Assembly (NCBI RefSeq): GCF_031085175.1
Contig: NZ_JAVHUY010000009.1
Location: forward strand, 62,001-126,000
Source: Phytohabitans maris
Lineage (GTDB): Bacteria > Actinomycetota > Actinomycetes > Mycobacteriales > Micromonosporaceae
Direction: 5' to 3'
DNA length: 64,000 nt
Made by a program: the position numbers and the translations under genes
Shown here: positions 1 through 64,000 of the stretch, piece after piece
Layout: each line of letters starts with the position of its first letter
Position numbering within the stretch: position 1 is the first letter of the stretch
The notes under the pieces: generated by a model
Databases searched by the model: none
Seen by the model: the letters and a program-made list of their open reading frames with translations, nothing else
What the model was told of the DNA's origin: nothing

Positions 1-28
1 CGCCCCCTCGGTGCGCAAGAATGCCGTC

Positions 29-835
29 ATGGCCGAGGACCGGGAGTTCCCTTCAGACTCCAAACTGGACACCACGGTGCCGCACTCGGCGCGGATCTGG
101 AACTACTGGCTCGGCGGCAAGGACAACTTCGCGGTCGACCGGGCCGCCGGCGACGAGGTGATCGCACACATCCCGGACATCCCGGTCGGGGCCAAGTCCG
201 AGCGCGCGTTCCTCAAGCGCGTGGTCAGGTTTCTCGTCCAGGACGCCGGCATCGGTCAGTTCCTCGACGTCGGCACCGGGCTCCCCTCGGCGGACAACAC
301 CCACGAGGTCGCGCAGTCTCTCGACCCGCGCTGCCGGGTGGTCTACATCGACAACGACCCGCTCGTCATGGCGCATGCGCGTGCGCTGCTGACCAGCGCC
401 CCGGAAGGCAGCTGCGACTACGTCGAAGCCGATCTGCGCCAGCCGGAGGCGATCCTCGCGTCCGCGCGGCGCACGCTCGACTTCTCCCAGCCGATCGGGC
501 TCATGCTCCTCGGCGTCGTCAACCACCTCATGGACGACGAGCAGGCGTACGGCGCCGTCGCGCAGCTGGTGCGGGCGATGCCCACCGGTAGCTACCTGGT
601 GCTCACCCACTCCACCGCGGAGATCCACGGCGAGCCGATGCTGCGCGTGATGCGGGAAACCACCGAGCGCGGCGGCACGCCAATCCGCGCCCGGACCAAG
701 ATGGAGCTCGAACGGTTCTTCGACGGGTTGGATCTGCTGGAGCCCGGTGTCGTCACGTGCTCGCGCTGGCGCCCCGACCCGGACTCCGACGAGCCGGAGG
801 TCTACCTGTTCGGCGGCGTCGGCCGCATCGGCTGA
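29..835 (+). CDS. DUF574/Methyltransf_19 SAM-dependent methyltransferase
   Basis: About 268 aa. The SAM-fold hallmarks of the actinobacterial DUF574 (Methyltransf_19) family are visible: the N-terminal VPHSARIWNYWLGGKDNF block, the glycine motif LDVGTGLPS, and VVYIDNDPLV after the second strand, where an acidic residue would bind the ribose of SAM. I start at the ATG at 29 because the paralogue at 57462-58274 begins at the matching point; a GTG at 11 in the same frame is possible and the gene could begin outside the window. The in vivo substrate of this family is not known to me. It lies outside the biosynthetic cluster and nothing nearby suggests a role in it. Confidence 0.8.
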   Translation: MAEDREFPSDSKLDTTVPHSARIWNYWLGGKDNFAVDRAAGDEVIAHIPDIPVGAKSERAFLKRVVRFLVQDAGIGQFLDVGTGLPSADNTHEVAQSLDPRCRVVYIDNDPLVMAHARALLTSAPEGSCDYVEADLRQPEAILASARRTLDFSQPIGLMLLGVVNHLMDDEQAYGAVAQLVRAMPTGSYLVLTHSTAEIHGEPMLRVMRETTERGGTPIRARTKMELERFFDGLDLLEPGVVTCSRWRPDPDSDEPEVYLFGGVGRIG

Positions 836-887
836 GCCGAGCCTCTCCACGCCAGCCACGAGGGCAACCCACCGGCGTGGGCGAGGG

Positions 888-1247
888 TCACCGCGAGCTG
901 GGCGCCAGGATCCGGTTGTCGTACGCCGCACGGGCGGCGTCGATGTGGGGCAGGTGCGTGATGCTCCACTCGAGCAGCGGCGCGGTGGCCTCGCGCAGGG
1001 TCCGGCCCATCGGGGTCAGCTCGTAGCTGACGTGCGGCGGCATGACCTCGCGGACCGTGCGCGTCAGGATCCCGTCGCGCTCCAGGTCGCGCAGCGTCAC
1101 GGTCAGCATGCGCTGGCTGATGCCGTCGATGGCCCGCTTGAGCTCGGTGAAGCGCCGCGGCCCGTCCTTGAGCATGCGCACGATCAGCAGCGCCCACTTG
1201 TCCCCGACGATCCCGAGGACTTCGCGGGCCTGGCACGGGTCCTGCAC
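888..1247 (-). CDS. HxlR-family winged-helix transcriptional regulator
   Basis: 119 aa from a GTG preceded by CAGGAGGT. The family signature is clear: a cysteine near the N-terminus (DPC), then GDKWALLIVRML, the recognition region GISQRMLTVTLRDLERDGIL, and a wing with YELTPMGRTL. HxlR proteins are dimeric repressors or activators that often sense electrophiles or redox state through the N-terminal cysteine. It is divergent from the alpha/beta hydrolase at 1367, so control of that hydrolase through the shared 119-bp intergenic region is the simplest reading. No link to the NRPS cluster is seen. Confidence 0.85.
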   Translation of the reverse strand: MQDPCQAREVLGIVGDKWALLIVRMLKDGPRRFTELKRAIDGISQRMLTVTLRDLERDGILTRTVREVMPPHVSYELTPMGRTLREATAPLLEWSITHLPHIDAARAAYDNRILAPSSR

Positions 1248-1366
1248 TGGTTACCTCCTGAGAACCGGGGCACCGAAAAGTGCCGTATTGCCGGGGCCGA
1301 GTCGCGGGGATCACGATGTTCCCGGTTACCCAACGGTACCGAGGCACGAGGAGGAACCGTACGGCC
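1248..1366. promoter_or_regulatory. Divergent promoter region with repeated GGTTACC
   Basis: This short region separates the HxlR gene from the hydrolase. The string GGTTACC occurs at about 1250 and again at about 1324, with a related GGTACC at 1335, which is compatible with a regulator site. No -10/-35 elements can be assigned with confidence. The ribosome binding site GAGGAGG of the hydrolase lies at about 1348-1354. Confidence 0.3.
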
Positions 1367-2065
1367 ATGGCCACATTTCTGCTGGTACACGGCGCCTGGC
1401 ACAGCGGCCGGAGCTGGGACCGGACGGTCCCGCTCCTGGAGTCGGCCGGGCACCGGGTGCTCGCGCCGTCGCTGACCGGCTACGGCGACAAGGCACACCT
1501 GCTGGGCCCCGAGGTCGGGCTCGGCACCCACGTCGACGACGTCGCCGGCCTGATCGAAGATGAGCGTCTCGACGACGTCGTGCTCGTCGGGCACAGCTAC
1601 GCCGGGATGGTCATATCGGGAGTTGCCGACCGGGCCCCGGAGCGGATCGCGCACCTGGTCTTCCTCGACGCGATGGTCCCCGAAGACGGCGAGACCGCGG
1701 TCGACGTCCTTCCGATCACCAAGCAGCTCATCGACGTCGCCGTGGACGGCTGGCGGGTTCCGCCGATGCCGGAGCAGCCGCCGCCGATCGGCTTGTTCGG
1801 GGTCACCGATCCCGACGACGTCGCCTGGTTGCGCTCGATGCTGTCGGACCACCCGGTGCGGTGCCTCCAAGAGCCGGTCCGGCTGGACAACCCGGCCGCG
1901 CGCGCGATCCCACGCACGCACATCCACTGCGTCAGAGGTCGGCCGGCGGGCATCACCCGGCGTCCCGTCCCAGCAGGCGACCGGGTACGGGAGCTACCGA
2001 CCGGCCACGACTGCATGATCACCATGCCTGCCGAACTCGTCCGGCTGCTGCTCGAGGCGGTCTAG
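1367..2065 (+). CDS. Alpha/beta-hydrolase (esterase-like)
   Basis: 232 aa from an ATG downstream of GAGGAGG. It has the oxyanion loop LVHGAWHSG and nucleophile elbow VGHSYAGM of the salicylate-esterase/EstC-like alpha/beta-hydrolases. The acidic residue should lie in or near FLDAMVPEDG and the catalytic His in LPTGHDCMIT near the C-terminus. The length and the small N-terminal strand fit a soluble intracellular esterase. Its natural substrate cannot be told from sequence. It is probably controlled by the divergent HxlR regulator. Confidence 0.8.
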   Translation: MATFLLVHGAWHSGRSWDRTVPLLESAGHRVLAPSLTGYGDKAHLLGPEVGLGTHVDDVAGLIEDERLDDVVLVGHSYAGMVISGVADRAPERIAHLVFLDAMVPEDGETAVDVLPITKQLIDVAVDGWRVPPMPEQPPPIGLFGVTDPDDVAWLRSMLSDHPVRCLQEPVRLDNPAARAIPRTHIHCVRGRPAGITRRPVPAGDRVRELPTGHDCMITMPAELVRLLLEAV

Positions 2066-2621
2066 AAACCTTTCGGAGTCTGGGTGATGGGCTCTGCGGA
2101 GGGCGGGGTGCGGCGCGTCCCGGCGTTTCTTCAGACACGATTTGCCCCGGCCCGCGCCAGCTGCGGACCGCATGCTCCCGCGGGCACCGCGGAGGCCGGC
2201 GGCGAGCTGGCGCTCGCCGAAATCCCCGGCCTCCGCTGCCGGCTCCGCGACCCAAGCCCAACCCTGGGGCGAGGTCCGCGCTGAAGTCGCGGTCACCGCC
2301 CACGGGGAAGCTGCGCGGGCCGCACGCACAGACGGGGCAGCTCCAGAGCTTCCCGCACACACACATCCGCCCCGGCCGGCGGCGCCGTGGTGAAGTGTCA
2401 TGGACACACAACCGCCACGGCTCCCCGCAGGGGGCCGGGGTGAGACCGCCGACCGCGCAGGGTGAGGCCGCGGGAAAGCACCCCAAGAAAACGCTCCGCT
2501 GCGCTCCACGTTTCCCCGGGGACCCCGCGCAACGGTCCGGTCCACAACGGACATCGCGGTAGCCCAAATCGGCCTACGCGACCAGTGCGTCGCGACGGCG
2601 TCGGTGCCGCCGCCGCCGTCG
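2066..2621. other. Gene-poor gap with possible replication-protein remnant
   Basis: This 556-bp stretch has no convincing intact gene. On the minus strand at about 2318-2367 a short peptide, CVCGKLWSCPVCACG, resembles the zinc-ribbon-like N-terminus of replication initiators of actinomycete integrative elements (CGxxWxCPVC). The reading frame around it has no other family features, so at most it is a decayed fragment. Several overlapping open frames on both strands look like high-GC artefacts. Confidence 0.3.
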
Positions 2622-3458
2622 TCAGGGCGTGGAGGGCTGCACGCCTTGAATCGCCTCGGCGAAGGTCCGGGGTGGGCGGCCGAGGGCGCGCTGCACGCCG
2701 TCGGACACGTGTGCGTCCTTGCCCAGGCGCAGCGACTCGGCCACGTTGGCGAACGCTTCGGCGTCCGTGGCCGGCACGCCCTGCGTCACGAGCTCGGCGA
2801 CGTACTCCCGCCTCGACAGCGGCACGTAACGGATGGTGCGGCCGGTGGCCTCGGAGAGGGTGGCGGCCACTTCGGTGAGTGTCACAGCGTTTGGGCCGGA
2901 CAGCTCGTAGGTCTGGCCGGTGTGGCCATCCTCGGTGAGGGCGGTGACCACCACCGCGGCGACGTCGTCGGCGTCGAGGAAGCTGGCGGCGCCGTCGCCG
3001 GCGGGCAGGCGCAGCTCACCGGCGTTGACGGCCTCGGCGTAGATGCCTTCGGTGAAGGTCTGCGCGAACCAGCCGGGGCGGCTGATCGTCCACTCCAGCC
3101 CGCTGTCGCGTACGGCGGCTTCGCTGTCGAGCGCCGCGTGTCGGATGCCCGCGCTGCCCTGGATGTAGTCGGGATCGTCGAGGCCGCGGCCCGAGGCCAG
3201 GACGATGCGCCGTACTCCGTGGCGCACCGCGCTGTCGACGAACGGGCGGACGAGCCGGCTGCCGTTGAGCTGCACCAGGTAGAGCGCGCGCACGCCGTCG
3301 AGCGCGGCGTCCCAGGTGCCGGGATCGGTCCAGTTGAACGGGTGCTCGCCGGTGCGGGACGCCGCGCGCACCGGTATCCCGCGGGCGCGCAGACGGGCGA
3401 CGACGCGGCGACCGGACTTCCCGGTGGCGCCGGTGACGAGGATCGGTTGTGCGTTCAT
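2622..3458 (-). CDS. NmrA-like NAD(P)-binding oxidoreductase
   Basis: 278 aa starting at an ATG divergent from the AraC gene. The N-terminal Rossmann motif ILVTGATGKSGRRV (GxTGxxG) and the sequence SGLEWTISRPGWFAQTF are typical of the atypical short-chain dehydrogenase/NmrA group, including NAD(P)H:quinone oxidoreductase-like proteins. The usual SDR catalytic YxxxK is not evident, as is common in this group. It may act as a redox sensor or reduce small quinones. The divergent AraC regulator is its probable controller. Substrate unknown. Confidence 0.8.
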   Translation of the reverse strand: MNAQPILVTGATGKSGRRVVARLRARGIPVRAASRTGEHPFNWTDPGTWDAALDGVRALYLVQLNGSRLVRPFVDSAVRHGVRRIVLASGRGLDDPDYIQGSAGIRHAALDSEAAVRDSGLEWTISRPGWFAQTFTEGIYAEAVNAGELRLPAGDGAASFLDADDVAAVVVTALTEDGHTGQTYELSGPNAVTLTEVAATLSEATGRTIRYVPLSRREYVAELVTQGVPATDAEAFANVAESLRLGKDAHVSDGVQRALGRPPRTFAEAIQGVQPSTP

Positions 3459-3539
3459 GACCTGAGCCAACCGGGATGGGACGCGAGGATCCATGCTCTG
3501 GACGATCTGACCGATGTCACGGCGTCTACACTCGGCACG

Positions 3540-4472
3540 GTGGATGCCGTCTCCGAGCTGCTGGCGGGCGTGTGGGCTCGCGGTGCGGTGTTCCGGCCGG
3601 CGGTCCTGCGACCGCCCTGGGCGTTGCGGATGTCCACCGGTGCCCCGCTGATGCTGGCCATGATGCTGCGCGGCCACGCCTGGGTGGTCGCCGACGGGCG
3701 GGATCCGGTGCGCATCGCCGAGGGCGACATCGCCGTCGTGCGCGGCGACGTGTCGTATGCCGTGGCCGACGCCCCATCGTCGGCGCTGCCGTCGGGTCCG
3801 ATGTGGACGGTCACGGCGGCCGACTACTGCCCCGGCGGCACCGGGCCCACGCGTTCCTGCGGCAGGCGCGACGACGACGGCCCCGACGACGGCCCCGTGC
3901 TGCTCAGCGGGGCGTTCGCACGCCGGGGTGGGCTCAGCGGCCACTTGCGGCACGCCCTGCCCTCCCTGCTGGTCGTCCCCGCCGCGGGCAGCGCGGTCCC
4001 GTCGACGCAAGCGATGGTCGAGGAGGTGACCCGCAACCGGCCGGGGCAGCTGCTGGTGCTGGAACGGTTGCTGGACCTGATCCTGGTGTCGGCGCTACGT
4101 GGGTGGTTCGACGGCGCCCCGGGCTGGAGCCGCGCCTTGGACGACCCGTGGGCGGGCAGCGCCCTGCGGCTGATGCACGACAGTCCGGCGCACCCGTGGA
4201 CGGTGGCCGAGCTCGCCGCGAAGACCGGGGTGTCGCGGGCGGCGTTCGCCCGCCGCTTCACGGCGCTGGTCGGCAAGCCGCCGATGACCTACCTGACGGG
4301 CTGGCGGATCGCCCTCGCCGTTGAGCTGCTGCGCGACACCGACCTGACCGTCGACGCGATCGCCCGGCGGGTCGGCTACTCCGGGGCATTCGCGTTGAGC
4401 GTGGCGTTCAAACGGGTACGCGGCTCGCGGCCCAGCGACCACCGCCGACCGGCCCTGCGATCAGGACGCTGA
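3540..4472 (+). CDS. AraC-family transcriptional regulator with cupin sensor domain
   Basis: About 310 aa from a GTG at 3540; the ribosome binding site is weak, so the start is uncertain. The N-terminal half (about residues 10-190) is an AraC-binding cupin (MLRGHAWVVADG, EGDIAVVRGD). The C-terminal 100 residues carry two helix-turn-helix motifs: WTVAELAAKTGVSRAAFARRF and LTVDAIARRVGYSGAFALSVAFKR. It probably regulates the divergent NmrA-like gene and itself in response to a small effector. Not linked to the NRPS cluster. Confidence 0.85.
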   Translation: MDAVSELLAGVWARGAVFRPAVLRPPWALRMSTGAPLMLAMMLRGHAWVVADGRDPVRIAEGDIAVVRGDVSYAVADAPSSALPSGPMWTVTAADYCPGGTGPTRSCGRRDDDGPDDGPVLLSGAFARRGGLSGHLRHALPSLLVVPAAGSAVPSTQAMVEEVTRNRPGQLLVLERLLDLILVSALRGWFDGAPGWSRALDDPWAGSALRLMHDSPAHPWTVAELAAKTGVSRAAFARRFTALVGKPPMTYLTGWRIALAVELLRDTDLTVDAIARRVGYSGAFALSVAFKRVRGSRPSDHRRPALRSGR

Positions 4473-4655
4473 ACAACACGCCTGCGAGCTGTGCAATCTG
4501 TCCAGTTGTGCGCCAACTGTAGGGCCTGGGTCGCCCATTCAGGTGAAAGCAGGATCGCATGGACTGAGCTTCACCGTTGCCCAATAAAGTACGCAACCGC
4601 ACAGAAGCGCCAATTCACGGAACATGAAGCGCAAATCCGATCGGGCGGGGGCGCA
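4473..4655. other. Intergenic region upstream of the LPxTG-protein gene
   Basis: AT content is locally higher than in neighbouring genes, as expected for a promoter. I see no gene and no strong repeat here. A possible GTG/ATG-rich N-terminal extension of the following gene is open but lacks coding features. Confidence 0.3.
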
Positions 4656-6684
4656 ATGCGGGCACGGGGGATGGCACCGCTCCGCGACGGTGTTGGTCAC
4701 AGCCGTGCGCGACGCCGGGCTGCCACGCGGCTGCTGGGCAGGATTGGGGGTGCCTTAGGCATCCTCCTGCCGGTCGTATTCGCGGGCTTGATCGCCACCC
4801 CTACCGAAGTCGAGGCCGCGCTCCCGCAGGAGTGCAGCCCCACGACCATCTTCAACCTCGCCGGCCTCCCCGCAGGAGGCTCGTCCGGCAACGCCGGCAA
4901 CATCTACGCGCTCGACGTCAACACCGGTCAAAACACGATGATCGGCAGATTCGGCAGTGGAAACAGCACCGCCCTCAACGGCCTCGCCGTGACGGACGAC
5001 CTGAGCGCCGCCTACGCCGTGACCCAGACCAACGGCACCACGATCTGGACCCACACGCAGGCCGGCGTCAACAGCTCCGTCTCCGCCCCGTCCACGGGCA
5101 TGACCATGGTCATGGGCGCGGTCGACCCGGTCACCGGCATCTACTACTACGCGGGATACACGGGATCCGGCGCGGGTCTGACACTCGCGATCTTCGGGTA
5201 CGACCCCGCCACCAACACCCCGCTGGGCCGGTTGGCGAACGTCTCCATGGCGGGCACCGGGTTCTCCACGGGAGACATAGCCTTCGACGGTAGCGGCAAC
5301 CTCTTCGTCGTCGCCGGCACATACAACACCGTCGGCACCAACACGTCACAGATCCGGCGCGTCGACGGGCCGCTACCGACCTCGGGTCCGGCGGTGACAC
5401 TCCCCCCGACGACGCTCGCGACGAACACCGCGCCCGTGGGATCGGGGTTCTACAACGGAATCGCGTTCGCGGCCGACGGAACACTCTTCGCGCAGTACGC
5501 GACCACCGGCACCGCCACCCTGGTCGACATCAACCCCAACACCGGCGCCGTCACCACGACGACCGCCCAGGGCGGGGTCGCGAGCGGCATCATTCTCACG
5601 GACCTCGCCGGATGCAGCCTTCCCGGCACCCTGACCGTGCAAAAGGATCTCCCCGCCGGCCGCGCGGGCGCCGACGACCAGTTCACGATTACGATCACCG
5701 GGGGCGGTATCACCGAAGGCAACAGCAACACCACCACCGGCACTGCGGCCGGAATCCAGGACGAAAGGGTGGGCCCCCTGCCGGGGATCCCCTCGACCGA
5801 GTACACCATCAGCGAGTCGCTCGCGCAGGGGACCACCACCAGCATCGACGCCTACACCACCTCCTGGTCGTGCGAAGACACCAATCCCGGTGGCGGGGTT
5901 GTCCATTGTGCTCGTTCGGCCGACGCCCGCGCTGGCGCAGGTTGAGATCGACCAGCCGACCAGTTGCGCGGAGTCCAGCCCGTTCATCTACAACCTGCAC
6001 AGCCTGGACCCAGGTCGGCGGCGCGGCGCAGACCTACGTCATCACCGAGACCGGCGCCGGCGCCGACCTGGCCGACTACCAGGCGACGTTCTCCTGCCTC
6101 GATCAACTCTTCGACCCGCCGCAGCCGCTCACCGTCGTCCGACAAGGACCGGGGCAATGGAGCGTGACGCCCGGTCCGGGCGCCGCGAGCAACGGCGGGG
6201 CCCGCGGCATCGTGTGCACGTTCGCCAACGTCGACGTCGCCAGCCCGCGGCTCACCCTCTCAAGAACGTCACCGGCGACGCCCCGCTCGCGCCCGCGACG
6301 GCGTGGACGCTGCACGCCGGCGGCCCGACCCCACTGTCCGGGACGAGTGGATCCAACCCGGTGACGAACGTGCTGGTCACCGCCGGCACCTACACCCTGT
6401 CCGAGACCAACGGCCCACCAGGCTACGACGGCCAGGGCTGGACCTGCACCGACGCCGACGGCAACCCTGTTGCGGTATCGCAGGACAACACCGTCACGAT
6501 CGGCGCGAAAGTCACCTGCACCCTCACCAACAGGCGCCAAGGTCTGCCCGTGACAGGGCCGTCCCACTGGTGGCTGCCATGGCTGGCCGGCCTCGGCGCC
6601 CTCCTGGTGATCGCTGGCCTAGCAGTCCGCTTCGCCGTGAACGGCCGCGCCCGGCTCGTGTGGCGGCTACCCGGACAGTCCTAG
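4656..6684 (+). pseudogene. Frameshifted LPxTG-anchored surface protein
   Basis: The gene starts at ATG 4656 with a long basic leader and hydrophobic stretch (LGRIGGALGILLPVVFAGLIA), a signal peptide ending near VEAA. A beta-rich extracellular domain follows (NIYALDVNTGQNTMIGRFG), then prealbumin-like modules (LTVQKDLPAGRAGADDQFTITI). Coherent sequence then continues in other frames: VLVRPTPALAQVEIDQPT after about 5910, TQVGGAAQTYVITETGAGADL from about 6008, and [20 protein letters not shown] from about 6260. The last segment ends in LPVTG, a hydrophobic span ([18 protein letters not shown]) and basic residues, a cell-wall sorting signal for sortase. About three frameshifts are needed, so it is inactive or carries sequencing errors. 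Confidence 0.65.
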
Positions 6685-6794
6685 GGCCTGGTCATCGGGT
6701 CCGTGCCGGACCCGACCGCGACGGCGTCCAGCAGCCCTACCCGCCCGGCCGGGTCCGCCGACGTGGCCGGGCGCGGATGTGGTGGCATACAGCC

Positions 6795-7127
6795 ATGACG
6801 ACCATCCGGTCCATCGGCTTGTTCGTGCTCGCCGCGCTCGCGGAGATCGGCGGTGCCTGGCTGGTCTGGCAAGGCGTCCGGGAGCACCGGGGGCTGCTGT
6901 GGATCGGCGCGGGCGTCGCCGCTCTGGGCCTCTACGGCTTCGCGGCCACGTTGCAGCCGGACGCGCATTTCGGCCGGATTCTGGCCGCCTACGGCGGCAT
7001 CTTCGTGGCCGGCTCCCTGGCCTGGGGCATCGTGGTGGACAAGTTCCGACCCGACCGGTACGACGTTGCCGGCGCGGCGATCTGCCTGGTCGGTGTCGCG
7101 GTCATCATGTACGCCCCGCGCGGCTGA
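6795..7127 (+). CDS. YnfA/UPF0060 small membrane protein
   Basis: 110 aa with four predicted membrane helices. Family hallmarks are [15 protein letters not shown] near the N-terminus and [29 protein letters not shown] in the C-terminal half. YnfA-family proteins resemble small multidrug-resistance transporters; some have been proposed to export toxic cations or dyes. The start is the ATG at 6795. It stands alone between the broken surface-protein gene and a permease remnant. Confidence 0.85.
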
Positions 7128-7235
7128 AGGCGCCCGGCACCGCCACCGGCGGGCGCTGTCGGCGCGCCGCACCGCCGGCGACCCGGCCGGCCAGGCGCGC
7201 ACGCTGCACTGGCTCGGCGCGGCCTACCAAGGACT

Positions 7236-7461
7236 GCGCTGCTGCTGTTCACCTGGAACGACCTGATCGTCGCGCTCACCCTCGGCCGCGCCACCCAACC
7301 CCTGACCGTCGCCATCTTCGCCCAGCTCCGGCAGTACGGCGCGAACATCGACATCATCGCCCCGGCGGCGTTCATCTCACTTGCCATCCCGCTCGCCGTG
7401 TTCCTCGCCCTTGCAGCGCGCTTTCACCCGCGGCCTGCTCGCCGGCTCCACCAAGGGCTGA
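7236..7461 (+). pseudogene. Remnant of an ABC sugar-transporter permease C-terminus
   Basis: Translation gives FTWNDLIVALTLG, then QPLTVAIFAQLRQYG and AAFISLAIPLAVFLAL, which match the end of MalG-type inner-membrane permeases. After one single-base frameshift near 7410 it continues as QRAFTRGLLAGSTKG and a stop at 7459-7461, the usual C-terminus of the family. Everything upstream of the WNDL region is missing. The rest of the 7128-7554 interval contains no other recognisable gene. Confidence 0.6.
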
Positions 7462-7554
7462 CTGTCCAGGTTCCATCCAGGTTTTCGCCAGCCCGGCCGG
7501 CCACGCTCTCCTGCGATGGCCGGACCCGCCGGCCGTGGACCTGGAGGTGGACGG

Positions 7555-7740
7555 ATGCGAGTACGTCGTGGTGTCGTGGTGTCGAGCGTTGTGGCGGCGG
7601 TGGGCGCGACTCTGGTCGCGGCCACGGGGGTGGTCATGCCGGCGGCCGGGGAGTTCAACTCGGGCGTCGTGGTCGCGCAGGACTGCCCGCCGGAGAAGTG
7701 CGGGAAGGTCGCGCCGCTGCAGAACCGGGAACGGTGGTAG
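7555..7740 (+). CDS. Small predicted secreted protein
   Basis: 61 aa from an ATG preceded by GGAGGTGG. The N-terminus MRVRRGVVVSSVVAAVGATLVAA is a good Sec signal peptide. The short mature part contains two cysteines (DCPPEKCGK) that could form a disulfide or bind a metal. No homologue is recognised. It ends four bases before the following secreted-protein gene, so the two are probably co-transcribed. Confidence 0.5.
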   Translation: MRVRRGVVVSSVVAAVGATLVAATGVVMPAAGEFNSGVVVAQDCPPEKCGKVAPLQNRERW

Positions 7741-7744
7741 CACC

Positions 7745-8707
7745 TTGCCACGATGGCTGTCCCGTCGCGTGCTCGCGTCCGCGTCGACGCTGGCGTTCGC
7801 CGTCGCGGGTTTCTGCGCCGTGGTCGTGGCGGGTGCGACGCCGGCCGCGGCGGCCGAGTCCAGACAGGTCGTCACCGCCGAGATCCCGCGGGAGGAGCAG
7901 GCCAAGGTGATCGTCCGGCTGCCGGTGACGCGGCTGACGGCCGGCCAGCCGCGGTTCTTCTACGGCCGGTACGCGGCCACGAGCCGGTACGGGCTGATGA
8001 TGGCCGCGCAGCTGGTGTGCACTGTGAACGGCCGCGGCTACACCTCGGTGACCTCCACGATGAACCATCGCGGGGCGGAGCTCGACCCGTTCGCGCGGGT
8101 GATCAGCGTGCGGTGGCTGTTCGTGCCGCCGGTGACCGGCGACTACAACTGCCGGTTGATCGGATACGCCAAGACCGACGACACCGAGGTACCACCGGAC
8201 GCGAAGCTGGTGGTCGTGCCCGGGGCCAACACGCTGTTCGGCATGCACGACGACGTGAAGGCGGGCGCGCTGGAATGGCGGGATCCGGACAGCTACCTGC
8301 CCCCGGTCGAAGTCGCCAACCCGGTCGCGTACGTCTTCGACGACAGCACTTGGACGGCGGACCCCGGCGCGCGCCGGCTGGACGTCCGCGCCGACGTCGA
8401 GGTAACCGCGGTGTCGACCGGCGGCGACCGCCCGTTCGCGCCGCTGCTGACACTGACCGCGCAACAACTCGGCGGCGACGGCTGCGGCACCGCGACGGCC
8501 ACCGTCGACCCCGGGGAGATCGTCACCCATCACTACAAGGTGCAACTCACCACCAGGGCAACGATATCCACAGCGACTGGCTGCACCCGAGCGTTCGACG
8601 TGAAGGTGAAGGTCCAGTACCGGCCGTGGCCGCAGCCGGGGCACACCCGCCACGGTGGCCGCGTCGAGGGCGGCCGCTACAGCAACCTCATCCTGAGGAA
8701 CGCCTGA
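7745..8707 (+). CDS. Secreted protein of unknown function
   Basis: 320 aa. I use a TTG at 7745 because it gives a complete signal peptide with paired arginines (PRWLSRRVLASASTLAFAVA) cleaved after TPAAAA; a GTG at 7772 is an alternative. The mature part is rich in predicted beta strands, with about four cysteines (including LVCTVNGRG, NCRLIG, GDGCGT, ATGCTR) that may form disulfides. No catalytic motif is evident. It lies in an apparent two-gene unit with the small secreted protein upstream. Confidence 0.6.
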   Translation: MPRWLSRRVLASASTLAFAVAGFCAVVVAGATPAAAAESRQVVTAEIPREEQAKVIVRLPVTRLTAGQPRFFYGRYAATSRYGLMMAAQLVCTVNGRGYTSVTSTMNHRGAELDPFARVISVRWLFVPPVTGDYNCRLIGYAKTDDTEVPPDAKLVVVPGANTLFGMHDDVKAGALEWRDPDSYLPPVEVANPVAYVFDDSTWTADPGARRLDVRADVEVTAVSTGGDRPFAPLLTLTAQQLGGDGCGTATATVDPGEIVTHHYKVQLTTRATISTATGCTRAFDVKVKVQYRPWPQPGHTRHGGRVEGGRYSNLILRNA

Positions 8708-8800
8708 CGTCCGGCACCGCCGCGCGGTTCCTGGCACCGGCAGTGGCCGGTGGTCGGCTACGTCCCGCCGTCCGCCTCCCATCGACCGTCGCGAACACTT

Positions 8801-8817
8801 TTCGCCGTACCGGCGAA
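8801..8817. terminator. Short perfect hairpin between secreted-protein gene and sigma gene
   Basis: TTCGCCG, a TAC loop and CGGCGAA form a 7-bp perfect stem in the 146-bp gap. It could end the upstream transcript or be an operator for the sigma factor gene; there is no T-tract, so the assignment is tentative. Confidence 0.35.
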
Positions 8818-8853
8818 TAAGGGTTGGTAGTCCGGACGGCGAGGGAGGCGGAC

Positions 8854-9441
8854 TTGGTTGTGATGGCGCGCTTCGAGGCGCGGGGCACGGAGACGGATGC
8901 CGAGCTGATCGGACGGGCGGCCAACTCGCCGGAATGCTTCGCCGCCGTCTTCGACCGGCATTACCAGCACATCTACGTGTACGCGGCACGCCGGCTCGGG
9001 CCGGACCTCGCGGAGGACCTGGCGTCCGAGACGTTCCTGATCGCGTTCGACCGGCGGGCCGGCTACGACCCGGCGCACGCGGACGCCCGGCCGTGGCTGT
9101 ACGGCATCGCGTCGAACCTGATCGCGCGGCACGGCCGGGCCGAGTCCCGCCGGTACAAGGCGCTCGCCCGAGCCGCGGAGAACGGACCGGTCGCCGCCCA
9201 CGACGACCTCGTCGCCGGACGAGTCGACGCATCCGCGGTCCGGGGCGCACTGGCCCGGGCGCTTTCCGGCCTTCCCCGCCCAGTGCGCGACGTGTTGCTG
9301 CTGGTCGGCTGGGCTGGGCTGAGCCCGCAGGAGGCCGCGGAGGCGCTGGACATCCCGGCGGGTACCGCGCGGTCCCGGTTGCACCGGGGGCGGCGGGAGA
9401 TGCGGCGGGCGTTGGGGATGGACTCGGAGGTGGACGAATGA
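8854..9441 (+). CDS. RNA polymerase sigma factor, sigma-70/ECF type
   Basis: About 195 aa. Region 2 is seen in FAAVFDRHYQHIYVYAARRLG and LAEDLASETFLIAFDRR, with PWLYGIASNLIARHGR at its end. Region 4 is seen in LSGLPRPVRDVLLLVGWAGLSPQEAAEALDIPAGTARSRLHRGRR, a helix-turn-helix that contacts the -35 element. GGGAGG at 8843-8848 places the start at TTG 8854 or GTG 8860; ATG 8863 is also possible. Its stop overlaps the start of the next gene (ATGA), typical of a sigma factor and its membrane partner. Confidence 0.8.
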   Translation: MVVMARFEARGTETDAELIGRAANSPECFAAVFDRHYQHIYVYAARRLGPDLAEDLASETFLIAFDRRAGYDPAHADARPWLYGIASNLIARHGRAESRRYKALARAAENGPVAAHDDLVAGRVDASAVRGALARALSGLPRPVRDVLLLVGWAGLSPQEAAEALDIPAGTARSRLHRGRREMRRALGMDSEVDE

Positions 9442-10439
9442 TGGACGAGTTGCGCATGCTGCGTGAGGTGTTCGGACCGGACGAGGCGGCGCCGCCCGCC
9501 GCCTGGGAGCGGTCGCGGACCGCCCTGCTGGACCGGATCCGCGCGGCCGAGGCGCCGGCGGCGCCGCGCGGCCACCGGCGTACGCGCCGCTGGCCGGTGT
9601 TGGCGGGCCTGATCGCCGCGGCCGCCGCGGTCGGCGTGGTCGGCATGGTCGCGGTGGAGAACCTGGGCACGCCGGTCGCACGGGACGGCAACGTGCTGGA
9701 CCAGCGTCACGCGGGCGGCGCGCTGCCGTTCGCGCGCCCGGCCAGCGCCGCCGAGGTGCTGGAGAACGCGGCCTGGACGGTGAGCCGCAAGCCGTGGGTG
9801 GCACCCCGACCGGACCAGTTCATGTACAAGGAGGCCAGGGTCCTGGTCAACGACAAGGCGCTGACGGAGCAGGCGCCGAACGGTCCGCTCGTCCCAGGCC
9901 GGACCAGCGTCGTCCGCACGCAGGAATGGACCCGGATCGACGCGCGCGTGTGGGCGAACATGGACGAAGGCAAGCTCGTCGTCCGACACCAGGAGCGGGG
10001 CATGGTCTGGGGCGAGATCCCGTACGACGACCTGGCCCGGCTCACCACACCGGAGGCGGTGCTCGCCTGGCAGCGGGCACCCAAGCCGTACGGCGTCGAG
10101 CTAGACGCCCTGCTGAGCCGATACGTGCTACCGCCAGCGGTCGAGGCGGCCGTCTTCCGCGCCATCGCACGCCAAGAGGGCGTCCGGCTCAACCCCGACG
10201 CCGTAAACATCGACGGCCGGCCCGCGGTCGGGCTCGGCGTCACCGTCGACGGGTACCGCAGCCAGGAACTGCTGTTCGACAAGCAGACGTACGCGCTGAT
10301 CGGCGAGCGCTCCGTCGCCATCGCCGACCACACCAAAGTAGCCCTCGACGGCACCTCGCACATCCGCAAGGGCGACCTGTTCCGCCAAGCCGTCTACACC
10401 GCGTCGATCATCGTCGACAAGGTGGGCGACACCAGGTAA
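9438..10439 (+). CDS. CU044_5270-like membrane protein, probable sigma-factor partner
   Basis: 333 aa. The N-terminal cytoplasmic part (MMDELRMLREVFGPDEAAPP) is followed by a basic stretch and one membrane helix (WPVLAGLIAAAAAVGVVGMVAV), then a roughly 260-residue extracytoplasmic domain. This layout matches the actinobacterial CU044_5270 family, which is repeatedly encoded just after ECF sigma genes. An anti-sigma role is inferred from position and topology only; no zinc-binding HxxxCxxC motif is present in the cytoplasmic part. It overlaps the sigma gene by four bases. Confidence 0.65.
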   Translation: MMDELRMLREVFGPDEAAPPAAWERSRTALLDRIRAAEAPAAPRGHRRTRRWPVLAGLIAAAAAVGVVGMVAVENLGTPVARDGNVLDQRHAGGALPFARPASAAEVLENAAWTVSRKPWVAPRPDQFMYKEARVLVNDKALTEQAPNGPLVPGRTSVVRTQEWTRIDARVWANMDEGKLVVRHQERGMVWGEIPYDDLARLTTPEAVLAWQRAPKPYGVELDALLSRYVLPPAVEAAVFRAIARQEGVRLNPDAVNIDGRPAVGLGVTVDGYRSQELLFDKQTYALIGERSVAIADHTKVALDGTSHIRKGDLFRQAVYTASIIVDKVGDTR

Positions 10440-10442
10440 CGG

Positions 10443-10627
10443 AGGCCGATGGGAGCGTCGCGAGTCACGCCCGCCGCTTCGGCGTCAAGGACGCCAGCCT
10501 GTACGCCCACATCAAGAACGCACAGGACCTACGCGTCAGGCTCGCCGCCTTGGCCGGCCGCGCGGGCAAGGACGCCCTCGTAGCCTTCGCCAACACCTAC
10601 CTCCGCAACTGGCCAACTGACACCTGA
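10443..10627 (+). pseudogene. Fragment of a TetR-family regulator
   Basis: Translation of about 10443-10627 gives HARRFGVKDASLYAHIKN, the recognition helix of a TetR DNA-binding domain, followed by DLRVRLAALAGRAG and DALVAFANTYLRNWP, resembling the start of a TetR C-terminal domain. There is no proper start and the ligand domain stops at 10627, so this is a truncated remnant. The remaining bases to 10856 show nothing recognisable. Confidence 0.5.
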
Positions 10628-10856
10628 TGCCCCAGCCTGGCCTGAGGACGGCACCGTCCCCGACGTCCGCGCGACGATGTGAATCCACCCCCGGATGTCC
10701 ACAGTGGATCAGAGGGGCGTCATCACCAGGACGGGGCAAGGCTGGATGCCGCAGCCGGCCGACCAACTCCCTCAAATTCGCAGGGCGACCGAGTCGACCG
10801 GCCGCGGCACTCGATCGCGTCCGGGGATAGCGGGGCGAGCTGTGCCCGCCGAGCGG

Positions 10857-11078
10857 TCAGCTAACCGGTGCGGCGGCGTCACAGCTGGCGCAGTCCCACG
10901 GCCAGTCGTCTCCCGGGTCGTCGGGGTCCTCGGGGGCCTGCACGACGATCACGGCGGCGGCGAGGCGGGAATCGGATGCCTCGCCATGTCCCGCGGCCTG
11001 CGCGGAGGTGCCGACGGTAAGCGACAGGAGCACGCCGGTCACAAGTACCGGGAGGAGCAGTCGGAGCCTGGCTCGCAT
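10857..11078 (-). CDS. Small secreted protein, hypothetical
   Basis: 73 aa from an ATG with AGAGGA upstream. The signal peptide MRARLRLLLPVLVTGVLLSLTV is followed by an SAQAA cleavage region. The mature tail is acidic and proline-rich with a CASC pair (DDPGDDWPWDCASCDAA). No family is recognised. It diverges from the cluster regulator at 11458 across a 379-bp region that contains four operator-like repeats, so it could share control with the cluster, but membership is unproven. Confidence 0.5.
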   Translation of the reverse strand: MRARLRLLLPVLVTGVLLSLTVGTSAQAAGHGEASDSRLAAAVIVVQAPEDPDDPGDDWPWDCASCDAAAPVS

Positions 11079-11266
11079 GAGGTGATCCTCTCTTGAAGGG
11101 GCGATTCGCGGGCGTCGAAGGTTGCCGTGCTGGCGCCCATTTCCAGGGCTGCCAGCCGGCTCGGCGTTCGTAGGGATCGAGACGTCATCGACCGGGCATT
11201 CACCGGCCACCATGTCGCGTCAGCCCGGGGCACCCATGCGGCAGCCGGACCCCGACGTGACTGGAC

Positions 11267-11441
11267 TTGACTTCAGTTAACCTCGTGATGACTACGGTAT
11301 GCGAGACCGTCACGTCGAGGCAAGACCTTGTCACGAACTTTTCCCGGCACCGAGGCGCTGGTCGGCCGACTCATATCGCTCCCCGCCAGGTAGTTGACTG
11401 AAGTCGAGAGAACGTTACAGTAGTAACTTGACTCAAGTTGA
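11267..11441. promoter_or_regulatory. Four copies of the ACT-NN-AGT inverted repeat
   Basis: Fourteen-base sites sit at 11267-11280 (TTGACTTCAGTTAA), 11394-11407 (TTGACTGAAGTCGA), 11414-11427 (GTTACAGTAGTAAC) and 11428-11441 (TTGACTCAAGTTGA). The shared core is an inverted repeat NTNACT-NN-AGTNAN. The last three are packed just upstream of the regulator at 11458, so autoregulation is likely. The rest of the 11079-11457 gap is AT-richer than the genes and carries no other feature I recognise. Confidence 0.65.
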
Positions 11442-11457
11442 TGAGGTGAGGGCCAGC

Positions 11458-12741
11458 GTGGATCGGCGAGCCGAGCTCGGGCGGCGGCTGCGGACGCTGC
11501 GGGAGTCGAAGGGTCTCACGCAGCGCGAGCTGGCCGGCGACTTCGTCACGCCGAGCTACGTCTCACGGCTCGAGGCGGGACGGCGCCAGCCCACCCCGGA
11601 CGTGCTCCGCAACCTGGCCGCCGCCCTCGACGTGAACGTGAGTGACCTGCTCGGCGAACCGCCGACCGACGCCGGCGCCGCGTACCCGGACACCTCCCTT
11701 CTCGAAGAGGTGCTGAGCCCGCACCCGGAGGACGCCGAGGACTACGCGGCCGCCTCGGCGGCCCTCGCGGTCACCTGGCGAGCGGCCCGGGCCGCCGGCG
11801 ACTTCCACCTCGCCGCGGCGACCGGGATGCGCCGGCAGCGCGTCCTCGCCGCGCTGGACGAGGGAGCGGCCCGGATCGAGCTGCTGGACGAGCTGGCCGC
11901 CTTGCCGCAGATCGGCCGGCATCCGTGGCTGTACACCATGGTCGAGGCGGACCGGGCGGCCGAGCTGCTCGCCCGCGGCGATCTCGGCCGCGCGCGCGAG
12001 CTGGCCACCGCCGCCGCGGAGCGGGTCGGCGACACGGTGCTGGCGCGCACCGCCACTCATGTCGAGGTGCTCGCCGTCCTCATCGCCATCCTCGTCGAAC
12101 AGCTGGAGACCGAACCGGCGCGAACCGCGATCGACACGTCGCTGCGCGTCGCCCGGTCCACCGGCCGCTCCGCGGTGCTCGGCCGGGCCCACGAGGCCGC
12201 CGCGCTGGCGCTGGCCCGGATGGGTTTCCCGGAGCAGGCCCGCGACCACCTGGACCGCGTCCACCACACGCCGGTGCCGCCCACACTCCCCCTGCGCGAG
12301 TGGATACGGCTGTGCCGGACCTCCACCTCGGTCCTGCTCGACACCGGTGGGGATCTCGCCGACGTCGGCAACTGGCTGCAGAACGCCGAGACCGCCGCAC
12401 GCTTACTCGGTCTGCCGGTGGAGTGGCGCCGGGTGCTCCTGCTGCGGGCCCGGTACGAACTGGCGGCCGGGCTCAGCGCGCGCTGCCTGCGCACCACCGA
12501 CCTCATCCTGAGCGACCCCGGCGGACTGGCGCATCTGGACACGGTGCGCACGCGCGTCACCCGGGCCCGGGCGCTCGCCCTGGCCGGACAGCGCGCCGAG
12601 GCCGTCCGGGACCTGCGCGAACTCGCGCTCATCGCCGAGGACCTGCACTCCTACCGGATGGCGGTGCAGATCTGGCGGGACATCGACCAGTTACGCGCGC
12701 CGGACGAGCCGGCCCGCCGACCGGAGGGAGAACCCCGATGA
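11458..12741 (+). CDS. HTH (XRE-type) regulator with TPR-like C-terminal domain
   Basis: 427 aa from GTG 11458, placed six bases after GAGGTGAGG. A TTG at 11428 is in frame but lies inside an operator repeat and has no ribosome binding site. Residues about 5-65 form an XRE helix-turn-helix (LTQRELAGDFVTPSYVSRLEAGRRQPTP). The remaining 350 residues are alpha-helical and repeat-like, as in actinomycete HTH-TPR regulators. It is related in layout to the regulator at 56036 (both have TPSYxSxLExGxRxP). Two in-frame TTA codons (12403 and 12691) are rare in this GC-rich DNA and suggest bldA-type translational control. It overlaps hmaS by four bases. Confidence 0.8.
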   Translation: MDRRAELGRRLRTLRESKGLTQRELAGDFVTPSYVSRLEAGRRQPTPDVLRNLAAALDVNVSDLLGEPPTDAGAAYPDTSLLEEVLSPHPEDAEDYAAASAALAVTWRAARAAGDFHLAAATGMRRQRVLAALDEGAARIELLDELAALPQIGRHPWLYTMVEADRAAELLARGDLGRARELATAAAERVGDTVLARTATHVEVLAVLIAILVEQLETEPARTAIDTSLRVARSTGRSAVLGRAHEAAALALARMGFPEQARDHLDRVHHTPVPPTLPLREWIRLCRTSTSVLLDTGGDLADVGNWLQNAETAARLLGLPVEWRRVLLLRARYELAAGLSARCLRTTDLILSDPGGLAHLDTVRTRVTRARALALAGQRAEAVRDLRELALIAEDLHSYRMAVQIWRDIDQLRAPDEPARRPEGEPR

Positions 12742-13775
12742 CCGTACGCACGATCAGCCACGTGGAGCTGATGACCGAGGACGCGGACGCCGCGCTCGGC
12801 TACTTCGTCACGGCCTTCGGGTTTACCCCGGTCGCCCGGGCCGAGTGGCCGGACCGGACCTCGACCCTGCTGCGCGGCGGGGTGAACATCGTGGTCACGA
12901 CGCCGCGCGGCGCCGGTCCGGTGCGCGACTACCTGGACGGGCACGGTGACGGCATCGCCGACGTCGCGTTCACCTGTGACGACCCCGCCGGCACGATGCG
13001 GCGCGCGGTCACCGCCGGAGCGCGGGCCTTCCCGGCCGGGACGCTGGGCGCGCCGGCGGCCGAGGGCTTCGGCGCGGTCCGCCACACCCTGCTGCCCACC
13101 TTCGCCACCGATCCCGGCTGGCTGCCGGGGCGCGGATGGCATCCGCTCGGCCCGGTCCCGCCGGTCGGCGCCGACCTGGGCCTGGACCACGCCGCGGTGT
13201 GCCTGGCCGCCGGCACCCTGCGCGACACCGTCGAGCACTACGAGCGCGCGTTCGGGTTCGAGTGGTTCTCCGCCGAGTACATCGAGGTCGGCGAGCAGGC
13301 GATGGACTCGATCGTGGTCCGTACCGGCGACGGCGCGACGTTCACCATGATCGAACCTGACGCCACCCACGAGCCCGGCCAGATCGACGACTTCCTGCGC
13401 GGCAACAACGGCCCGGGTGTGCAGCACCTCGCCTTCACGGTGTCGGACATCGTGGCGGCGGTGCGCGAGCTGTCGTCCCGCGGGGTGGGCTTCGCGCGGA
13501 CGCCGGGTTCCTACTACGACACCCTGCGGGCCCGCGTCGGGCACCTCGACGAGCAGCTCGGCGACCTGCGCGAGACCAGCGTGCTGGCCGACCGCGACGA
13601 GTGGGGGTACCTGCTGCAGATCTTCACCCGCCCGCCGCACTCGCGGCCGACGCTGTTCTACGAGCTGATCCAGCGGCACGAGGCACGCGGCTTCGGCTCG
13701 AACAACATCCGGGCGCTGTACGAGGCGGTCGAGCGGCTGCGCGCCGAGTCGCTCACCGGATCGGGCCGGGCCTGA
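12738..13775 (+). CDS. hmaS: 4-hydroxymandelate synthase
   Basis: 345 aa. This non-haem iron dioxygenase of the HPPD family converts 4-hydroxyphenylpyruvate to L-4-hydroxymandelate, the first committed step to 4-hydroxyphenylglycine (Hpg). Two glyoxalase-like halves are visible (HVELMTEDADAALGYFVTAFGF and DHAAVCLAAGTLRDTVEHYERAFGF). Iron ligands should be His near residue 151 (LDHAAV), His near 230 (VQHLAF) and Glu near 309 (FYELIQ). Sequence alone does not separate hydroxymandelate synthase from homogentisate-forming HPPD with certainty; the adjacent oxidase/aminotransferase gene makes the former very likely. The start overlaps the regulator stop, so the pathway is tied to that regulator. 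Confidence 0.88.
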   Translation: MTVRTISHVELMTEDADAALGYFVTAFGFTPVARAEWPDRTSTLLRGGVNIVVTTPRGAGPVRDYLDGHGDGIADVAFTCDDPAGTMRRAVTAGARAFPAGTLGAPAAEGFGAVRHTLLPTFATDPGWLPGRGWHPLGPVPPVGADLGLDHAAVCLAAGTLRDTVEHYERAFGFEWFSAEYIEVGEQAMDSIVVRTGDGATFTMIEPDATHEPGQIDDFLRGNNGPGVQHLAFTVSDIVAAVRELSSRGVGFARTPGSYYDTLRARVGHLDEQLGDLRETSVLADRDEWGYLLQIFTRPPHSRPTLFYELIQRHEARGFGSNNIRALYEAVERLRAESLTGSGRA

Positions 13776-13776
13776 C

Positions 13777-16149
13777 ATGGCGTACCTGGGACTGGCCGAC
13801 CTGGCCGCCCGGGCACGGCCGCTGTTCGCGCCGTCGGCCTGGGACTTCGTCGCCGGCGGATCGGGTGACGAGCGCACCCTGGCGGCGAACCGGACGGCGT
13901 TCGAGGCGATCCGGCTGCGCCCCCGGATGCTGCGCGGGATCGCCGCCGCCGATCCCGCGGTCCAGGTGTTCGGCCGGCGCTGGTCCGCGCCGGTGGGGGT
14001 CGCGCCGATGGCGTACCACGGCCTGGCCCATCCGGGCGCGGAGCCGGCGACGGTGGCCGGGGCCGGGGCGGCCGGGCTGCCGGTGATCGCCGCGATGCTC
14101 TCCGGTCACCCGCTCGAGGACCTGGCCGCCGCGGCCCTGAGTCCACTGTGGCTCCAGCTCTATCCGTTGCGGGACCGGGCGGTCACCGCCGACCTGCTGG
14201 CGCGCGCGGAAACGGCCGGCGTCGAGGCGATCGTGCTCACCGTGGACGCGCCGCGGCTGGGCGACCGCCGCCGGGACAAGCGGTCTGGCTTCCGGCTGCC
14301 ACCCGGCCTGGCCCCGGCCAACCTGGCGCCGTACCGGGCGATGGCCGACCCGTCCGGCCCGGCGGCGCACACCGCGGCGGCCTTCGAGCCGGCGATCGGC
14401 CCGGAGTACGTGGCCTGGCTGGCGTCGCGCACCCGGCTACCGGTCGTGGTGAAGGGCGTGCTGCGCGGCGACGACGCGACCCGGGCGGTGGAGTCCGGCG
14501 CGGCCGGTGTCCTGGTGTCCAACCACGGCGGGCGGCAACTGGACGGGGCGGTCGCGGCGGTGGACGCCGTCGCCGAGGTCGCGGCGGCGGTGGACGTACC
14601 CGTCTTCGTCGACGGCGGCGTCCGCGGCGGCGCCGACGTCCTGGCCGCGCTGGCCCGGGGCGCGACCGCGACCTTCGTCGGCCGGCCGGTCCTGCACGCA
14701 CTCGCCGTGGGCGGCGCGTCCGGGGTGGAGCAGGCACTGGCCGGGCTCACCGCGGAGTACGCCGACGCCCTGCTGCTCGCGGGGTGCCGGCACAGCGACG
14801 ATGTCGACGAGTCCCTGCTCGCCGACGGTTCCGGCGCCGCCCGCCACCGCGGCGGCCCGGGCGACCTGGACGCCGGCCTCCTGCACGGCAGCGTCACCGA
14901 CCCGCTGCTCGACACGATGACCTTCCTCAACGAGGTGACCGAACGGTTTCCGGACGCGGTCTCGTTCGCGCCCGGGCGGCCGTACGACGCCGAGTTCTCC
15001 CTGGACGACGTGCTGGCCGACGTCCGCGCGTACGTCGACCACCGGGCCGCCGGCGGCGACCCGGCCGCGGCGGAGCGGAGCCTGCTGCAGTACGGCCCGA
15101 CCGCCGGCCTCGTCGGCGACCTGATCGCCCGGCTGCTGGCGTCGTCCGAGGACGTCCACGTGCCGCCCGAGTCCATCGTGGTCACCGTCGGCGCGCAGGA
15201 GGCGCTGCTGCTCGCGCTGCGGACGCTGTGTGCCTCGCGGGACGACGTGCTGGTGGTGCCGGGTTCCTGCTACGTCGGCGTCTGCGGGGCGGCGCGGCTG
15301 CTCGACCTGACCGTCCGGCCGGTTCGCGAGACCGCGGACGGGATCGACCTCGGCGAGCTCGACCGCGTGGTCCACGCCGAGCGGGTGGCCGGACGCCGGG
15401 TGCGGGCCTGCTACGTCGTTCCGGACGCGGCCAACCCGTCGGGCGCCACGCTGAGCCGGGCGGACCGGGTCGCCCTGCTGTCCGCGGCCCGGCGGCACGA
15501 CTTCCTGATCCTCGAAGACAGCCCGTACCGGGTGTTCGCCGGGGCGGACCCGATGCCGTCGCTGAAGTCGCTGGACACCGGCCGGCGCGTGGTGCAGATC
15601 GGCTCGTTCGCCAAGACCGCCTATCCCGGGCTGCGGGTCGGTTATCTGGTCGCCGACCAGACCGTGCGCCACCCGGACGGGCGCCGCACGACGCTCGCCG
15701 GCGAGATCGCCAAGGTCCGCGGCATGGTCACCTGCAACGCCCCCGGCCTGACCCAGGCGGCGCTCGGCGGGTTCCTGCTGAGGCACGACTTCCGCCTCGA
15801 CAAGGCGACCGCGACCGCCGCCGCGCACTACCGGCGGACGCTGGACGAGGTGCTCCGGACACTGGACGAGTGCTTCCCGGCCGGCGAGCGCGAGCGGCTC
15901 GGCGTCGCCTGGAACGTCCCCGCCGGCGGCTTCTTCCTGCGGCTGCGGGTGCCGTTCCGGGCGGACGAGGCGGCCCTGCGGCGCAGCGCCACGGAGTACG
16001 GGGTGATCTGGACCCCGATGGCGTTCTTCGCCCTGGACGGCGGCGGCCGCGACGAGATCCGCCTGTCGTGCTCCGCGCTGGACCCGGCCCGGGCCCGCGA
16101 CGGGATCCAGCGGCTCGCCCGGATGATCCGGGACCAGCACCAGAGCTGA
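13777..16149 (+). CDS. hmo-hpgT: Hydroxymandelate oxidase - hydroxyphenylglycine aminotransferase fusion
   Basis: 790 aa. Residues about 1-345 are an FMN-dependent alpha-hydroxy-acid oxidase (VVVKGVLRGDDATRAVESG; catalytic His in VSNHGGRQLDG near 250), expected to oxidise 4-hydroxymandelate to 4-hydroxybenzoylformate. Residues about 380-790 are a fold-type I PLP aminotransferase (VVPDAANPSGATLS; PLP Lys near 613 in GSFAKTAYPGLRVGY), expected to make L-Hpg with tyrosine as amino donor. That transamination returns 4-hydroxyphenylpyruvate and closes the Hpg cycle. The two steps are often separate genes; here they form one chain. It lies one base after hmaS. Confidence 0.88.
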   Translation: MAYLGLADLAARARPLFAPSAWDFVAGGSGDERTLAANRTAFEAIRLRPRMLRGIAAADPAVQVFGRRWSAPVGVAPMAYHGLAHPGAEPATVAGAGAAGLPVIAAMLSGHPLEDLAAAALSPLWLQLYPLRDRAVTADLLARAETAGVEAIVLTVDAPRLGDRRRDKRSGFRLPPGLAPANLAPYRAMADPSGPAAHTAAAFEPAIGPEYVAWLASRTRLPVVVKGVLRGDDATRAVESGAAGVLVSNHGGRQLDGAVAAVDAVAEVAAAVDVPVFVDGGVRGGADVLAALARGATATFVGRPVLHALAVGGASGVEQALAGLTAEYADALLLAGCRHSDDVDESLLADGSGAARHRGGPGDLDAGLLHGSVTDPLLDTMTFLNEVTERFPDAVSFAPGRPYDAEFSLDDVLADVRAYVDHRAAGGDPAAAERSLLQYGPTAGLVGDLIARLLASSEDVHVPPESIVVTVGAQEALLLALRTLCASRDDVLVVPGSCYVGVCGAARLLDLTVRPVRETADGIDLGELDRVVHAERVAGRRVRACYVVPDAANPSGATLSRADRVALLSAARRHDFLILEDSPYRVFAGADPMPSLKSLDTGRRVVQIGSFAKTAYPGLRVGYLVADQTVRHPDGRRTTLAGEIAKVRGMVTCNAPGLTQAALGGFLLRHDFRLDKATATAAAHYRRTLDEVLRTLDECFPAGERERLGVAWNVPAGGFFLRLRVPFRADEAALRRSATEYGVIWTPMAFFALDGGGRDEIRLSCSALDPARARDGIQRLARMIRDQHQS

Positions 16150-16159
16150 CGCGTCCGCC

Positions 16160-16185
16160 GCCGCCCCGGTTCACGGAACGGCGGC
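16160..16185. terminator. Imperfect hairpin between convergent operons
   Basis: GCCGCC, a three-base bulge, GTTC, loop ACG, then GAAC and GGCGGC form a 10-bp bulged stem. It lies in the 47-bp gap between the Hpg gene and the convergent endonuclease III gene and could terminate both transcripts. There is no clear T-run. Confidence 0.45.
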
Positions 16186-16196
16186 AGGCCACGGCG

Positions 16197-16949
16197 TCAG
16201 GACTTGACCAGACCCGCCGCGCGCTCCGGGTCGGTCTCGCCGACGCCGTACGACGGGCACAGCGCGGCGAGCGGGCAGGCGCCGCAGGCAGGCTTGCGGG
16301 AGTGGCAGATCCGCCGGCCGTGCGCGGTCGCCCGGTCGGCCAGCGGTGCCCAGTCCCGGCGCGGGAACAGCGGGGCGACCTCCGCCTCCACGTCGACCGG
16401 ATCCCAGGCGTCGGTCCATCCCCAACGCGCGCAGAGCCGGCCCACGTGGGTGTCCACTGTGAACGCTGGCCGCCCGTACGCGTTGGCCAGCACCATGTTC
16501 GCCGTCTTGCGGCCGACCCACGGGATGGCCACCAAGGCGTCCACGGTCCGGGGCACCCGGCCCCGGTGCGCGGACGCCAGCCGCCGGGCGACCTTCTGGA
16601 CCGCCTCGGTCTTGAGCCGGTAGTAGCCGACCGGACGCAGCATCTCCTCCAGGACGGCCGGGTCGGCTTCGGCCAGCGCGGCCGCGTCCGGGTACGCCGC
16701 GAACAGTTCCGGTGTCACCGAGTTGACCCGTTCGTCGGTGGTCTGCGCGGCCAGCACCCCGGCCACCAGCAGCTGGAACGGGTCGTTCCAGCGCAGCCGC
16801 AGGCGGGCGTCGGCGTGCCGCTCGGCGAGGATCCGGTGGATCTGCCGGGCCCGCCGGACCAGCCCCAGGCGGGTCTCCCGCGGCCGGGCGGTGAAGTGCT
16901 TCGACGGCCCGCCCTCACGTTTCGGCCGGACCAGGACGGCGCTGCTCAT
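16197..16949 (-). CDS. Endonuclease III family DNA glycosylase/AP lyase
   Basis: 250 aa. The HhH-GPD fold is clear: LLVAGVLAAQTTDERVN, then the helix-hairpin-helix and catalytic Lys148 in VGRKTANMVL, catalytic Asp166 in TVDTHVGR, and an intact iron-sulfur motif Cys215-x6-Cys222-x2-Cys225-x5-Cys231. In the usual LPGVGRKTAN hairpin the first Gly is Trp here (W144, IPWVG), so this is probably a specialised paralogue. It is the last gene of the NRPS operon that starts with mbtH and the AlkZ-like glycosylase, overlapping its neighbour by four bases. AP-lyase activity would process the abasic sites an AlkZ-type enzyme leaves, so I infer a role in self-protection. Confidence 0.85.
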   Translation of the reverse strand: MSSAVLVRPKREGGPSKHFTARPRETRLGLVRRARQIHRILAERHADARLRLRWNDPFQLLVAGVLAAQTTDERVNSVTPELFAAYPDAAALAEADPAVLEEMLRPVGYYRLKTEAVQKVARRLASAHRGRVPRTVDALVAIPWVGRKTANMVLANAYGRPAFTVDTHVGRLCARWGWTDAWDPVDVEAEVAPLFPRRDWAPLADRATAHGRRICHSRKPACGACPLAALCPSYGVGETDPERAAGLVKS

Positions 16950-17803
16950 GCCGGCACCTTCGCCGCACTCAGCCGGGCGGCTGTCTCGGCCTGCCAGGCC
17001 GACAGGGAACGGCGCAGCGCGGCCGGATCCGGGCCGTGCCGCAGCACGCCGGTGGTGACCGTCAGCATGGCCCGTCCCGGCCCGAGCGACCCGCATGCCC
17101 CGACGACCTCGTCCGGATCGCGGCCGGCCCGCCCGAGCCCGGGCACCTCGGCCACCGCGTCGCGCAGCCGTCCCAGCAGGTCGGCGGACTCGGGGGCGCG
17201 GGCGCCGACCACCGCCGCGGCCGGGCCGGCGTCGCCGTAGCCGTCGTTGGCCGCGGCCACCGCGTCGGCCAGTTGCTGGGCGACGGTCCGCCCGTCCGGC
17301 AGCACCGCGGTCTGCGCCTCGGTCGCGCCGTGGTTGGAGGTCCGGACCAGGACGAACACCGCCGTGCCGGTGCGGTGCGCGTGGCTCAGCAGCGGCGCCA
17401 GCGTGCCGAACCCCATGAACGCGGCAGCGCTCATCGCGTCCGCCCGCAGCACGCTGTCCGGGCCCAGAAAGGTCGCGGCCAGGTCCGCCATGGTGTCGTC
17501 GGCGTCACCGCGCTTGGCGTCGGCCAGGACGAGCATGCCGCGGTCGTGGGCGGCGTCGGCGAACTCGCGCAGCAGCTCCAGACCGGCGGGGCCGAGCCGC
17601 TCGAAGAACGGGGTCTGCACCTTCACGGCGCCGATCCGGTCGCCCGCCGCGTCGAGCACGATCCGGCAGTAGGCGCGGGCGCCGGTCAGGTCCGGGGACA
17701 GCGCCCAGGCCAGCAGCCACTTCTGCGACGGGGCCACACCGAGGCAGAGGGGGCCGCGGTCGGCGGCGAGGCGGGCCCAGCGATGGGCGAACGGCGTTGT
17801 CAC
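16946..17803 (-). CDS. Divergent orotidine-5'-phosphate decarboxylase-like protein
   Basis: 285 aa from a GTG after GGAAGGAT. It matches the type-2 OMP decarboxylases of actinobacteria, with the catalytic DAKRGD at residues 95-100 and VRTSNHGA later. Two normally conserved sites differ: the N-terminal GxDP is GVAPS (Ala24 where the ribose-binding Asp is expected) and VKPQ is VKVQ at residues 60-63. It sits between the HAD hydrolase and endonuclease III with four-base overlaps, co-transcribed with the NRPS genes, which is odd for a housekeeping pyrF. It may be a recruited decarboxylase or a paralogue for nucleotide supply or repair. Function in the cluster unknown. Confidence 0.75.
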   Translation of the reverse strand: MTTPFAHRWARLAADRGPLCLGVAPSQKWLLAWALSPDLTGARAYCRIVLDAAGDRIGAVKVQTPFFERLGPAGLELLREFADAAHDRGMLVLADAKRGDADDTMADLAATFLGPDSVLRADAMSAAAFMGFGTLAPLLSHAHRTGTAVFVLVRTSNHGATEAQTAVLPDGRTVAQQLADAVAAANDGYGDAGPAAAVVGARAPESADLLGRLRDAVAEVPGLGRAGRDPDEVVGACGSLGPGRAMLTVTTGVLRHGPDPAALRRSLSAWQAETAARLSAAKVPA

Positions 17804-18522
17804 GGGCGGGATCCTTCCGTAGCGGGTACGAACAGCGGGACCAGTTCGGCCAGGCCGGTCACCACCGGCGGGCCCGGTTCGGCGCCGGTGGCCGCGCGGT
17901 CCAGCCAGTAGCCGGTCAACCCGGCGGCGGTGGCCGCGCGGGCGTCGTGGTCGAGGTGGTCGCCGACGTACGCGGCCTCGGCGGGCGCTACGCCCAGCGC
18001 CGCGCAGCCGGCCCGGAAGATGCCCGGATCGGGCTTGCCGACGCCGCCCGCGTCGTCCACGCACACCATCGCCTGGAGCCGGCCGCGCAGGCCGACGAGG
18101 CGCAGCCGGCGGTCCTGGTTGGCGTGGCCGCTGTTGCTGACCGCGCCGACCCGGATACCGCCGGCGCGCAAGGCGTCGAGCGCCGGTCCGGCATCCGGGA
18201 ACGCGCGCAACGCCCGCTCGCAGTGGCGCAGGTACCCGGCGAACCAGGCGTCGGCCGCGTCCGGCCCGGCGGCGAGCGGCAGACCGAGGTCGGCGCAGAC
18301 CGCGCGGGCACGGCGCCGGCGCTGCTCCGGGAACGTCAGGTCACCGCCGGTGAACCGGGCGAAGAAGTGCGCGCCCCAGAACCGCCACCGTTCCCGCGCC
18401 GCCGCGGTCTCCGCCGGGCCGAGACCGGGCCGCAGGTCGGCGAGATGGCGGCCGAAGCCCTCCGCGTCCGCGCCGCGGAAGTCCAGGAGCGTGTCGTCCA
18501 CGTCGAACAGGACCGCGCGCAT
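17800..18522 (-). CDS. HAD-superfamily hydrolase
   Basis: 240 aa. All HAD motifs are present: DVDDT with nucleophile Asp7 and acid/base Asp9, SNSG (motif II), GKPDP (motif III) and GDHLDHD (motif IV). The alpha-helical cap and the overall pattern fit the nucleotidase/phosphoglycolate-phosphatase-like subgroup. It begins directly after the stop of the terminal NRPS gene (TAGATG) and overlaps the OMP decarboxylase-like gene (GTGA). A phosphatase acting on a pathway intermediate or a nucleotide is possible; the substrate is unknown. Confidence 0.8.
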   Translation of the reverse strand: MRAVLFDVDDTLLDFRGADAEGFGRHLADLRPGLGPAETAAARERWRFWGAHFFARFTGGDLTFPEQRRRRARAVCADLGLPLAAGPDAADAWFAGYLRHCERALRAFPDAGPALDALRAGGIRVGAVSNSGHANQDRRLRLVGLRGRLQAMVCVDDAGGVGKPDPGIFRAGCAALGVAPAEAAYVGDHLDHDARAATAAGLTGYWLDRAATGAEPGPPVVTGLAELVPLFVPATEGSRP

Positions 18523-21500
18523 CTACGGCTCCCGGCCCGCCGCCACGGCCCGGATCAGCCGGGCGGTGAGCTCGGCACCCGGGCCGGACACGACGTCGTA
18601 GTGGTCGGTGCCGGCGCGGGACACGTGCAGGGATCCGGACAGCGCGCGCCACCGGTCCAGGTCGGGCCGGTGGTCGCCGGCCACGACCAGGTGCACGGGA
18701 CCGGGGTGGGGACGCGGCCGGAAGGCGCGCAGGGCGCGGTCGTTGCCGGCGAAGGTAGCCCACCGCTCGGCGAGCACGTCCGCGGTCAGCCCGGTGTCCG
18801 GCAGGTGGCGCAGCACCTCGGCCAGCGCCTCGTCGACCGGCCGCGCGCCCGCGTCCGGGGGCAGGACCGGCGGTTCGGCGCCGAGCAGGCGGGCGAGGTC
18901 GTACACGAAGGACTGCAGGGTCGAGTACGGGCCGTCGAGTGCGACCAGCTCGTCCGGCAGGCCGGAGTCGATCGCGACCACCGGCAGGGTGGTCCCGGTG
19001 CGCTCGCGCATCCGGCGGGCCAGCTCCAGCGCCACCACGCCCCCCATCGACCAGCCGGCGAGCACGCCCGGCGCGTCCGGGCCGAAGGCGATCAGCTCGG
19101 CGAGGTACCGGTCGGCCATCGCGCCGACGTCCGGCACCGGGCCAGGCGCGCTGGCCAGGGCGTGCACCGGATGCCCGGTGAGGCGCGCGGCGAGTTCGCG
19201 GTAGCCGAAGACCGATCCGCCGACCGGGTGCACCAGCACGATCGGCGCGCCCAGGCCCTCCCGCCGCAGCGTCACCAGGCTGGTGCGGCTCGTGGAGCGG
19301 TCCGAAGTGGACCGGAGCCGGGCGGCCAGCGCGGCGACGGTGGGGGTCTCGAACAGCGTGGCGGGCGGCAGGTCGTAGCCGATCTCGCGGGCCCCGGTGG
19401 CCACCCGGATCGCCAGCAGCGAGTTGCCGCCGAGGTCGAAGAAGTCGTCGTGCACGCCCACGGTCTCCCGGCCGAGCGCGGCCGCCCAGATCCGGGCCAG
19501 CGTCTCCTCGACGGCGTCGCGCGGCGGCCGGCCCGCCCCGACCGGTGGTTCGGGCGCGGCGGCGGCCCGGCGGCGCAGGGCGGCCCGGTCGACCTTGCCG
19601 TTCGGGGTGATCGGGAACGCCGGCACCGGGATCAGCCGGTCCGGGACCATCGGCGCGGGCAGGCGGCCGCGGCAGTGCGCGCGCACGTCGTCCGGGTCGG
19701 CGTCGCCGAGCAGGAAGCCGGCCAGCTGGTGGGTGCCGCCGCGCGGAACGGCGACGACCGCCGCACCGGTCACGCCGGGGCAGCCGGCCAGGACCGCCTC
19801 GACCTCGCCCGGCTCGACCCGGTACCCGCGGATCTTGATCTGGTCGTCGGCGCGGCCGACGAACTCCACCGCGCCGTCGTCGTGCTGCCGGCCGAGGTCG
19901 CCGGTGCGGTACAGCCGTGCGCCGGCCGGACCGTACGGGTCCGGGACGAACCGGTCCGCGGTCAGGCCGGGCCGGCCGTGGTAGCCGCGGGCCAACTGCA
20001 CGCCGCCGAGGTACAGCTCGGCCACCGCGCCGGGCGGGACCGGGCGCATCCGGGCGTCCAGCACGTACATGGTCGTGTTGGCGATCGGCCGTCCGATGTG
20101 GACGGTCGTGGCGTCCGCCGGGATCGGGTGGTACGTCACCGCGATCGCCGCCTCGGACGGCCCGTACGAGTTGAGCAGCGGCACGCCGAGCCGGCTGTGG
20201 CAGCGCCGCACGAGTTCCCGCGGCAGCGCCTCGGCACCGACCACCACGGTCCGCACCGCCGCGCAGCCGCTGAGGTCAGGCTGGTCGAGCAGTGCGCGCA
20301 GCATCGACGGCACGACGTCCACCACGGTCACCCGGTGCGTGGCGATGGTGTCCAGGAGCCCGCCCGGATCGGCGCCGTCCAGGGCCGGGACGACGGTGGC
20401 GCCGCTGGTCAGCGCGAGGAAGACCTCCTCCAGCGCGATGTCGAACCCGCCGGCCGCCTGGTGCAGGACCCGGTCGCCGGGACCCAACCGGATCAGGCCA
20501 GCCGCGGTGCGGAGCACGTTGCTGAGGCCGGCGTGGGTGTTGACGACGGCCTTGGGGACGCCGGTCGAGCCGGAGGTCGAGACGAGGTACGCCGCCGACC
20601 GCGGGTGCAGCGCCACCTCCAGTGGGGTGTCCGGGACGTCCGGGCCGGTCTCGGTGTCCGCGGCCGTGGCGAGCGTGAGCACGGCACCAGCGTCGGCGAT
20701 CTGCCCGGCCCGGCGCTGCGCCGGAGCGTTCGGGTCGAGGACGAGCACCGCGGCGCCGGACTTGAGCACGGCCAGCAGGGCCACGATGCGTTCCGGCCCG
20801 CGAGGCAGGGCGACCCCGACACAGGTGCCCGGTCCGGCGCCGCGGGAAGCGAGCGCGCGGGCCAGGCGGTTGGCCCGGCGGTCCAGATCGCCGTAGGTCA
20901 GGGCGCCGCCGGTCCAGCGCACGGCGACCCCGTCCGGGTCGGCGGCGGCCCGCGCCTCGACCAGGGCGTGCGCCCGGAACTCCGGCTCGTGGCCGGCCGC
21001 CGTGTCGTTCCAGGCGTACAGGACCCGCTCGCGCTCGGCCGGGTCGAGCAGGTCGGCGTCCGCCACCGGACGGTCCGGGTCGGCCAGGGCGGCGAGGGCA
21101 CGCCGGTACGCCGCCGCGAACCGGGCCACCGCGTCCCGCCCGAACCGGGTGCCGTCCCAGCTCCAGATCGCGGTGCAGGTGCCGCCCTCGTCGACGACGT
21201 TGAGGGCCAGATCGAACGGCTCGTGCGCGACATCGACGTCCACAGTGGACGCGGGATGGCCGGCGAACGTCTCCCGGGCCGGCTCGGTGCGAAACGTGCT
21301 GAACGAGGCGTGGAACGGCAGCCGGCCGGCCGGACGCCCGTCGCGCAGCGCGTCGGTCAGGCGGTCGAACGGGAGCTCCTGGTGGCCGAGCGCGGTCAAC
21401 GACTCGCGCCGGGCGGCGAGCACCAGGTCGCGCAGGGTGGCGCCGGGGTCGACGCGGAGCCGGACGATCACGTTGTTGCTGAAGAACCCGATCAGCCCGG

Positions 21501-22473
21501 CCGCGGCGGGGTCGGTGCGGCCCGCCGTCGGCATCCCGACCAGCAGGTCGTCGCCGCCGCTGAACCGGTGCAGGACCAGGGTGTACGCGGCGAGCAGTGG
21601 GGCGAGCAGGGTGCTGCGGGTCGCGGCGGCGAGCGCCCGGGCGGGCTCGACCAGCGCGGCGGGCAGGGGGCCGTCGACGAGGACGTCGCCCGAGCCGCGA
21701 CCGTTCTCGCGTGGCCGCCCGGTGGGCAGGTCCAGGCGGGCGGGGGCGTCGCGCAGCGCGTCGGCCCGGTCGCCGGCCACGGCGCGCAGCCGCTCCGGCG
21801 GCCACGCCCGGCGCTCGGCCACGGCGATGTCGCGGTACTGCCGGGCGGGCGGCGGCGGGTCGTAGGGACGTCCGGCCGCGAGCGCGGCGTAGCAGTCGCC
21901 GAGCTCGGTCCGGGCGATCTCGAACGACCAGGCGTCCGCGGCGATGTGGTGGGTGGCGAAGGAGAGCACGGTACGGTCGCCAGGCAGCCGGATCAGCCGG
22001 CCCCGGGTCATCGGGCCGGTGCGGAGGTCGTACCCGCGGCTGTGGTCGTCGCGCAGCACTTCCCGGACGCGCGCCTCGGCCTCGGCCTCCGGGACGCCGC
22101 GCAGGTCGTCCACGCGCAGCGGCGGGTCCTCGTCGGTGACGATCTGCCAGACGGTTCCGTCGCGCTCGACGAAGCGGGTGCGCAGCACCTCGTGCCGGGC
22201 GCGCAGCCGGCGCATCGCCTCGGCCACGAGCTCGGGGTCGAGCGGCGCCTCGACCCGGAGCGCGATCCCGGTGGCGTACAGGACCGACTCGGGATAAAGC
22301 CGGTCGTGCACCCACAGGCGTTCCTGGGCGAACGACAGCGGGGCCCGCGCCGGGGTGGGTGCGTCCGGATCGGGGCGCGGGGCGGCGGCGGGGGAACCGC
22401 CGCCCCGCAGCCGTCGGGCGAGCAACGCCTGCTGTGCCGGCGTGAGCCGGGCTGGGCCGCCGGCGACCGTCAT
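18523..22473 (-). CDS. NRPS termination module C-A-T-TE
   Basis: 1316 aa. Order: condensation (HHIAADAW near residue 176), adenylation (STSGSTGVPKA; YRTGDLG; PNGKVDR), carrier protein (LGGNSLL, Ser near 1016) and type I thioesterase (GWSMGG near 1142, AIDSG, DHYD). Reading the ten-residue specificity code by hand gives D-I-E-D-V-G-S-I-A-K. Glu at 239 and Asp at 278 put two acids in the pocket, as in domains for ornithine, lysine or other diamino acids, so the LysW-derived diamino acid is a candidate (inference). The TE probably releases the finished peptide. It overlaps the upstream NRPS gene by ATGA, so it acts after it or in parallel. Confidence 0.9.
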   Translation of the reverse strand: MTVAGGPARLTPAQQALLARRLRGGGSPAAAPRPDPDAPTPARAPLSFAQERLWVHDRLYPESVLYATGIALRVEAPLDPELVAEAMRRLRARHEVLRTRFVERDGTVWQIVTDEDPPLRVDDLRGVPEAEAEARVREVLRDDHSRGYDLRTGPMTRGRLIRLPGDRTVLSFATHHIAADAWSFEIARTELGDCYAALAAGRPYDPPPPARQYRDIAVAERRAWPPERLRAVAGDRADALRDAPARLDLPTGRPRENGRGSGDVLVDGPLPAALVEPARALAAATRSTLLAPLLAAYTLVLHRFSGGDDLLVGMPTAGRTDPAAAGLIGFFSNNVIVRLRVDPGATLRDLVLAARRESLTALGHQELPFDRLTDALRDGRPAGRLPFHASFSTFRTEPARETFAGHPASTVDVDVAHEPFDLALNVVDEGGTCTAIWSWDGTRFGRDAVARFAAAYRRALAALADPDRPVADADLLDPAERERVLYAWNDTAAGHEPEFRAHALVEARAAADPDGVAVRWTGGALTYGDLDRRANRLARALASRGAGPGTCVGVALPRGPERIVALLAVLKSGAAVLVLDPNAPAQRRAGQIADAGAVLTLATAADTETGPDVPDTPLEVALHPRSAAYLVSTSGSTGVPKAVVNTHAGLSNVLRTAAGLIRLGPGDRVLHQAAGGFDIALEEVFLALTSGATVVPALDGADPGGLLDTIATHRVTVVDVVPSMLRALLDQPDLSGCAAVRTVVVGAEALPRELVRRCHSRLGVPLLNSYGPSEAAIAVTYHPIPADATTVHIGRPIANTTMYVLDARMRPVPPGAVAELYLGGVQLARGYHGRPGLTADRFVPDPYGPAGARLYRTGDLGRQHDDGAVEFVGRADDQIKIRGYRVEPGEVEAVLAGCPGVTGAAVVAVPRGGTHQLAGFLLGDADPDDVRAHCRGRLPAPMVPDRLIPVPAFPITPNGKVDRAALRRRAAAAPEPPVGAGRPPRDAVEETLARIWAAALGRETVGVHDDFFDLGGNSLLAIRVATGAREIGYDLPPATLFETPTVAALAARLRSTSDRSTSRTSLVTLRREGLGAPIVLVHPVGGSVFGYRELAARLTGHPVHALASAPGPVPDVGAMADRYLAELIAFGPDAPGVLAGWSMGGVVALELARRMRERTGTTLPVVAIDSGLPDELVALDGPYSTLQSFVYDLARLLGAEPPVLPPDAGARPVDEALAEVLRHLPDTGLTADVLAERWATFAGNDRALRAFRPRPHPGPVHLVVAGDHRPDLDRWRALSGSLHVSRAGTDHYDVVSGPGAELTARLIRAVAAGREP

Positions 22474-25400
22474 GACAGCCTCCGCAGCTGCTCGCCTGCC
22501 TCGTCGTCGCCGAGCGCCAGGATCTGGGCCACCAGCAGCTCCTGGACCAGGGCGGCCTGCTCGGTGACGGTCTGCCGCTCGAACAGGCCGTTGAAGGCCA
22601 CCTCGACGCCGAACTCGGCCCCCAGCGCGAACGCGAGCCGGGCCAGGGTCAGCGAGTGGCCGCCCAGGTCGAAGAAGTTCGCCGTGGCCGGCACCGTATC
22701 CAGGCCGAGCAGTTCGCCCCAGATCCGGGCGACGACCTCCTCGGAGGGGCCTTGCGGCCGGTCCGCCGGGTCGCCGGTCACCGGGCCGGGTTCGGGCAGG
22801 GCGGCCCGGTCGACCTTGCCGGTCGGGGTGAGCGGGAAGGCGCCGAGCGTCACGAACAGCGACGGGACCATGTAGTCGGGCAGCCGTTCGCGCAGCATCG
22901 CGCGGAGCGCGGCGGGGGCGGGCACGTCGCCGGTCAGGTGGCCGACCAGGCGGGCGTCGCCGCTGGCGTCCCGGCCCGCGGTGACCACCGCACCGGTGAC
23001 GCCCGGGCACGCGGTCAGGGCCGCCTCCACCTCCGCGGCCTCGATCCGAAAGCCGCGGACCTTGATCTGGTGGTCGTCGCGGCCGAGGAAGCGCAGGTGC
23101 CCGTCCGGTCCGACCCGTACGACGTCGCCGGTGCGGTACATCCGGCTGCCCGCCGGGCCGTACGGGTCGGGCACGAACTGGGCCGCGGTCCGGGCCGGCA
23201 GCCGCGGATAGCCGTGCGCGAGCGCGGGGCCGCCGATCACCAGCTCGCCCGGCGCGCCGGGCGGCACCGGCCGCAGCCGGGCGTCCAGCACGTACATGGT
23301 GTGGCTGGTCAGCGGCCAGCCGATCGGGGTGTTCGCGGCGTCCCCGCCGAGCCGGTGCAACGACGCGAAGATGGTCGCCTCGGTCGGGCCGTACGAGTTG
23401 TACGCCTCGGCGACGTGCTCGCTCAGCCAGGCCGCGACGGTGGCCGGCATCGCCTCGCCGCCGCACAGCACCTGGATGCCCGGGTCGGGCCGCCAGTCGA
23501 GCTGCGCCAGCAGGCGCCACAGCGACGGCGTGGCGTGCACGGTGGTGGGGCGCCACGCGTCGACCAGGGCGGCCAGCGCGCCGGGCTCGGTCGCCCGCAC
23601 GGCGTCGGCGACGTAGACGTGACCGCCCGCGGTGAGCGGCAGCAGCAGTTCGAGCTGGGCGACGTCGAACGCGACGGTGCTGACCGCCACGAACCGCGTG
23701 TGCCGCCCGAACCGCAGCTGCGCGCGGAGCGCGCGGAACACCCGGGACAGGGCGGCGTGCGGGACCGCGACGCCCTTGGGCCGACCGGTCGACCCGGACG
23801 TGTAGATCAGGTACGCGGGGCGCTCGGGAGGGAGCGGCACCGGACTCGGGACGGCGTCCGGGCGTTCCGCGTCCACCTCGACCACCGGGATCCCGTCCGC
23901 CAGCCCGGCCGGCGCCCCGTCGGTGACCAGCGCCCGGGCACCGCAGTCGGCCAGCACGTAGCGCAGCCGGTCGGCCGGATGGGCGGGGTCGAGCGGCACC
24001 CACGTGCCGCCGGCGCGGGCCACGGCGAGCAGCACCGCGGGCAGCTCGGCCCGCCGGCCGACCAGCACGCCGACCCGGTCGCCGGACCGCACGCCGAGGC
24101 TCTGCAGGTGGGCGGCGAGGCGGTCGGCGTACCCGGTCAGCCACGCGTAGTCGCGCTCACCGTCCGCATCGGACACCGCCGGGCCGGGTCCGGCCGACCA
24201 CACCGCCGTACACAAATCGGTGCCGGTGTCCTCGTCGCGCACGCCGGCCCGGCCGCGGCGCAGCAGGTCGTCGTGCTCGGCCGGGGTCAGCACGGGCAGG
24301 TCGGCGACCGGGCCGGCGGGAGCGGCCACCGCGGCGGCGACCAGGCCGGCGAAGCGCCCGGCCAGCGCGGCCACCGTGGCGGCGTCGAAGAGCTCGTCGT
24401 CGTAGGCCCACACCGCGGCGATCCCTCCGTCGGCCGTACCGGTCAGGTCGAGGGCGAGGTCGTACTGCGCCACGCCGCCGGGCAGGTCGTACGGGGTGAC
24501 GGCGGCCGGGCCCAGCGAGCCCAGGGCGGGCTCGGCGGGCCGGTACGAGAAGGTGGTCTGGAACAGCGGCGTCACGCCGGTACCGCGGGCCGGTGCGACC
24601 GCTTCGACGAGGCGCTCGAACGGCACCTCGGCCTCGATGGCGGCGAGCACCCGGCGGTGCTCGGCGGCGATCAGGTCGGACACGGTCCCGGCGGCGCCGA
24701 TGTCGCCGCGCACCACCAGCATGTTGAGGAAGCACCCGATCAGCCGGTCGATCTCGGGCCGGCCGCGCCCGGCGGCCGGGATGCCGATCACCACGTCGCC
24801 GGTCCCGGCGTGCCGGCCGAGCAGCACCCGGTACAGGGCGAGCAGGAGGGTGAACGGGGTGACCTTCGCGGCGCGGGCGGCGGCGTGCACCCGCGCGGCC
24901 AGGTCGGGCGGCAGTGCCGTGCGGTGGAAGGCGCCCAGACCGGTGCGGGTGGCCGGGCGGGGGCGGTCGTGCGGCATTTCCAGGCTCTCCGGGGCACCCT
25001 CCAGCGCCTGCCGGGCCGTCTCGACCCGCGCCGCCAGGCGGTCGCCGCGCGCCTGGGCATGCTGCCACAGGGCGTAGTCGGCGTACTGGACCGGCAGGTC
25101 GGGCAGGTCGGCCGGGCGGTTCTCCAGCCCGGCCGCGTACGCCTCGCGGACCTCGTCGAAGAGCAGACCGACGGACCACGAGTCGGAGGCGATGTGGTGG
25201 ATGGTGAGCACCAGCACGGCCTCGTGCGGGCCGCGTGGGATGAGGCGCACCCGCAGGGGCAGGTCGGTCTCCAGGTCGTAGCGGTACTCGGCGGCCGATG
25301 CCGGGTCCAGGTCCGGGTCCACCGCGAAGTCCACGGTGGCCCTGGCCGCGACGATCTGCACGGGCCCGCCGGCGCCCGGCCGGTACCGCGTCCGCAGCAC

Positions 25401-25658
25401 CTCGTGCCGGTCGACGACGGACTGGAAGGCGGCCCGGAGCCGGTCCGCGTCGACCGGGCCGCTCAGCCGCAGGGCCAACGGGACGCAGAACTGCTCCGGC
25501 CGGGCGGCCATCCGATCGGCCAGCCAGAGACGCTGTTGCGCGAAGGACAACGGCGCCACGGCCGCCGGGTCGCGGCGCGGTACCGGGCGGGTCTGCCGGG
25601 AGAGCAGGCGTTCGGCGAGGAGCCGGCGCCGGTCGTTGCTCAGCGTCGGTGCGGACAT
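22470..25658 (-). CDS. NRPS module C-A-T
   Basis: 1062 aa from an ATG after GGGAG. Condensation domain with HHIASDSW near residue 154; adenylation domain with IYTSGSTGRPKG, YRTGDVV and PTGKVDR; carrier protein with LGGHSLT (Ser near 1001). The specificity code read by hand is D-V-L-A-L-G-S-I-F-K, which I cannot assign; the pocket is mostly hydrophobic with small residues. There is no epimerase or methyltransferase domain. An MbtH-like protein is encoded upstream in the same operon and probably supports its A domain. It ends with a short helix after the carrier protein that may dock to the next NRPS. Confidence 0.9.
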   Translation of the reverse strand: MSAPTLSNDRRRLLAERLLSRQTRPVPRRDPAAVAPLSFAQQRLWLADRMAARPEQFCVPLALRLSGPVDADRLRAAFQSVVDRHEVLRTRYRPGAGGPVQIVAARATVDFAVDPDLDPASAAEYRYDLETDLPLRVRLIPRGPHEAVLVLTIHHIASDSWSVGLLFDEVREAYAAGLENRPADLPDLPVQYADYALWQHAQARGDRLAARVETARQALEGAPESLEMPHDRPRPATRTGLGAFHRTALPPDLAARVHAAARAAKVTPFTLLLALYRVLLGRHAGTGDVVIGIPAAGRGRPEIDRLIGCFLNMLVVRGDIGAAGTVSDLIAAEHRRVLAAIEAEVPFERLVEAVAPARGTGVTPLFQTTFSYRPAEPALGSLGPAAVTPYDLPGGVAQYDLALDLTGTADGGIAAVWAYDDELFDAATVAALAGRFAGLVAAAVAAPAGPVADLPVLTPAEHDDLLRRGRAGVRDEDTGTDLCTAVWSAGPGPAVSDADGERDYAWLTGYADRLAAHLQSLGVRSGDRVGVLVGRRAELPAVLLAVARAGGTWVPLDPAHPADRLRYVLADCGARALVTDGAPAGLADGIPVVEVDAERPDAVPSPVPLPPERPAYLIYTSGSTGRPKGVAVPHAALSRVFRALRAQLRFGRHTRFVAVSTVAFDVAQLELLLPLTAGGHVYVADAVRATEPGALAALVDAWRPTTVHATPSLWRLLAQLDWRPDPGIQVLCGGEAMPATVAAWLSEHVAEAYNSYGPTEATIFASLHRLGGDAANTPIGWPLTSHTMYVLDARLRPVPPGAPGELVIGGPALAHGYPRLPARTAAQFVPDPYGPAGSRMYRTGDVVRVGPDGHLRFLGRDDHQIKVRGFRIEAAEVEAALTACPGVTGAVVTAGRDASGDARLVGHLTGDVPAPAALRAMLRERLPDYMVPSLFVTLGAFPLTPTGKVDRAALPEPGPVTGDPADRPQGPSEEVVARIWGELLGLDTVPATANFFDLGGHSLTLARLAFALGAEFGVEVAFNGLFERQTVTEQAALVQELLVAQILALGDDEAGEQLRRLS

Positions 25659-25681
25659 GGCGTCTCCCTGCGGTCGGTGGG

Positions 25682-26839
25682 TCAGGCCTCGGCCCAGACG
25701 GTGTGGGCGGTGCCGCCGAGGGCACGGGCGAGGGACTCGGCGCGGTCGCCGAAGGCTTTGCGGGTGCGGGCCGCGACGGTGCCGAAGCCCCGCAGCGACA
25801 GGCTCACCCCGGCACGGCCCTGCTCGTACTTCCAGACCCCGCAGATGCGCCCGCGGTCGAGCAGCACCGCGGAGATCCAGCCCTGCGGCCGGTAGATCTC
25901 CTCCTTGCGCTCCGGCGGCAGGAGCGCCTCGTGGTACCGGGGGCAGGCGGCCACCACGTACGGGTCGAAGCCGGGCAGCAGCCGGGCGTGCGGTCCGCGG
26001 GGCAGCGCGGCGGTCGTCAGCTCCTCCAGATCGGCGGCCCGGACGAAGCCGCGATGCCCCGCCACGTCGACCGGGGTGAGCTCGTCGCCGAGCCCGGCCA
26101 TCGCCCGCCCGGCCTCGGCCGGCTGGCAGCCCCACCAGCGGGCGAAGTCCTCCCGGGCCACCGGCCCGTACGCGGCCACGAACCGGCGGACCACCTCCGC
26201 CAGAGCCCTGTCCGGGGCGATCGAGTCCCACTCGGCGTCCACCCAGTCCCGCGGGTTGACGAAGGTGACGTTGCGCCCGCGTCCACCGCCGAAGCACAGG
26301 TCGCCGCGGTACGCGGAGGGCTTGAACAGGTCGCCCCATCCGGAGCGCAGCCGCTCGGCCATCTCGGGCCGGCCGATCCGGTCGGCCACCGCGGCGGCCA
26401 GTTCCTCGCGGGTCAGCTCGGCGCCGGACAGCGCCGCCGGGATCGCCGCCTGGATCGCGTCCAGCTCGTCCCGGGTGATGCCCTGGTAGCGCAGCCAGGA
26501 CGGGGTCAGGTGCGCGCGCCGCATCCGGCCGGCCGCCGTCCACAGTGGCAGCTCCGCGGCCGGCAGCAGGTGCAGCGTGCCGCGCATGGCCCAGGTCTTG
26601 ACCAGCGCGCGGTCGGTCACCGCGGCGGCCACGTCACCCGGTACGAGCTTGTCCGACCGGACGGTGACCGCGAGTTCCGCGCAGGAGGCGACCTGCGCGT
26701 GCAGGCCGCAGAGCCGGGACGCGACGCCGGTGACGGTGTGTCCCGCGTCGCCGGGCTCCCCGGCGAGCAGGTGCCGCCCGAGGCGGAAGGCGAGCACCTG
26801 CTCCCAGGTGACCGGGACAGCGGGTCCGGCCCCGGTCAT
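25682..26839 (-). CDS. AlkZ-like HTH_42 DNA glycosylase, predicted self-resistance protein
   Basis: 385 aa, a full-length winged-helix (HTH_42) protein of the group that contains AlkZ, the azinomycin self-resistance glycosylase. N-terminal part: VASRLCGLHAQVASCAELAVTV, where AlkZ has its catalytic Gln-x-Gln; here I read His47-Ala-Gln49. Later blocks typical of the family are ALVKTWAMRGTLHLLPA, LLPGFDPYVVA and RICGVWKYE near the C-terminus. Such enzymes excise bulky alkylated bases and can unhook crosslinks. The gene lies inside the NRPS operon, overlapping mbtH by ATGA, and endonuclease III is encoded at the end of the same operon. This implies that the product alkylates DNA. The family assignment is strong; the lesion is inferred. 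Confidence 0.85.
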   Translation of the reverse strand: MTGAGPAVPVTWEQVLAFRLGRHLLAGEPGDAGHTVTGVASRLCGLHAQVASCAELAVTVRSDKLVPGDVAAAVTDRALVKTWAMRGTLHLLPAAELPLWTAAGRMRRAHLTPSWLRYQGITRDELDAIQAAIPAALSGAELTREELAAAVADRIGRPEMAERLRSGWGDLFKPSAYRGDLCFGGGRGRNVTFVNPRDWVDAEWDSIAPDRALAEVVRRFVAAYGPVAREDFARWWGCQPAEAGRAMAGLGDELTPVDVAGHRGFVRAADLEELTTAALPRGPHARLLPGFDPYVVAACPRYHEALLPPERKEEIYRPQGWISAVLLDRGRICGVWKYEQGRAGVSLSLRGFGTVAARTRKAFGDRAESLARALGGTAHTVWAEA

Positions 26840-27051
26840 GCCGCCCGGTTCGCGGTCATGAACCGGCGCAGGCTGGCCGGCCGCATGTCGATCCAGACCC
26901 GATCGATGTGGTCCAGGCATTCCTGGCGGGTGCCGGTGAAGCCGGCGTCGAACCATCCCGCCGGCAGCGTCCGGTCGCTCCACCAGACGGAGTACTGCTC
27001 CTCCTCGTTGCGGACGACGGTGAACTGCTCGTCGTTCTCCGGGGCCGTCAT
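26836..27051 (-). CDS. MbtH-like protein
   Basis: 71 aa, a typical MbtH-family chaperone/activator of NRPS adenylation domains. Signature residues are visible: NEEEQYSVWW, LPAGW, CLDHIDRVWIDMRPASLRRF. The start is the ATG at 27051 with GGGAAGGAGA upstream. It is the first gene of the minus-strand NRPS operon, just downstream of a divergent promoter with operator-like repeats. Confidence 0.95.
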   Translation of the reverse strand: MTAPENDEQFTVVRNEEEQYSVWWSDRTLPAGWFDAGFTGTRQECLDHIDRVWIDMRPASLRRFMTANRAA

Positions 27052-27077
27052 GTCGTCTCCTTCCCTCGGTCCTGCTG

Positions 27078-27137
27078 TTAACTAGAGTTATTTCTTGCCG
27101 CTCCATTGTCAACCCCAGTAAGCATAACTAGAGTCAA
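27078..27137. promoter_or_regulatory. Three ACT-NN-AGT repeats in a divergent promoter
   Basis: Sites at 27078-27091 (TTAACTAGAGTTAT), 27109-27122 (TCAACCCCAGTAAG, one core mismatch) and 27124-27137 (ATAACTAGAGTCAA). They lie between the mbtH operon (minus) and the A-T/P450 operon (plus), in the most AT-rich part of the 136-bp gap, so one protein could control both directions. Confidence 0.65.
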
Positions 27138-27187
27138 CACACTAGACGGCCGCCGTCTCGCGTGGCCCGCACCCCGGAGGAAGAGCC

Positions 27188-28960
27188 GTGACCCACTCTT
27201 TTCCGCCGCGCATAGTGGATCTCGTCGTCCGCCAGGTTCAGGCCCAGCCGGACGCCACCGCGGTCAGCGCCGGCGACCACTCGCTCACCTACCGCGACCT
27301 CGACCGGGCGTCCGATGCCGTCGCGTCCCGGCTGACCGCGGCCGGCACCCGTGCCGACGACGTCGTCGCGGTGCTCGCCGACCGCTCCCCCGACCTGATC
27401 GCCGCGCTGCTCGGCATCCTCAAGGCCGGCGCGGGATATCTCGTGGCCGACCCGTCCGCGCCCGCCGAGCGGCTGGCCTGGATCCTCGGCGACGCCGCGC
27501 CGGCCGCGATCCTGACCGGACCCGGGCACGCGCCGCCCGGCGACCCGGCGGTGCCGGTGCTGCCCCTGACCGGCCCCGCCGCCGGTCCCGCCGCCCCGGT
27601 GCCGGTCGCGCCCGGCACGCTGGCGTACGTCAGCTACACCTCCGGATCGACCGGCCGCCCCAAGGGTGTCGCCGTGCCGCACGACGCGGTCGTCCGGCTG
27701 GTGCACGACACCCGCTGGGCGAGCTTCGGACCGGACGACGTGTTTCTGCAGGCGTCCCCCGTCGCGTTCGACGCGTCCACCCTGGAGATCTGGGCGCCGC
27801 TGACGACCGGCGGGCGGCTCGCCGTGCACCCGCCCGGCCCGGTCACCGCGGCGAGCATCGCCGCGACGGTCGCGGCCGAGGGGGTCACCGTCCTGTGGCT
27901 CACCGCCGGGATCTTCCACCAGCTCGCCCGCACCTCCCCCGGCGCCCTGCGCGGCGTCCGGCACCTGCTGGCCGGCGGCGACGTGGTCGCGCCGCGGCAG
28001 ATCGCCCAGGTCCTGGACGCGGTGGCCGGGCTCACCTTCACCAACGGGTACGGCCCGACCGAGAACACCACCTTCACCACCTGCTGGACCACCAGGACCG
28101 CCCCGACCGCCGGGACCACCCCGATCGGGCGCCCGATCGACGGAACCGCGGTACGGGTCCTGGACGACGAGCTACGCCCGGTGCGGCCGGGCACCGAAGG
28201 GCGGCTGTGGGCCGCCGGCCGCGGCCTGGCCCGCGGGTACCTGGGCCGCCCCGGCCTCACCGCGGAGAAGTTCCGGCCCGACCCGTGGGGCGCTCCCGGC
28301 GACCGGATGTACGACACCGGCGACCGGGTCCGCGTCGGTGCCGACGGCGCGATCGAGTACCTCGGCCGGGCCGACCAGCAGGTCAAGATCCGCGGCTTCC
28401 GGGTCGAGCCGGGCGAGATCGAGCAGACCCTGCGCCGCCACCCCGAGGTGGTCGACGCGGCCGTGGTCGCGCAGACCGACCCGGTGACCGGGACCCGGCT
28501 GGTCGGATACGTCGTGCTGGCCGGCACCGCCGGACCGCAGACCGCCGCCACTGTCCGCCGCGACCTCCGCGCCGAGCTGCCCGAGTACATGATCCCGGCC
28601 GCCGTGCTGCCGCTGGACCGGATGCCGCTCACCGCCAACGGCAAGGTGGACCGCTCCCGGCTGCCCGCCGCCGACCGCGCGCCCCGCACCGTGGAGGGTG
28701 ACTACCACCCGCCGTCCACGGGCACCGAGGCCGAGCTCGCCGACGTGTGGGGCCGCGCCCTGCGGGTCGAGCCGATCGGCGTGGACGACGACTTCTTCGA
28801 GCTCGGCGGGCACTCGCTGCTCGCCGCCGAACTGGTCGGCGAGCTGCACCGCCGGTTCGCGGTCCGGGTCCCGGCCCGCACGCTCTACCGCGACGCGACC
28901 ATCCGCCGGCTCGCGGCGGTCGTCGACGAGCTCCGGGACACCCTGGGCGTGGCGGCATGA
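27188..28960 (+). CDS. NRPS A-T didomain
   Basis: 590 aa. Adenylation domain (SYTSGSTGRPKG; YDTGDRV; ANGKVDR) followed by a carrier protein (LGGHSLL, Ser near 543). The code read by hand is D-A-L-W-L-G-G-T-F-K, close to valine-type codes such as DAFWIGGTFK. The next gene is a P450 that starts within its stop codon. A stand-alone A-T plus P450 is the arrangement used to beta-hydroxylate a carrier-bound amino acid (as with NovH/NovI on tyrosine), so beta-hydroxyvaline or a related aliphatic residue is my inference. A condensation domain must be supplied by another protein. Confidence 0.88.
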   Translation: MTHSFPPRIVDLVVRQVQAQPDATAVSAGDHSLTYRDLDRASDAVASRLTAAGTRADDVVAVLADRSPDLIAALLGILKAGAGYLVADPSAPAERLAWILGDAAPAAILTGPGHAPPGDPAVPVLPLTGPAAGPAAPVPVAPGTLAYVSYTSGSTGRPKGVAVPHDAVVRLVHDTRWASFGPDDVFLQASPVAFDASTLEIWAPLTTGGRLAVHPPGPVTAASIAATVAAEGVTVLWLTAGIFHQLARTSPGALRGVRHLLAGGDVVAPRQIAQVLDAVAGLTFTNGYGPTENTTFTTCWTTRTAPTAGTTPIGRPIDGTAVRVLDDELRPVRPGTEGRLWAAGRGLARGYLGRPGLTAEKFRPDPWGAPGDRMYDTGDRVRVGADGAIEYLGRADQQVKIRGFRVEPGEIEQTLRRHPEVVDAAVVAQTDPVTGTRLVGYVVLAGTAGPQTAATVRRDLRAELPEYMIPAAVLPLDRMPLTANGKVDRSRLPAADRAPRTVEGDYHPPSTGTEAELADVWGRALRVEPIGVDDDFFELGGHSLLAAELVGELHRRFAVRVPARTLYRDATIRRLAAVVDELRDTLGVAA

Positions 28961-30210
28961 CCGCGCCGGCCGTACCCCGCTGCCCGTTCGGCTTCGGCGC
29001 CGCCGCGAGCCTCGACCTGATCGACCCCGGCCTGTACGCGCACCGGGACCCGCACCCGATCTGGCAGGGCCTGCGCGAGCACGACCCGGTCCACTGGCAG
29101 CAGGTCGGCCCGGATCTCGGCTTCTGGTCGGTGACCCGGTACGCCGACGTCGACCACGTGCTGCGCCGGCACGACCTGTTCACCTCCGAGGAGGGGTCGC
29201 TGCTGACCCTGCTCGGACGCGGCGATCCGGCCGGCGGCCGCCAGATCGCGGTCACCGACCCGCCCCGGCACACGCAGATGCGCGACCGGCTGCAACGCGC
29301 CATGACCAAGCGGTCGCTGGACACCCACGACGGCATGATCCGGGCGGAGATCCGGCAGCTGCTCGGCGCGGTCACCGACGGCGTCCCGGTCGACGTGGCC
29401 GCCTTGCTCACCGACCTGCCGATGGCCGTGACCGGCACGCTGATGGGTGTGCCGCGCGCGGACTGGCCGCGGCTGACCCGGCTCACCACGATGGCCATCG
29501 CGCCGGACGATCCGGAGTACGCGCTGCCCGGCGGCCCCGGCGCGACGCTGCGCGAGGCGCACCGGGAGCTGTTCGCGTACTTCCAGGACCTGCTGGACGA
29601 CCGCCGCCGGGCCCCGGGCGAGGACCTGATCAGCCGGCTCATCGCCACCGAGGTGGACGACCGGCCGCTCGGTTCGAGCGAGATCGTGTCCAACTGCTAC
29701 AGCCTGATCCTCGGCGCCAACACCACCACCCCGCACGTCCCGGTCGGCGCGCTCGCCGAGCTCGACCGCAGCGGCGGCTATCGGGACTGGGCCCGCCGCC
29801 CGGAGCTGCTCGCGTCCGGCATCGAGGAGGCGCTGCGTTGGGTGTCCCCGGCCAACCACTTCATGCGGCACGCCACGCGGGACACCGAGATCGCCGGGGT
29901 GCGGATCCGGGCCGGCGACCCGGTGGTGGCCTGGCTCGGATCGGCCAACCGGGACGAGCGCGTCTTCGACCGGCCGCACCGGTTCGACGTACGCCGCAAA
30001 CCCAACCGGCACATCGCCTTCGGCGCCGGCCCGCACTACTGCATCGGGCACACCGTCGCCCGGGCCACCCTGCGGGCGCTGTTCGCCGAGCTGTTCGACC
30101 GGATCGAGTCGTACGAGGTGGTGGGCGAGCCGCGGCGGCTGGTGTCCAACTTCATCGCCGGGTACAAGCACCTCACCATCACCGCCCGGCTGCGGGACGT
30201 GGCGTCGTGA
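28957..30210 (+). CDS. Cytochrome P450, probable carrier-bound amino-acid hydroxylase
   Basis: 417 aa. Haem-binding loop FGAGPHYCIGH with the thiolate Cys near residue 362; ExxR helix in EEALRW with downstream Arg; I-helix region LILGANTTTPH. Actinobacterial class I P450, soluble, needing ferredoxin and a reductase that are not encoded nearby. It overlaps the A-T gene (ATGA) and the thioesterase gene (GTGA), so all three are coupled. The most likely substrate is the aminoacyl group on the preceding carrier protein. Oxidation of a later intermediate, or a desaturation, cannot be excluded. Confidence 0.88.
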   Translation: MTAPAVPRCPFGFGAAASLDLIDPGLYAHRDPHPIWQGLREHDPVHWQQVGPDLGFWSVTRYADVDHVLRRHDLFTSEEGSLLTLLGRGDPAGGRQIAVTDPPRHTQMRDRLQRAMTKRSLDTHDGMIRAEIRQLLGAVTDGVPVDVAALLTDLPMAVTGTLMGVPRADWPRLTRLTTMAIAPDDPEYALPGGPGATLREAHRELFAYFQDLLDDRRRAPGEDLISRLIATEVDDRPLGSSEIVSNCYSLILGANTTTPHVPVGALAELDRSGGYRDWARRPELLASGIEEALRWVSPANHFMRHATRDTEIAGVRIRAGDPVVAWLGSANRDERVFDRPHRFDVRRKPNRHIAFGAGPHYCIGHTVARATLRALFAELFDRIESYEVVGEPRRLVSNFIAGYKHLTITARLRDVAS

Positions 30211-30965
30211 CGGGCAAGTGGCTCACCCGCGCGCCCCTGCCCGAGTCCGCGGCACTGCTGTTCTGCCTCCCCTACAGCGGGTGCGGCGCGAGCATGTACC
30301 GGTCCTGGCCTCGCTTCGCCGGCGGGATCGAGCTGTGCCCGGTGCAGCTGCCCGGCCGGGAGAACCGGATGCGGGAGCCGGTTCCGGACACGTACGAGGA
30401 GATCGCCGAGGCGGTGGCCGCCGCGCTGCGGCCGGAGCTGGACCGCCCGTACGGGCTCTTCGGGCATTGCGGGTCGGCGCTGCTCGCGTACCAGACCGCG
30501 GTGGAACTGCAGCGCACCGGCGCCCCGCGCCCCGCCCACGTCTTCGTGTCATCCCAGGTCGCGCCCGACGAGGGCCCGTACGGCCGGTTCCTGCGCATGG
30601 ACCGGGAAGCGCTGCGGACCGAGGTCGCCGAGCTGATGCGGCGTACCGGTAACCCGCCGGTGCCCGACCTGGTCGAGCTCTGCCTGGACGTGCTCACCAC
30701 CGACGTGGCGGTGAACCGGCGCTACCGGCCGGAGACCCGGACCGTGCTCGACACGGCGCTGACCGCGATCGCCTGGACCGACGACGCCGAGGTCGAGCCG
30801 TGGCGCACGGAGGGCTGGGAGCGCTACGGCACCCCGACCCACCGGGCCCTGCTCGACGGCGGCCACCACAGCTTCCTCGACGCCCCGGCGCCGCTGCTCG
30901 ACCTGTTCGCCACCGGCCTCGTCACCGGCCTCGTCACCGGCTCAGAGATGGAGAACGTCGGATGA
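30207..30965 (+). CDS. Type II thioesterase-like protein with Cys nucleophile
   Basis: 252 aa from a GTG overlapping the P450 stop. Alpha/beta-hydrolase of the NRPS/PKS type II thioesterase family (LFCLPYSGCGASMYRSWP; VQLPGRENRM; final DGGHHSFLD with the catalytic His). The usual GHSMG elbow reads GHCGS, so the nucleophile is Cys88 instead of Ser and the last Gly is Ser. Cys thioesterases favour acyl transfer, so it may transfer or condense as well as edit. It lies between the P450 and the non-canonical A-T gene, so it may act on one of those carrier proteins. Confidence 0.8.
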   Translation: MTGKWLTRAPLPESAALLFCLPYSGCGASMYRSWPRFAGGIELCPVQLPGRENRMREPVPDTYEEIAEAVAAALRPELDRPYGLFGHCGSALLAYQTAVELQRTGAPRPAHVFVSSQVAPDEGPYGRFLRMDREALRTEVAELMRRTGNPPVPDLVELCLDVLTTDVAVNRRYRPETRTVLDTALTAIAWTDDAEVEPWRTEGWERYGTPTHRALLDGGHHSFLDAPAPLLDLFATGLVTGLVTGSEMENVG

Positions 30966-32794
30966 CCACCACTCAACTCCCCCGGCCCGCCCTCGCCGTC
31001 CCGGGACCGGCCGAGCCGCACGCCGACGGCACCACCCTGGCGCACCGCCTCGTCGAGGCGCGGGCCAAGCGCACCCCGCACGCGCTGGCCGCCACCGCCG
31101 GCCGCGAACGGCTGACCTACCGCGACCTCAACGCCCGGGCCAACCGGCTGGCCCGCACCCTGCGCGCCGCCGGTCTGCGCACTGAGGAGCCGGTCGCCCT
31201 GCTGATGGAGCGCTCGCTGGAGATGCTGGTCGGCTTCCTGGCCGTGCTGAAGTCCGGCGGCGCCGCGGTCCTGCTCGACCCCGGGCATCCCGACCAGCGG
31301 CTGCGCACCGTGGCCGCGGCGACCCGGCCGCGGCTGGTGCTCACCCTGGAGTACCTGCGCCGCCGGCTGCCCGAGCTGCCCGCCGTGCTGCTCGACACCG
31401 ACTGGCCGGAGATCGACCGGCAGGCGCCCGACGACCTCAACGTGCCGGTGCACCTGGACAACCTCGCGTACCTGGTGCACACCTCGGGGTCGACCGGCGA
31501 GCCCAAGCGGGTCGGCGTGCCGCACCGCTCGGTCGCCCACAGCATCGCCACCCACCAGGCCGGGCACCGGATCACCGCCGACGACCGGGCCGCGTGGATC
31601 TCCCCGCCCGGCTCGTCGGCGGCGGTCGGCGAGATCTGGCCGTACCTGGCGGCCGGCGCCAGCGTGCACGCCGCACCCGCCGGCATCGTCGCCGACGTCG
31701 ATGACCTGCGCGACTGGCTGCTGCGGTACGCCATCACCAAGGCGTTCCTGCCGATGCCGCTGGCCGAGCTGATGGTCAACCTTGACTGGCCGGCCGACAC
31801 CGACCTGCGGCTGGTCACCATCGGCAGTGACACCGTGCGCCGCTGGGCGTCCGCCGCGCTGCCGTTCGAGGTGGCCGTCTCGTGCGGCTCGGCCGAGGCG
31901 AACGGGGTCACCAGCAGCCTGCTCCCGTGGGAGGGCCGGCTCACCAACCGCACCGCCACCGCCGCCGACCGGGCCGGGCTGCCCCCGGTCGGGCGGCCCT
32001 GGCCAGACGTACGCCTGCACCTGCTGGACGCCGCGCTGCGCGCCGTCCCGGCCGGAGCGATCGGCGAGATCTGCGTCGGCAGCCCGGAGCTGGCCCGCGG
32101 CTACCTCGGCGCGGCCGGCCTGACCGCGGACCGGTTCGTGCCCAACCCGTACGGGCGGCCCGGCACCCGGCTGTACCGCACCGGCGACCTCGGCCGGATG
32201 CGCCCGGACGGGCATCTGGAGCACCACGGCCGCACCGACCGGGACATCAAGATCCGCGGGTTTCGGGTGTCGCCGGCCGAGATCGAGGCCGAGCTGCTGA
32301 AGCTGCCCGGGATCCGGGACGCCGCGGTCGTCGCGGTCGAGGGCGATACCGAGGGCGCCGACCGGCGGCTCGTCGCGTACGTCGTCGCGGACCCCCGCCC
32401 GGACGCGGCCCGGATCCTCGCGTACCTCGCCGAGCGGCTCCCCGCCTACCTGGTCCCGGCGGTCGTGACCTTCCTGGACCGGATGCCGCTGACCCCGAAC
32501 GGCAAGGTGGACCGCGCCGCCCTGCCCTCGCCCGACTGGGTGTCGATGGCCCGCTGCGGGGAGCACCGGAAACCGCGGGACGAGCTCGAGGCCGGGATCG
32601 CGGACGCCTTCGGCGAGGTGCTCGGCCACACCGGCGTAGGCGCCGAAGACAACTTCTTCCATCTCGGCGGGGACTCACTGGCCGGAGCGCGGCTGGCCCA
32701 GCGCCTGCGGGCGCTGCTGGGCAGGCGGGTGCCGCTGCGCGTGATCTTCCAGAACCCCACCCCGGCCGCCCTGGCCGGGCGCCTGCGCGCCTGA
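30962..32794 (+). CDS. NRPS A-T didomain with non-canonical substrate pocket
   Basis: 610 aa. Adenylation motifs are intact in the catalytic core ([25 protein letters not shown]), followed by a carrier protein (LGGDSLAGA, Ser near 572). The A4 motif that normally reads FDxS reads [10 protein letters not shown], so Asp235, which binds the alpha-amino group, is Ser. YGPTE reads CGSAE. Such changes are known in domains for acids without a free alpha-amine (aryl, keto, hydroxy or beta-amino acids). Candidates in this cluster are a hydroxymandelate/benzoylformate unit or a ring-closed amino acid; this is inference. It overlaps the thioesterase gene by ATGA. Confidence 0.85.
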
Positions 32795-32798
32795 CGTC

Positions 32799-33827
32799 GT
32801 GCTGTACGAGATGATGCCCGGAACGCCGGGCGCCGTGATCGACCGGCTGGTCGGCCGGCTCCGGGCCTGCCCGGACGTCGCCGCCTGGCCCGTCGACCTG
32901 GCCGGTCGCAGGTTCGTCGTGGTCAGCGGCGACGAGTCGCGGGTGCCCGCGCTCGACGCGGCCACCGCCGAGGTGGTGCTCGCCGAGCACAGCACCGCCG
33001 ACCGCGGGTACTGGCTCGTCGGCCGGGAGAGCCGGGTGGCGCCCGACCAGGTCCGGATCGGCCGCGCCGCGGTCGGCGACGGCGGCGTGTGGTGCGCGGC
33101 CGGGCCGTGCGCCCTGGAGTCGGTGCCGGACACCCTGGAGACGGCGCGCGTGCTGCGCGCCCAGGGCGCCCGGGCGCTGCGGATGGGACTGTTCAAACCG
33201 CGCTCGAGCCCGTACCACTTCCAGGGCAAGGGGCGCGGCGGGCTGGCCGACCTGGCGGCGATCCGGGCCGAGGTGGGCCTGCCGGTGGTGACCGAGGTGC
33301 TGGACCCGCGGGACGTGCAGGTCGTCGCCGAGGTCGCCGACTGCCTGCAGGTGGACACGCGCAACATGTCCAACCGGGCGCTGCTGGCCGAGCTGGGCAC
33401 GATCGACCGGCCGGTGCTGCTCATGCGCGGGCTGCGCTCGTCGGTGTCGGACTGGCTGCGCGCCGCCGAGTTCGTGTTCAGCCGCGGCAACCGGGCCGTC
33501 GTGCTGTGCGCCCGCGGGGTGGCGACGTTCGACGACTCGCTGGCCTTCCAGCCCGACTTCGGCGCCATCCTGGCCGTCCGGCAGCGGTGCGACCTGCCGG
33601 TCGTCTTCGACCCGAGCCACAGCACCGGACGCCGGCACGCGATCGCGCCGGCCGCGCTGGCCGCCGCCGCGTTCGGCGCCGACGGCATCCTGCTGGAGTC
33701 GTTCCTGCGCCCGGAACGGCTCTACCGGCCGGGCGACGGCGACCAGATGTACCCGCCGGGTCGGGTGGCCGAGCTGCTGGAGGCGTGCCGCCAGGTGCGG
33801 GCGGTCTTCGACCGGGTCGACGTCTGA
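32799..33827 (+). CDS. DAHP synthase, type I-beta-like
   Basis: 342 aa. It condenses phosphoenolpyruvate and erythrose-4-phosphate, the first step of the shikimate pathway. Motifs: AGPCALES (metal-binding Cys), FKPRSSPYHFQGKG, VFDPSHSTGRR (metal-binding His) and GDGDQM near the C-terminus. The usual LCERGIRTF reads LCARGVATF here, a change at a conserved Glu. A dedicated copy in an Hpg-making cluster would raise the supply of 4-hydroxyphenylpyruvate, probably free of feedback control. The start is taken as GTG 32799, five bases after the A-T stop; ATG 32811 is possible. Confidence 0.85.
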   Translation: MLYEMMPGTPGAVIDRLVGRLRACPDVAAWPVDLAGRRFVVVSGDESRVPALDAATAEVVLAEHSTADRGYWLVGRESRVAPDQVRIGRAAVGDGGVWCAAGPCALESVPDTLETARVLRAQGARALRMGLFKPRSSPYHFQGKGRGGLADLAAIRAEVGLPVVTEVLDPRDVQVVAEVADCLQVDTRNMSNRALLAELGTIDRPVLLMRGLRSSVSDWLRAAEFVFSRGNRAVVLCARGVATFDDSLAFQPDFGAILAVRQRCDLPVVFDPSHSTGRRHAIAPAALAAAAFGADGILLESFLRPERLYRPGDGDQMYPPGRVAELLEACRQVRAVFDRVDV

Positions 33828-33840
33828 GGCACGCAAGACG

Positions 33841-33869
33841 GGGCGGGCATCCACTGTGGATGCCCGCCC
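33841..33869. terminator. Bidirectional terminator hairpin
   Basis: A perfect 13-bp stem (GGGCGGGCATCCA / TGGATGCCCGCCC) with a CTG loop lies in the 55-bp gap between the convergent DAHP synthase and C-T-C NRPS genes. Confidence 0.85.
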
Positions 33870-33882
33870 GTCCCGTACCCGG

Positions 33883-36800
33883 TCAGCCGAGCTCGGACAC
33901 CGCGGTGGCCGGGGCGGCGGCCGCGCCGACGAGGATCCGTTCCAGCGTGGCGAGCTGGGCATCGATCGACTCGGCGTGCCAGAGCGCGGTGTTGTACTCG
34001 ACGCCAAGCTCCAGCTCGTCCCCGCGCCGCATCGCGGTGTACGAGATGTCGTAGCGGGACGCACCACTGGAGACGTACCGCCAGGTCGACACGCAGTCCG
34101 GCAGGGCCAGGTTGACGTCGTCGCCGTCCTGCCAGGCCACGGTGACCTGGACCAGCGGCAGCCGGTTCGCCGCCCGCCGCGCGCCGATCAGCCGGGCCAC
34201 GTCCGGCAGCGGCAGGCCCTGGTTGTCGTACGCGTCGATGGTCACCTCCCGGACGCCGGCGACGACCTCCGCGAACGTGGCCCCGCACGGCACCCGGACC
34301 CGCAGCGCCAGCACGTTGACCGAGCACCCGACGAGCTCGCGCGCGTCGGCGCGCTGCCGGTTCTCGGCCGGCGCCCCGACCACGAACTCCTCCTGCCCGG
34401 ACAGGCGCGACAGCAGCACCGCGCACGCCGCGGCGAACACCACGAACGGCGTGGCCGACAGCTCCGTGCCGAGCGTCCCGACCGCGCTCATCAGCGGCGC
34501 CGACGGCACCCGGTCGTAGTGGCCACCGGCGAAGCTCAGGCCCTCCGGCGCCACCAGGTCGGTGCGCAGCCGCAGCTCCGGCACGCCGCGCAGCGCAGCG
34601 GCCCAGTAGTCGCGCTGGCGGTCCCCGGCCGGGCCGGCCAGCCAGTCGCGCTCCCACCGGGCGTACTCGGTCCAGGTCAGCGCGGGCGCCGGCAGCGCCG
34701 CCGGCCGGCCGTCCCGGGCCGCCCGGTACGCGGCCACCAGATCCCGCCGGAACGCGGACAGGCCGACCTCGTCCACGCCGATGTGGTGAAACACCACCAG
34801 CAGCCGGGCCCGGGCCGGCCCGGCCACCACCAGCTGGGCCCGGACCGGGGGCTCGGTGCGCAGGTCGAACCCGGACACCGCCTGCTCGCGGGCCATCCGG
34901 TCGGCGGCCGCCAGGGCCCGCTGCTCGCCGAGGCCGGTGAGGTCGTGCACCTCCAGCTCCGGCCCGGCGCCGGGCACGACCTGCTGCACGGGGCCATCCG
35001 CGGTCCACTCGTACCGGCACCGCAGCGCGTCGTGCCGGGCGGTCACCGCGGCGAACGCCGCCGCGAGCGCTTGCGGATCGAGCGTGCCGGTCAGGTCGAA
35101 CTCCAGCGGGACGTTGTACGTCGGCCCGCCGGGGGCGAGCTGCTCCATCACCCAGATCTGCCGCTGCGCCCCGGTCAGCGGGGCCGGGCCGGGATCGGCG
35201 GCGGCCGGTTCGGCGGCGGCCGGCAGCAGGGCGTCCAGCTCGTCGGCGCTGAGCCCGGCCAGCAGTCGCAGGGTCTGTACGGCCTCCGGCTGCTCCCGGC
35301 AGATCACCCGGGCCAGACCGTCCACAGTGGGGTGTTCGAAGATCGCCCGGATCGGCACCTCGACGGCCAGCTCGTCACGGGCCAGCAGGGCCAGCCGGGC
35401 CACCATCATCGAGTGGCCGCCATGCTCGAACACGTCGTCGTGCGGGCCGTACCCGGGGTCGCCGAGCTCCCGGCGCCACAGTGCGAGCAGCGCCGGCCGG
35501 ACCGTGTCGAGGCCGGGCGGGTCGCCGGCGTCCGGCTCGCCACCGGGCCGCCCGGCGGAGGCGTACCGCGGGACGGCGGCGGGCGGCAGCGCGGCCACCT
35601 CGTCCAGCGGCACGGTGATGCCGCCGATGACCGGAAACCGGTCCGCCGGGCCCAGGTCGACCACGACGCCACCCGGCCGCCGGTACCCGACCCGGCCGGT
35701 GTCCGGGCCGGGCGGCACGAGCACGTCGTCGATGCGCCCGCCCGGTCCGGCGCTGTGCAGCCGGCCCAGCGCGAAGTCGGGGGCCACGCAGTCGCCGATC
35801 AGCACCTCCCGTTCCGAGCCGGACCGCTCCCCCGCACCCAGCATCGGCAGCCGACCCAGCTCGAGCTCCGGATCCGCGCACCCGGCCCGCAGCACCGCTT
35901 CCAGGTGCCGGATCAGGCAGCGCACGTACTCCGCCTCGAACAGCGCGTCGTCGTACTCCACCCACAGGGTCACGCCGCTCGCGCCGACCTCGGCCTCGAT
36001 CAGCAGGTCGAAGCGGGCGCGGCCGCGCGGAATCTGCTCCTCGGTGGCCCGGACCGGGCCGAACGGCACGCCGTCGGCCACCTTCGGCGACTGGGTGACC
36101 ATCACCTGCACCAGCGGCGGGATGCTCGGGTCGCGGCCGGGCAGGCCCTCCACCATGCTGGTGAACGGCACCTCCTCGAACTCCAGCGCGTCCAGCACCG
36201 CGTCCGTGGTCTCGGCGAGCAGGCCGCGAAACGACAGGGCCGGGTGCGGACGCAGCCGCAGTGGCAGCGTGTTGGCGAAGAACCCGACCACGTCGTCGAA
36301 GCCGCCCGGGCTCCTTCCCGCGCCGGCGGTGCCGATGACCAGGTCGTCGTCCCCGGTGTGCCGGTGCGCCACCGCCGCGAACGCCGTGATCAGCACGCAG
36401 GCCGGGGTGCTGCTCTCCCGCATCGCGAAGTCGAGCAGCCCGCGGGCGGACGCCGGGTCCAGGTCGAACCGCTCACGCGCGCCGCGCTCGGACTTCACCG
36501 CCGGGCGCAGCCGTCCCTTGTGGAGGTCGAGCAGCGCGGGGGCGCCGGCCAGCCGATCCCGCCAGTACGCCTGTCCCTCGCTCAGCTCCCCGCCGGCCAG
36601 CGCCGCCCGCTGCCGCGTCACGTGGTCGGCGAACCGGGCGGCCGGCGGCGGCAGCACGGGCGGCCGGCCGGTCAGCTCGGCCGTCATCAGCTCGTCCAGG
36701 TCGGCGCGGATGAGCGCCAGCGACTGCCCGTCGGCGACCAGGTGGTGGCAGCCGATGAGGAGCAGGTGCTCGCGGGGGCCGAGGCGCAGCAGCATGCTGC

Positions 36801-37179
36801 GGGTCAGCGGCCCGCCGGCCAGGTCGTACGGGCGGTCGGCGAACTCGCGGGCGATCCGCTCGGCCGCCGGGCGGCGCTCGCCCGCCGGCAGGTGACCCAG
36901 GTCGTGCGCCGGGCCGGTGGCCAGCGACAGGGACTCCCGGTACCGGCACACCGGCGCGCCGTTCTCGGTCGGGAACGTGGCACGCAGCGACTCGTGCCGC
37001 TGCGCCACCGCGTCCAGCGCCCGGTCGAGCAGGCCGACGTCGAGGTCGCCGTCCAGCCGCAGCTGCCACAGCTCGTTGTACAGCCGCGCCGCCGGGGAGA
37101 GGTGTTCGATGAACCAGAGCTGCTCCTGGGCGTACGAGAGGGGCACCGGCCCGGCGGCGACCGTCGGGAAGTCGAGCAT
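33883..37179 (-). CDS. NRPS C-T-C protein lacking an adenylation domain
   Basis: 1098 aa from an ATG after GAGGAGG. First condensation domain about residues 12-420 (CHHLVADGQS near 144). Residues about 425-535, where an A domain would sit, hold only a short low-complexity stretch. A carrier protein follows (HGGHSMM, Ser near 589), then a second condensation domain about 675-1090 (HHIGVDEVG near 797). The carrier must be loaded in trans by one of the free A-T proteins or by another enzyme. Two C domains around one carrier suit the joining of three building blocks carried by stand-alone A-T proteins. First gene after the bidirectional terminator, so last in its operon. Confidence 0.85.
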   Translation of the reverse strand: MLDFPTVAAGPVPLSYAQEQLWFIEHLSPAARLYNELWQLRLDGDLDVGLLDRALDAVAQRHESLRATFPTENGAPVCRYRESLSLATGPAHDLGHLPAGERRPAAERIAREFADRPYDLAGGPLTRSMLLRLGPREHLLLIGCHHLVADGQSLALIRADLDELMTAELTGRPPVLPPPAARFADHVTRQRAALAGGELSEGQAYWRDRLAGAPALLDLHKGRLRPAVKSERGARERFDLDPASARGLLDFAMRESSTPACVLITAFAAVAHRHTGDDDLVIGTAGAGRSPGGFDDVVGFFANTLPLRLRPHPALSFRGLLAETTDAVLDALEFEEVPFTSMVEGLPGRDPSIPPLVQVMVTQSPKVADGVPFGPVRATEEQIPRGRARFDLLIEAEVGASGVTLWVEYDDALFEAEYVRCLIRHLEAVLRAGCADPELELGRLPMLGAGERSGSEREVLIGDCVAPDFALGRLHSAGPGGRIDDVLVPPGPDTGRVGYRRPGGVVVDLGPADRFPVIGGITVPLDEVAALPPAAVPRYASAGRPGGEPDAGDPPGLDTVRPALLALWRRELGDPGYGPHDDVFEHGGHSMMVARLALLARDELAVEVPIRAIFEHPTVDGLARVICREQPEAVQTLRLLAGLSADELDALLPAAAEPAAADPGPAPLTGAQRQIWVMEQLAPGGPTYNVPLEFDLTGTLDPQALAAAFAAVTARHDALRCRYEWTADGPVQQVVPGAGPELEVHDLTGLGEQRALAAADRMAREQAVSGFDLRTEPPVRAQLVVAGPARARLLVVFHHIGVDEVGLSAFRRDLVAAYRAARDGRPAALPAPALTWTEYARWERDWLAGPAGDRQRDYWAAALRGVPELRLRTDLVAPEGLSFAGGHYDRVPSAPLMSAVGTLGTELSATPFVVFAAACAVLLSRLSGQEEFVVGAPAENRQRADARELVGCSVNVLALRVRVPCGATFAEVVAGVREVTIDAYDNQGLPLPDVARLIGARRAANRLPLVQVTVAWQDGDDVNLALPDCVSTWRYVSSGASRYDISYTAMRRGDELELGVEYNTALWHAESIDAQLATLERILVGAAAAPATAVSELG

Positions 37180-37191
37180 GACGCCTCCTCG

Positions 37192-37830
37192 TCACCGGGG
37201 CCGGGCGGCCAGGATCTTGGTGACCGAATGCGTGTGCGGCTCCGGCACGTCCGCGTGCGACGAGACGATCGTGACGTCTTCGACCCGCAGCAGCTCCCAG
37301 CCGGTGTACATGCGCAGGTACTCGTCGTGCGCGGGCAGCAGCCGGGGCGGATTGAGGTGCCGATCCAGCTGCTGCGCGCGGTCGTTGAACGAGCAGAGCA
37401 CGTGCACCCCGCCCGGCCGGGTCGCCGCCTGGAGGTTCCGGACGGTCCGCCGGGCCTGGTCCAGGCTGGAGTTCCAGTGCAGCACGCTGTCGCAGACCAC
37501 GACGTCGTACCCGCCGCCCGGGACGGCCCGCGAGACGTCCGCCGTTCCCCAGGTGATCCGCGGCTCGTCCGGCCAGAGCCGGCGGGCGTGCTCCAGGGCC
37601 AGTTCGGAGATGTCGACCGCGTCCACGGTCGCGCCGGCACGGGCCAGGAAGACCGTGTTGCGGCCCTCGCCGCAGCCGGCGTCGAGTGCCCGGGCGCCGT
37701 CCAGCGTGACGTGCCGCTCGAGCCCCGCCACGTACGGCTCCGGCTCGACGCCCCACAGGCACGGGGTCAGGGCGTACCCGTGGTCGCAGCCCCCGGCGTT
37801 GGCGGCCGGGTCGCTGATCGCGGTGGTCAT
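37192..37830 (-). CDS. SAM-dependent methyltransferase (class I)
   Basis: 212 aa from ATG 37830 with GAGGAGA upstream. Motif I ALDAGCGEGRNTVFLARAG and the acidic residue in VDAVDISE define the SAM site; YDVVVCDSVLHW is motif II. It belongs to the Methyltransf_25/11 type used for O-, N- or C-methylation of small molecules. It overlaps the MFS gene (ATGA) and precedes the C-T-C NRPS, so tailoring of the peptide or a precursor is likely. The acceptor is unknown. Confidence 0.85.
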   Translation of the reverse strand: MTTAISDPAANAGGCDHGYALTPCLWGVEPEPYVAGLERHVTLDGARALDAGCGEGRNTVFLARAGATVDAVDISELALEHARRLWPDEPRITWGTADVSRAVPGGGYDVVVCDSVLHWNSSLDQARRTVRNLQAATRPGGVHVLCSFNDRAQQLDRHLNPPRLLPAHDEYLRMYTGWELLRVEDVTIVSSHADVPEPHTHSVTKILAARPR

Positions 37831-39137
37831 CGGTTCTCCTCGGGGGTGATCTCGTCCAGGGTGCGGACCTTGGGCACGGGCGAGAAGATCAGCCACAGCA
37901 GCGCCAGCGGCGTGCCGATGGCGCTGACGTACAGGGCGTTGTGCAGGCCGATCCAGTCGCCGAGCAGGCCGGCACCGACCGCGCCGATCGGGATGACGCC
38001 GATGGTGACGAACCGGAAGCTGGCGTTGACCCGGCCGCGCATCCGGCTCGGCGTGATGGTCTGGCGCATCGTGATGCTGGTGATCGCGGAGATCACGATG
38101 CCGAGCCCGACGACCAGGTAGACCGCGCCGAACAGCACGGCCTGCACCGGTTTCGGCCCGCCGACGAACGGCAGGGCCACGATCGGGGCGACGGTCAGCG
38201 CGGTCGACCCGACCAGCGCCGGGCCGACCCCGATCCGGTCCACCAGCTTGCCGGTGACCAGCGCGCCGAGGGTGCCGCCGACGCTGCCGACGGCGAAGAC
38301 GACACCGATGACACCGGCGCTGAGACCGACCTCGCGGTTGGCGTACACCAGGAACAGCACCATGACGATCTGGGAGAACAGGTTGAACGTCGCGGCCTCG
38401 GCGGCCAGGGCGCGCAGGTGCGCGTTCCCGAACGTGGCGACCAGGCCCTCCTTGATGTCCCGGAAGACGCCGCGGACCCCGCCGGTGCCGCCGCGGATCA
38501 GGTCGTCCTCGGACTCGCGGTGCCGCATCGCGCTGAGGCTCAGCGCGGACACCAGGAAGCTGAGCGCGTCCACGGCGATCGCGAACGGGGCGCGCAGCAC
38601 CTGCACCAGGACGCCGCCGAGACCGGGGCCGACGATGCCGGAGATCTGCTCGGTCCCCTCCAGCTTGCTGTTCGCGTTGATCAGCCGGTCGTTGTCCAGC
38701 AGGGACCCCACGAACGCCGGGTACGCCAGGTTGAACACGACGGTCAGGCAGCCGACCACGAAGGCGGCGACGTAGAGCATCGGCATCGAGAGGATGTCGC
38801 CGAGCGCCAGCAGCGGGATGATGCCGAGCGCGAGGAAGCGGCCCAGGTCGGCCGCGATCATCAGGCGGCGGCGGCGCATCCGGTCGACCAGGACGCCGGC
38901 GAACAGCGTCAGCACCAGCCCCGCCAGGTCCTTCAGGCCGCTGAGGATGCCGATCTCGGTGGCCGACGCCCCCAGGAAGACCAGGGCGGTGAACGGCAGC
39001 GCGATCTCGGTGATCTGGCTGCCGATCGTGGACACGCCCTGCCCGAACCAGAGCAGCCGGAAGTCACGCCGGGAGTGGTCGCGCGGCGGAGCCGGCTCGG
39101 GGGGCGGGGTGGTCACGGGTGCGAGTGCGGTGGTCAT
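37827..39137 (-). CDS. MFS transporter, probable product exporter
   Basis: 436 aa with about 12 predicted membrane helices. It starts at ATG 39137 after AGGAGG. The first helix pair shows FRLLWFGQGVSTIGSQITEIALPF and the loop DRMRRRRLMIAADLGRF, typical of the actinobacterial MFS group annotated as enterobactin/macrolide exporters (MFS_3). Its place in the middle of the cluster suggests export of the peptide, and so a second self-protection layer besides DNA repair. Confidence 0.88.
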   Translation of the reverse strand: MTTALAPVTTPPPEPAPPRDHSRRDFRLLWFGQGVSTIGSQITEIALPFTALVFLGASATEIGILSGLKDLAGLVLTLFAGVLVDRMRRRRLMIAADLGRFLALGIIPLLALGDILSMPMLYVAAFVVGCLTVVFNLAYPAFVGSLLDNDRLINANSKLEGTEQISGIVGPGLGGVLVQVLRAPFAIAVDALSFLVSALSLSAMRHRESEDDLIRGGTGGVRGVFRDIKEGLVATFGNAHLRALAAEAATFNLFSQIVMVLFLVYANREVGLSAGVIGVVFAVGSVGGTLGALVTGKLVDRIGVGPALVGSTALTVAPIVALPFVGGPKPVQAVLFGAVYLVVGLGIVISAITSITMRQTITPSRMRGRVNASFRFVTIGVIPIGAVGAGLLGDWIGLHNALYVSAIGTPLALLWLIFSPVPKVRTLDEITPEENR

Positions 39138-39160
39138 CGGTGAACCTCCTGGCGAACTGG

Positions 39161-40189
39161 TCAGGCCGCTGCCGCGGTGGGAATGGCACGGGCGCCGGCG
39201 CACCGGCGCAACTTGTCGAGGGCACGGCTGGGGTCGTCGGCGACGACGGTGAGCCGTGAGGTGGCGAAGACGCCGCCGGCCGGGTCGCAGACCGGGTCGC
39301 CCCGGTACGGAACCTCGGCGGCATGGCCGGTGGCGGCGACGTCACCGCTGACCGTGTGGTCGTCGTACAGCGCGAAGATCGGCAGCCCGGTGGCCATCGC
39401 GGCCAGCCGCATGGTGCCGGAGATGCGCGGGTTGATCTCCAGGACCCGGGCCGCGCCGTCGGCGGTGACCAGGTACTCGATCTCGATCAGGCCGACCGCC
39501 CCGGCGGACACGGCGAGCGCCCGCGAATCGTCGCGCAGCCGGCGCTCCAGGGCCGGGTCGGTCGGCTCGTACGGGCACAGCCGCAGCCGGCGCCAGGGCG
39601 GCACCAGCGCGGTCGAGGTCGGCCCCTTCCAGATCGGCGGCAGGGTCACCACCCGCTCGCCGTCCCGGAAGACGACCATCGAGTACTCGACGCCGTCGGC
39701 GTACAGCTCGGCGATCTCGCCGGGGGCCGGAGCGCGGTCGCTCAGCCGGGTCAGCACGGTCCCGCGGCTCTGCGTGCCGTGCCGGGCCTTGATGACGACG
39801 AGCGGGTCGCCGGCGACCCCGGGCAGCCGGTCGCCGGTCGTCCAGGGCAGGCCCGGGCAGCCGCAGGCGTCGAAGAACTCCTTCATCAGCCGCTTGTCCA
39901 GCCCGATCCGGGTGGCCCGAGCGGATTGCGCGGTCGGCTGGAACCCGGATCCGGCGAGTGCCCGCGCCAGGGTCCGGTCCCGGCCGAGCGTGTCGTGCCC
40001 GGAGTGCAGCACCACCCGGCGCGAGCCGATCCGGGACAGGGCGTCGCGGACCACGCCGACGTCGACGGCGGGCGCCTCGCCGAGCACCACGGTGCGGTCC
40101 GCTCCGCCGGGGCCGAGGAAGTGCGGGAACCAGACGCCGACGCTCTCCGGCATGACCAGGTGCGCGGCGGGTTCGGTGGTGGGGGTCAT
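39161..40189 (-). CDS. ATP-grasp ligase
   Basis: 342 aa. The ATP-grasp fold is seen in DPLVVIKARHGTQSRG (nucleotide-binding Lys), VEYSMVVFRDGERV, IEIEYLVTADG and the metal-binding VLEINPRISGTMRLA. The family ligates a carboxylate, activated as an acylphosphate, to an amine, as in carbamoyl-phosphate synthase-like and dipeptide ligases. It is not the LysX type (that gene is at 49218). Coupled by ATGA to the DegT gene, it could form an amide between an amino acid and the peptide or a side-chain amine. Substrates unknown. Confidence 0.8.
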   Translation of the reverse strand: MTPTTEPAAHLVMPESVGVWFPHFLGPGGADRTVVLGEAPAVDVGVVRDALSRIGSRRVVLHSGHDTLGRDRTLARALAGSGFQPTAQSARATRIGLDKRLMKEFFDACGCPGLPWTTGDRLPGVAGDPLVVIKARHGTQSRGTVLTRLSDRAPAPGEIAELYADGVEYSMVVFRDGERVVTLPPIWKGPTSTALVPPWRRLRLCPYEPTDPALERRLRDDSRALAVSAGAVGLIEIEYLVTADGAARVLEINPRISGTMRLAAMATGLPIFALYDDHTVSGDVAATGHAAEVPYRGDPVCDPAGGVFATSRLTVVADDPSRALDKLRRCAGARAIPTAAAA

Positions 40190-41460
40190 CGGGCTCCTCC
40201 CGCGGCCGGGACCGGCGGGCCGGCCGCGCCCAGCCGGTCGAGGGCAGCGTGGAACGCGGCCCGGTACGGCTCGACCAGCGCTCCGGCGGTGTCGTTGAAA
40301 TACGGCCCGGGAAGGCTGACCCAGCTGTCGTGCAGCGCCTCGGCGGCCGGTAGGTCGCCGCGACGGTGCCGGAAACGCCGGGCCAGCACGTCCGGCGGGT
40401 ACGGGTGCCGGTGCCCCGGCTCGGCGCCGGTGAAGACGCTGCTCAGGTGCAGCGGCCGGGTGGCCGGCACGTCGGCCTTGACACCCTGCCGGCGCAGCGC
40501 GGCCACGAGGTCGTCCCGGCTGAACCCGGCCCGCTCGGGGTCGACCGTGACGACGACGTCGTACCAGCCGCCCATGGTCACGTGCGGGGCGATCACCGGA
40601 CCGGTCAGCCCGGGCCGGGCGACCAGCGGCTCCAGCAGCCGGTGCACATTGGCGCGTTTCGCGGCCACCAGCTCCACGATCCGGTCCAGGTGGCTCTGCG
40701 CCAGCACCGCCGCGGGCGGGCTGATCCGCAGGTTGCCGCCGAGCCCGACGTCGGCCAGCCGGCGCAGCCGCGGATCGCGTACGGTGCGCTCGCTGCGCTG
40801 TTTGAAGGCGGTCAGCAGGCAGGCCAGGTCGTAGTGGCGGGAGTCGCGGGCGAGCAGCACCCCACCCATCCCGCCGGAGACGAGCTTGAGCCCGCCGATG
40901 CTGAAGACGGCGAGGTCGCCGAAGGTGCCGACCGGCCGGCCCCGGTACGTGGACCCGTGCGCGTGCGAGCAGTCCTCGACGAGGGCGAGCCCGCGCCGCC
41001 GGCACAGGGCGGTGATCTCGTCCATCGGCGCCGGGTGCCCGAACAGGTGGGTCACCGCCACCGCCCGGGTCCGCGGCGTCACCGCCCGCTCGATGCTCGC
41101 CGCGCTCACCGTGCCGTCCGGGCCGTCGCTGTCCGCGAGCACCGGGACGGCGCCGAGCAGGAACAGCGGAGAGGCGGTGGCGAGGAAGGTGAACGTCGGC
41201 ACGATCACCTCGTCGCCGGGGCCGAGCCCGAGCGCGAAGTACGCCGCCAGCAGGGCACTGGTCCCGGAGTTCAGGGTGAGCGCGTGCCGCCCGTCGTGCC
41301 GCCGGGAGAACGCCGCCTCCAGGCCGGCGATCTCCGGCCCGTGGTCGTAGTCGAAGGAGCGGCCGCGCCGGATCAGCTCGGCGGCCCGGTCGGCCGCCGC
41401 GCGGTCGTAGACCGGCCAGCGCGGCGGGTGCGGGATGACGACGGGATCGTCGGTACCCAT
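40186..41460 (-). CDS. DegT/DnrJ/EryC1-family PLP aminotransferase
   Basis: 424 aa. Hallmarks: LNSGTSALLAAYFALGLGPGDEVIVP, EDCSHAHGSTYRG with the PLP-binding Asp, and Schiff-base Lys in SIGGLKLVSGGMGG. Family members aminate keto-sugars, cyclitols or keto-amino acids. A second DegT protein is encoded in the LysW operon at 52130, so this one probably serves another step, together with the ATP-grasp ligase it overlaps. The substrate is not predictable. Confidence 0.85.
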   Translation of the reverse strand: MGTDDPVVIPHPPRWPVYDRAAADRAAELIRRGRSFDYDHGPEIAGLEAAFSRRHDGRHALTLNSGTSALLAAYFALGLGPGDEVIVPTFTFLATASPLFLLGAVPVLADSDGPDGTVSAASIERAVTPRTRAVAVTHLFGHPAPMDEITALCRRRGLALVEDCSHAHGSTYRGRPVGTFGDLAVFSIGGLKLVSGGMGGVLLARDSRHYDLACLLTAFKQRSERTVRDPRLRRLADVGLGGNLRISPPAAVLAQSHLDRIVELVAAKRANVHRLLEPLVARPGLTGPVIAPHVTMGGWYDVVVTVDPERAGFSRDDLVAALRRQGVKADVPATRPLHLSSVFTGAEPGHRHPYPPDVLARRFRHRRGDLPAAEALHDSWVSLPGPYFNDTAGALVEPYRAAFHAALDRLGAAGPPVPAAGGAR

Positions 41461-41469
41461 GTCGGCCTC

Positions 41470-42240
41470 CTAGGCGGCGACGGCCGCAGGCGCGGCCGCC
41501 GGGTGCGCCGGGGCCGGGATGAGCCCGCTCCGGACCCGCGCGAGCAGCCCGGCCGGGTCGGCGTGGACGAAGAAATGACCGGCGTCGAAGGTGTCGAGGA
41601 TGAAGTCGCCGCGCGTCTCCACGCCCCAGGCGGCCATCCGGTCCGGTGACGCCTCCGGGTCGGTGCGCCCGGCGAAGGCGTGCACCGGGCAGGACAGCGG
41701 CGGGCCGGGCGGGCGGGGCGCGGTTTCCACCGCGGCCAGGTCGGCACGGACCGCGGGCAGCACCAGCCGGCGCAGTTCGGCGCTGTCCAGCACCTCGTCC
41801 GGGGTGCCGCCGAGCCGGCGCAGGTGGGCGACCAGATCGGGTTCGCTCAGGTGGTGCGCGGCCGGACCGGGCGGCGCGGCCGGGCCGGGCGAGGCGGCCA
41901 CGAACAGCCGTTGCGGCGGCCGCCCCGCCGCGGCGAGGACGTGCGCGGCGTGGTGGGCCACCCGCGCGCCCATGCTGTAGCCGAACAGCGCGTACGGCCG
42001 GGCCGGCTCGGCCAGCATCGCGCGGGTGAGCCGATCGACCAGGATGGACATGGCGGCCACCGGGGGTTCGCCGATCCGGTTCTCCCGTCCGGGTAGCTGC
42101 ACCGCGACGACCTCGGCGACACCGGTCAGGCCGGCGCCCCAGCCGCGGTAGAGGGAGGCGCTGCCACCGGCGTACGGCAGGCAGTACAGCCGCATCGGCG
42201 CCTCGGGGTCTCGCTCGTGGATCCGGAACCAAGGGTTCAT
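41470..42240 (-). CDS. Type II thioesterase
   Basis: 256 aa. Canonical NRPS editing thioesterase: YCLPYAGGSASLYRGW at the N-terminus, VQLPGRENRIGEPP, nucleophile elbow FGYSMGARVA (Ser near 89), PVHAFAGRTDPEASPD with the catalytic Asp, and DAGHFFVHAD with the catalytic His. It hydrolyses stalled or wrong acyl groups from carrier proteins. It overlaps the short acyl-CoA dehydrogenase-like gene by ATGA. Confidence 0.9.
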   Translation of the reverse strand: MNPWFRIHERDPEAPMRLYCLPYAGGSASLYRGWGAGLTGVAEVVAVQLPGRENRIGEPPVAAMSILVDRLTRAMLAEPARPYALFGYSMGARVAHHAAHVLAAAGRPPQRLFVAASPGPAAPPGPAAHHLSEPDLVAHLRRLGGTPDEVLDSAELRRLVLPAVRADLAAVETAPRPPGPPLSCPVHAFAGRTDPEASPDRMAAWGVETRGDFILDTFDAGHFFVHADPAGLLARVRSGLIPAPAHPAAAPAAVAA

Positions 42241-43100
42241 CGCTCGCCCTTCCCCGCGGCGGCAAGGACCGCGGTCGTGTGTTCGGTGTCGGGGGCGGAC
42301 GCCAGGCGCCGGTGTCCGGCGGCCCGCCACAGCGCGGCCGGCTGGCCCCATCTGGTCGCCTCGGTCCCGGCCAGGCGGTAGTAGTGCTGGATCGCGGCGT
42401 CGCCGGTGAGTCCGTAGGTGCCGTGCAGGTGCAGCGCGCGCCGGGTGACGCCGGTGGCCGCCTCGGCGGCGGCGGCGAGGGCCTGGATCGCGGCCAGGTC
42501 CGGCTCGCCGTCGGCCGGCGGCCAGGCGCGCGGCTGCGCAGCCGCCGAGTCCGGGCTGCCGGCGGCGTCCCGGTCGGCCAGCCAGGCGGCGTACGCGGTG
42601 AGCAGCCGGACCTCCTCGATCCGGACCAGGTCGGCGGCGAGGGCGAAGCCGGTGGCCTGGAAGGCGGCGATCGGTCGGCCGAACTGGTGTCGCTCGCCGC
42701 TGCGCCGGACCGCCAGGTCGTGCGCGCCGGCCGCGAGACCGACGAGGTAGGCGGCCTGCCGGATCCGCGCGCGGACCAGCGCGCCACCGGCCGGGGGCGG
42801 CGCCGTGGCCGGTGGGCGAGCGCCCGCCGCGACCCCGGCCGCGGCGGCCGGGCCGGTCTCCGCGGCCAGGCACCCGGACCGGTACGTGTCGCACGCCGCG
42901 ACCCGTCCGAGCTCCTCGGCCACCACGACGCCGTAGCTCAGCCCGAGCCCGAGCCCGCCGGCGGCCGGCGCGATCTCCAGGCCGTGCAGACCCAGCCGGC
43001 CGAGCAGGTCGTGCACGTCGCCGCGGGGCGGTACGCCGCGCAGCGCCTGGCGCAGCGCCGCGCGCAGCTCGTCCTGCAGGGCGTCGGGCAGCGGCCTCAT
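42237..43100 (-). CDS. Short acyl-CoA dehydrogenase-like protein
   Basis: 287 aa, about 90 residues shorter than normal. The N-terminal helical part is reduced (GRLGLHGLEIAPAAGGLGLGLSYGVVVAEELGR) and the middle beta domain is nearly absent; the C-terminal helical domain is good (GERHQFGRPIAAFQATGFALAADL; LHGTYGLTGDAAIQHYYR). It directly follows a full-length acyl-CoA dehydrogenase gene with ATGA overlap. Paired unequal subunits are known in heteromeric acyl-CoA dehydrogenases of actinobacteria, so this may be the partner subunit. Substrate and flavin binding by this chain alone are doubtful. Confidence 0.75.
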   Translation of the reverse strand: MRPLPDALQDELRAALRQALRGVPPRGDVHDLLGRLGLHGLEIAPAAGGLGLGLSYGVVVAEELGRVAACDTYRSGCLAAETGPAAAAGVAAGARPPATAPPPAGGALVRARIRQAAYLVGLAAGAHDLAVRRSGERHQFGRPIAAFQATGFALAADLVRIEEVRLLTAYAAWLADRDAAGSPDSAAAQPRAWPPADGEPDLAAIQALAAAAEAATGVTRRALHLHGTYGLTGDAAIQHYYRLAGTEATRWGQPAALWRAAGHRRLASAPDTEHTTAVLAAAGKGER

Positions 43101-44224
43101 CGCGCGCTCCCGGACAGCGAGCCGGCGATCAGCTCGAGCATCACCTCGGAGACGCCGGCCGAGATGGTCAGGCCGGGCGCCTCCCGCCAGGCCGACTCGA
43201 GGCAGCGGGCGGGGCCGGTGGTCGGGGCGGTGGCCGCGCCGCGCAGGGCGGCACCCCACTCGGCCACCGCGGCGGCCGACTCGCTGGTGTGCAGCTTGGC
43301 CATCGCCGCGAACACCGGGTCGAAGCGGTCCTCCTCCAGCCGGGCCAGCGCGGCCCAGGCGAGCAGCCGGGCGGCGTCGGCGCTGGCGCCGTGGCGGCCC
43401 AGGTCGGCCAGGCTGTCGGCGGCGTCACCGGGGGTCAGCCCGCCGCGGGCGGTGTCGTACCAGCGGGCCGCCTTGAGCGCGTAGTCGAGCCCGGTGCGTT
43501 CCATGGCCAGCGCCGTGGTGAGCGCGGCCCAGCCGGCGCCGGGCGCACCGAGCACATCGGACTCCGGGACGAACACGGCGTCCAGGTCGACCCGGTGGAA
43601 ATGCTCGTCGGCGAGACTGGGTATCCGCGTCGCGCGGACGCCGGGCGCGTGCAGGTCGATCAGCACGAGGGTGATGCCGTCGTAGCGGGACGCGGGGTCG
43701 CCGGTGCGCACCGCGGCGAGCGCCACGTCGCAGAGGGCGGCCTTGAGGCTGTAGATCTTCGTACCGCTCACCCGGTAACCGCCCGGCACGGGCTCGGCCC
43801 GGGTGGTCAGCGCGGCCAGGTCGGACCCGGCCTCCGGCTCGGTGTAGAGCACGCAGGCGAACCGCTCCCCGCCCGCGAACCGGGGCAGCCAGCGTCGTTG
43901 CTGGTCCGCCGTGCCGATGGCGCGCAGCACCGACCCGACGATCTGGACGGTGTTGATGTGCAGGGTGTCCGGGACACCGGCGCGGGACAGCTCCTCGGCG
44001 ACCACGGCGACGCTCATCGGCCCGCCGTCGAGGCCGCCGAACTCGGCCGGCCAGTCGGGGGCGAGGACGCCTGCGGCGCCGATCGCCCGGTAGAGCGGGC
44101 GTTCGTCGGGTTCGCCGGCGCCGGCCGCCAGGTCGTCGATGGCGCGGCGGACGCCAGGCGTCGCCAGCACGGCGCGAACCCGGGCACGCAGCCGGCTCTG
44201 GTGCGAGTCGAATCCGAAGTCCAC
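43097..44224 (-). CDS. Acyl-CoA dehydrogenase
   Basis: 375 aa from GTG 44224 after AAGGAGGGG. FAD-binding motifs LYTEPEAGSDLAAL and GYRVSGTKIYSLKAALCDVAL and a C-terminal helical domain with TISAGVSEVMLELIAGS. In biosynthetic clusters such enzymes oxidise carrier- or CoA-bound acyl groups to alpha,beta-unsaturated ones. Introduction of a dehydro-amino acid or oxidation of a side chain is possible here; azinomycin-type azabicycles are attached to a dehydro unit. First gene of the minus operon, next to operator repeats. Confidence 0.85.
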   Translation of the reverse strand: MDFGFDSHQSRLRARVRAVLATPGVRRAIDDLAAGAGEPDERPLYRAIGAAGVLAPDWPAEFGGLDGGPMSVAVVAEELSRAGVPDTLHINTVQIVGSVLRAIGTADQQRRWLPRFAGGERFACVLYTEPEAGSDLAALTTRAEPVPGGYRVSGTKIYSLKAALCDVALAAVRTGDPASRYDGITLVLIDLHAPGVRATRIPSLADEHFHRVDLDAVFVPESDVLGAPGAGWAALTTALAMERTGLDYALKAARWYDTARGGLTPGDAADSLADLGRHGASADAARLLAWAALARLEEDRFDPVFAAMAKLHTSESAAAVAEWGAALRGAATAPTTGPARCLESAWREAPGLTISAGVSEVMLELIAGSLSGSAR

Positions 44225-44252
44225 GACCCCTCCTTTCTCTAGTGCATCGAAG

Positions 44253-44289
44253 ATTACTCCAGTAAAGTTCGCCCTGTCACTCCCGTAAA
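44253..44289. promoter_or_regulatory. Two ACT-NN-AGT repeats in a divergent promoter
   Basis: Sites at 44253-44266 (ATTACTCCAGTAAA, a very good inverted repeat) and 44276-44289 (GTCACTCCCGTAAA, one core mismatch). They lie in the 87-bp region between the acyl-CoA dehydrogenase operon and the A-T gene at 44312, where an activator or repressor could govern both. Confidence 0.65.
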
Positions 44290-44311
44290 CCCAATTTCCT
44301 GAGGAGGAGCG

Positions 44312-46276
44312 GTGACTGTTGACAGCGAGCTGATGCGCCGGCTCAGCCGCATCCCGGCCGACCGGCGGACGAGCTTCCTCACCGGATTGCGGGCGGCCAT
44401 CGCCCCGCCCGCGCCGCTACCGGACGACATCGAGACCCTGATGCGCGAGTGGGCGCCCGGCGAGACCCCGCGCACGCCCCGCACCGTCACCGAGGTGTTC
44501 GCCGAAACGGCCGCCCGGCATCCCGGCCGGGTGGCGGTCGTCGACGGCTCCGGCCGCCGGACGTACGCCGACCTGGCCGCCGAGGTCGAGCGGTTGGCCG
44601 CCGCCCTGCACGCCCGTGGCGTGGACGCGGAGCGCCCGGTCGCGATCCTCACCGGACGCGGCGACGCACGGGCGGTCATCGGGATCCTGGCGGTGCTGCG
44701 GGCCGGCGGGTACTGGGTGCCGATCGACCCGGGCAATCCGGCCGAGCGCATCGCCGCCGTGCTGCGCGACGCCGATCCGGTCCTGGTCCTGGCCGACGCC
44801 GGCACCGAGCCGGCGCTGCCGCCGGACGGTCCGCCCGTGTTTCGCCTGGACCGGCCGTGGCCCGCCGCGCCCCCGCTCGCCGCCTCGCCCGGGCACCCGC
44901 ACCGGCTGGCGTACGCCATCTACACCTCGGGCAGCACCGGCGTGCCCAAGGCGGTGCAGCTCGAGCACGCCGGCGCGGTGCACTTCGTCGAGACCGTCCA
45001 GCGGATGTTCGAGCTCACGCCCGAGGACCGGCTCATCCAGTACGCGTCGCTGGGCTTCGACGTGTCGGTGTTCGAGATCTTCGCCGCCCTGCTGACCGGC
45101 GCCTCGCTGTACCTGCCCGGCGACGACGAGCGGCTGTCGGTGACCGCCCTGTCGGCCGCGCTGCGCCGGGAGCGGATCACCGTCGTGGACCTGCCACCGG
45201 CCATCCTGGACCTGCTCGACCCGGCCGGCTTTCCGGACCTGCGGGTGGCCTTCGTCGGCGGCGAGGCGTTCACCGGCGAGCTGACGACCCGGTGGGCGCG
45301 GCACTGCCGGTTCCTCAACGGGTACGGCCCGACCGAGTGCACGGTGACCGTGGTGGCCAAGGAGTGCACCGGTGAGTGGACCACCTCGCCGCCGATCGGT
45401 CGGGCGATGGACAACCACGTCGCGTACGCCCTGGACGAACGGCTGCGCCCGGTGCCGGTGGGTGAGCCGGGTGAGCTCTGCGTCGGCGGTCCCGGCCTGG
45501 CCCGCGGGTACGCCGGCCGGCCCGGCCTGACCGCCGACCGGTTCGTCCCGGACCCCTGGGCCCGCCACCCGGGCGACCGGCTGTACCGCACCGGTGACCT
45601 GTGCCGCTGGACCGCCGACGGCGACCTGGTCTTCCTCGGCCGCAACGACCGGCAGGTGCAGGTCCACGGGCACCGGGTGGAGCTGGGCGACGTCGAGTCG
45701 GCCCTGGTCCGCACCGACGGGGTACGGCAGGCCGTGGCCACCACCGAGGACAGCGGTCAGCTGGTCGCCTACGTCGTACCGGTCGCCGCGCCGGCCGACC
45801 TGGCCGCGATCCGCGCCCGGACGGCCGAGCTGGTCCCCCGGCACATGGTCCCGTCCCGGCTCGTCGAGGTGGACGCGATCCCGCTGACGGTGAACGGCAA
45901 GACCGACCTGGCCGCGCTGCGCCGGATCCGGCCGGCCGGCGGCGACGCCGGCGTGGCCGAGCTGACCCCGACCCAGCGGCGGTTGCGCGAGACGTGCCTG
46001 TCGCCGGTGCTCGGGACGGTCGCCGCCGGCCCGGACGACGACTTCTTCGAGCTGGGCGGGGACAGCATCCAGGCGATCCGGCTGCTGTCCCGGGTACGCG
46101 AGGAGTTCGGCGCCGAGATCGCGCTGGGCGACTTCCTCCGCGCGCCGACACTGGCCTGGCTCGCGGGCGCGGTCGAAACGGCCGCGCCGGCCGGGGCGGG
46201 CAGCGGCCTGGATGCCATCCTCGCCGGCCTGGCGGACCTGTCCGACGACGAGGTCGAGGCGATGCTCGCCGAGTGA
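44312..46276 (+). CDS. NRPS A-T protein
   Basis: 654 aa from GTG 44312 after GAGGAGGAG. Residues 1-60 form a helical N-terminal extension. Adenylation domain: IYTSGSTGVPKA, NGYGPTECT, YRTGDLC, VNGKTD (A10 with Lys). Carrier protein LGGDSIQAI (Ser near 584), then a helical tail ending LSDDEVEAMLAE, perhaps a docking element. The code read by hand is D-V-F-D-F-G-G-V-T-K, not matched to a known residue by me; Asp278 could pair with a polar or basic side chain. It is transcribed alone between two divergent or convergent operons. Confidence 0.88.
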   Translation: MTVDSELMRRLSRIPADRRTSFLTGLRAAIAPPAPLPDDIETLMREWAPGETPRTPRTVTEVFAETAARHPGRVAVVDGSGRRTYADLAAEVERLAAALHARGVDAERPVAILTGRGDARAVIGILAVLRAGGYWVPIDPGNPAERIAAVLRDADPVLVLADAGTEPALPPDGPPVFRLDRPWPAAPPLAASPGHPHRLAYAIYTSGSTGVPKAVQLEHAGAVHFVETVQRMFELTPEDRLIQYASLGFDVSVFEIFAALLTGASLYLPGDDERLSVTALSAALRRERITVVDLPPAILDLLDPAGFPDLRVAFVGGEAFTGELTTRWARHCRFLNGYGPTECTVTVVAKECTGEWTTSPPIGRAMDNHVAYALDERLRPVPVGEPGELCVGGPGLARGYAGRPGLTADRFVPDPWARHPGDRLYRTGDLCRWTADGDLVFLGRNDRQVQVHGHRVELGDVESALVRTDGVRQAVATTEDSGQLVAYVVPVAAPADLAAIRARTAELVPRHMVPSRLVEVDAIPLTVNGKTDLAALRRIRPAGGDAGVAELTPTQRRLRETCLSPVLGTVAAGPDDDFFELGGDSIQAIRLLSRVREEFGAEIALGDFLRAPTLAWLAGAVETAAPAGAGSGLDAILAGLADLSDDEVEAMLAE

Positions 46277-46284
46277 GCCCGGAC

Positions 46285-46315
46285 GGCGGCGGGTCCCGGA
46301 TCGGGATCCGCCGCC
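46285..46315. terminator. Bidirectional terminator hairpin
   Basis: A 14-bp stem with a single G-T pair (GGCGGCGGGTCCCG / CGGGATCCGCCGCC) and a GAT loop lies between the A-T gene and the convergent LysK-like gene. Confidence 0.8.
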
Positions 46316-46333
46316 CCGTCGTGCCGGAACGTC

Positions 46334-47377
46334 TCAGAGCGCGAGCGAGGTGAGGGCGCGCTCGACGACGGCGACGCCGCGCAGGAAGTCGTCGATGCGG
46401 ATGTGCTCGTCGTCGGTGTGGTCGAGCCGGCTGTCCCCCGGGCCGTACGTGGCCATCGGCACCGACCAGACCTCGCTCAGCGTGTTCATGTCCGAGGTGG
46501 CGGTCTTCACCTTGGCGCCCGGCTCCCCGCCCTCGGCCCGGATCGCACCGCTGAGCGCGCGCACCACCGGGTCTGCGCGCCGCACCCGGCAGGCCGGCAC
46601 CGCGCCCCGCACCGTCACGGTGGCCGCCGGGACCCGGGTGCGCACGGCGGCCACGCAGGCGTCCACGTCGAATCCCGGCGGGGTCCGGACGCTCATCTCG
46701 GCCTCGGCGTGCTCCGGGTCGCCGCGCAGCAGGGTCAGCGTCGCTGCCGGGTCGGCGAAGCTCCGGTGCGCCGACGCCGGGTCGGCCGGGTCGGCGCCGA
46801 TCTCGTCCAGCAACACCGCCCAGGCCCGGACGGCCAGCTCCACCGCCCGCGGGTACGGGGCGCTCGGGTGCGCTCCCGGGCAGTCGGCGCTGACCCGCAG
46901 GTCGAGCTTGCCCTTGTACCCCAGCACCACGTCGGACCAGCCGCTCGGCTCCCCGACGATCACGGCGTCCGGGCGGGGCAGGGTGTCCCGGACCGCCATC
47001 GCGCCGCGGGATCCCGGCGTTTCCTCCTCCACCGCACCGACCACGGTCAGCCGCCCCCGGAAGCCGGTGGCCCGCGCCGCCCCGCAGGTGAGCGCGGCCA
47101 TCGGCCCCTTGGCGTCCACCGCGCCCCGGCCGTGCACCGCGTCGGCGGTGACCCGCAGGGGCGGCCCGCCGGGCACCGTGTCGATGTGCCCGAGCAGCAG
47201 CACGGACGGCCCGGGACCGCGGTCCAGGACGCCGACCGCGTTGCCGGCCGCGTCCAGGTGCGCGGCGAACCCCAGCCGGCGCATGTGGCCGGCCAGGCAG
47301 GCGGCGACCTCGTGCTCCGCGTACGACGGCGAGGCGATCGCGACCAGGTCGGTCAGCAGGTCGACGGGCGAGGTCAT
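46334..47377 (-). CDS. lysK: LysK-like M20 metallopeptidase, releases product from LysW
   Basis: 347 aa. M20-family hydrolase with the di-metal site: GHIDTVPG (His, Asp), [10 protein letters not shown] (bridging Asp), EEETPGSRG (catalytic Glu and metal Glu), VGEPSG (metal Glu) and LDHTDDEHI (His). LysK cleaves the gamma-glutamyl bond between the carrier protein LysW and the finished amino acid. It is coupled to the LysZ-like gene (ATGA), at the end of the carrier-protein operon, matching the last step of the pathway. A general deacylase function is possible, but the context is strong. Confidence 0.88.
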
Positions 47378-48183
47378 CCGGCACCGACCAGTGTGCCGCC
47401 GCCGGCCAGCGCCGCGCGTACCGGCTCGGGACCGGACCCGGCGGCGACCACCACCCGCGGCACTCCGCCGGCCAGCGCCTCGCGCGCGGCGACCAGCTTC
47501 AGGGCCATGCCTCCGGCCGCGTACGCCGGCAGGGTGTCTGCGACGGTCACCGCGGGCAGCACCGAGCCCGGGTCGTCCGGGTCGGTCTGCACGCCCGGGG
47601 CGCCGGTGAGCAGCACCAGCGCGCGGGCCCCGAGTGTCGCCGCGATCGCCGCCGCGGCACGGTCGGCGTCCACGTTGACCGGTGCGCCGTCCTCGTCCGC
47701 GGCCGGCGGGGACACCACCGGCACCACGCCGGCGCCCAGCATCGCGAGCAGGACGGCCGGATCGGCGCGGTCGAGGCGACCGGCGTGCTGGTCGTGGACC
47801 ACCACCCGGCGACCGCCGGACACCGCCCGGACCGCGCGCTTGCGCCGGGCCCGCAGCAGACCGGCGTCCAGGCCGGTCAGCCCGGCCGCCGGCACCCCGT
47901 GCCGGGCCAGGCCGGCGACCAGCCGCGGCTTCACCATTCCGGCCAGGGCCAGGTGGACGACCTCCAGCGTCGCCGCGTCGGTGTAGCGGGTGGTCACGCC
48001 GTCCGGCGAGACCAGTTCCCGGCGCGGCACGCCCAGCCGGCCGGCGAGCCGGTCGATGTCGGCCGACCCGCCGTGGACGAGCACCACCGGGACGCCCGCG
48101 GCGTGCAGGGCGGCGATGTCGGCGCACACCGCGGCCGCGTCCACCGCGGCGTTGCCGCCGCACTTGACCACCACGACGTCCAT
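47374..48183 (-). CDS. lysZ: LysZ-like [LysW]-amino-acid kinase (ArgB family)
   Basis: 269 aa. Amino-acid kinase fold with VVKCGGNAA at the N-terminus (phosphate-binding Lys), [24 protein letters not shown] and LTGAPGVQ. It is expected to phosphorylate the side-chain carboxylate of the LysW-bound glutamate or aminoadipate. The family includes acetylglutamate kinase, but the neighbouring lysW, lysX and lysY assign it to the carrier-protein pathway. Nine bases separate it from the LysY-like gene. Confidence 0.88.
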
Positions 48184-48192
48184 ACCGGCCTC

Positions 48193-49221
48193 CTAGATCG
48201 GGTGCAGTCCGGTGAAGCCGAGGCCGGACTCCTCCGGCCAGCCCATCCGGATGTTCAGGCACTGCACGGCATTGCCGGCGCCGCCCTTGACCAGGTTGTC
48301 CAGGGCACCGACGGCGGTGACCCGCCCGTCGCCGCGGTCCACCGCCGGGCCGACGTCGCAGAAGTTCGAGCCGGCCAGGATCTTCGGGTCGGGCAGCCGG
48401 AACGCGCCGCGGCGCTGCGCCACGATCCGGACGAACGGCTCGGCCGCGTACGCCCGCCGGTACGCCTCACGCACCTCCCGCGGCCCGGCACCGTCGCGCA
48501 GCCGGGCCCGGCACAGCACCTGGACCCCGCGCACCGCCTCGACGCCGGTCGCGCTCATCCGGCAGGGATGCCCGGTGGCTTGCGCGATCTCGGCCTGGTG
48601 CCGGTGCCGCAGCGGCGCGAACACGCGCATCGCGCCACTGCGCTCGGCGTGCGCGTCGCCCGGCCCGCCGCCGGCACCGGACCCGCTGGAACCGGTCCGG
48701 GCGTCCACCGCGACCTCGCCGTCGATCAGCCCGTCGACGGCCAGCGGATGCACGGCGAGGATCGCCGCGGTGGCCATGCAGCCGGGCACGCTGATCCGGT
48801 CGGCGCCGGTCAGCCGGTCGCGGTACAGCTCGGGGATCCCGGGCGTGAACGACTCCAGCAGCTCCGGCGCGGTGTGCTCGACGCCGTAGTGCTCGCGGTA
48901 CACCAGCGGGTCGCGCAGCCGGAAGTCGCCGGAGAGGTCGAGCAGCACCTTGCCCCGGTCCAGCAGGCGGGGCACCAGGGCCATCGTCTCGGTGTGCGGT
49001 GCGGCCACGAAGAGCACGTCCGCGCCGCTCAGCGCCGCCGGATCGGTGAACGCCAGCCGGGTACGGCCGCGCAGGTTGGGGTGGGCCGTGTCGACCGGCC
49101 GCCCGGCCAGCCGCGCCGAGGTCACCGTGGTGAGCTCGATCTCCGGGTGGCCGAGCAGCAGCCGGACCAGTTCGCCGCCGATGTACCCGGAGCCGCCGAC
49201 CACCGCCGCGGTCGTGGTCAC
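48193..49221 (-). CDS. lysY: LysY-like [LysW]-acyl-phosphate reductase (ArgC family)
   Basis: 342 aa from GTG 49221 overlapping the LysX stop. NADPH-binding [22 protein letters not shown], catalytic Cys in [12 protein letters not shown] and general-base His in RHRHQAEI. It reduces the carrier-bound acyl phosphate to a semialdehyde. In the secondary pathway of vazabitide the product is LysW-bound glutamate semialdehyde, the acceptor for a transketolase; a split transketolase lies upstream in this operon. Confidence 0.88.
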
Positions 49222-50081
49222 GACGCACCTCCGACGATCCGGTCCACGATGGACGCGGCGATGTCGAGCCCGCCGTGCGCCGCTTGCAGCCCGGCGAACT
49301 CGACCCGGTGGTTGACCTCGAGCACCAGCACCGCGCCGGCCCGGTCCTCGACCAGGTCGACCCCGGCGATGTCGGCGCCGGTGGCCTCGGCGGCCCGGAC
49401 GGCCAGCTTTTCGGTGTCCGGGTCGAGCACGCACGGCTCGGCGCGACCGCCGCGGGAGACGTTGGTACGCCAGTCGTCGGCGTACCGGCGCATCGCCGCG
49501 ACCAGCTCGCCCCGGACCACCAGCGCGCGCAGGTCGTAACCGGGCTTGTCCACGTACTCCTGCAGATAGACGACCTGGGCCTGCGGCGATGGCTGGGCCC
49601 CGACGTGCTCCAGCACGGTGGCCGCCTCCTCGGCGTCACGGACCCGGGTGACGAGCCGTCCCCAGGACCCGACCAGCGGCTTGAGGACCACCGGGAAGCC
49701 CACCTCCGCGGCCGCCTCTTCGGCCGCGGCCGGCGAGGCGGCCAGGACGGTGCGCGGCGCCGGCAGACCCGCCCGGGCCAGCGCCAGGCTGGTCAGCCAC
49801 TTGTCGCCGCAGGTCTGCACGGCGGCGGCCGAGTTGACCACGGTCATCCCGGCCGCCTCCAGCATGGTGGCCGCGTAGCGGGCCCGGACCTGGCCGATCT
49901 CCCGGTTGAGCACGAGCCCACCCGGGCCGGCCGGGCCGGACGCCGCGCGGCGCAGCGCGTTGGTGTCCAGCACCTCCGCCGCGTGCCCGCCCCGCCGCAG
50001 GGCGGTCAGCAGGCCCTTCTCGTCCGGACCGACCCGGGAGGCCAGCACCAGCACCGGATCGCGACCACCGCGGGCGTTCAC
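49218..50081 (-). CDS. lysX: LysX-like ligase charging LysW (RimK-type ATP-grasp)
   Basis: 287 aa from GTG 50081, overlapping the lysW stop by four bases (GTGA). ATP-grasp features: GFPVVLKPLVGSWGRLV, VVYLQEYVDKPGYDLRALVV, RTNVSRGG and the metal-binding VLEVNHRVEFAG. LysX/ArgX forms an isopeptide bond between the C-terminal Glu of LysW and the alpha-amine of aminoadipate or glutamate. Glutamate is more likely here because a C2-transferring transketolase follows, but I cannot decide this from the sequence. Confidence 0.9.
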   Translation of the reverse strand: MNARGGRDPVLVLASRVGPDEKGLLTALRRGGHAAEVLDTNALRRAASGPAGPGGLVLNREIGQVRARYAATMLEAAGMTVVNSAAAVQTCGDKWLTSLALARAGLPAPRTVLAASPAAAEEAAAEVGFPVVLKPLVGSWGRLVTRVRDAEEAATVLEHVGAQPSPQAQVVYLQEYVDKPGYDLRALVVRGELVAAMRRYADDWRTNVSRGGRAEPCVLDPDTEKLAVRAAEATGADIAGVDLVEDRAGAVLVLEVNHRVEFAGLQAAHGGLDIAASIVDRIVGGAS

Positions 50082-50245
50082 TCTCCCCAGTCCTCGGCGA
50101 CCTCGGGTGCGAGGGCCACCAGCAGCGGCGCGGTGCTGACCACCTCGAGTTCGCCGCGGCACTCGGCGCACTCCAGGATTTCGTGCAGCACCGGTTCGGC
50201 CGGCGCGGTCACGGTCTCGAAGCATTCGGGGCAGGTGGTCGTCAC
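50078..50245 (-). CDS. lysW: LysW-like amino-group carrier protein
   Basis: 55 aa, easily missed because of its size. GTG start at 50245 with GAGGAGG upstream. Two zinc-binding CxxC pairs (TCPEC and CAEC), the core GELEVVSTAP and the invariant C-terminus EDWGE, whose last Glu is joined to the substrate's alpha-amine. The acidic surface guides LysX, LysZ and LysY. Presence of this gene between the synthases and the transketolase defines the operon as a carrier-protein pathway. Its stop overlaps the lysX start. Confidence 0.95.
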   Translation of the reverse strand: MTTTCPECFETVTAPAEPVLHEILECAECRGELEVVSTAPLLVALAPEVAEDWGE

Positions 50246-50289
50246 TTCGGTCCTCCTCGATTGTCGGTACGCGCGAAACTGTCAGAACG

Positions 50290-51267
50290 TCAGAACGTCG
50301 CGAACAGGGGCGAGTCGAGCCCGGGCCGCAGCGCCGAGCGGGCGGCGCGGGCGATCCCGGCCGCCGTGATCCCGACCGCGTCGAGCAGCTCCTCCTGGCT
50401 GCCGACCGCCGAGACGTACATGTCGCCGACGCCCATCCGGACCAGCCGCGGGCCCGGCCGGGAGGCCAGGAGCGCGGCCACCGCCGAGCCGAGGCCGCCC
50501 TCGCGCCAGTGCTCCTCGACGGTCACGACCGCCGCGCAGCCCCGGACGGCGCCCGCGATCGCCGCGCCGTCCAGCGGTTTCAGCGTGTGCACCTGGACCA
50601 CGCGCGCGCTCACGCCGTCGGCCGCGGCCAGCACCTCGGCCGCGGCCAGCGCCCGCAGCGTCGGCAGCGGGCCGCAGGCCAGCAGGCAGACCTCGGTCCC
50701 GTCACGCCGCACCCGCGGCACGCCGATCCGGGGTGGTGGCGCCGGCGGCAGGTCCGGAGTCGGCTTGCGGCCGAGCCGCAGATAGACCGGACCGTCGCGA
50801 TCGTGCGCCTGGTCGAGCAGGGCCACGGTGTCGGCCGCGTCGCCGGGGACCAGAACCGTCATCGCCGGCATCGCGCGCATGACCGCCAGATCCTCCAGCG
50901 CGTGGTGGGTCGGCCCGAGATGACCGGCGGCCAGGCCGCCGTGGGTCGCCGCGATCCGGACCGGGAGCCGGTTGTACGCGATGTCGATCTTCACCGTCTC
51001 GGCGGCGCGGCACGCGGCGAACGCGGCCATCGTGTTCACGTACGGCAGCCACCCGTCGTGGGCCAGTCCGGCCGCCACCCCGAACAGGTTCTGCTCGGCG
51101 ATGCCCAGGTCCAGGTAGCGGTCCGCGGCCGGGCCGAAGTCGGCGCCGGTGAACAGGCCGGTGTCGGAGTCCAGGCAGATCACCCGGGGGTCGTCCCGCA
51201 TCCGGGCGATCAGCCAGTCGCGGTACGCGTGCCGGGTGGCGACCGGCGCCGCGACCGGGGCGGTCAC
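50290..51267 (-). CDS. Transketolase C-terminal subunit
   Basis: 325 aa from GTG 51267, overlapping the N-terminal subunit. Pyrimidine-binding and C-terminal domains of transketolase: RYLDLGIAEQNLFGVAAGLA (catalytic Glu activating thiamine diphosphate), THHALEDLAVMRAMPAMTVLVP and EEHWREGGLG. It pairs with the subunit at 51264-52133. In amino-group-carrier pathways a split transketolase moves a two-carbon ketol unit onto the LysW-bound semialdehyde. Confidence 0.9.
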   Translation of the reverse strand: MTAPVAAPVATRHAYRDWLIARMRDDPRVICLDSDTGLFTGADFGPAADRYLDLGIAEQNLFGVAAGLAHDGWLPYVNTMAAFAACRAAETVKIDIAYNRLPVRIAATHGGLAAGHLGPTHHALEDLAVMRAMPAMTVLVPGDAADTVALLDQAHDRDGPVYLRLGRKPTPDLPPAPPPRIGVPRVRRDGTEVCLLACGPLPTLRALAAAEVLAAADGVSARVVQVHTLKPLDGAAIAGAVRGCAAVVTVEEHWREGGLGSAVAALLASRPGPRLVRMGVGDMYVSAVGSQEELLDAVGITAAGIARAARSALRPGLDSPLFATF

Positions 51268-52133
51268 GACGCCTTCCGGAGGCTGAGGTCCCGATGGGCG
51301 CGGGCGGCGACCCGGGCCGGCAGGGTGGTGTAGTGAGCGTCGATCCGGTTCTCCGCGGCCGGTACGCCGTTGCCCTTCACCGTCCGGGCGATCACGACGC
51401 CGGGCCGGCCCGCGGTCCACGGGGCGGTGCCCAGAGCCGCGCGCAGCTCGCCGTGGTCGTGCCCGTCCACCTCCCGGACGTCCCAGCCGAAGCCGCGGAA
51501 GCGCTCGCCCAGCGGCTCCATCGGGCAGACCCGCTCGGTCGGCGACCCCAGCTGCAGGCCGTTGCGGTCGACCACGGCGACCAGGTGGTCCGCCCGGGTC
51601 GAGGCAGCCGCCATCACCGACTCCCAGCACGAGCCCTCCTGCAGTTCGCCGTCGCCGAGCAGGACGTAGGTGCGCCGCCGCGGCCCGAACCGGCCCGCCT
51701 CGCGCATCCGCGCGGACAGGGCCAGGCCCAGGCCGAGGGCGAGCCCGTGGCCCAGGGATCCGGTCGGCAGCTCCACACCGGGGACCGCCCGGGTCGGATG
51801 GCCGAGCAGCCGGCTGCCCCGCCGGCCGTACCCGGCCAGCTCCGCGGGGTCCAGGAAACCGCGCTCGGCCAGGGTGGCGTACAGGGCGATGGCCGCGTGC
51901 CCCTTGCTCAGCAGGAAGATGTCGCGCCCGGGGTCGTGCGGCCGCTCCGGGTCGACCCGCAGGACGTCGAAGTACAGCACGCTCAGGATGTCCACACAGG
52001 ACAGCGAGCCGCCGAGATGGCCGCCCTCGGCGCCGGCGCACATGTCAACGACGTGGTGCCGGATCCGGGCGGCGGCCGCCTCGACCTCGGTCGCGGTGGT
52101 GCGGCCGGCGGCTGGTACGGCGAGGACGGTCAT
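51264..52133 (-). CDS. Transketolase N-terminal subunit
   Basis: 289 aa. It binds the diphosphate of thiamine diphosphate through [15 protein letters not shown] and [40 protein letters not shown] and [16 protein letters not shown] are further transketolase blocks. A complete transketolase is two chains here. Coupled by ATGA to the aminotransferase gene and to its partner subunit, so a role in making the diamino-dihydroxyheptanoate-like amino acid is inferred. Confidence 0.9.
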
Positions 52134-53473
52134 CGTGCCCTCGCCATGCTCGCCACGGTCGGCAGGTTCGCCCAGACCTTCTCGAACGCGTCCGCGTACC
52201 GCTCCAGCGCCGGTCCGGCGTCCGGGTGCAGGTGCCGCTTCTGCAGGGTCAGCGAGTCGTCGATCACCGCGCTGGTGACCGGGGTCGGCGGGGTGGGCGC
52301 CGGCGCGGCGTACGACCAGGGCACGCCACCGCCGAAGCCGACGCGGTCGGTGAAGACGGGCTGCTCGGGGAGCGGCCGGATCTGGTATCGCGACATGGGC
52401 ACTCCTTCGGCCTGCAGCAGGCGGTGTACGGCCCGGCGCAGGGCACCGGGGGTGACGCCGGGCAGGCCGGCGGCCGCCGGGTCGAGCCGGAACCGCAGGA
52501 TGTGCCAGGCGTGGGTGCTGCCGGGCACGACACCCGGCGGGATCAGCCCTGGCAGCGACCGCAACCGGTCGAGGAAGGCGGCCACGTGGCGTTGCCGGGC
52601 CGCCTCGTACGCCGGGAACCGGTCGAGCTGGGACAGCGTGAACGCGGCCTGGACGGAGCTCATCTTGTGGTTCCAGCCGAGCCGGTGGGACAGGTAGTCG
52701 CGGTCGCGGCCGGGCTCGATCACCTCGCCGAACTGCCGGACCGTGCGGGCCCGCGCGCCCACCGCGGCGTCGGTGAAGGTGACCAGGCCACCCTCTCCGC
52801 AGGTGGGCAGGTTCTTCGTCACCTGCAGGCTGAACGAGCCGGCGTCGCCCAGCTGCCCGACCGGCCGGCCACGCCAGGTGGCGGCGTGGGCCTGCGCGGC
52901 GTCCTCCACCACGGCGAGGCCGTGCCGGGCGGCCAGCGCGCCCAGCCGGTCCATGTCGGCCGGCTGGCCGTGCAGGTGAACCGGAAGGATCGCGGCGGTC
53001 CGCGGGGTGATCGCCGCCGCGACGGAGTCCGGGTCCAGCGTGAAGCTGACCGGGTCGATGTCGGCGAAGACCGGCACCGCGAGCTGGTGCAGCGGCGCGA
53101 GGGCGGACGCGACGAAGCTGAGCGCCGGCACCACCACCTCGTCGCCCGGCCCGATGCCGAGCGCGGCCAGGGCGAGGGACAGGGCGGTCGTGCCGTTCGA
53201 CACGGCGACACAGGCGGGCGTGCCGCAGAGCTCGGCCCAGCGGTTCTCCAGCCGGCTGACCGCGGTCTCGCCGTCCGCGTTGGAGACCAGATGGTCGTCC
53301 AGCACGGCGGTGACGGCGGCCCGGTCGGCGTCGGTGATCACCGGCCAGGGCAGGTTGCGCAGCGCCCGGGGCACGGCCGGGGCGCCGCCGAAGGCGGCGA
53401 GCACCTCCGCGGCACGCCGGCGGACCGGAACGGACGGGGCGGTCACGGTGAGCTCCTTCGCGGTCGTGGTCAT
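52130..53473 (-). CDS. DegT-family aminotransferase of the carrier-protein operon
   Basis: 447 aa. Hallmarks: [34 protein letters not shown] with PLP-binding Asp, and Schiff-base Lys in [15 protein letters not shown]. It lies directly after the gene for the 335-aa protein (ATGA overlap) and before the transketolase genes. It is expected to convert the 6-keto group made by the transketolase into the 6-amine of a 2,6-diamino acid. The C-terminal segment is longer than in most sugar aminotransferases, as might suit a protein-bound substrate. Confidence 0.88.
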
Positions 53474-54477
53474 CGGAGGTCGGCGGCGGCACGGCCGAGG
53501 GCGGCGTGCGCCTCCTGGTACGCCCGCCGCAGGCTGCCGAGGTGGTCCCGCAGCGGGCCGGCGCAGGCGGCCGGGTCGGCGCGGCCGTGCGCGGCCGTCA
53601 CCCGGACCGCGGTCCAGCGGTGCGCCACCTGCTCGACCCGGCGACCGGCCTCGGCCAGGGCGGGCCGGTCCCAGCGGGCGCCGAGCGTGCGCAGCAGCTC
53701 GCCGTGCAAGGCCGCCTGGGCCTGCATGCCCCAGCCGAACGTGTACGCCTCGGCGAGCAGCTCCGGGGTGGCCGCCGTGCCCATCCGCGCGCAGTACCGG
53801 CGGAGCCCCTCGGCGCCGGTCCAGACGTCGCCGGAGAGCGCGGCGAACCCGGCGGCGTTGACGTCCAGGGCGAGTCCCAGGCGACCCGGGTCGAGGGCCG
53901 GGATCGCGGCCGGCAGGCGGACGTCGAGCCAGCGGCCGCCGCTCGTGACCGGGCCGCTGAAGAAGACGTCCTGCTCGTCGTCCACCCCGGCGGCGCCGCA
54001 GCTGCGCAGCAGCACCTCGGCGGGTAGCGGGCCGGCGAAGCTCGGGGGCATGGCGTCGGACACCGCCACGGTGCCGGCCGTCCCGTCCACGTCGTACACC
54101 ACCAGGAGATGGGCGGCGTGCACGTCGCGGTACGCGGGCCGGAACGGCAGGTGGTAGTTGTCGACCGCGACCACCGGTAGCCGCCCCGCGGCGAGCGCGT
54201 CGCGCCACTCACCGAGCGGGTCGGCCGGGTCGATCGCCCGCCAGCGCGAGGTGACCTCGTGCAGCGGCAGCAGGCTCCCGGCCAGGTCGCCGGGGCGGCG
54301 GCAGGGCCAGTAGTACTCCTCCGGCCGCACGTCGCCGGGGTGATACCGGAACTCCCAGCTCAGCCCGAGCACCTCGACCGGGTCGTGGCCCGCCTCCAGC
54401 AGCAGGGTGGCCAGCGTGGACTGCAGGCAGCTGACCGGGTCGCGGTACCACTGGGCTACGCCCCGAACGCAGGTCAT
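53470..54477 (-). CDS. Unknown protein with BtrH/cysteine-peptidase-like N-terminus; aziridine-forming candidate
   Basis: 335 aa. N-terminal half resembles the BtrH_N/C39-like fold: Cys17 in [12 protein letters not shown], His123 in [13 protein letters not shown] and Asp129 close by, which could form a transfer triad. The C-terminal half is all-helical with many Ala and Arg. I do not recognise a closer family. It overlaps the aminotransferase gene and the 190-aa gene at both ends and follows the sulfotransferase gene. In the azinomycin and vazabitide clusters two adjacent proteins of new fold (AziU3/U2, Vzb10/11) close the aziridine by sulfate elimination; this pair has the right position, but I cannot confirm homology. 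Confidence 0.55.
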
Positions 54478-55046
54478 GCCGCGTTCACCTCGTCCCGGGA
54501 CGGGCACAAGGTGGCCGCGAAGACGTGCAGCGCGACGTTGTGCGGCAGGCGCAACCGGCGCAGCTCGGCCCGGCGGGTCACCGGCACGCGCTGGTACCAG
54601 ATGTGCGCGGTGACCCCGGGCTGGACGTGCCGCGGGTAGTGCATGGCCGACGTGGCGACGGCCTCGTCCTCACCGAACACCGCCGAGGCGGCCCAGAAGT
54701 CGGAGACGCGCACCGTCTCGAAGTCCACGCTGCCGTCGGCGAAGTGCAGGGCCACCTCGTCCTCGACCCGCCGCTCCCCCGCGGCGAGCAGGCAGCACCA
54801 GTCGTACCGGCCGGGCGGGACCGTCACGAGCTGCCCCTCGCAGCGCACGTTGTCGGGCCGGCCGGGTCCGGCGGCGGGGAAAGCGAAGCGGACGCCGCCG
54901 ATATCGACCGGGCGGCCCAAGGGCAGCTCCTCGCCGGGCAGCGAGTTGCGCCAGACGTTGAACCGGCCGCCGCCGGTGTCGCCGGCCTGGGTGATGCCGG
55001 CGTTGTTGAGGTGTGCCGCCAGCTCGATCGGGACCTGCTCCCGCAT
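54474..55046 (-). CDS. Unknown beta-rich protein, partner of the preceding gene
   Basis: 190 aa from ATG 55046 with AAAGGAG upstream. The middle part reads GGVRFAFPAAGPGRPDNV, CEGQLVTVPPGRYDW, EVALHFADGS and VRVSDFW, a pattern of a beta-sandwich domain also seen in some glycosidase accessory modules. No catalytic site is evident. It overlaps the 335-aa gene by ATGA, so the two proteins may form a complex made in equal amounts. It could be the small subunit of an AziU3/U2-like aziridine-forming enzyme; this is inferred from position only. Confidence 0.5.
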   Translation of the reverse strand: MREQVPIELAAHLNNAGITQAGDTGGGRFNVWRNSLPGEELPLGRPVDIGGVRFAFPAAGPGRPDNVRCEGQLVTVPPGRYDWCCLLAAGERRVEDEVALHFADGSVDFETVRVSDFWAASAVFGEDEAVATSAMHYPRHVQPGVTAHIWYQRVPVTRRAELRRLRLPHNVALHVFAATLCPSRDEVNAA

Positions 55047-55119
55047 CGGAGGTGCTCCTTTCCAGGACGTGGCGTCCGCGCCGGTCAGGCGACCAGGGCC
55101 GGTGAGGGTTGCTTCGGTC

Positions 55120-55872
55120 TCAACGGACACCGCCGCTCCTCCCGACGGCGATCCGCCGGTCCCGCAGCCGCTGGTAGAACGGCCGGTGATGGGCGTCGAA
55201 GGCGGCGAGCACGGGATGGTTGGCCACGGTGTCCGGATACTCGGCGGCTACGGGGCGGAAGCCGTCGGTGGCGCCGGTGCGCACGTGCCACCGGCGGGTG
55301 CGCTGCCACTGCGGCAGCAGACCCGGTGACCAGGACAGCGCGTCCGGCCGGAAGTCCCAGCCGACGGCGGCGCAGACCGCCGCCACGGTGGCCGGCGGAT
55401 CGGTGACGAGGTCGTCGGAGTCGACCACCACGGCCGCGCCGCCCGCGGCCGTGACCGCGTCGTGGATCTCGGCAAGTCGCTCGAACCCGACCTCCGGGCT
55501 GGTCAGCCGCGGGTTGAGGGCGAAGTGCGAGGCGATGGCGGCCGCCGGGTCACGGATGAGGAAGACGTGGCTGACCCGGCGCAGGAAACCGCGGTCGGCC
55601 AGCAGACCCGGGTAGCGGAAGTCGGTGGTGTCCTTGAAGAAGACGGGTCGGTCCGCCGCCAGCCGTTCGATCCGCGCGACCAGCTCGGCCTCGCTGCGCA
55701 CGGTGTGCCCGGCCACGGCGTACTCCCCGAAGTCGGTGAGCTGCGAGAACGGCTCGTGCAACACCACGTGATCGCCACGCTCGGTGATCATGCGCAGGAA
55801 GGCGGTCGATCGTGACCGCGGGGCGCTCCACAGCGCCACCACGGATGGACGACTCCCGACGCTCCCGGACAT
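55120..55872 (-). CDS. PAPS-dependent sulfotransferase
   Basis: 250 aa from ATG 55872 with GAGGAGG upstream. The 5'-phosphosulfate-binding loop is at residues 15-25 (WSAPRSRSTAF), and VFLIRDPAAAIASHF is the 3'-phosphate-binding motif. LHEPFS after the first helix is typical of a bacterial sulfotransferase subgroup. In aziridine biosynthesis the hydroxyl next to the future ring nitrogen is sulfated to become a leaving group; a sulfotransferase first in the LysW operon fits that. Direct sulfation of the final peptide is the alternative. Confidence 0.85.
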   Translation of the reverse strand: MSGSVGSRPSVVALWSAPRSRSTAFLRMITERGDHVVLHEPFSQLTDFGEYAVAGHTVRSEAELVARIERLAADRPVFFKDTTDFRYPGLLADRGFLRRVSHVFLIRDPAAAIASHFALNPRLTSPEVGFERLAEIHDAVTAAGGAAVVVDSDDLVTDPPATVAAVCAAVGWDFRPDALSWSPGLLPQWQRTRRWHVRTGATDGFRPVAAEYPDTVANHPVLAAFDAHHRPFYQRLRDRRIAVGRSGGVR

Positions 55873-55885
55873 CCCTGCCACCTCC

Positions 55886-56027
55886 TCAACTCCAGTAAGG
55901 CTATGATGACTGTAGTAATCTAATGTCGTCAACACCGAGATTTCGTCGAGGACAGGCGATTCGAGTACCATCCAGGGAGCGGCGTGGCGATACAGTGGTA
56001 AACATTGGGCTTAGTGACTGGAGTCGA
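55886..56027. promoter_or_regulatory. ACT-NN-AGT repeats in a divergent promoter
   Basis: Sites at 55886-55899 (TCAACTCCAGTAAG), 55906-55919 (ATGACTGTAGTAAT) and 56014-56027 (GTGACTGGAGTCGA), plus a weaker one at 55989-56002 (GATACAGTGGTAAA). The first two precede the sulfotransferase operon; the last lies just before the second regulator. The 20-base spacing of the first two equals that of two sites at 11394 and 11414. Confidence 0.65.
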
Positions 56028-56035
56028 CAGCACCC

Positions 56036-57316
56036 ATGAAAGACCTCGTGATGGGTCAACCGGAGTTTGGTAACCGTCTGCGCAGCCGCCGCATCGAGCT
56101 GGGTCTGTCGCAGAAGGCCCTGGCCGGCGACAACATGACGCCCAGCTACATCTCGCTGCTGGAGAACGGCAGCCGGGTGCCCAGCCTCGAGGTCGTGATC
56201 CGGCTGGCCCGCCTGCTCGACGTCACCCCTCAGGAGTTGCTCGGCCATGAGGTGGAGGGCCTCGGCGGCGGCCGCGGCAGGGAGCCTTCCGAGCTCGTCG
56301 CCCAGGTCGAGATGCGCCGTCTCTCCGAGATGGGCGACCTCGCCGGGGCCCGCAAGCTGATCGAGGAAAAGCTCGCCGGCGCGCGCCGCACCGGCAACGA
56401 CGAGGCGGGCCTGGCGTACGGCATCGAGCTGCTCAAGGTCCTGACCGACCAGGGCGACCAGGAGAAGCGGCTCGCCCTGGTCGACGAGCTGCGGCGGTTC
56501 CCCAGTGTGGACCGCTCCCCCGCCATCCAGGTCGTGCTGGCCGCGCACAACGCGTCGATCCTGCGCGAGATGGGCCGGCTCGCCAGCGCGCACAAGGCCG
56601 CCCAGGAGGCGGTGGAGCTGGTCAGCGAGGGTGAGCTGAGCGGCAGCAGCGAGCACGTCCAGCTGCTCGGCATCCTCGCCTCGATCGAGGTCGAGACCAA
56701 CGCCTTCGACGCCGCCGAGCGCACGATCGAGGAGATGATCCGGCTTGCGAACGACGGCGGGTACGCCGGCGTCCTCGGCCGGACGCACTGGATCGCCAGC
56801 ATGGCCTACTCCCGCATGGGCCGCCCGGCCCCGGCGTACGAGCACCTGCTGGCCGCACACCAGACCCTGGTCTTCGGCACCATGACCCTGCACGACTGGC
56901 TCCGGTTCTCCCGGTTCACCGCGTCGGTCCTGCTGGAGGGCGGGCACGACGTCGAAAAGGCCCGCGACTGGATCGACTCGGCCGAGCTGAACGCGCGCCT
57001 GGCCGGGCTCGAGCCGGACCGGCTGGCGGCGCAGCGCGAGCGCGCGCACTACGAGCTCACCGCCGGCAACCCGGCCGAGGCGGCCAGGCTCTACACCGAG
57101 CTGCTCGACCGGCCCCAGCAGGTCAACAGCAGCGAGACGGTGATCGCGCTCGCCGGGCTGAGCGACGCGCTGCAGCGGGTCGGCCGCATCGACGAAGCCA
57201 TCGAGTGGCAGCGCAAGGCGGCGGAGCGCTACGAGGCGGACGGCAACTACCGCCGGGCTGCCGAGTCCTGGCGCAAGATCGACGCCCTGCGCCAGCAGGC
57301 CGCCGCCCGGGGCTGA
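56036..57316 (+). CDS. HTH (XRE-type) regulator with TPR-like domain, second copy
   Basis: 426 aa. XRE helix-turn-helix at residues about 10-65 (LSQKALAGDNMTPSYISLLENGSRVPS), then a long alpha-helical repeat domain (AQVEMRRLSEMGDLAGARKLIEEKL). Architecture and HTH are shared with the regulator at 11458, but sequence is divergent and I saw no TTA codons. ATG 56036 is used; ATG 56051 is an alternative and no strong ribosome binding site is seen. It marks the right end of the cluster. The pair of regulators and the common operator motif suggest shared control of all cluster operons. Confidence 0.82.
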   Translation: MKDLVMGQPEFGNRLRSRRIELGLSQKALAGDNMTPSYISLLENGSRVPSLEVVIRLARLLDVTPQELLGHEVEGLGGGRGREPSELVAQVEMRRLSEMGDLAGARKLIEEKLAGARRTGNDEAGLAYGIELLKVLTDQGDQEKRLALVDELRRFPSVDRSPAIQVVLAAHNASILREMGRLASAHKAAQEAVELVSEGELSGSSEHVQLLGILASIEVETNAFDAAERTIEEMIRLANDGGYAGVLGRTHWIASMAYSRMGRPAPAYEHLLAAHQTLVFGTMTLHDWLRFSRFTASVLLEGGHDVEKARDWIDSAELNARLAGLEPDRLAAQRERAHYELTAGNPAEAARLYTELLDRPQQVNSSETVIALAGLSDALQRVGRIDEAIEWQRKAAERYEADGNYRRAAESWRKIDALRQQAAARG

Positions 57317-57461
57317 ACCGGGCCGCTGCGCGGCCGGCACCCTGCTGGCAGGGCACGCGCCAGCGGTCGTAACAAAGCGGCCACCGTCCATTCTCGACAA
57401 TGCGGGCGACCGCTAGGCTTCGCGTGGCGGGTTGAGCTATCTCTCCGGGAGGGACAACACC
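57317..57461. other. Intergenic region at right cluster border
   Basis: Two small inverted repeats follow the regulator (GGCCGC/GCGGCC near 57320 and CCCTGC/GCAGGG near 57340), which may act as a terminator. GGGAGGG at about 57448 is the ribosome binding site of the next gene. No operator core was seen here, so the cluster control region ends before it. Confidence 0.4.
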
Positions 57462-58274
57462 ATGAGCGACAGGTCGTCCACCGACGGCGAGCCTTACACC
57501 AAGATCGATACCTCCGTGCCGCACTCGGCGCGGATCTGGAACTACTGGTCCGGTGGTAAGGACAACTACGCCGTCGACCGCGAGGCCGGGGACGCCTTCG
57601 CCGCGACCTTCCCAGGGGTGTTCGACCTCGCCAAGCAGGCCCGGCAGTTCCTCATCCGGGCCGTCACCTACCTGGCCACCGACGCGGGCATCCGCCAGTT
57701 CCTCGACATCGGCACCGGACTGCCGACCCTGGAAAACACCCACGAGGTCGCCCAGCGCGCCGCGTCGGACGCCCGCATCGTCTACGTCGACAACGACCCG
57801 CTGGTGCTGACACACGCCCGCGCACTGCTCACCAACACCACCGACGACGGCGTCACCGCCTACGTCAACGCCGACCTGCACCACCCGGAGCAGGTCGTCG
57901 CCGACGCCCGAAACATCCTGAACCTCACCCAGCCGGTCGCGGTCATGTTCATGGGAGTCCTCGGCCACGTCGCCGACGACGACGAGATGCGCTCCATCGT
58001 GGCCCGCGTGATGGCCGCCGTCCCCTCCGGCAGCTACCTCGTGATGTGGGACGGCACCAGCACCAGTGACGACCAGGTCAGAGCACTCGAAGACTACAAA
58101 GACACCGGCGCCGTCCCGTACATCGGGCGAAGCCCGGAGCAGATCGCCCGCTGCTTCGAGGGCCTGGAAATACTGGAGCCGGGCCTGGTCCCGGTCTCCC
58201 ACTGGCGCCCCGACCCCGACGCCGGCACCGTGGCGCCGGTAGACGGATACGGCGCCGTGGCACGCAAGCCCTGA
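57462..58274 (+). CDS. DUF574/Methyltransf_19 SAM-dependent methyltransferase, second copy
   Basis: 270 aa. Same family as the gene at 29-835: VPHSARIWNYWSGGKDNY, LDIGTGLPTLENTHEVAQ, VYVDNDPLVLTHARALL and a C-terminal LEPGLVPVSHWRPDPD. It starts at ATG 57462 after GGGAGGG. Many actinomycete genomes carry several scattered copies, so the fact that one lies on each side of the cluster may be chance. Function unknown. Confidence 0.85.
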   Translation: MSDRSSTDGEPYTKIDTSVPHSARIWNYWSGGKDNYAVDREAGDAFAATFPGVFDLAKQARQFLIRAVTYLATDAGIRQFLDIGTGLPTLENTHEVAQRAASDARIVYVDNDPLVLTHARALLTNTTDDGVTAYVNADLHHPEQVVADARNILNLTQPVAVMFMGVLGHVADDDEMRSIVARVMAAVPSGSYLVMWDGTSTSDDQVRALEDYKDTGAVPYIGRSPEQIARCFEGLEILEPGLVPVSHWRPDPDAGTVAPVDGYGAVARKP

Positions 58275-58309
58275 CAGCGAAACGCGACACCGCGACGTCC
58301 TGAAGCGGC

Positions 58310-59299
58310 TCAACCAGCCGGATCGCTGGAGTCCCCAGCCGCCCCGAGGGCCATCGCGGAGAGTAGTTCGTACGCGACATGGGCGCCGGCGAAGCCGGTG
58401 ATCTGGGCGTGGTCGTACGGCGGCGCCACCTCGACGACGTCCGCGGAGACGAGGTTGGCGTCGCGGAACGAGCGGAGCATGGCCAGCAGCTCCCGGCTGG
58501 TCAGGCCACCCGGCTCGGGCGTGCCGGTGCCGGGCGCGTGTGCCGGGTCGAGGACGTCGATGTCCACGGAGACGTACACCGGCCGGTCGCCGACCCGTGC
58601 CCGGATCCGGTCGATCGCGCCGGCCAGCCCGTCCGCCTCGATGTCCGGGCAGGTCACGGTCGTGAAGCCGATGCGGCGGTCGTCGGCGAGGTCGGCGGGG
58701 CCGTACAGCGGGCCCCGGATGCCCGCGTGCACGCTCGCCTCGCGGTCGATGAGCCCTTCCTCGGCCGCGCGCCGAAACGGGGTGCCGTGCGTGTAGTCGG
58801 CGCCGAAGTAGGAGTCCCACGTGTCCAGGTGGGCGTCGAAGTGCACCACCGCCACCGGGCCGTGCCGGCGGGCCACGGCGCGCAACAGCGGCAGGGCGAT
58901 GGTGTGGTCGCCGCCGATGGTCAGCAGCCGGGCCCCGGTGGCGAGCAGTTCGTCGGCGCCGCGTTCGATCGACGCGATGGCCTCCTCGATGCCGAACGGG
59001 CTGCACGAGATGTCGCCGGCGTCGACCACCTGCATGGCCGCGAACGGCTGGACGTCCACCGCCGGGTTGTACGGGCGCAGCAGCCGTGAGCTCTCGCGCA
59101 CGTGCCCCGGGCCGAACCGGGCCCCTGGGCGGTACGAGACACCGGTGTCGAAGGGCACGCCGACGACGGCGACGTCGAACGCGCTGACCTGGTCGAGCCG
59201 GGGCAGCCGGGCGAAGGTGGCGGGCCCGGCGAACCGGGGCACGGTACGGGCGTCCACCGGGCCGACGGGTCCGGCGCCGGCGGGCGAGGTGTGGGGCAC
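58310..59299 (-). CDS. Arginase/agmatinase-family ureohydrolase
   Basis: 329 aa from GTG 59299 with GGAAGG upstream. Two-manganese site: GGDHTI (His), [10 protein letters not shown] (Asp, His, Asp) and [22 protein letters not shown] (Asp, Asp). The region [14 protein letters not shown] matches agmatinase-like enzymes, which also include guanidinobutyrase and guanidinopropionase, more than arginase. It releases urea from a guanidino compound. It is followed on the same strand by an ABC uptake system and two amidohydrolase-fold genes, suggesting use of an imported guanidino compound. Confidence 0.88.
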
Positions 59300-59334
59300 A
59301 GGATCTACCTTCCGTGGGGCATTCGGGTGCCGGC

Positions 59335-60102
59335 TCAGGCCAGCACCTTGGAGAGGAACGCGCGGGTGCGTTCGTGCTTCGGCGCGCGCAGCAGCTCGTC
59401 CGGCGGGCCGGACTCCACCACCACGCCGTCCGCCATGAACACGACGCGGTCGGCCGACTCGCGGGCGAAGCCCATCTCGTGGGTCACGACGATCATCGTC
59501 ATGCCGTCCGCGGCGAGGCCGCGCATCACCTCCAGTACCTCGCCGACCAGTTCCGGGTCGAGCGCCGAGGTCGGCTCGTCGAAGAGCATCAGCGCGGGGC
59601 GCATGGCGAGTGCCCGCGCGATGGCGACCCGCTGCTGTTGACCGCCGGACAGCTGTGCCGGATGGCTACGTTCCTTGTCCGACAGGCCGACCCGCTCGAG
59701 CAGCGACCGGGCCCGTTCGACCGCCTCGGCTTTCGGCTCGCGCCGCACCTGGATCGGCGCCTCGATGAGGTTTTGCAGGACGGTGAGGTGCGGGAAGAGG
59801 TTGAAGTTCTGGAAGACCATGCCGATGTCGGCGCGGCGCCGGCAGATCTCGCTCTCCCGCAGCTCGTACAGCTTTCCCCGCGCACGGCGGTAGCCGACCA
59901 GCTCCCCGTCCACTGTCAACCGTCCAGAGTCGACCTTCTCGAGGTGGTTGACGCAGCGCAGGAACGTGCTCTTGCCGGATCCGGACGGACCGATGAGGCA
60001 GACCACCTCACCGGGGAACACGTCCAGGTCGACGCCGCGCAGCGCCCGTACGTGGCCGAAGCTCTTGGTCACCGCCTCGGCGCGGACGACTGGTTCGGTC
60101 AT
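59335..60102 (-). CDS. Polar amino-acid ABC transporter, ATP-binding protein
   Basis: 255 aa. Walker [10 protein letters not shown], signature [15 protein letters not shown], Walker [14 protein letters not shown] and the H-loop VVTHEMGFA define the GlnQ/HisP class. It overlaps the permease gene by ATGA. It should energise uptake of the amino acid or guanidino compound bound by the lipoprotein encoded upstream. Confidence 0.92.
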
Positions 60103-60968
60103 GTGGAGGCCCCCTTGCCGAAGCGCCGCTCCAGGAAGTACTGCCCGACGCTGAGCACACCGGTCATCACCAGGTACCAGAAGCAGGCGACGGTGAGCAG
60201 CGGGATCTGCAGGAAGTTCCGGGCGTAGATGGTCTGTACCGAGGTCAGCAGGTCGGGCAGGGAGATCGCGATCACCAGCGACGTCATCTTCAGCATGGAG
60301 ATCGCCTGGTTGCCGGTGGGCGGGACGATGAAGCGCATCGCCTGCGGCAGGACGATCCTGCGCAGCGCCTTGCCGGGCGGCATGCCGAGCGCGGCGGCGG
60401 CCTCCGACTGTCCACGTGGGACGCTCAGCAGGCCGGCCCGGATGATCTCCGCCATGTACGCGGCTTCGGCCAGGCCGAGGCCGAGCAGGGCGGCGCCGAA
60501 GCGGCTGATCAGCGAGTTGGTCTCGGCCTCCACGAAGACCGGGCCGAAGGGTACGCCGAGGCCGATCTTCGGCAGGACGGCCGACAGGAAGAACCAGAAC
60601 AGCAGCTGGACGAGGACCGGGATGCTGCGGAAGAGCGCCGAGTAGCCGAGGCTCACCGCGAGCAGCACCGGGTTGCCGGACAGCCGCATGACCGCGAGAA
60701 TCCCGCCGAGCACGATGCCGATCAGCATGGCGAGCACGGTGATCCGCAGCGTCATGAGGAGTCCCTCGAGCACCGGCTCGGCGAAGAGGTAGTCGCCGAC
60801 GACGTCCCAGCGCATGGCCGGGTTGGTCGCCAGTCCCTCGACGATCATCACGACGAGGAGCAGCAGGAGCCCGGCCAGCAGCCACCGCCACGGATGGCGG
60901 CGGGGCACGACCACCTCGTCCAGCCCAACCGTTCCGGTACGCCGGGACGGGAGGATCTTCAGCGTCAC
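60099..60968 (-). CDS. Polar amino-acid ABC transporter, permease
   Basis: 289 aa from GTG 60968. HisM/GlnP type: about five membrane helices plus the cytoplasmic EAA loop seen in [22 protein letters not shown]. The N-terminus carries an extra basic segment before the first helix ([21 protein letters not shown]). One permease gene only, so it probably works as a homodimer with the ATPase encoded at 59335. Confidence 0.92.
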
Positions 60969-60971
60969 CGC

Positions 60972-61886
60972 TCAGGCTGCCTTCCCGTTGACGGTGATGG
61001 TCGTCAGGGCGGCGTCGGTGATCCCCCACTCGTCGAGGATCCGGCCGTAGCTGCCGTCTTCGATCATCGAGGTGAGCCCGGCTCGGATGGCGTCGGCGAG
61101 CACCTTGTCGCCCTTGGGCAGGGCGATGCCGAGCGGCACGGCACTGACCCGGTCACCGACGACCGCCAGCTGCCCGCCGGTCTGGTCGGCGAAGTAGAGG
61201 TTGGCCACGTGGTTGGCGAACGTGGCGTCGACCCGTCCGGTGACGATCGCCTGCGCCACCTCGGAACCGGAGGGGAGCGTCTGGATGTCGATGGCGGGCT
61301 TGCCCGCGGCCGTACAGTCGGCGGAGAGCTTCTCCAACTGTCCGATGTATACGGTGCCGACGGTTTCGCCGAGGACGGCGCCGCAGAGGTCGTCCGGCCC
61401 GTCGATCCCCTTGGGGTTGTCCTTCTTCACCAGCACCGACGTCCCGCTTTCCAGGTAGTCGACGAAGTCCACCTCGGCCTGCCGCTCGGTGGTGTCGTTC
61501 ATGCCGGAGGCGACGATGTCGAACCGGTCCGCCTGCAGGCCGGGAAGCAGCCCGGCGAAGTTGGTCTCCACCCGTTCGATCCGCAGGCCGAGCTTCTGGC
61601 CAAGCGCGTCCATCAGGGCCGGCTCGATGCCGTCGTACTCGTTCTTGTCGTTCTTGAAGTTGAGCGGCGGGAAGTTGAAGCTCGTGCCGACGCGGAGTAC
61701 CCCGGCGGACTTGATCTTCTCCGGCAGGGTGACCTGGATCGGCTGGATCGCCGAGCTGGTCGGCTCCGCCGCGCTGTCGCCGCCGGATCCGCCGTCACCG
61801 CAGGCGGCCACGGTCAGCAGGGCGGCGGCGACCGCGACGGCACGGGCGAACAGCCCGGACCGGCGCGTCGAAAAGGATACGGTCAT
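60972..61886 (-). CDS. Amino-acid-binding lipoprotein (SBP family 3)
   Basis: 304 aa. Lipobox TVAACG after a signal sequence, so it is anchored to the membrane surface by lipid. The binding domain has [45 protein letters not shown] and a hinge with [16 protein letters not shown], typical of family 3 binding proteins for polar amino acids. The ligand is unknown; the arginase-family and lyase neighbours point to an arginine-like or guanidino compound. Confidence 0.92.
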
Positions 61887-62833
61887 CGTGTTGTCTCACT
61901 TTCTCGGATGCCGGCGCGCCCGAGCGCGCCGGGGTCAGAGGTGTCGAAGAAGACGTCGGCCGGGTGCCCGGGCGGGTTGGCCGGATGCGCGGCCGCCCAC
62001 CAGCGGGCCAGCTCGTCGCCGGTCGGGCGCCACACCGACGGGTCAGCGGCGAGCGTGGCGAGCAGCTCCTCGACCAGCCCGATCCGCCCCGGCGTGCCGC
62101 AGATCTCCGGGTGCAGCTGAAGGACGAAGAGCAGACCCTCGCGCCGGCAGCCCTCCAACTCCAGCAGCCAGTTCTCCAGCACCTCGCCGTACGGGGAGAT
62201 CCTGGACTGGCCGGCCGGGATGGGCGGGTTGACGTTCCAGTAAAAGGCGATGCGGTCGTCCAGCGCGTGGTGCACCGGAAACTCCACGATGGACCGTCCG
62301 GCGCCGGCTTCGAGCGTGAACGGCGTGTCGTCGCCGTACCAGCTCGACGACCAGGCGACCCCGAGCCGCGCCAGCTCGGCGGCGAGCGACGGCGGCCACT
62401 CCCCGACCGGCAGGCGGAAGCCGCGCGCCGGCTCGCCCGTGACGGCCTGGAGCAGTTCGGCGGCGCGGGCGAGGCGCTCGGTCCGTTCCGCCGCCGGCAT
62501 CCGGTCCAGCGGCTCGTACGCGTACCCGCGCAGGCCGACCGCGTGCCCGGAGCGGACGGCGTCCCGCACCACGCCGGGGTGCTCCTCGGCGGTCACGGCC
62601 GGCGTGAACCAGGTGCTCGGCACGCCCGCGGCCGCGAGGGCGTCCAGCAGCCGCCCGGCGCCCCGGGTCGCGCCGTAGCGGAGCACGGAGAGCGTCTTCT
62701 GCCGGCCGGCCATCCCCGGCTCGGCGAGCAGCAGCGCCTCGGCGTCGAAGTTGACCGTCACCAGCGCGGCGCAGCCGTACCCGTCCGGCCAGCGCGGCGT
62801 CCCGTCCTCGTGCCGCACGGCTTCGCCGGTCAC
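61883..62833 (-). CDS. Polysaccharide-deacetylase-fold hydrolase (NodB-like)
   Basis: 316 aa from GTG 62833, overlapping the next gene. NodB homology is visible as VTVNFDAEALL (Asp), RSGHAVGLRGYAYEPL where His-x3-His ligands are usually found but only one His is clear, RGFRLPVGEWPPS and VLQLHPEICG. Such proteins include allantoinase-like and other cytoplasmic amide hydrolases. Because it sits with a sister gene and an amino-acid transporter, an amidohydrolase role in catabolism is more likely than cell-wall deacetylation; no signal peptide is present. Confidence 0.7.
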   Translation of the reverse strand: MTGEAVRHEDGTPRWPDGYGCAALVTVNFDAEALLLAEPGMAGRQKTLSVLRYGATRGAGRLLDALAAAGVPSTWFTPAVTAEEHPGVVRDAVRSGHAVGLRGYAYEPLDRMPAAERTERLARAAELLQAVTGEPARGFRLPVGEWPPSLAAELARLGVAWSSSWYGDDTPFTLEAGAGRSIVEFPVHHALDDRIAFYWNVNPPIPAGQSRISPYGEVLENWLLELEGCRREGLLFVLQLHPEICGTPGRIGLVEELLATLAADPSVWRPTGDELARWWAAAHPANPPGHPADVFFDTSDPGALGRAGIRESETTR

Positions 62834-63678
62834 GACGGGCCTCCCGGTGAAGGACGGGACCGCCACCACGCGGCGACGTCCCTGAGTCGGGCGAACCAGA
62901 CGCCATCGGCGGCGGTCATGTGCTCCAGGAGCCGTTCCAGCACGATGACCCGGCCGGGCGTGGCGGAGACCTTCGGATGCCAGATCGTGGTGAGGCAGGA
63001 CCCGGCGCGGTGGTGCCCGTCGAACTCGCGCCGCCAGTTGTCCAATGTGGAGCGATAGCTGGCGATGCGGTCCTGGCCGCGCGGGAAGTCCGGGTCGCGG
63101 TGGTAGGCGAAGTAGGCGTAGTCGTCCAGGTCGACCCGGGCGGGGATCTCCACCAGGTCGGTCACCGTACCGTCGAGGACGTGCCGGTACGGCCGGTCGT
63201 CGTCCCGCATCGAGCTGGAGTAGCCGATGCCGTGTTCGAGGAGCAGTCGCGGCGTACCCGGGTGCCAGTCGCCGGAGGGCGTGCGGAAGCCGACGGCCGG
63301 TGCGCCGAGCTGCCGGCGAAACACCTCCTGCGAGCGGGTGAGCACCTCCCGCTGCCGGTCCGGCGTCAGGTCCCAGTAGCACTCGTGCTGGTCGCCGTGG
63401 TGCGCCGCCTCGTGGCCGCGGTCGACGATGCGCCGGCAGGCGTCCGGCCACATCTCGACCACCCGCGCCGGCACGAAGAACGTGGCCGGTACCGAGAACC
63501 GGTCGAGCAGATCCAGCACGCGCGGCAGCGCCCGGTACGCGTCGTACCCGCCGAGCGCGAAGTGCCGGGGTGAGCGCCAGATGCTGCCGTCCAGCATCGC
63601 GGCGCCGGTCGGGCCGTCGAGGTCGAACGCGAGGGCGACGCAGGAGGTGGCGCCCTCCGGCCAGATCGCGGCGGTCAT
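62830..63678 (-). CDS. Polysaccharide-deacetylase-fold hydrolase, second copy
   Basis: 282 aa. Better preserved metal site than its neighbour: VALAFDLDGPT (Asp pair), GHEAAHHGDQHECYW (His ligands), GFRTPSGDWHPGT and LTTIWHPKVSATPGR. No signal peptide, so cytoplasmic. Like PuuE-type allantoinases it may cleave an amide or ureido bond. The two tandem copies overlap by GTGA and may form a heteromer. Overlaps the lyase-like gene by four bases. Confidence 0.78.
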   Translation of the reverse strand: MTAAIWPEGATSCVALAFDLDGPTGAAMLDGSIWRSPRHFALGGYDAYRALPRVLDLLDRFSVPATFFVPARVVEMWPDACRRIVDRGHEAAHHGDQHECYWDLTPDRQREVLTRSQEVFRRQLGAPAVGFRTPSGDWHPGTPRLLLEHGIGYSSSMRDDDRPYRHVLDGTVTDLVEIPARVDLDDYAYFAYHRDPDFPRGQDRIASYRSTLDNWRREFDGHHRAGSCLTTIWHPKVSATPGRVIVLERLLEHMTAADGVWFARLRDVAAWWRSRPSPGGPS

Positions 63679-64000
63679 GCGCGCGGTCCCGGGTATCCCG
63701 TGGCCCAGTCACGAGCGGCGGCGACGTCGGCGGCGAGCGCGTCGAGCTGCTCGGCGACGCGCTCCGGTGCGGTGGCCCCGGCGGCCGTACGCCGGCTCAC
63801 CGCCGCCTCGATGCTCAGTACGTCGCGCACCTGCGCGCCGAGGCGGGCGTCGACGCTCCGCAACGCCGCGGCGTCGAGGTCGGGCAGGTCGCAGCCGCGT
63901 TCCTCGCAGAGCCGCACGAGCCGGCCGGTGATCTCGTGGGCCTCGCTGAACGGGACGCCGCGCAGCGCCAGCCAGTCGGCCACCTCGGTGGCGAGGGCGA
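63675..64000 (-). CDS. Argininosuccinate-lyase-like protein, partial (C-terminal end)
   Basis: Only the last 108 codons are in the window; the gene continues past 64000. LATEVADWLALRGVPFSEAHEITGRLVRLCEERGCDLPDL and ATAPERVAEQL match the C-terminal region of argininosuccinate lyase (ArgH), whose usual form is ADYLVRKGVPFREAHE. With the arginase-family hydrolase and the ABC system, it could be a catabolic lyase; a primary arginine-biosynthetic role is less likely in this operon. Confidence 0.8.
   Translation of the reverse strand, partial: ALATEVADWLALRGVPFSEAHEITGRLVRLCEERGCDLPDLDAAALRSVDARLGAQVRDVLSIEAAVSRRTAAGATAPERVAEQLDALAADVAAARDWATGYPGPRA

What the first reader, a model, noticed from the sequence alone, without database searches (positions are those of the whole stretch)
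46334..55872. LysW carrier-protein pathway inside an NRPS cluster, predicting a diamino-dihydroxyheptanoate-like building block
One minus-strand operon encodes LysW (55 aa, ending EDWGE), LysX, LysY, LysZ and LysK homologues together with a split transketolase, an aminotransferase and a sulfotransferase. The same set is known from Streptomyces clusters such as vazabitide, where glutamate on LysW is reduced, extended by two carbons and aminated. Primary lysine or arginine pathways do not need transketolase or sulfotransferase, so a secondary role is strongly implied. The combination with Hpg genes and a mostly stand-alone A-T NRPS set is one I do not recognise.
Basis: partly seen in the sequence, partly recalled or inferred. 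Interest (0 to 1): 0.92.

Follow-up and report, generated by a model that had tools for sequence, protein, structure and literature searches.

The report
Aziridine peptide gene cluster with hydroxyphenylglycine
This stretch of an actinobacterial genome encodes what looks like the full, already known recipe for a DNA-attacking aziridine ring built on a tiny carrier protein, joined to a peptide-making gene set and DNA-repair genes in a combination that I met in only one other genome, so the product is probably a new DNA-damaging peptide.

Summary
In detail: a minus-strand operon (46334-55842) encodes LysW, LysX, LysY, LysZ, LysK, a split transketolase, a DegT aminotransferase and a sulfotransferase. 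The aminotransferase is nearest to Fic25, and two acyl-CoA-dehydrogenase-like genes (42237-44224) both hit ficellomycin's Fic32-33 complex. So diamino-dihydroxyheptanoate is probably an intermediate on the way to an NRPS-bound 1-azabicyclo[3.1.0]hexane, a DNA alkylator. An AlkZ-like glycosylase and a second endonuclease III fit self-protection. The genome has separate argC and argB genes. The whole 36-gene island (11458-57316) recurs colinear in Plantactinospora mayteni at 88-98% identity with different flanks, and looks horizontally transferred. The A-T protein 44312-46276 has a pocket code (DVFDFGGVT) identical in 35 A domains from 33 of 67 AziU3 loci: probably the dedicated loader. HmaS beside AziU3 was found only here and in P. 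mayteni; four other AziU3 loci have an HpgT-like aminotransferase. A same-genus sister cluster shares the NRPS scaffold without the aziridine genes. Known chemistry in a new setting; product unknown.

The parts
46334..47377 (-). LysK homologue, releases the amino acid from LysW
   Evidence: NF003367 1.8e-99 (below its cut-off) and TIGR01902 over cut-off
47374..48183 (-). LysZ homologue, LysW-glutamate/aminoadipate kinase
   Evidence: NF010659 over cut-off; 41% to the genome's own argB-like gene on C61
48193..49221 (-). LysY/ArgC homologue, reductase to the semialdehyde
   Evidence: TIGR01850 over cut-off; separate argC on C61
49218..50054 (-). LysX homologue, ligates the amino acid to LysW
   Evidence: LysX_arch 1.8e-78 (just under cut-off), RimK ATP-grasp
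50078..50245 (-). LysW amino-group carrier protein, 55 aa, C-terminus EDWGE
   Evidence: PF21344 over cut-off; TIGR01206 50.7 bits, cut-off 53.2; dN 0 against P. mayteni
50290..51267 (-). transketolase, pyrimidine-binding and C-terminal half
   Evidence: PF02779, PF02780
51264..52133 (-). transketolase, ThDP-binding N-terminal half
   Evidence: PF00456
52130..53473 (-). DegT aminotransferase, Fic25-like, makes (LysW-)DADH
   Evidence: PDB 8gyh 3e-180; Foldseek top six chains all Fic25, 65-66% identity
53470..54477 (-). AziU3 homologue, aziridine synthase subunit
   Evidence: PDB AziU3 7wuw/7wux and Azi29 8gs1, E 2e-73, 47% identity; keeps 37 of 38 positions conserved at 97% or more in 67 relatives
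54474..55046 (-). AziU2 homologue, aziridine synthase subunit
   Evidence: PDB AziU2 7wuw and Azi28 8gs1, E 1e-47
55120..55842 (-). sulfotransferase, presumed to sulfate the 7-hydroxyl of DADH
   Evidence: Sulfotransfer_5 2.7e-15; homologue within the flanks of 52 of 67 AziU3 loci; no PDB relative at E 0.1
44312..46276 (+). A-T protein, presumed loader of the aziridine/DADH-type amino acid (pocket DVFDFGGVT)
   Evidence: code identical in 35 A domains of 33 AziU3 loci
43097..44224 (-). flavin oxidase subunit, Fic32-33 type
   Evidence: PDB 8hk0 chain A 2.8e-108; Foldseek 53% identity, TM 0.91
42237..43100 (-). second flavin oxidase subunit, Fic32-33 type, shorter than its relative
   Evidence: PDB 8hk0 chain C 4.9e-32
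41470..42240 (-). type II thioesterase
   Evidence: PF00975, GYSMG
40186..41460 (-). second DegT aminotransferase, role unknown
   Evidence: PF01041; shared with sister cluster in G002, 49%
39161..40189 (-). ATP-grasp protein, role unknown, rare
   Evidence: weak ATP-grasp matches; found in 4 of 250 family genomes
37827..39137 (-). MFS exporter
   Evidence: PF07690
37192..37830 (-). methyltransferase
   Evidence: PF13649
33883..37179 (-). NRPS C-T-C
   Evidence: two condensation stretches and one carrier domain, no A domain
32799..33827 (+). DAHP synthase (shikimate supply)
   Evidence: PF00793, NF006421
30962..32794 (+). NRPS A-T, atypical pocket without Asp235
30207..30965 (+). thioesterase-like protein (GxSxG pattern not found)
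   Evidence: PF00975
28957..30210 (+). cytochrome P450
   Evidence: PF00067, haem motif
27188..28960 (+). NRPS A-T, valine-type pocket DALWLGGTF
   Evidence: substrate recalled
26836..27051 (-). MbtH protein
   Evidence: PF03621
25682..26797 (-). AlkZ-like DNA glycosylase, H-A-Q motif, presumed self-resistance
   Evidence: PDB AlkZ 5uuj 2.9e-60, only hit; motif
22470..25658 (-). NRPS C-A-T, pocket DVLHLGSIF (Hpg-like or Ser-like)
   Evidence: substrates recalled
18523..22311 (-). NRPS C-A-T-TE, pocket DIEDVGSIA
17800..18522 (-). HAD hydrolase
   Evidence: PF00702
16946..17803 (-). orotidine-5'-phosphate decarboxylase type, role unknown
   Evidence: TIGR02127 over cut-off
16197..16949 (-). endonuclease III, second copy, presumed partner of the AlkZ-like enzyme
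   Evidence: TIGR01083 5.7e-62, 208.8 bits, cut-off 211.7; other copy on C10, 52%, open over the part aligned
13777..16149 (+). Hmo-HpgT fusion (hydroxymandelate oxidase + aminotransferase)
   Evidence: FMN_dh + Aminotran_1_2
12738..13775 (+). HmaS, 4-hydroxymandelate synthase (told from dioxygenase by similarity only)
   Evidence: best 3zgj and PCZA361.1 (2r5v); one search names it 4HPPD, the related dioxygenase
11458..12741 (+). XRE-type regulator, left border of the conserved island
56036..57316 (+). XRE/TPR regulator, right border of the conserved island

Best explanation
The operon is the aziridine cassette of a secondary-metabolite NRPS cluster. LysX attaches glutamate (or a close analogue) to LysW; LysZ phosphorylates and LysY reduces the side chain to an aldehyde; the two-part transketolase adds two carbons; the Fic25-like aminotransferase makes LysW-bound diamino-dihydroxyheptanoate; LysK frees it; the sulfotransferase sulfates the terminal hydroxyl; AziU2/AziU3 expel the sulfate to close the aziridine. 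The A-T protein 44312-46276 loads the amino acid, and the Fic32-33-type flavin pair oxidises it on the carrier to close 1-azabicyclo[3.1.0]hexane. The NRPS joins it to a valine-type unit, probably hydroxyphenylglycine, and others, giving a DNA-alkylating peptide; the AlkZ-like glycosylase and second endonuclease III protect the producer. Homologies, island limits and the shared pocket code are shown here; every reaction, its order, the monomers and DNA damage are inferred from characterised relatives.
For: AziU3 and AziU2 homologues; the window's AziU3 keeps 37 of the 38 positions conserved at 97% or more among 67 relatives. Aminotransferase nearest Fic25, solved with a DADH adduct. Both ACAD-like genes hit the two chains of 8hk0, the Fic32-33 complex. 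Pathway order from PMC9570651 (section 3.3) and the AziU3/U2 legend in PMC11168924. Pocket code shared by 35 A domains in 33 of 67 AziU3 loci, pairwise identity 40% at least, 59% median. AlkZ as sole PDB hit (E up to 0.001) with H-A-Q motif, which PMC9040887 gives as an AZL signature. Separate argC/argB. Colinear island in P. mayteni under purifying selection.
Against: No product or expression data. The second oxidase subunit is 287 aa against 380 in 8hk0 chain C and matches mainly its C-terminal half. The pocket code also occurs in G184, where LysW, LysX-LysK, transketolase, aminotransferase and sulfotransferase homologues stand without a found AziU2/AziU3, so it may mark the DADH skeleton rather than the aziridine. 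14 of 51 AziU3 loci with A domains lack the code and its one-letter variant. The genome holds several other HTH_42 proteins, and AlkZ lies within the flanks of only 4 of 67 AziU3 loci. Hpg as a monomer rests on HmaS/Hmo/HpgT: NCBIfam calls the HmaS a dioxygenase, its best PDB hit is labelled a dioxygenase, and no A domain has the textbook Hpg code (recalled).
Confidence: 0.85

Rival explanations
1. The cassette stops at the diamino-dihydroxy (or sulfated) amino acid; AziU2/AziU3 are inactive or do something else, and the product is not an alkylator.
For: G184 carries the pathway genes, sulfotransferase and the same A-domain code with no AziU2/U3 found, so a route ending there may exist.
Against: AziU2 and AziU3 are open and under purifying selection, AziU3 keeps 37 of 38 conserved positions, the Fic32-33-type pair is present and an AlkZ-like enzyme is in the island.
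Confidence: 0.08
2. The LysW set serves primary lysine or arginine synthesis.
For: LysW, X, Y, Z, K are the names of a primary pathway.
Against: Separate argC and argB genes lie near each other on contig 61; the operon holds transketolase, sulfotransferase and AziU genes and lies in an NRPS island; AziU3 has no match in the five same-genus genomes searched.
Confidence: 0.02
3. The aziridine cassette is genuine but the hydroxyphenylglycine and NRPS genes belong to a second, merely adjacent cluster.
For: A same-genus genome, G002, has a related NRPS cluster without the cassette.
Against: All 36 genes are colinear in two genomes put in different genera, with common borders; the cassette's A-T protein and flavin pair lie among the NRPS genes.
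Confidence: 0.1

Closest known systems
Ficellomycin (fic) cluster, Streptomyces ficellus
   Same: Fic25-like aminotransferase and Fic32-33-like flavin pair; azabicycle known from the literature (recalled)
   Different: No Hpg genes known there (recalled); the fic sequence itself was not compared as a cluster
Azinomycin (azi) cluster, Streptomyces sahachiroi
   Same: AziU2/AziU3 aziridine synthase, split transketolase, AlkZ-type glycosylase plus an endonuclease for self-resistance
   Different: Azinomycin has a naphthoate polyketide start and an N-acetyltransferase in the review's route; here no PKS domain was found in the 36 genes and LysW is present
Vazabitide A (vzb) cluster and amino-group carrier protein pathway
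   Same: LysW-borne conversion of glutamate to DADH (review passage)
   Different: Hpg, P450, ATP-grasp and AlkZ-type genes; vzb sequence not compared here
AlkZ-like (AZL) self-resistance glycosylases
   Same: (Q/H)-aliphatic-Q motif and place inside a cluster
   Different: Substrate unknown; only moderately like AlkZ in sequence

Membership tests
LysW amino-group carrier pathway to DADH | LysW with C-terminal EDWGE beside LysX, LysY, LysZ, LysK | tested here: met
   some models score just under curated cut-offs
LysW amino-group carrier pathway to DADH | two-part transketolase and Fic25-type aminotransferase | tested here: met
LysW amino-group carrier pathway to DADH | LysX accepts glutamate rather than aminoadipate | not testable with these tools
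   needs enzyme assay
AziU2/AziU3 aziridine synthase | both subunits, homologous over most of their length | tested here: met
AziU2/AziU3 aziridine synthase | sulfate elimination from O-sulfo-DADH | not testable with these tools
   needs enzyme assay
1-azabicyclo[3.1.0]hexane oxidase (Fic32-33 type) | heteromeric pair of acyl-CoA-dehydrogenase-like subunits | tested here: inconclusive
   large subunit met; small one is shorter and matches partly
AlkZ-like (AZL) glycosylase | (Q/H)-aliphatic-Q motif and location in a biosynthetic cluster | tested here: met
4-hydroxyphenylglycine supply | HmaS, Hmo, HpgT | tested here: inconclusive
   homologues of all three present, but HmaS is told from 4-hydroxyphenylpyruvate dioxygenase only by similarity and by my recall of what 3zgj and 2r5v are
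Primary arginine/lysine biosynthesis | only copy of argB/argC-type genes in the genome | tested here: not met

The most novel reading that the evidence does not exclude
The island makes a new class of DNA-crosslinking or alkylating peptide in which an azabicyclic aziridine is carried by a hydroxyphenylglycine-containing NRPS backbone with a second reactive unit made from carrier-bound valine by the P450; the aziridine cassette was plugged into an older NRPS scaffold that in sister clusters carries a different warhead, and DVFDFGGVT is the general adenylation code for the LysW-derived amino acid.
Probability: 0.25. Interest if true: 0.75.

Novelty: new variant of a known kind. Interest (0 to 1): 0.55.

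Why it matters
Aziridines are uncommon in bioactive natural products (abstract of PMC12559475). A bounded, conserved, apparently functional cluster with a likely built-in resistance gene is a concrete lead to a new DNA-alkylating peptide. The pocket code shared across diverged aziridine clusters gives a sequence marker for where the LysW-derived amino acid enters an NRPS line, and the sister cluster lets one ask how a warhead cassette is exchanged on a common scaffold.

Tried and rejected
Primary lysine/arginine role: rejected; the lysine diaminopimelate route was not looked for. AlkZ copy number as evidence: dropped, since the genome has several HTH_42 proteins. HmaS beside other AziU3 loci: one search took 50 genomes (own plus those of 49 of the 67 AziU3 loci; 18 loci not checked). 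Stronger HmaS-type matches (44% or more) occur in a number of the others, but apart from the own genome and P. mayteni I could place none in the AziU3 neighbourhood; this was judged from contig numbers, lengths and coordinates, not from fetched sequence. Within the up-to-10-kb flanks HmaS is 0 of 67 (P. mayteni's lies about 40 kb away and so is not counted there). Against uniqueness of the Hpg part: in four AziU3 loci (L007, L012, L024, L029) a protein matches the HpgT half of the fusion at 44-48% over more than 400 residues, without HmaS in their flanks. The ATP-grasp gene was searched in 394 class genomes (1 hit, own) and 250 family genomes (4 hits) without showing its role; in the 40 kb of G011 read, the ATP-grasp/DegT pair stands without the NRPS genes. 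A first automatic reading of A-domain codes misplaced positions and was replaced by alignment columns. A first count of conserved AziU3 positions was circular and was replaced. Sulfotransferase: no PDB relative. Literature: one search lists 3 papers with hydroxyphenylglycine and aziridine, none on such a cluster by title and abstract start; of 23 papers, 20 were listed and none of these holds the word hydroxyphenylglycine. Only open-licence papers are held; Kurosawa 2022, Hasebe 2016 and Cheng 2023 were seen only as references.


Full report
What is there. One has only a general family (BtrH_N), the other none. Against solved structures they are AziU3 (7wuw/8gs1, E 2e-73) and AziU2 (E 1e-47), the complex described in the AlphaFold 3 paper's legend as bound to (5S,6S)-O7-sulfo DADH (PMC11168924, passages) and in a review as functionally an aziridine synthase (PMC12559475, passage). 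The window's AziU3 keeps 37 of 38 positions that are conserved at 97% or more among 67 relatives.

The pathway. PMC9570651 (section 3.3 read) gives the route for azinomycin: N-acetylation of glutamate, kinase, reductase, two-part transketolase, aminotransferase to DADH, sulfation, attack of the neighbouring amine to give the aziridine; it adds that LysW-type carriage may come first, as in vazabitide. The window has a homologue for each of the later steps and LysW/LysX for the first. The aminotransferase's best structure is Fic25, one entry of which holds a (5S,6S)-N2-acetyl-DADH adduct. The two acyl-CoA-dehydrogenase-like genes at 42237-44224 hit the two chains of 8hk0, titled Fic32-33 complex from Streptomyces ficellus (search made with a predicted model of the larger subunit, mean pLDDT 84). 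[quoted passage not shown] I take Fic32-33 to be that oxidase. The sulfotransferase shows stretches like the PAPS-binding motifs (recalled; sequence) and has no solved relative.

How common is the cassette. A scan of one genome per species found 65 AziU3 loci; with two (which may repeat named species) 67 loci; a third, weak match was left out. Within flanks of at most 10 kb, AziU2 is near 66 of 67, the aminotransferase 55, sulfotransferase 52, LysX 52, transketolase N-half 48, LysK 47, LysW 44, large oxidase 36, AlkZ 4, HmaS 0; flanks are cut at some contig ends, so these are lower bounds. In 250 family genomes AziU3 occurs in 18. So this cassette beside NRPS genes is a known and not very rare kind.

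The loader. Nine pocket positions read from aligned columns are DVFDFGGVT in the A-T protein 44312-46276. Of 76 A domains found in 51 AziU3 loci (by likeness to the window's five A domains), 35 in 33 loci have exactly this code and 7 in 4 loci DVFDFGGVA; 14 loci with A domains lack both. Pairwise identity among the exact ones goes down to 40% (median 59%), so identity of the pocket is not mere overall likeness. As an outside check, the nine of 250 family genomes with a match at E up to 1e-150 (few candidates per genome are scored) were read: seven have AziU3 and the code; G002 has no AziU3 and a different code (DVFMSGGVE); G184 has no AziU3 at E 1e-15 but has the code (and a second A domain DVGDFGGVT) together with LysW, LysX-LysK, transketolase, aminotransferase and sulfotransferase homologues. 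The other 11 AziU3 genomes were not read for the code. The code therefore seems to follow the LysW-derived amino acid, perhaps whether or not the aziridine is closed.

The rest of the line. Other pockets: 27188-28960 DALWLGGTF (valine-type, recalled), followed by a P450; 22470-25658 DVLHLGSIF (between Hpg and Ser codes, recalled); 18523-22311 DIEDVGSIA (basic residue suspected, recalled); 30962-32794 lacks Asp235. The HmaS candidate's best solved relatives are 3zgj (labelled 4-hydroxyphenylpyruvic acid dioxygenase; I recall it as an S. coelicolor HmaS) and PCZA361.1 (2r5v; recalled as HmaS), ahead of 1t47 and the other dioxygenases, while NCBIfam names it 4HPPD; the genome has another, dioxygenase-like gene at 38%. 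With the Hmo-HpgT fusion beside it, Hpg supply is likely but not proven. Azinomycin's epoxide comes from valine (PMC9570651), which makes the valine/P450 pair a candidate second electrophile; this is speculation.

Hpg beside the aziridine genes. HmaS in the AziU3 neighbourhood was found only in the window and P. mayteni, among 50 genomes searched, judged from contig coordinates. Four other AziU3 loci have an aminotransferase 44-48% like the HpgT half, so parts of an Hpg-like route may be more widespread.

Self-resistance. 25682-26797 has AlkZ as its only solved relative and carries H-A-Q, fitting the (Q/H)-aliphatic-Q motif that PMC9040887 (passages) gives for AZL proteins; that paper places 5 of 68 cluster-borne AZL genes in ficellomycin/vazabitide A-type clusters. 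An endonuclease III gene at 16197-16949 has a second copy on contig 10 (the tool counts a TAG in that match, but the 226 residues aligned are open). PMC9570651 names a glycosylase and an endonuclease for azinomycin self-protection. The genome has further HTH_42 proteins, so position in the cluster, not presence, is the argument.

Borders and descent. The island 11458-57316, 36 genes from one XRE regulator to another, is colinear in Plantactinospora mayteni at 88-98% protein identity, while none of the genes called on either side has a counterpart in the 95 kb of that contig searched, bar one 32% match. P. mayteni has two further genes, a GMC oxidoreductase and a class III aminotransferase, between AziU2 and the sulfotransferase. 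Synonymous distance is 0.056-0.219 in the island but 0.616 in the housekeeping argC (80% protein identity): one control gene, but it points to horizontal transfer. The genome with P. mayteni's coordinates (G153) is put in another genus than the window's.

A sister without the warhead. G002, same genus, has a cluster with methyltransferase, P450s, A-T, orotidylate decarboxylase, ATP-grasp, second DegT, MbtH, an A-T like the loader, C-T-C and the atypical A-T (36-62% identity), and no LysW, transketolase or AziU match; a distant HTH_42 match (26%) lies near. The aziridine cassette therefore looks like an exchangeable part.

Verdict. Known chemistry (aziridine via LysW and AziU2/U3), a complete-looking cassette, in a combination with HmaS seen otherwise only in P. 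mayteni among the genomes checked. New variant of a known kind; the product is unknown.

Noticed in passing
L104:8910-11773 (P. mayteni): A GMC oxidoreductase and a class III aminotransferase sit between AziU2 and the sulfotransferase in P. mayteni; the window has 73 bp there.
   Followed up: partly
L144 (G184:C18:112000-131500): LysW, LysX-LysK, transketolase, aminotransferase, sulfotransferase and the same A-domain code with no AziU2/AziU3 found: perhaps a route that stops before the aziridine.
   Followed up: partly
L143 (G002:C2:388000-407000) and neighbours: Sister NRPS cluster in the same genus with radical SAM and glutamine-amidotransferase-like genes and no aziridine cassette.
   Followed up: partly
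L007, L012, L024, L029: Aminotransferase 44-48% like the HpgT half of the window's fusion near AziU3 in four other genomes, without HmaS in the flanks.
   Followed up: no
16946-18522: An orotidine-5'-phosphate decarboxylase and a HAD hydrolase inside the island; a decarboxylase homologue (48%) is also in the sister cluster. Role unexplained.
   Followed up: no
39161-41460: Rare ATP-grasp protein with a second DegT aminotransferase; in G011 the pair stands without NRPS genes in the 40 kb read.
   Followed up: partly
G000:C61:29519-30577: A second HmaS-like gene (45%) elsewhere in the genome, suggesting another Hpg-type cluster.
   Followed up: no
33883-37179: The second condensation domain did not match my HHxxxDG-like pattern, and 22470-25658 and 18523-22311 have altered ends of it; possibly unusual condensation domains.
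   Followed up: no
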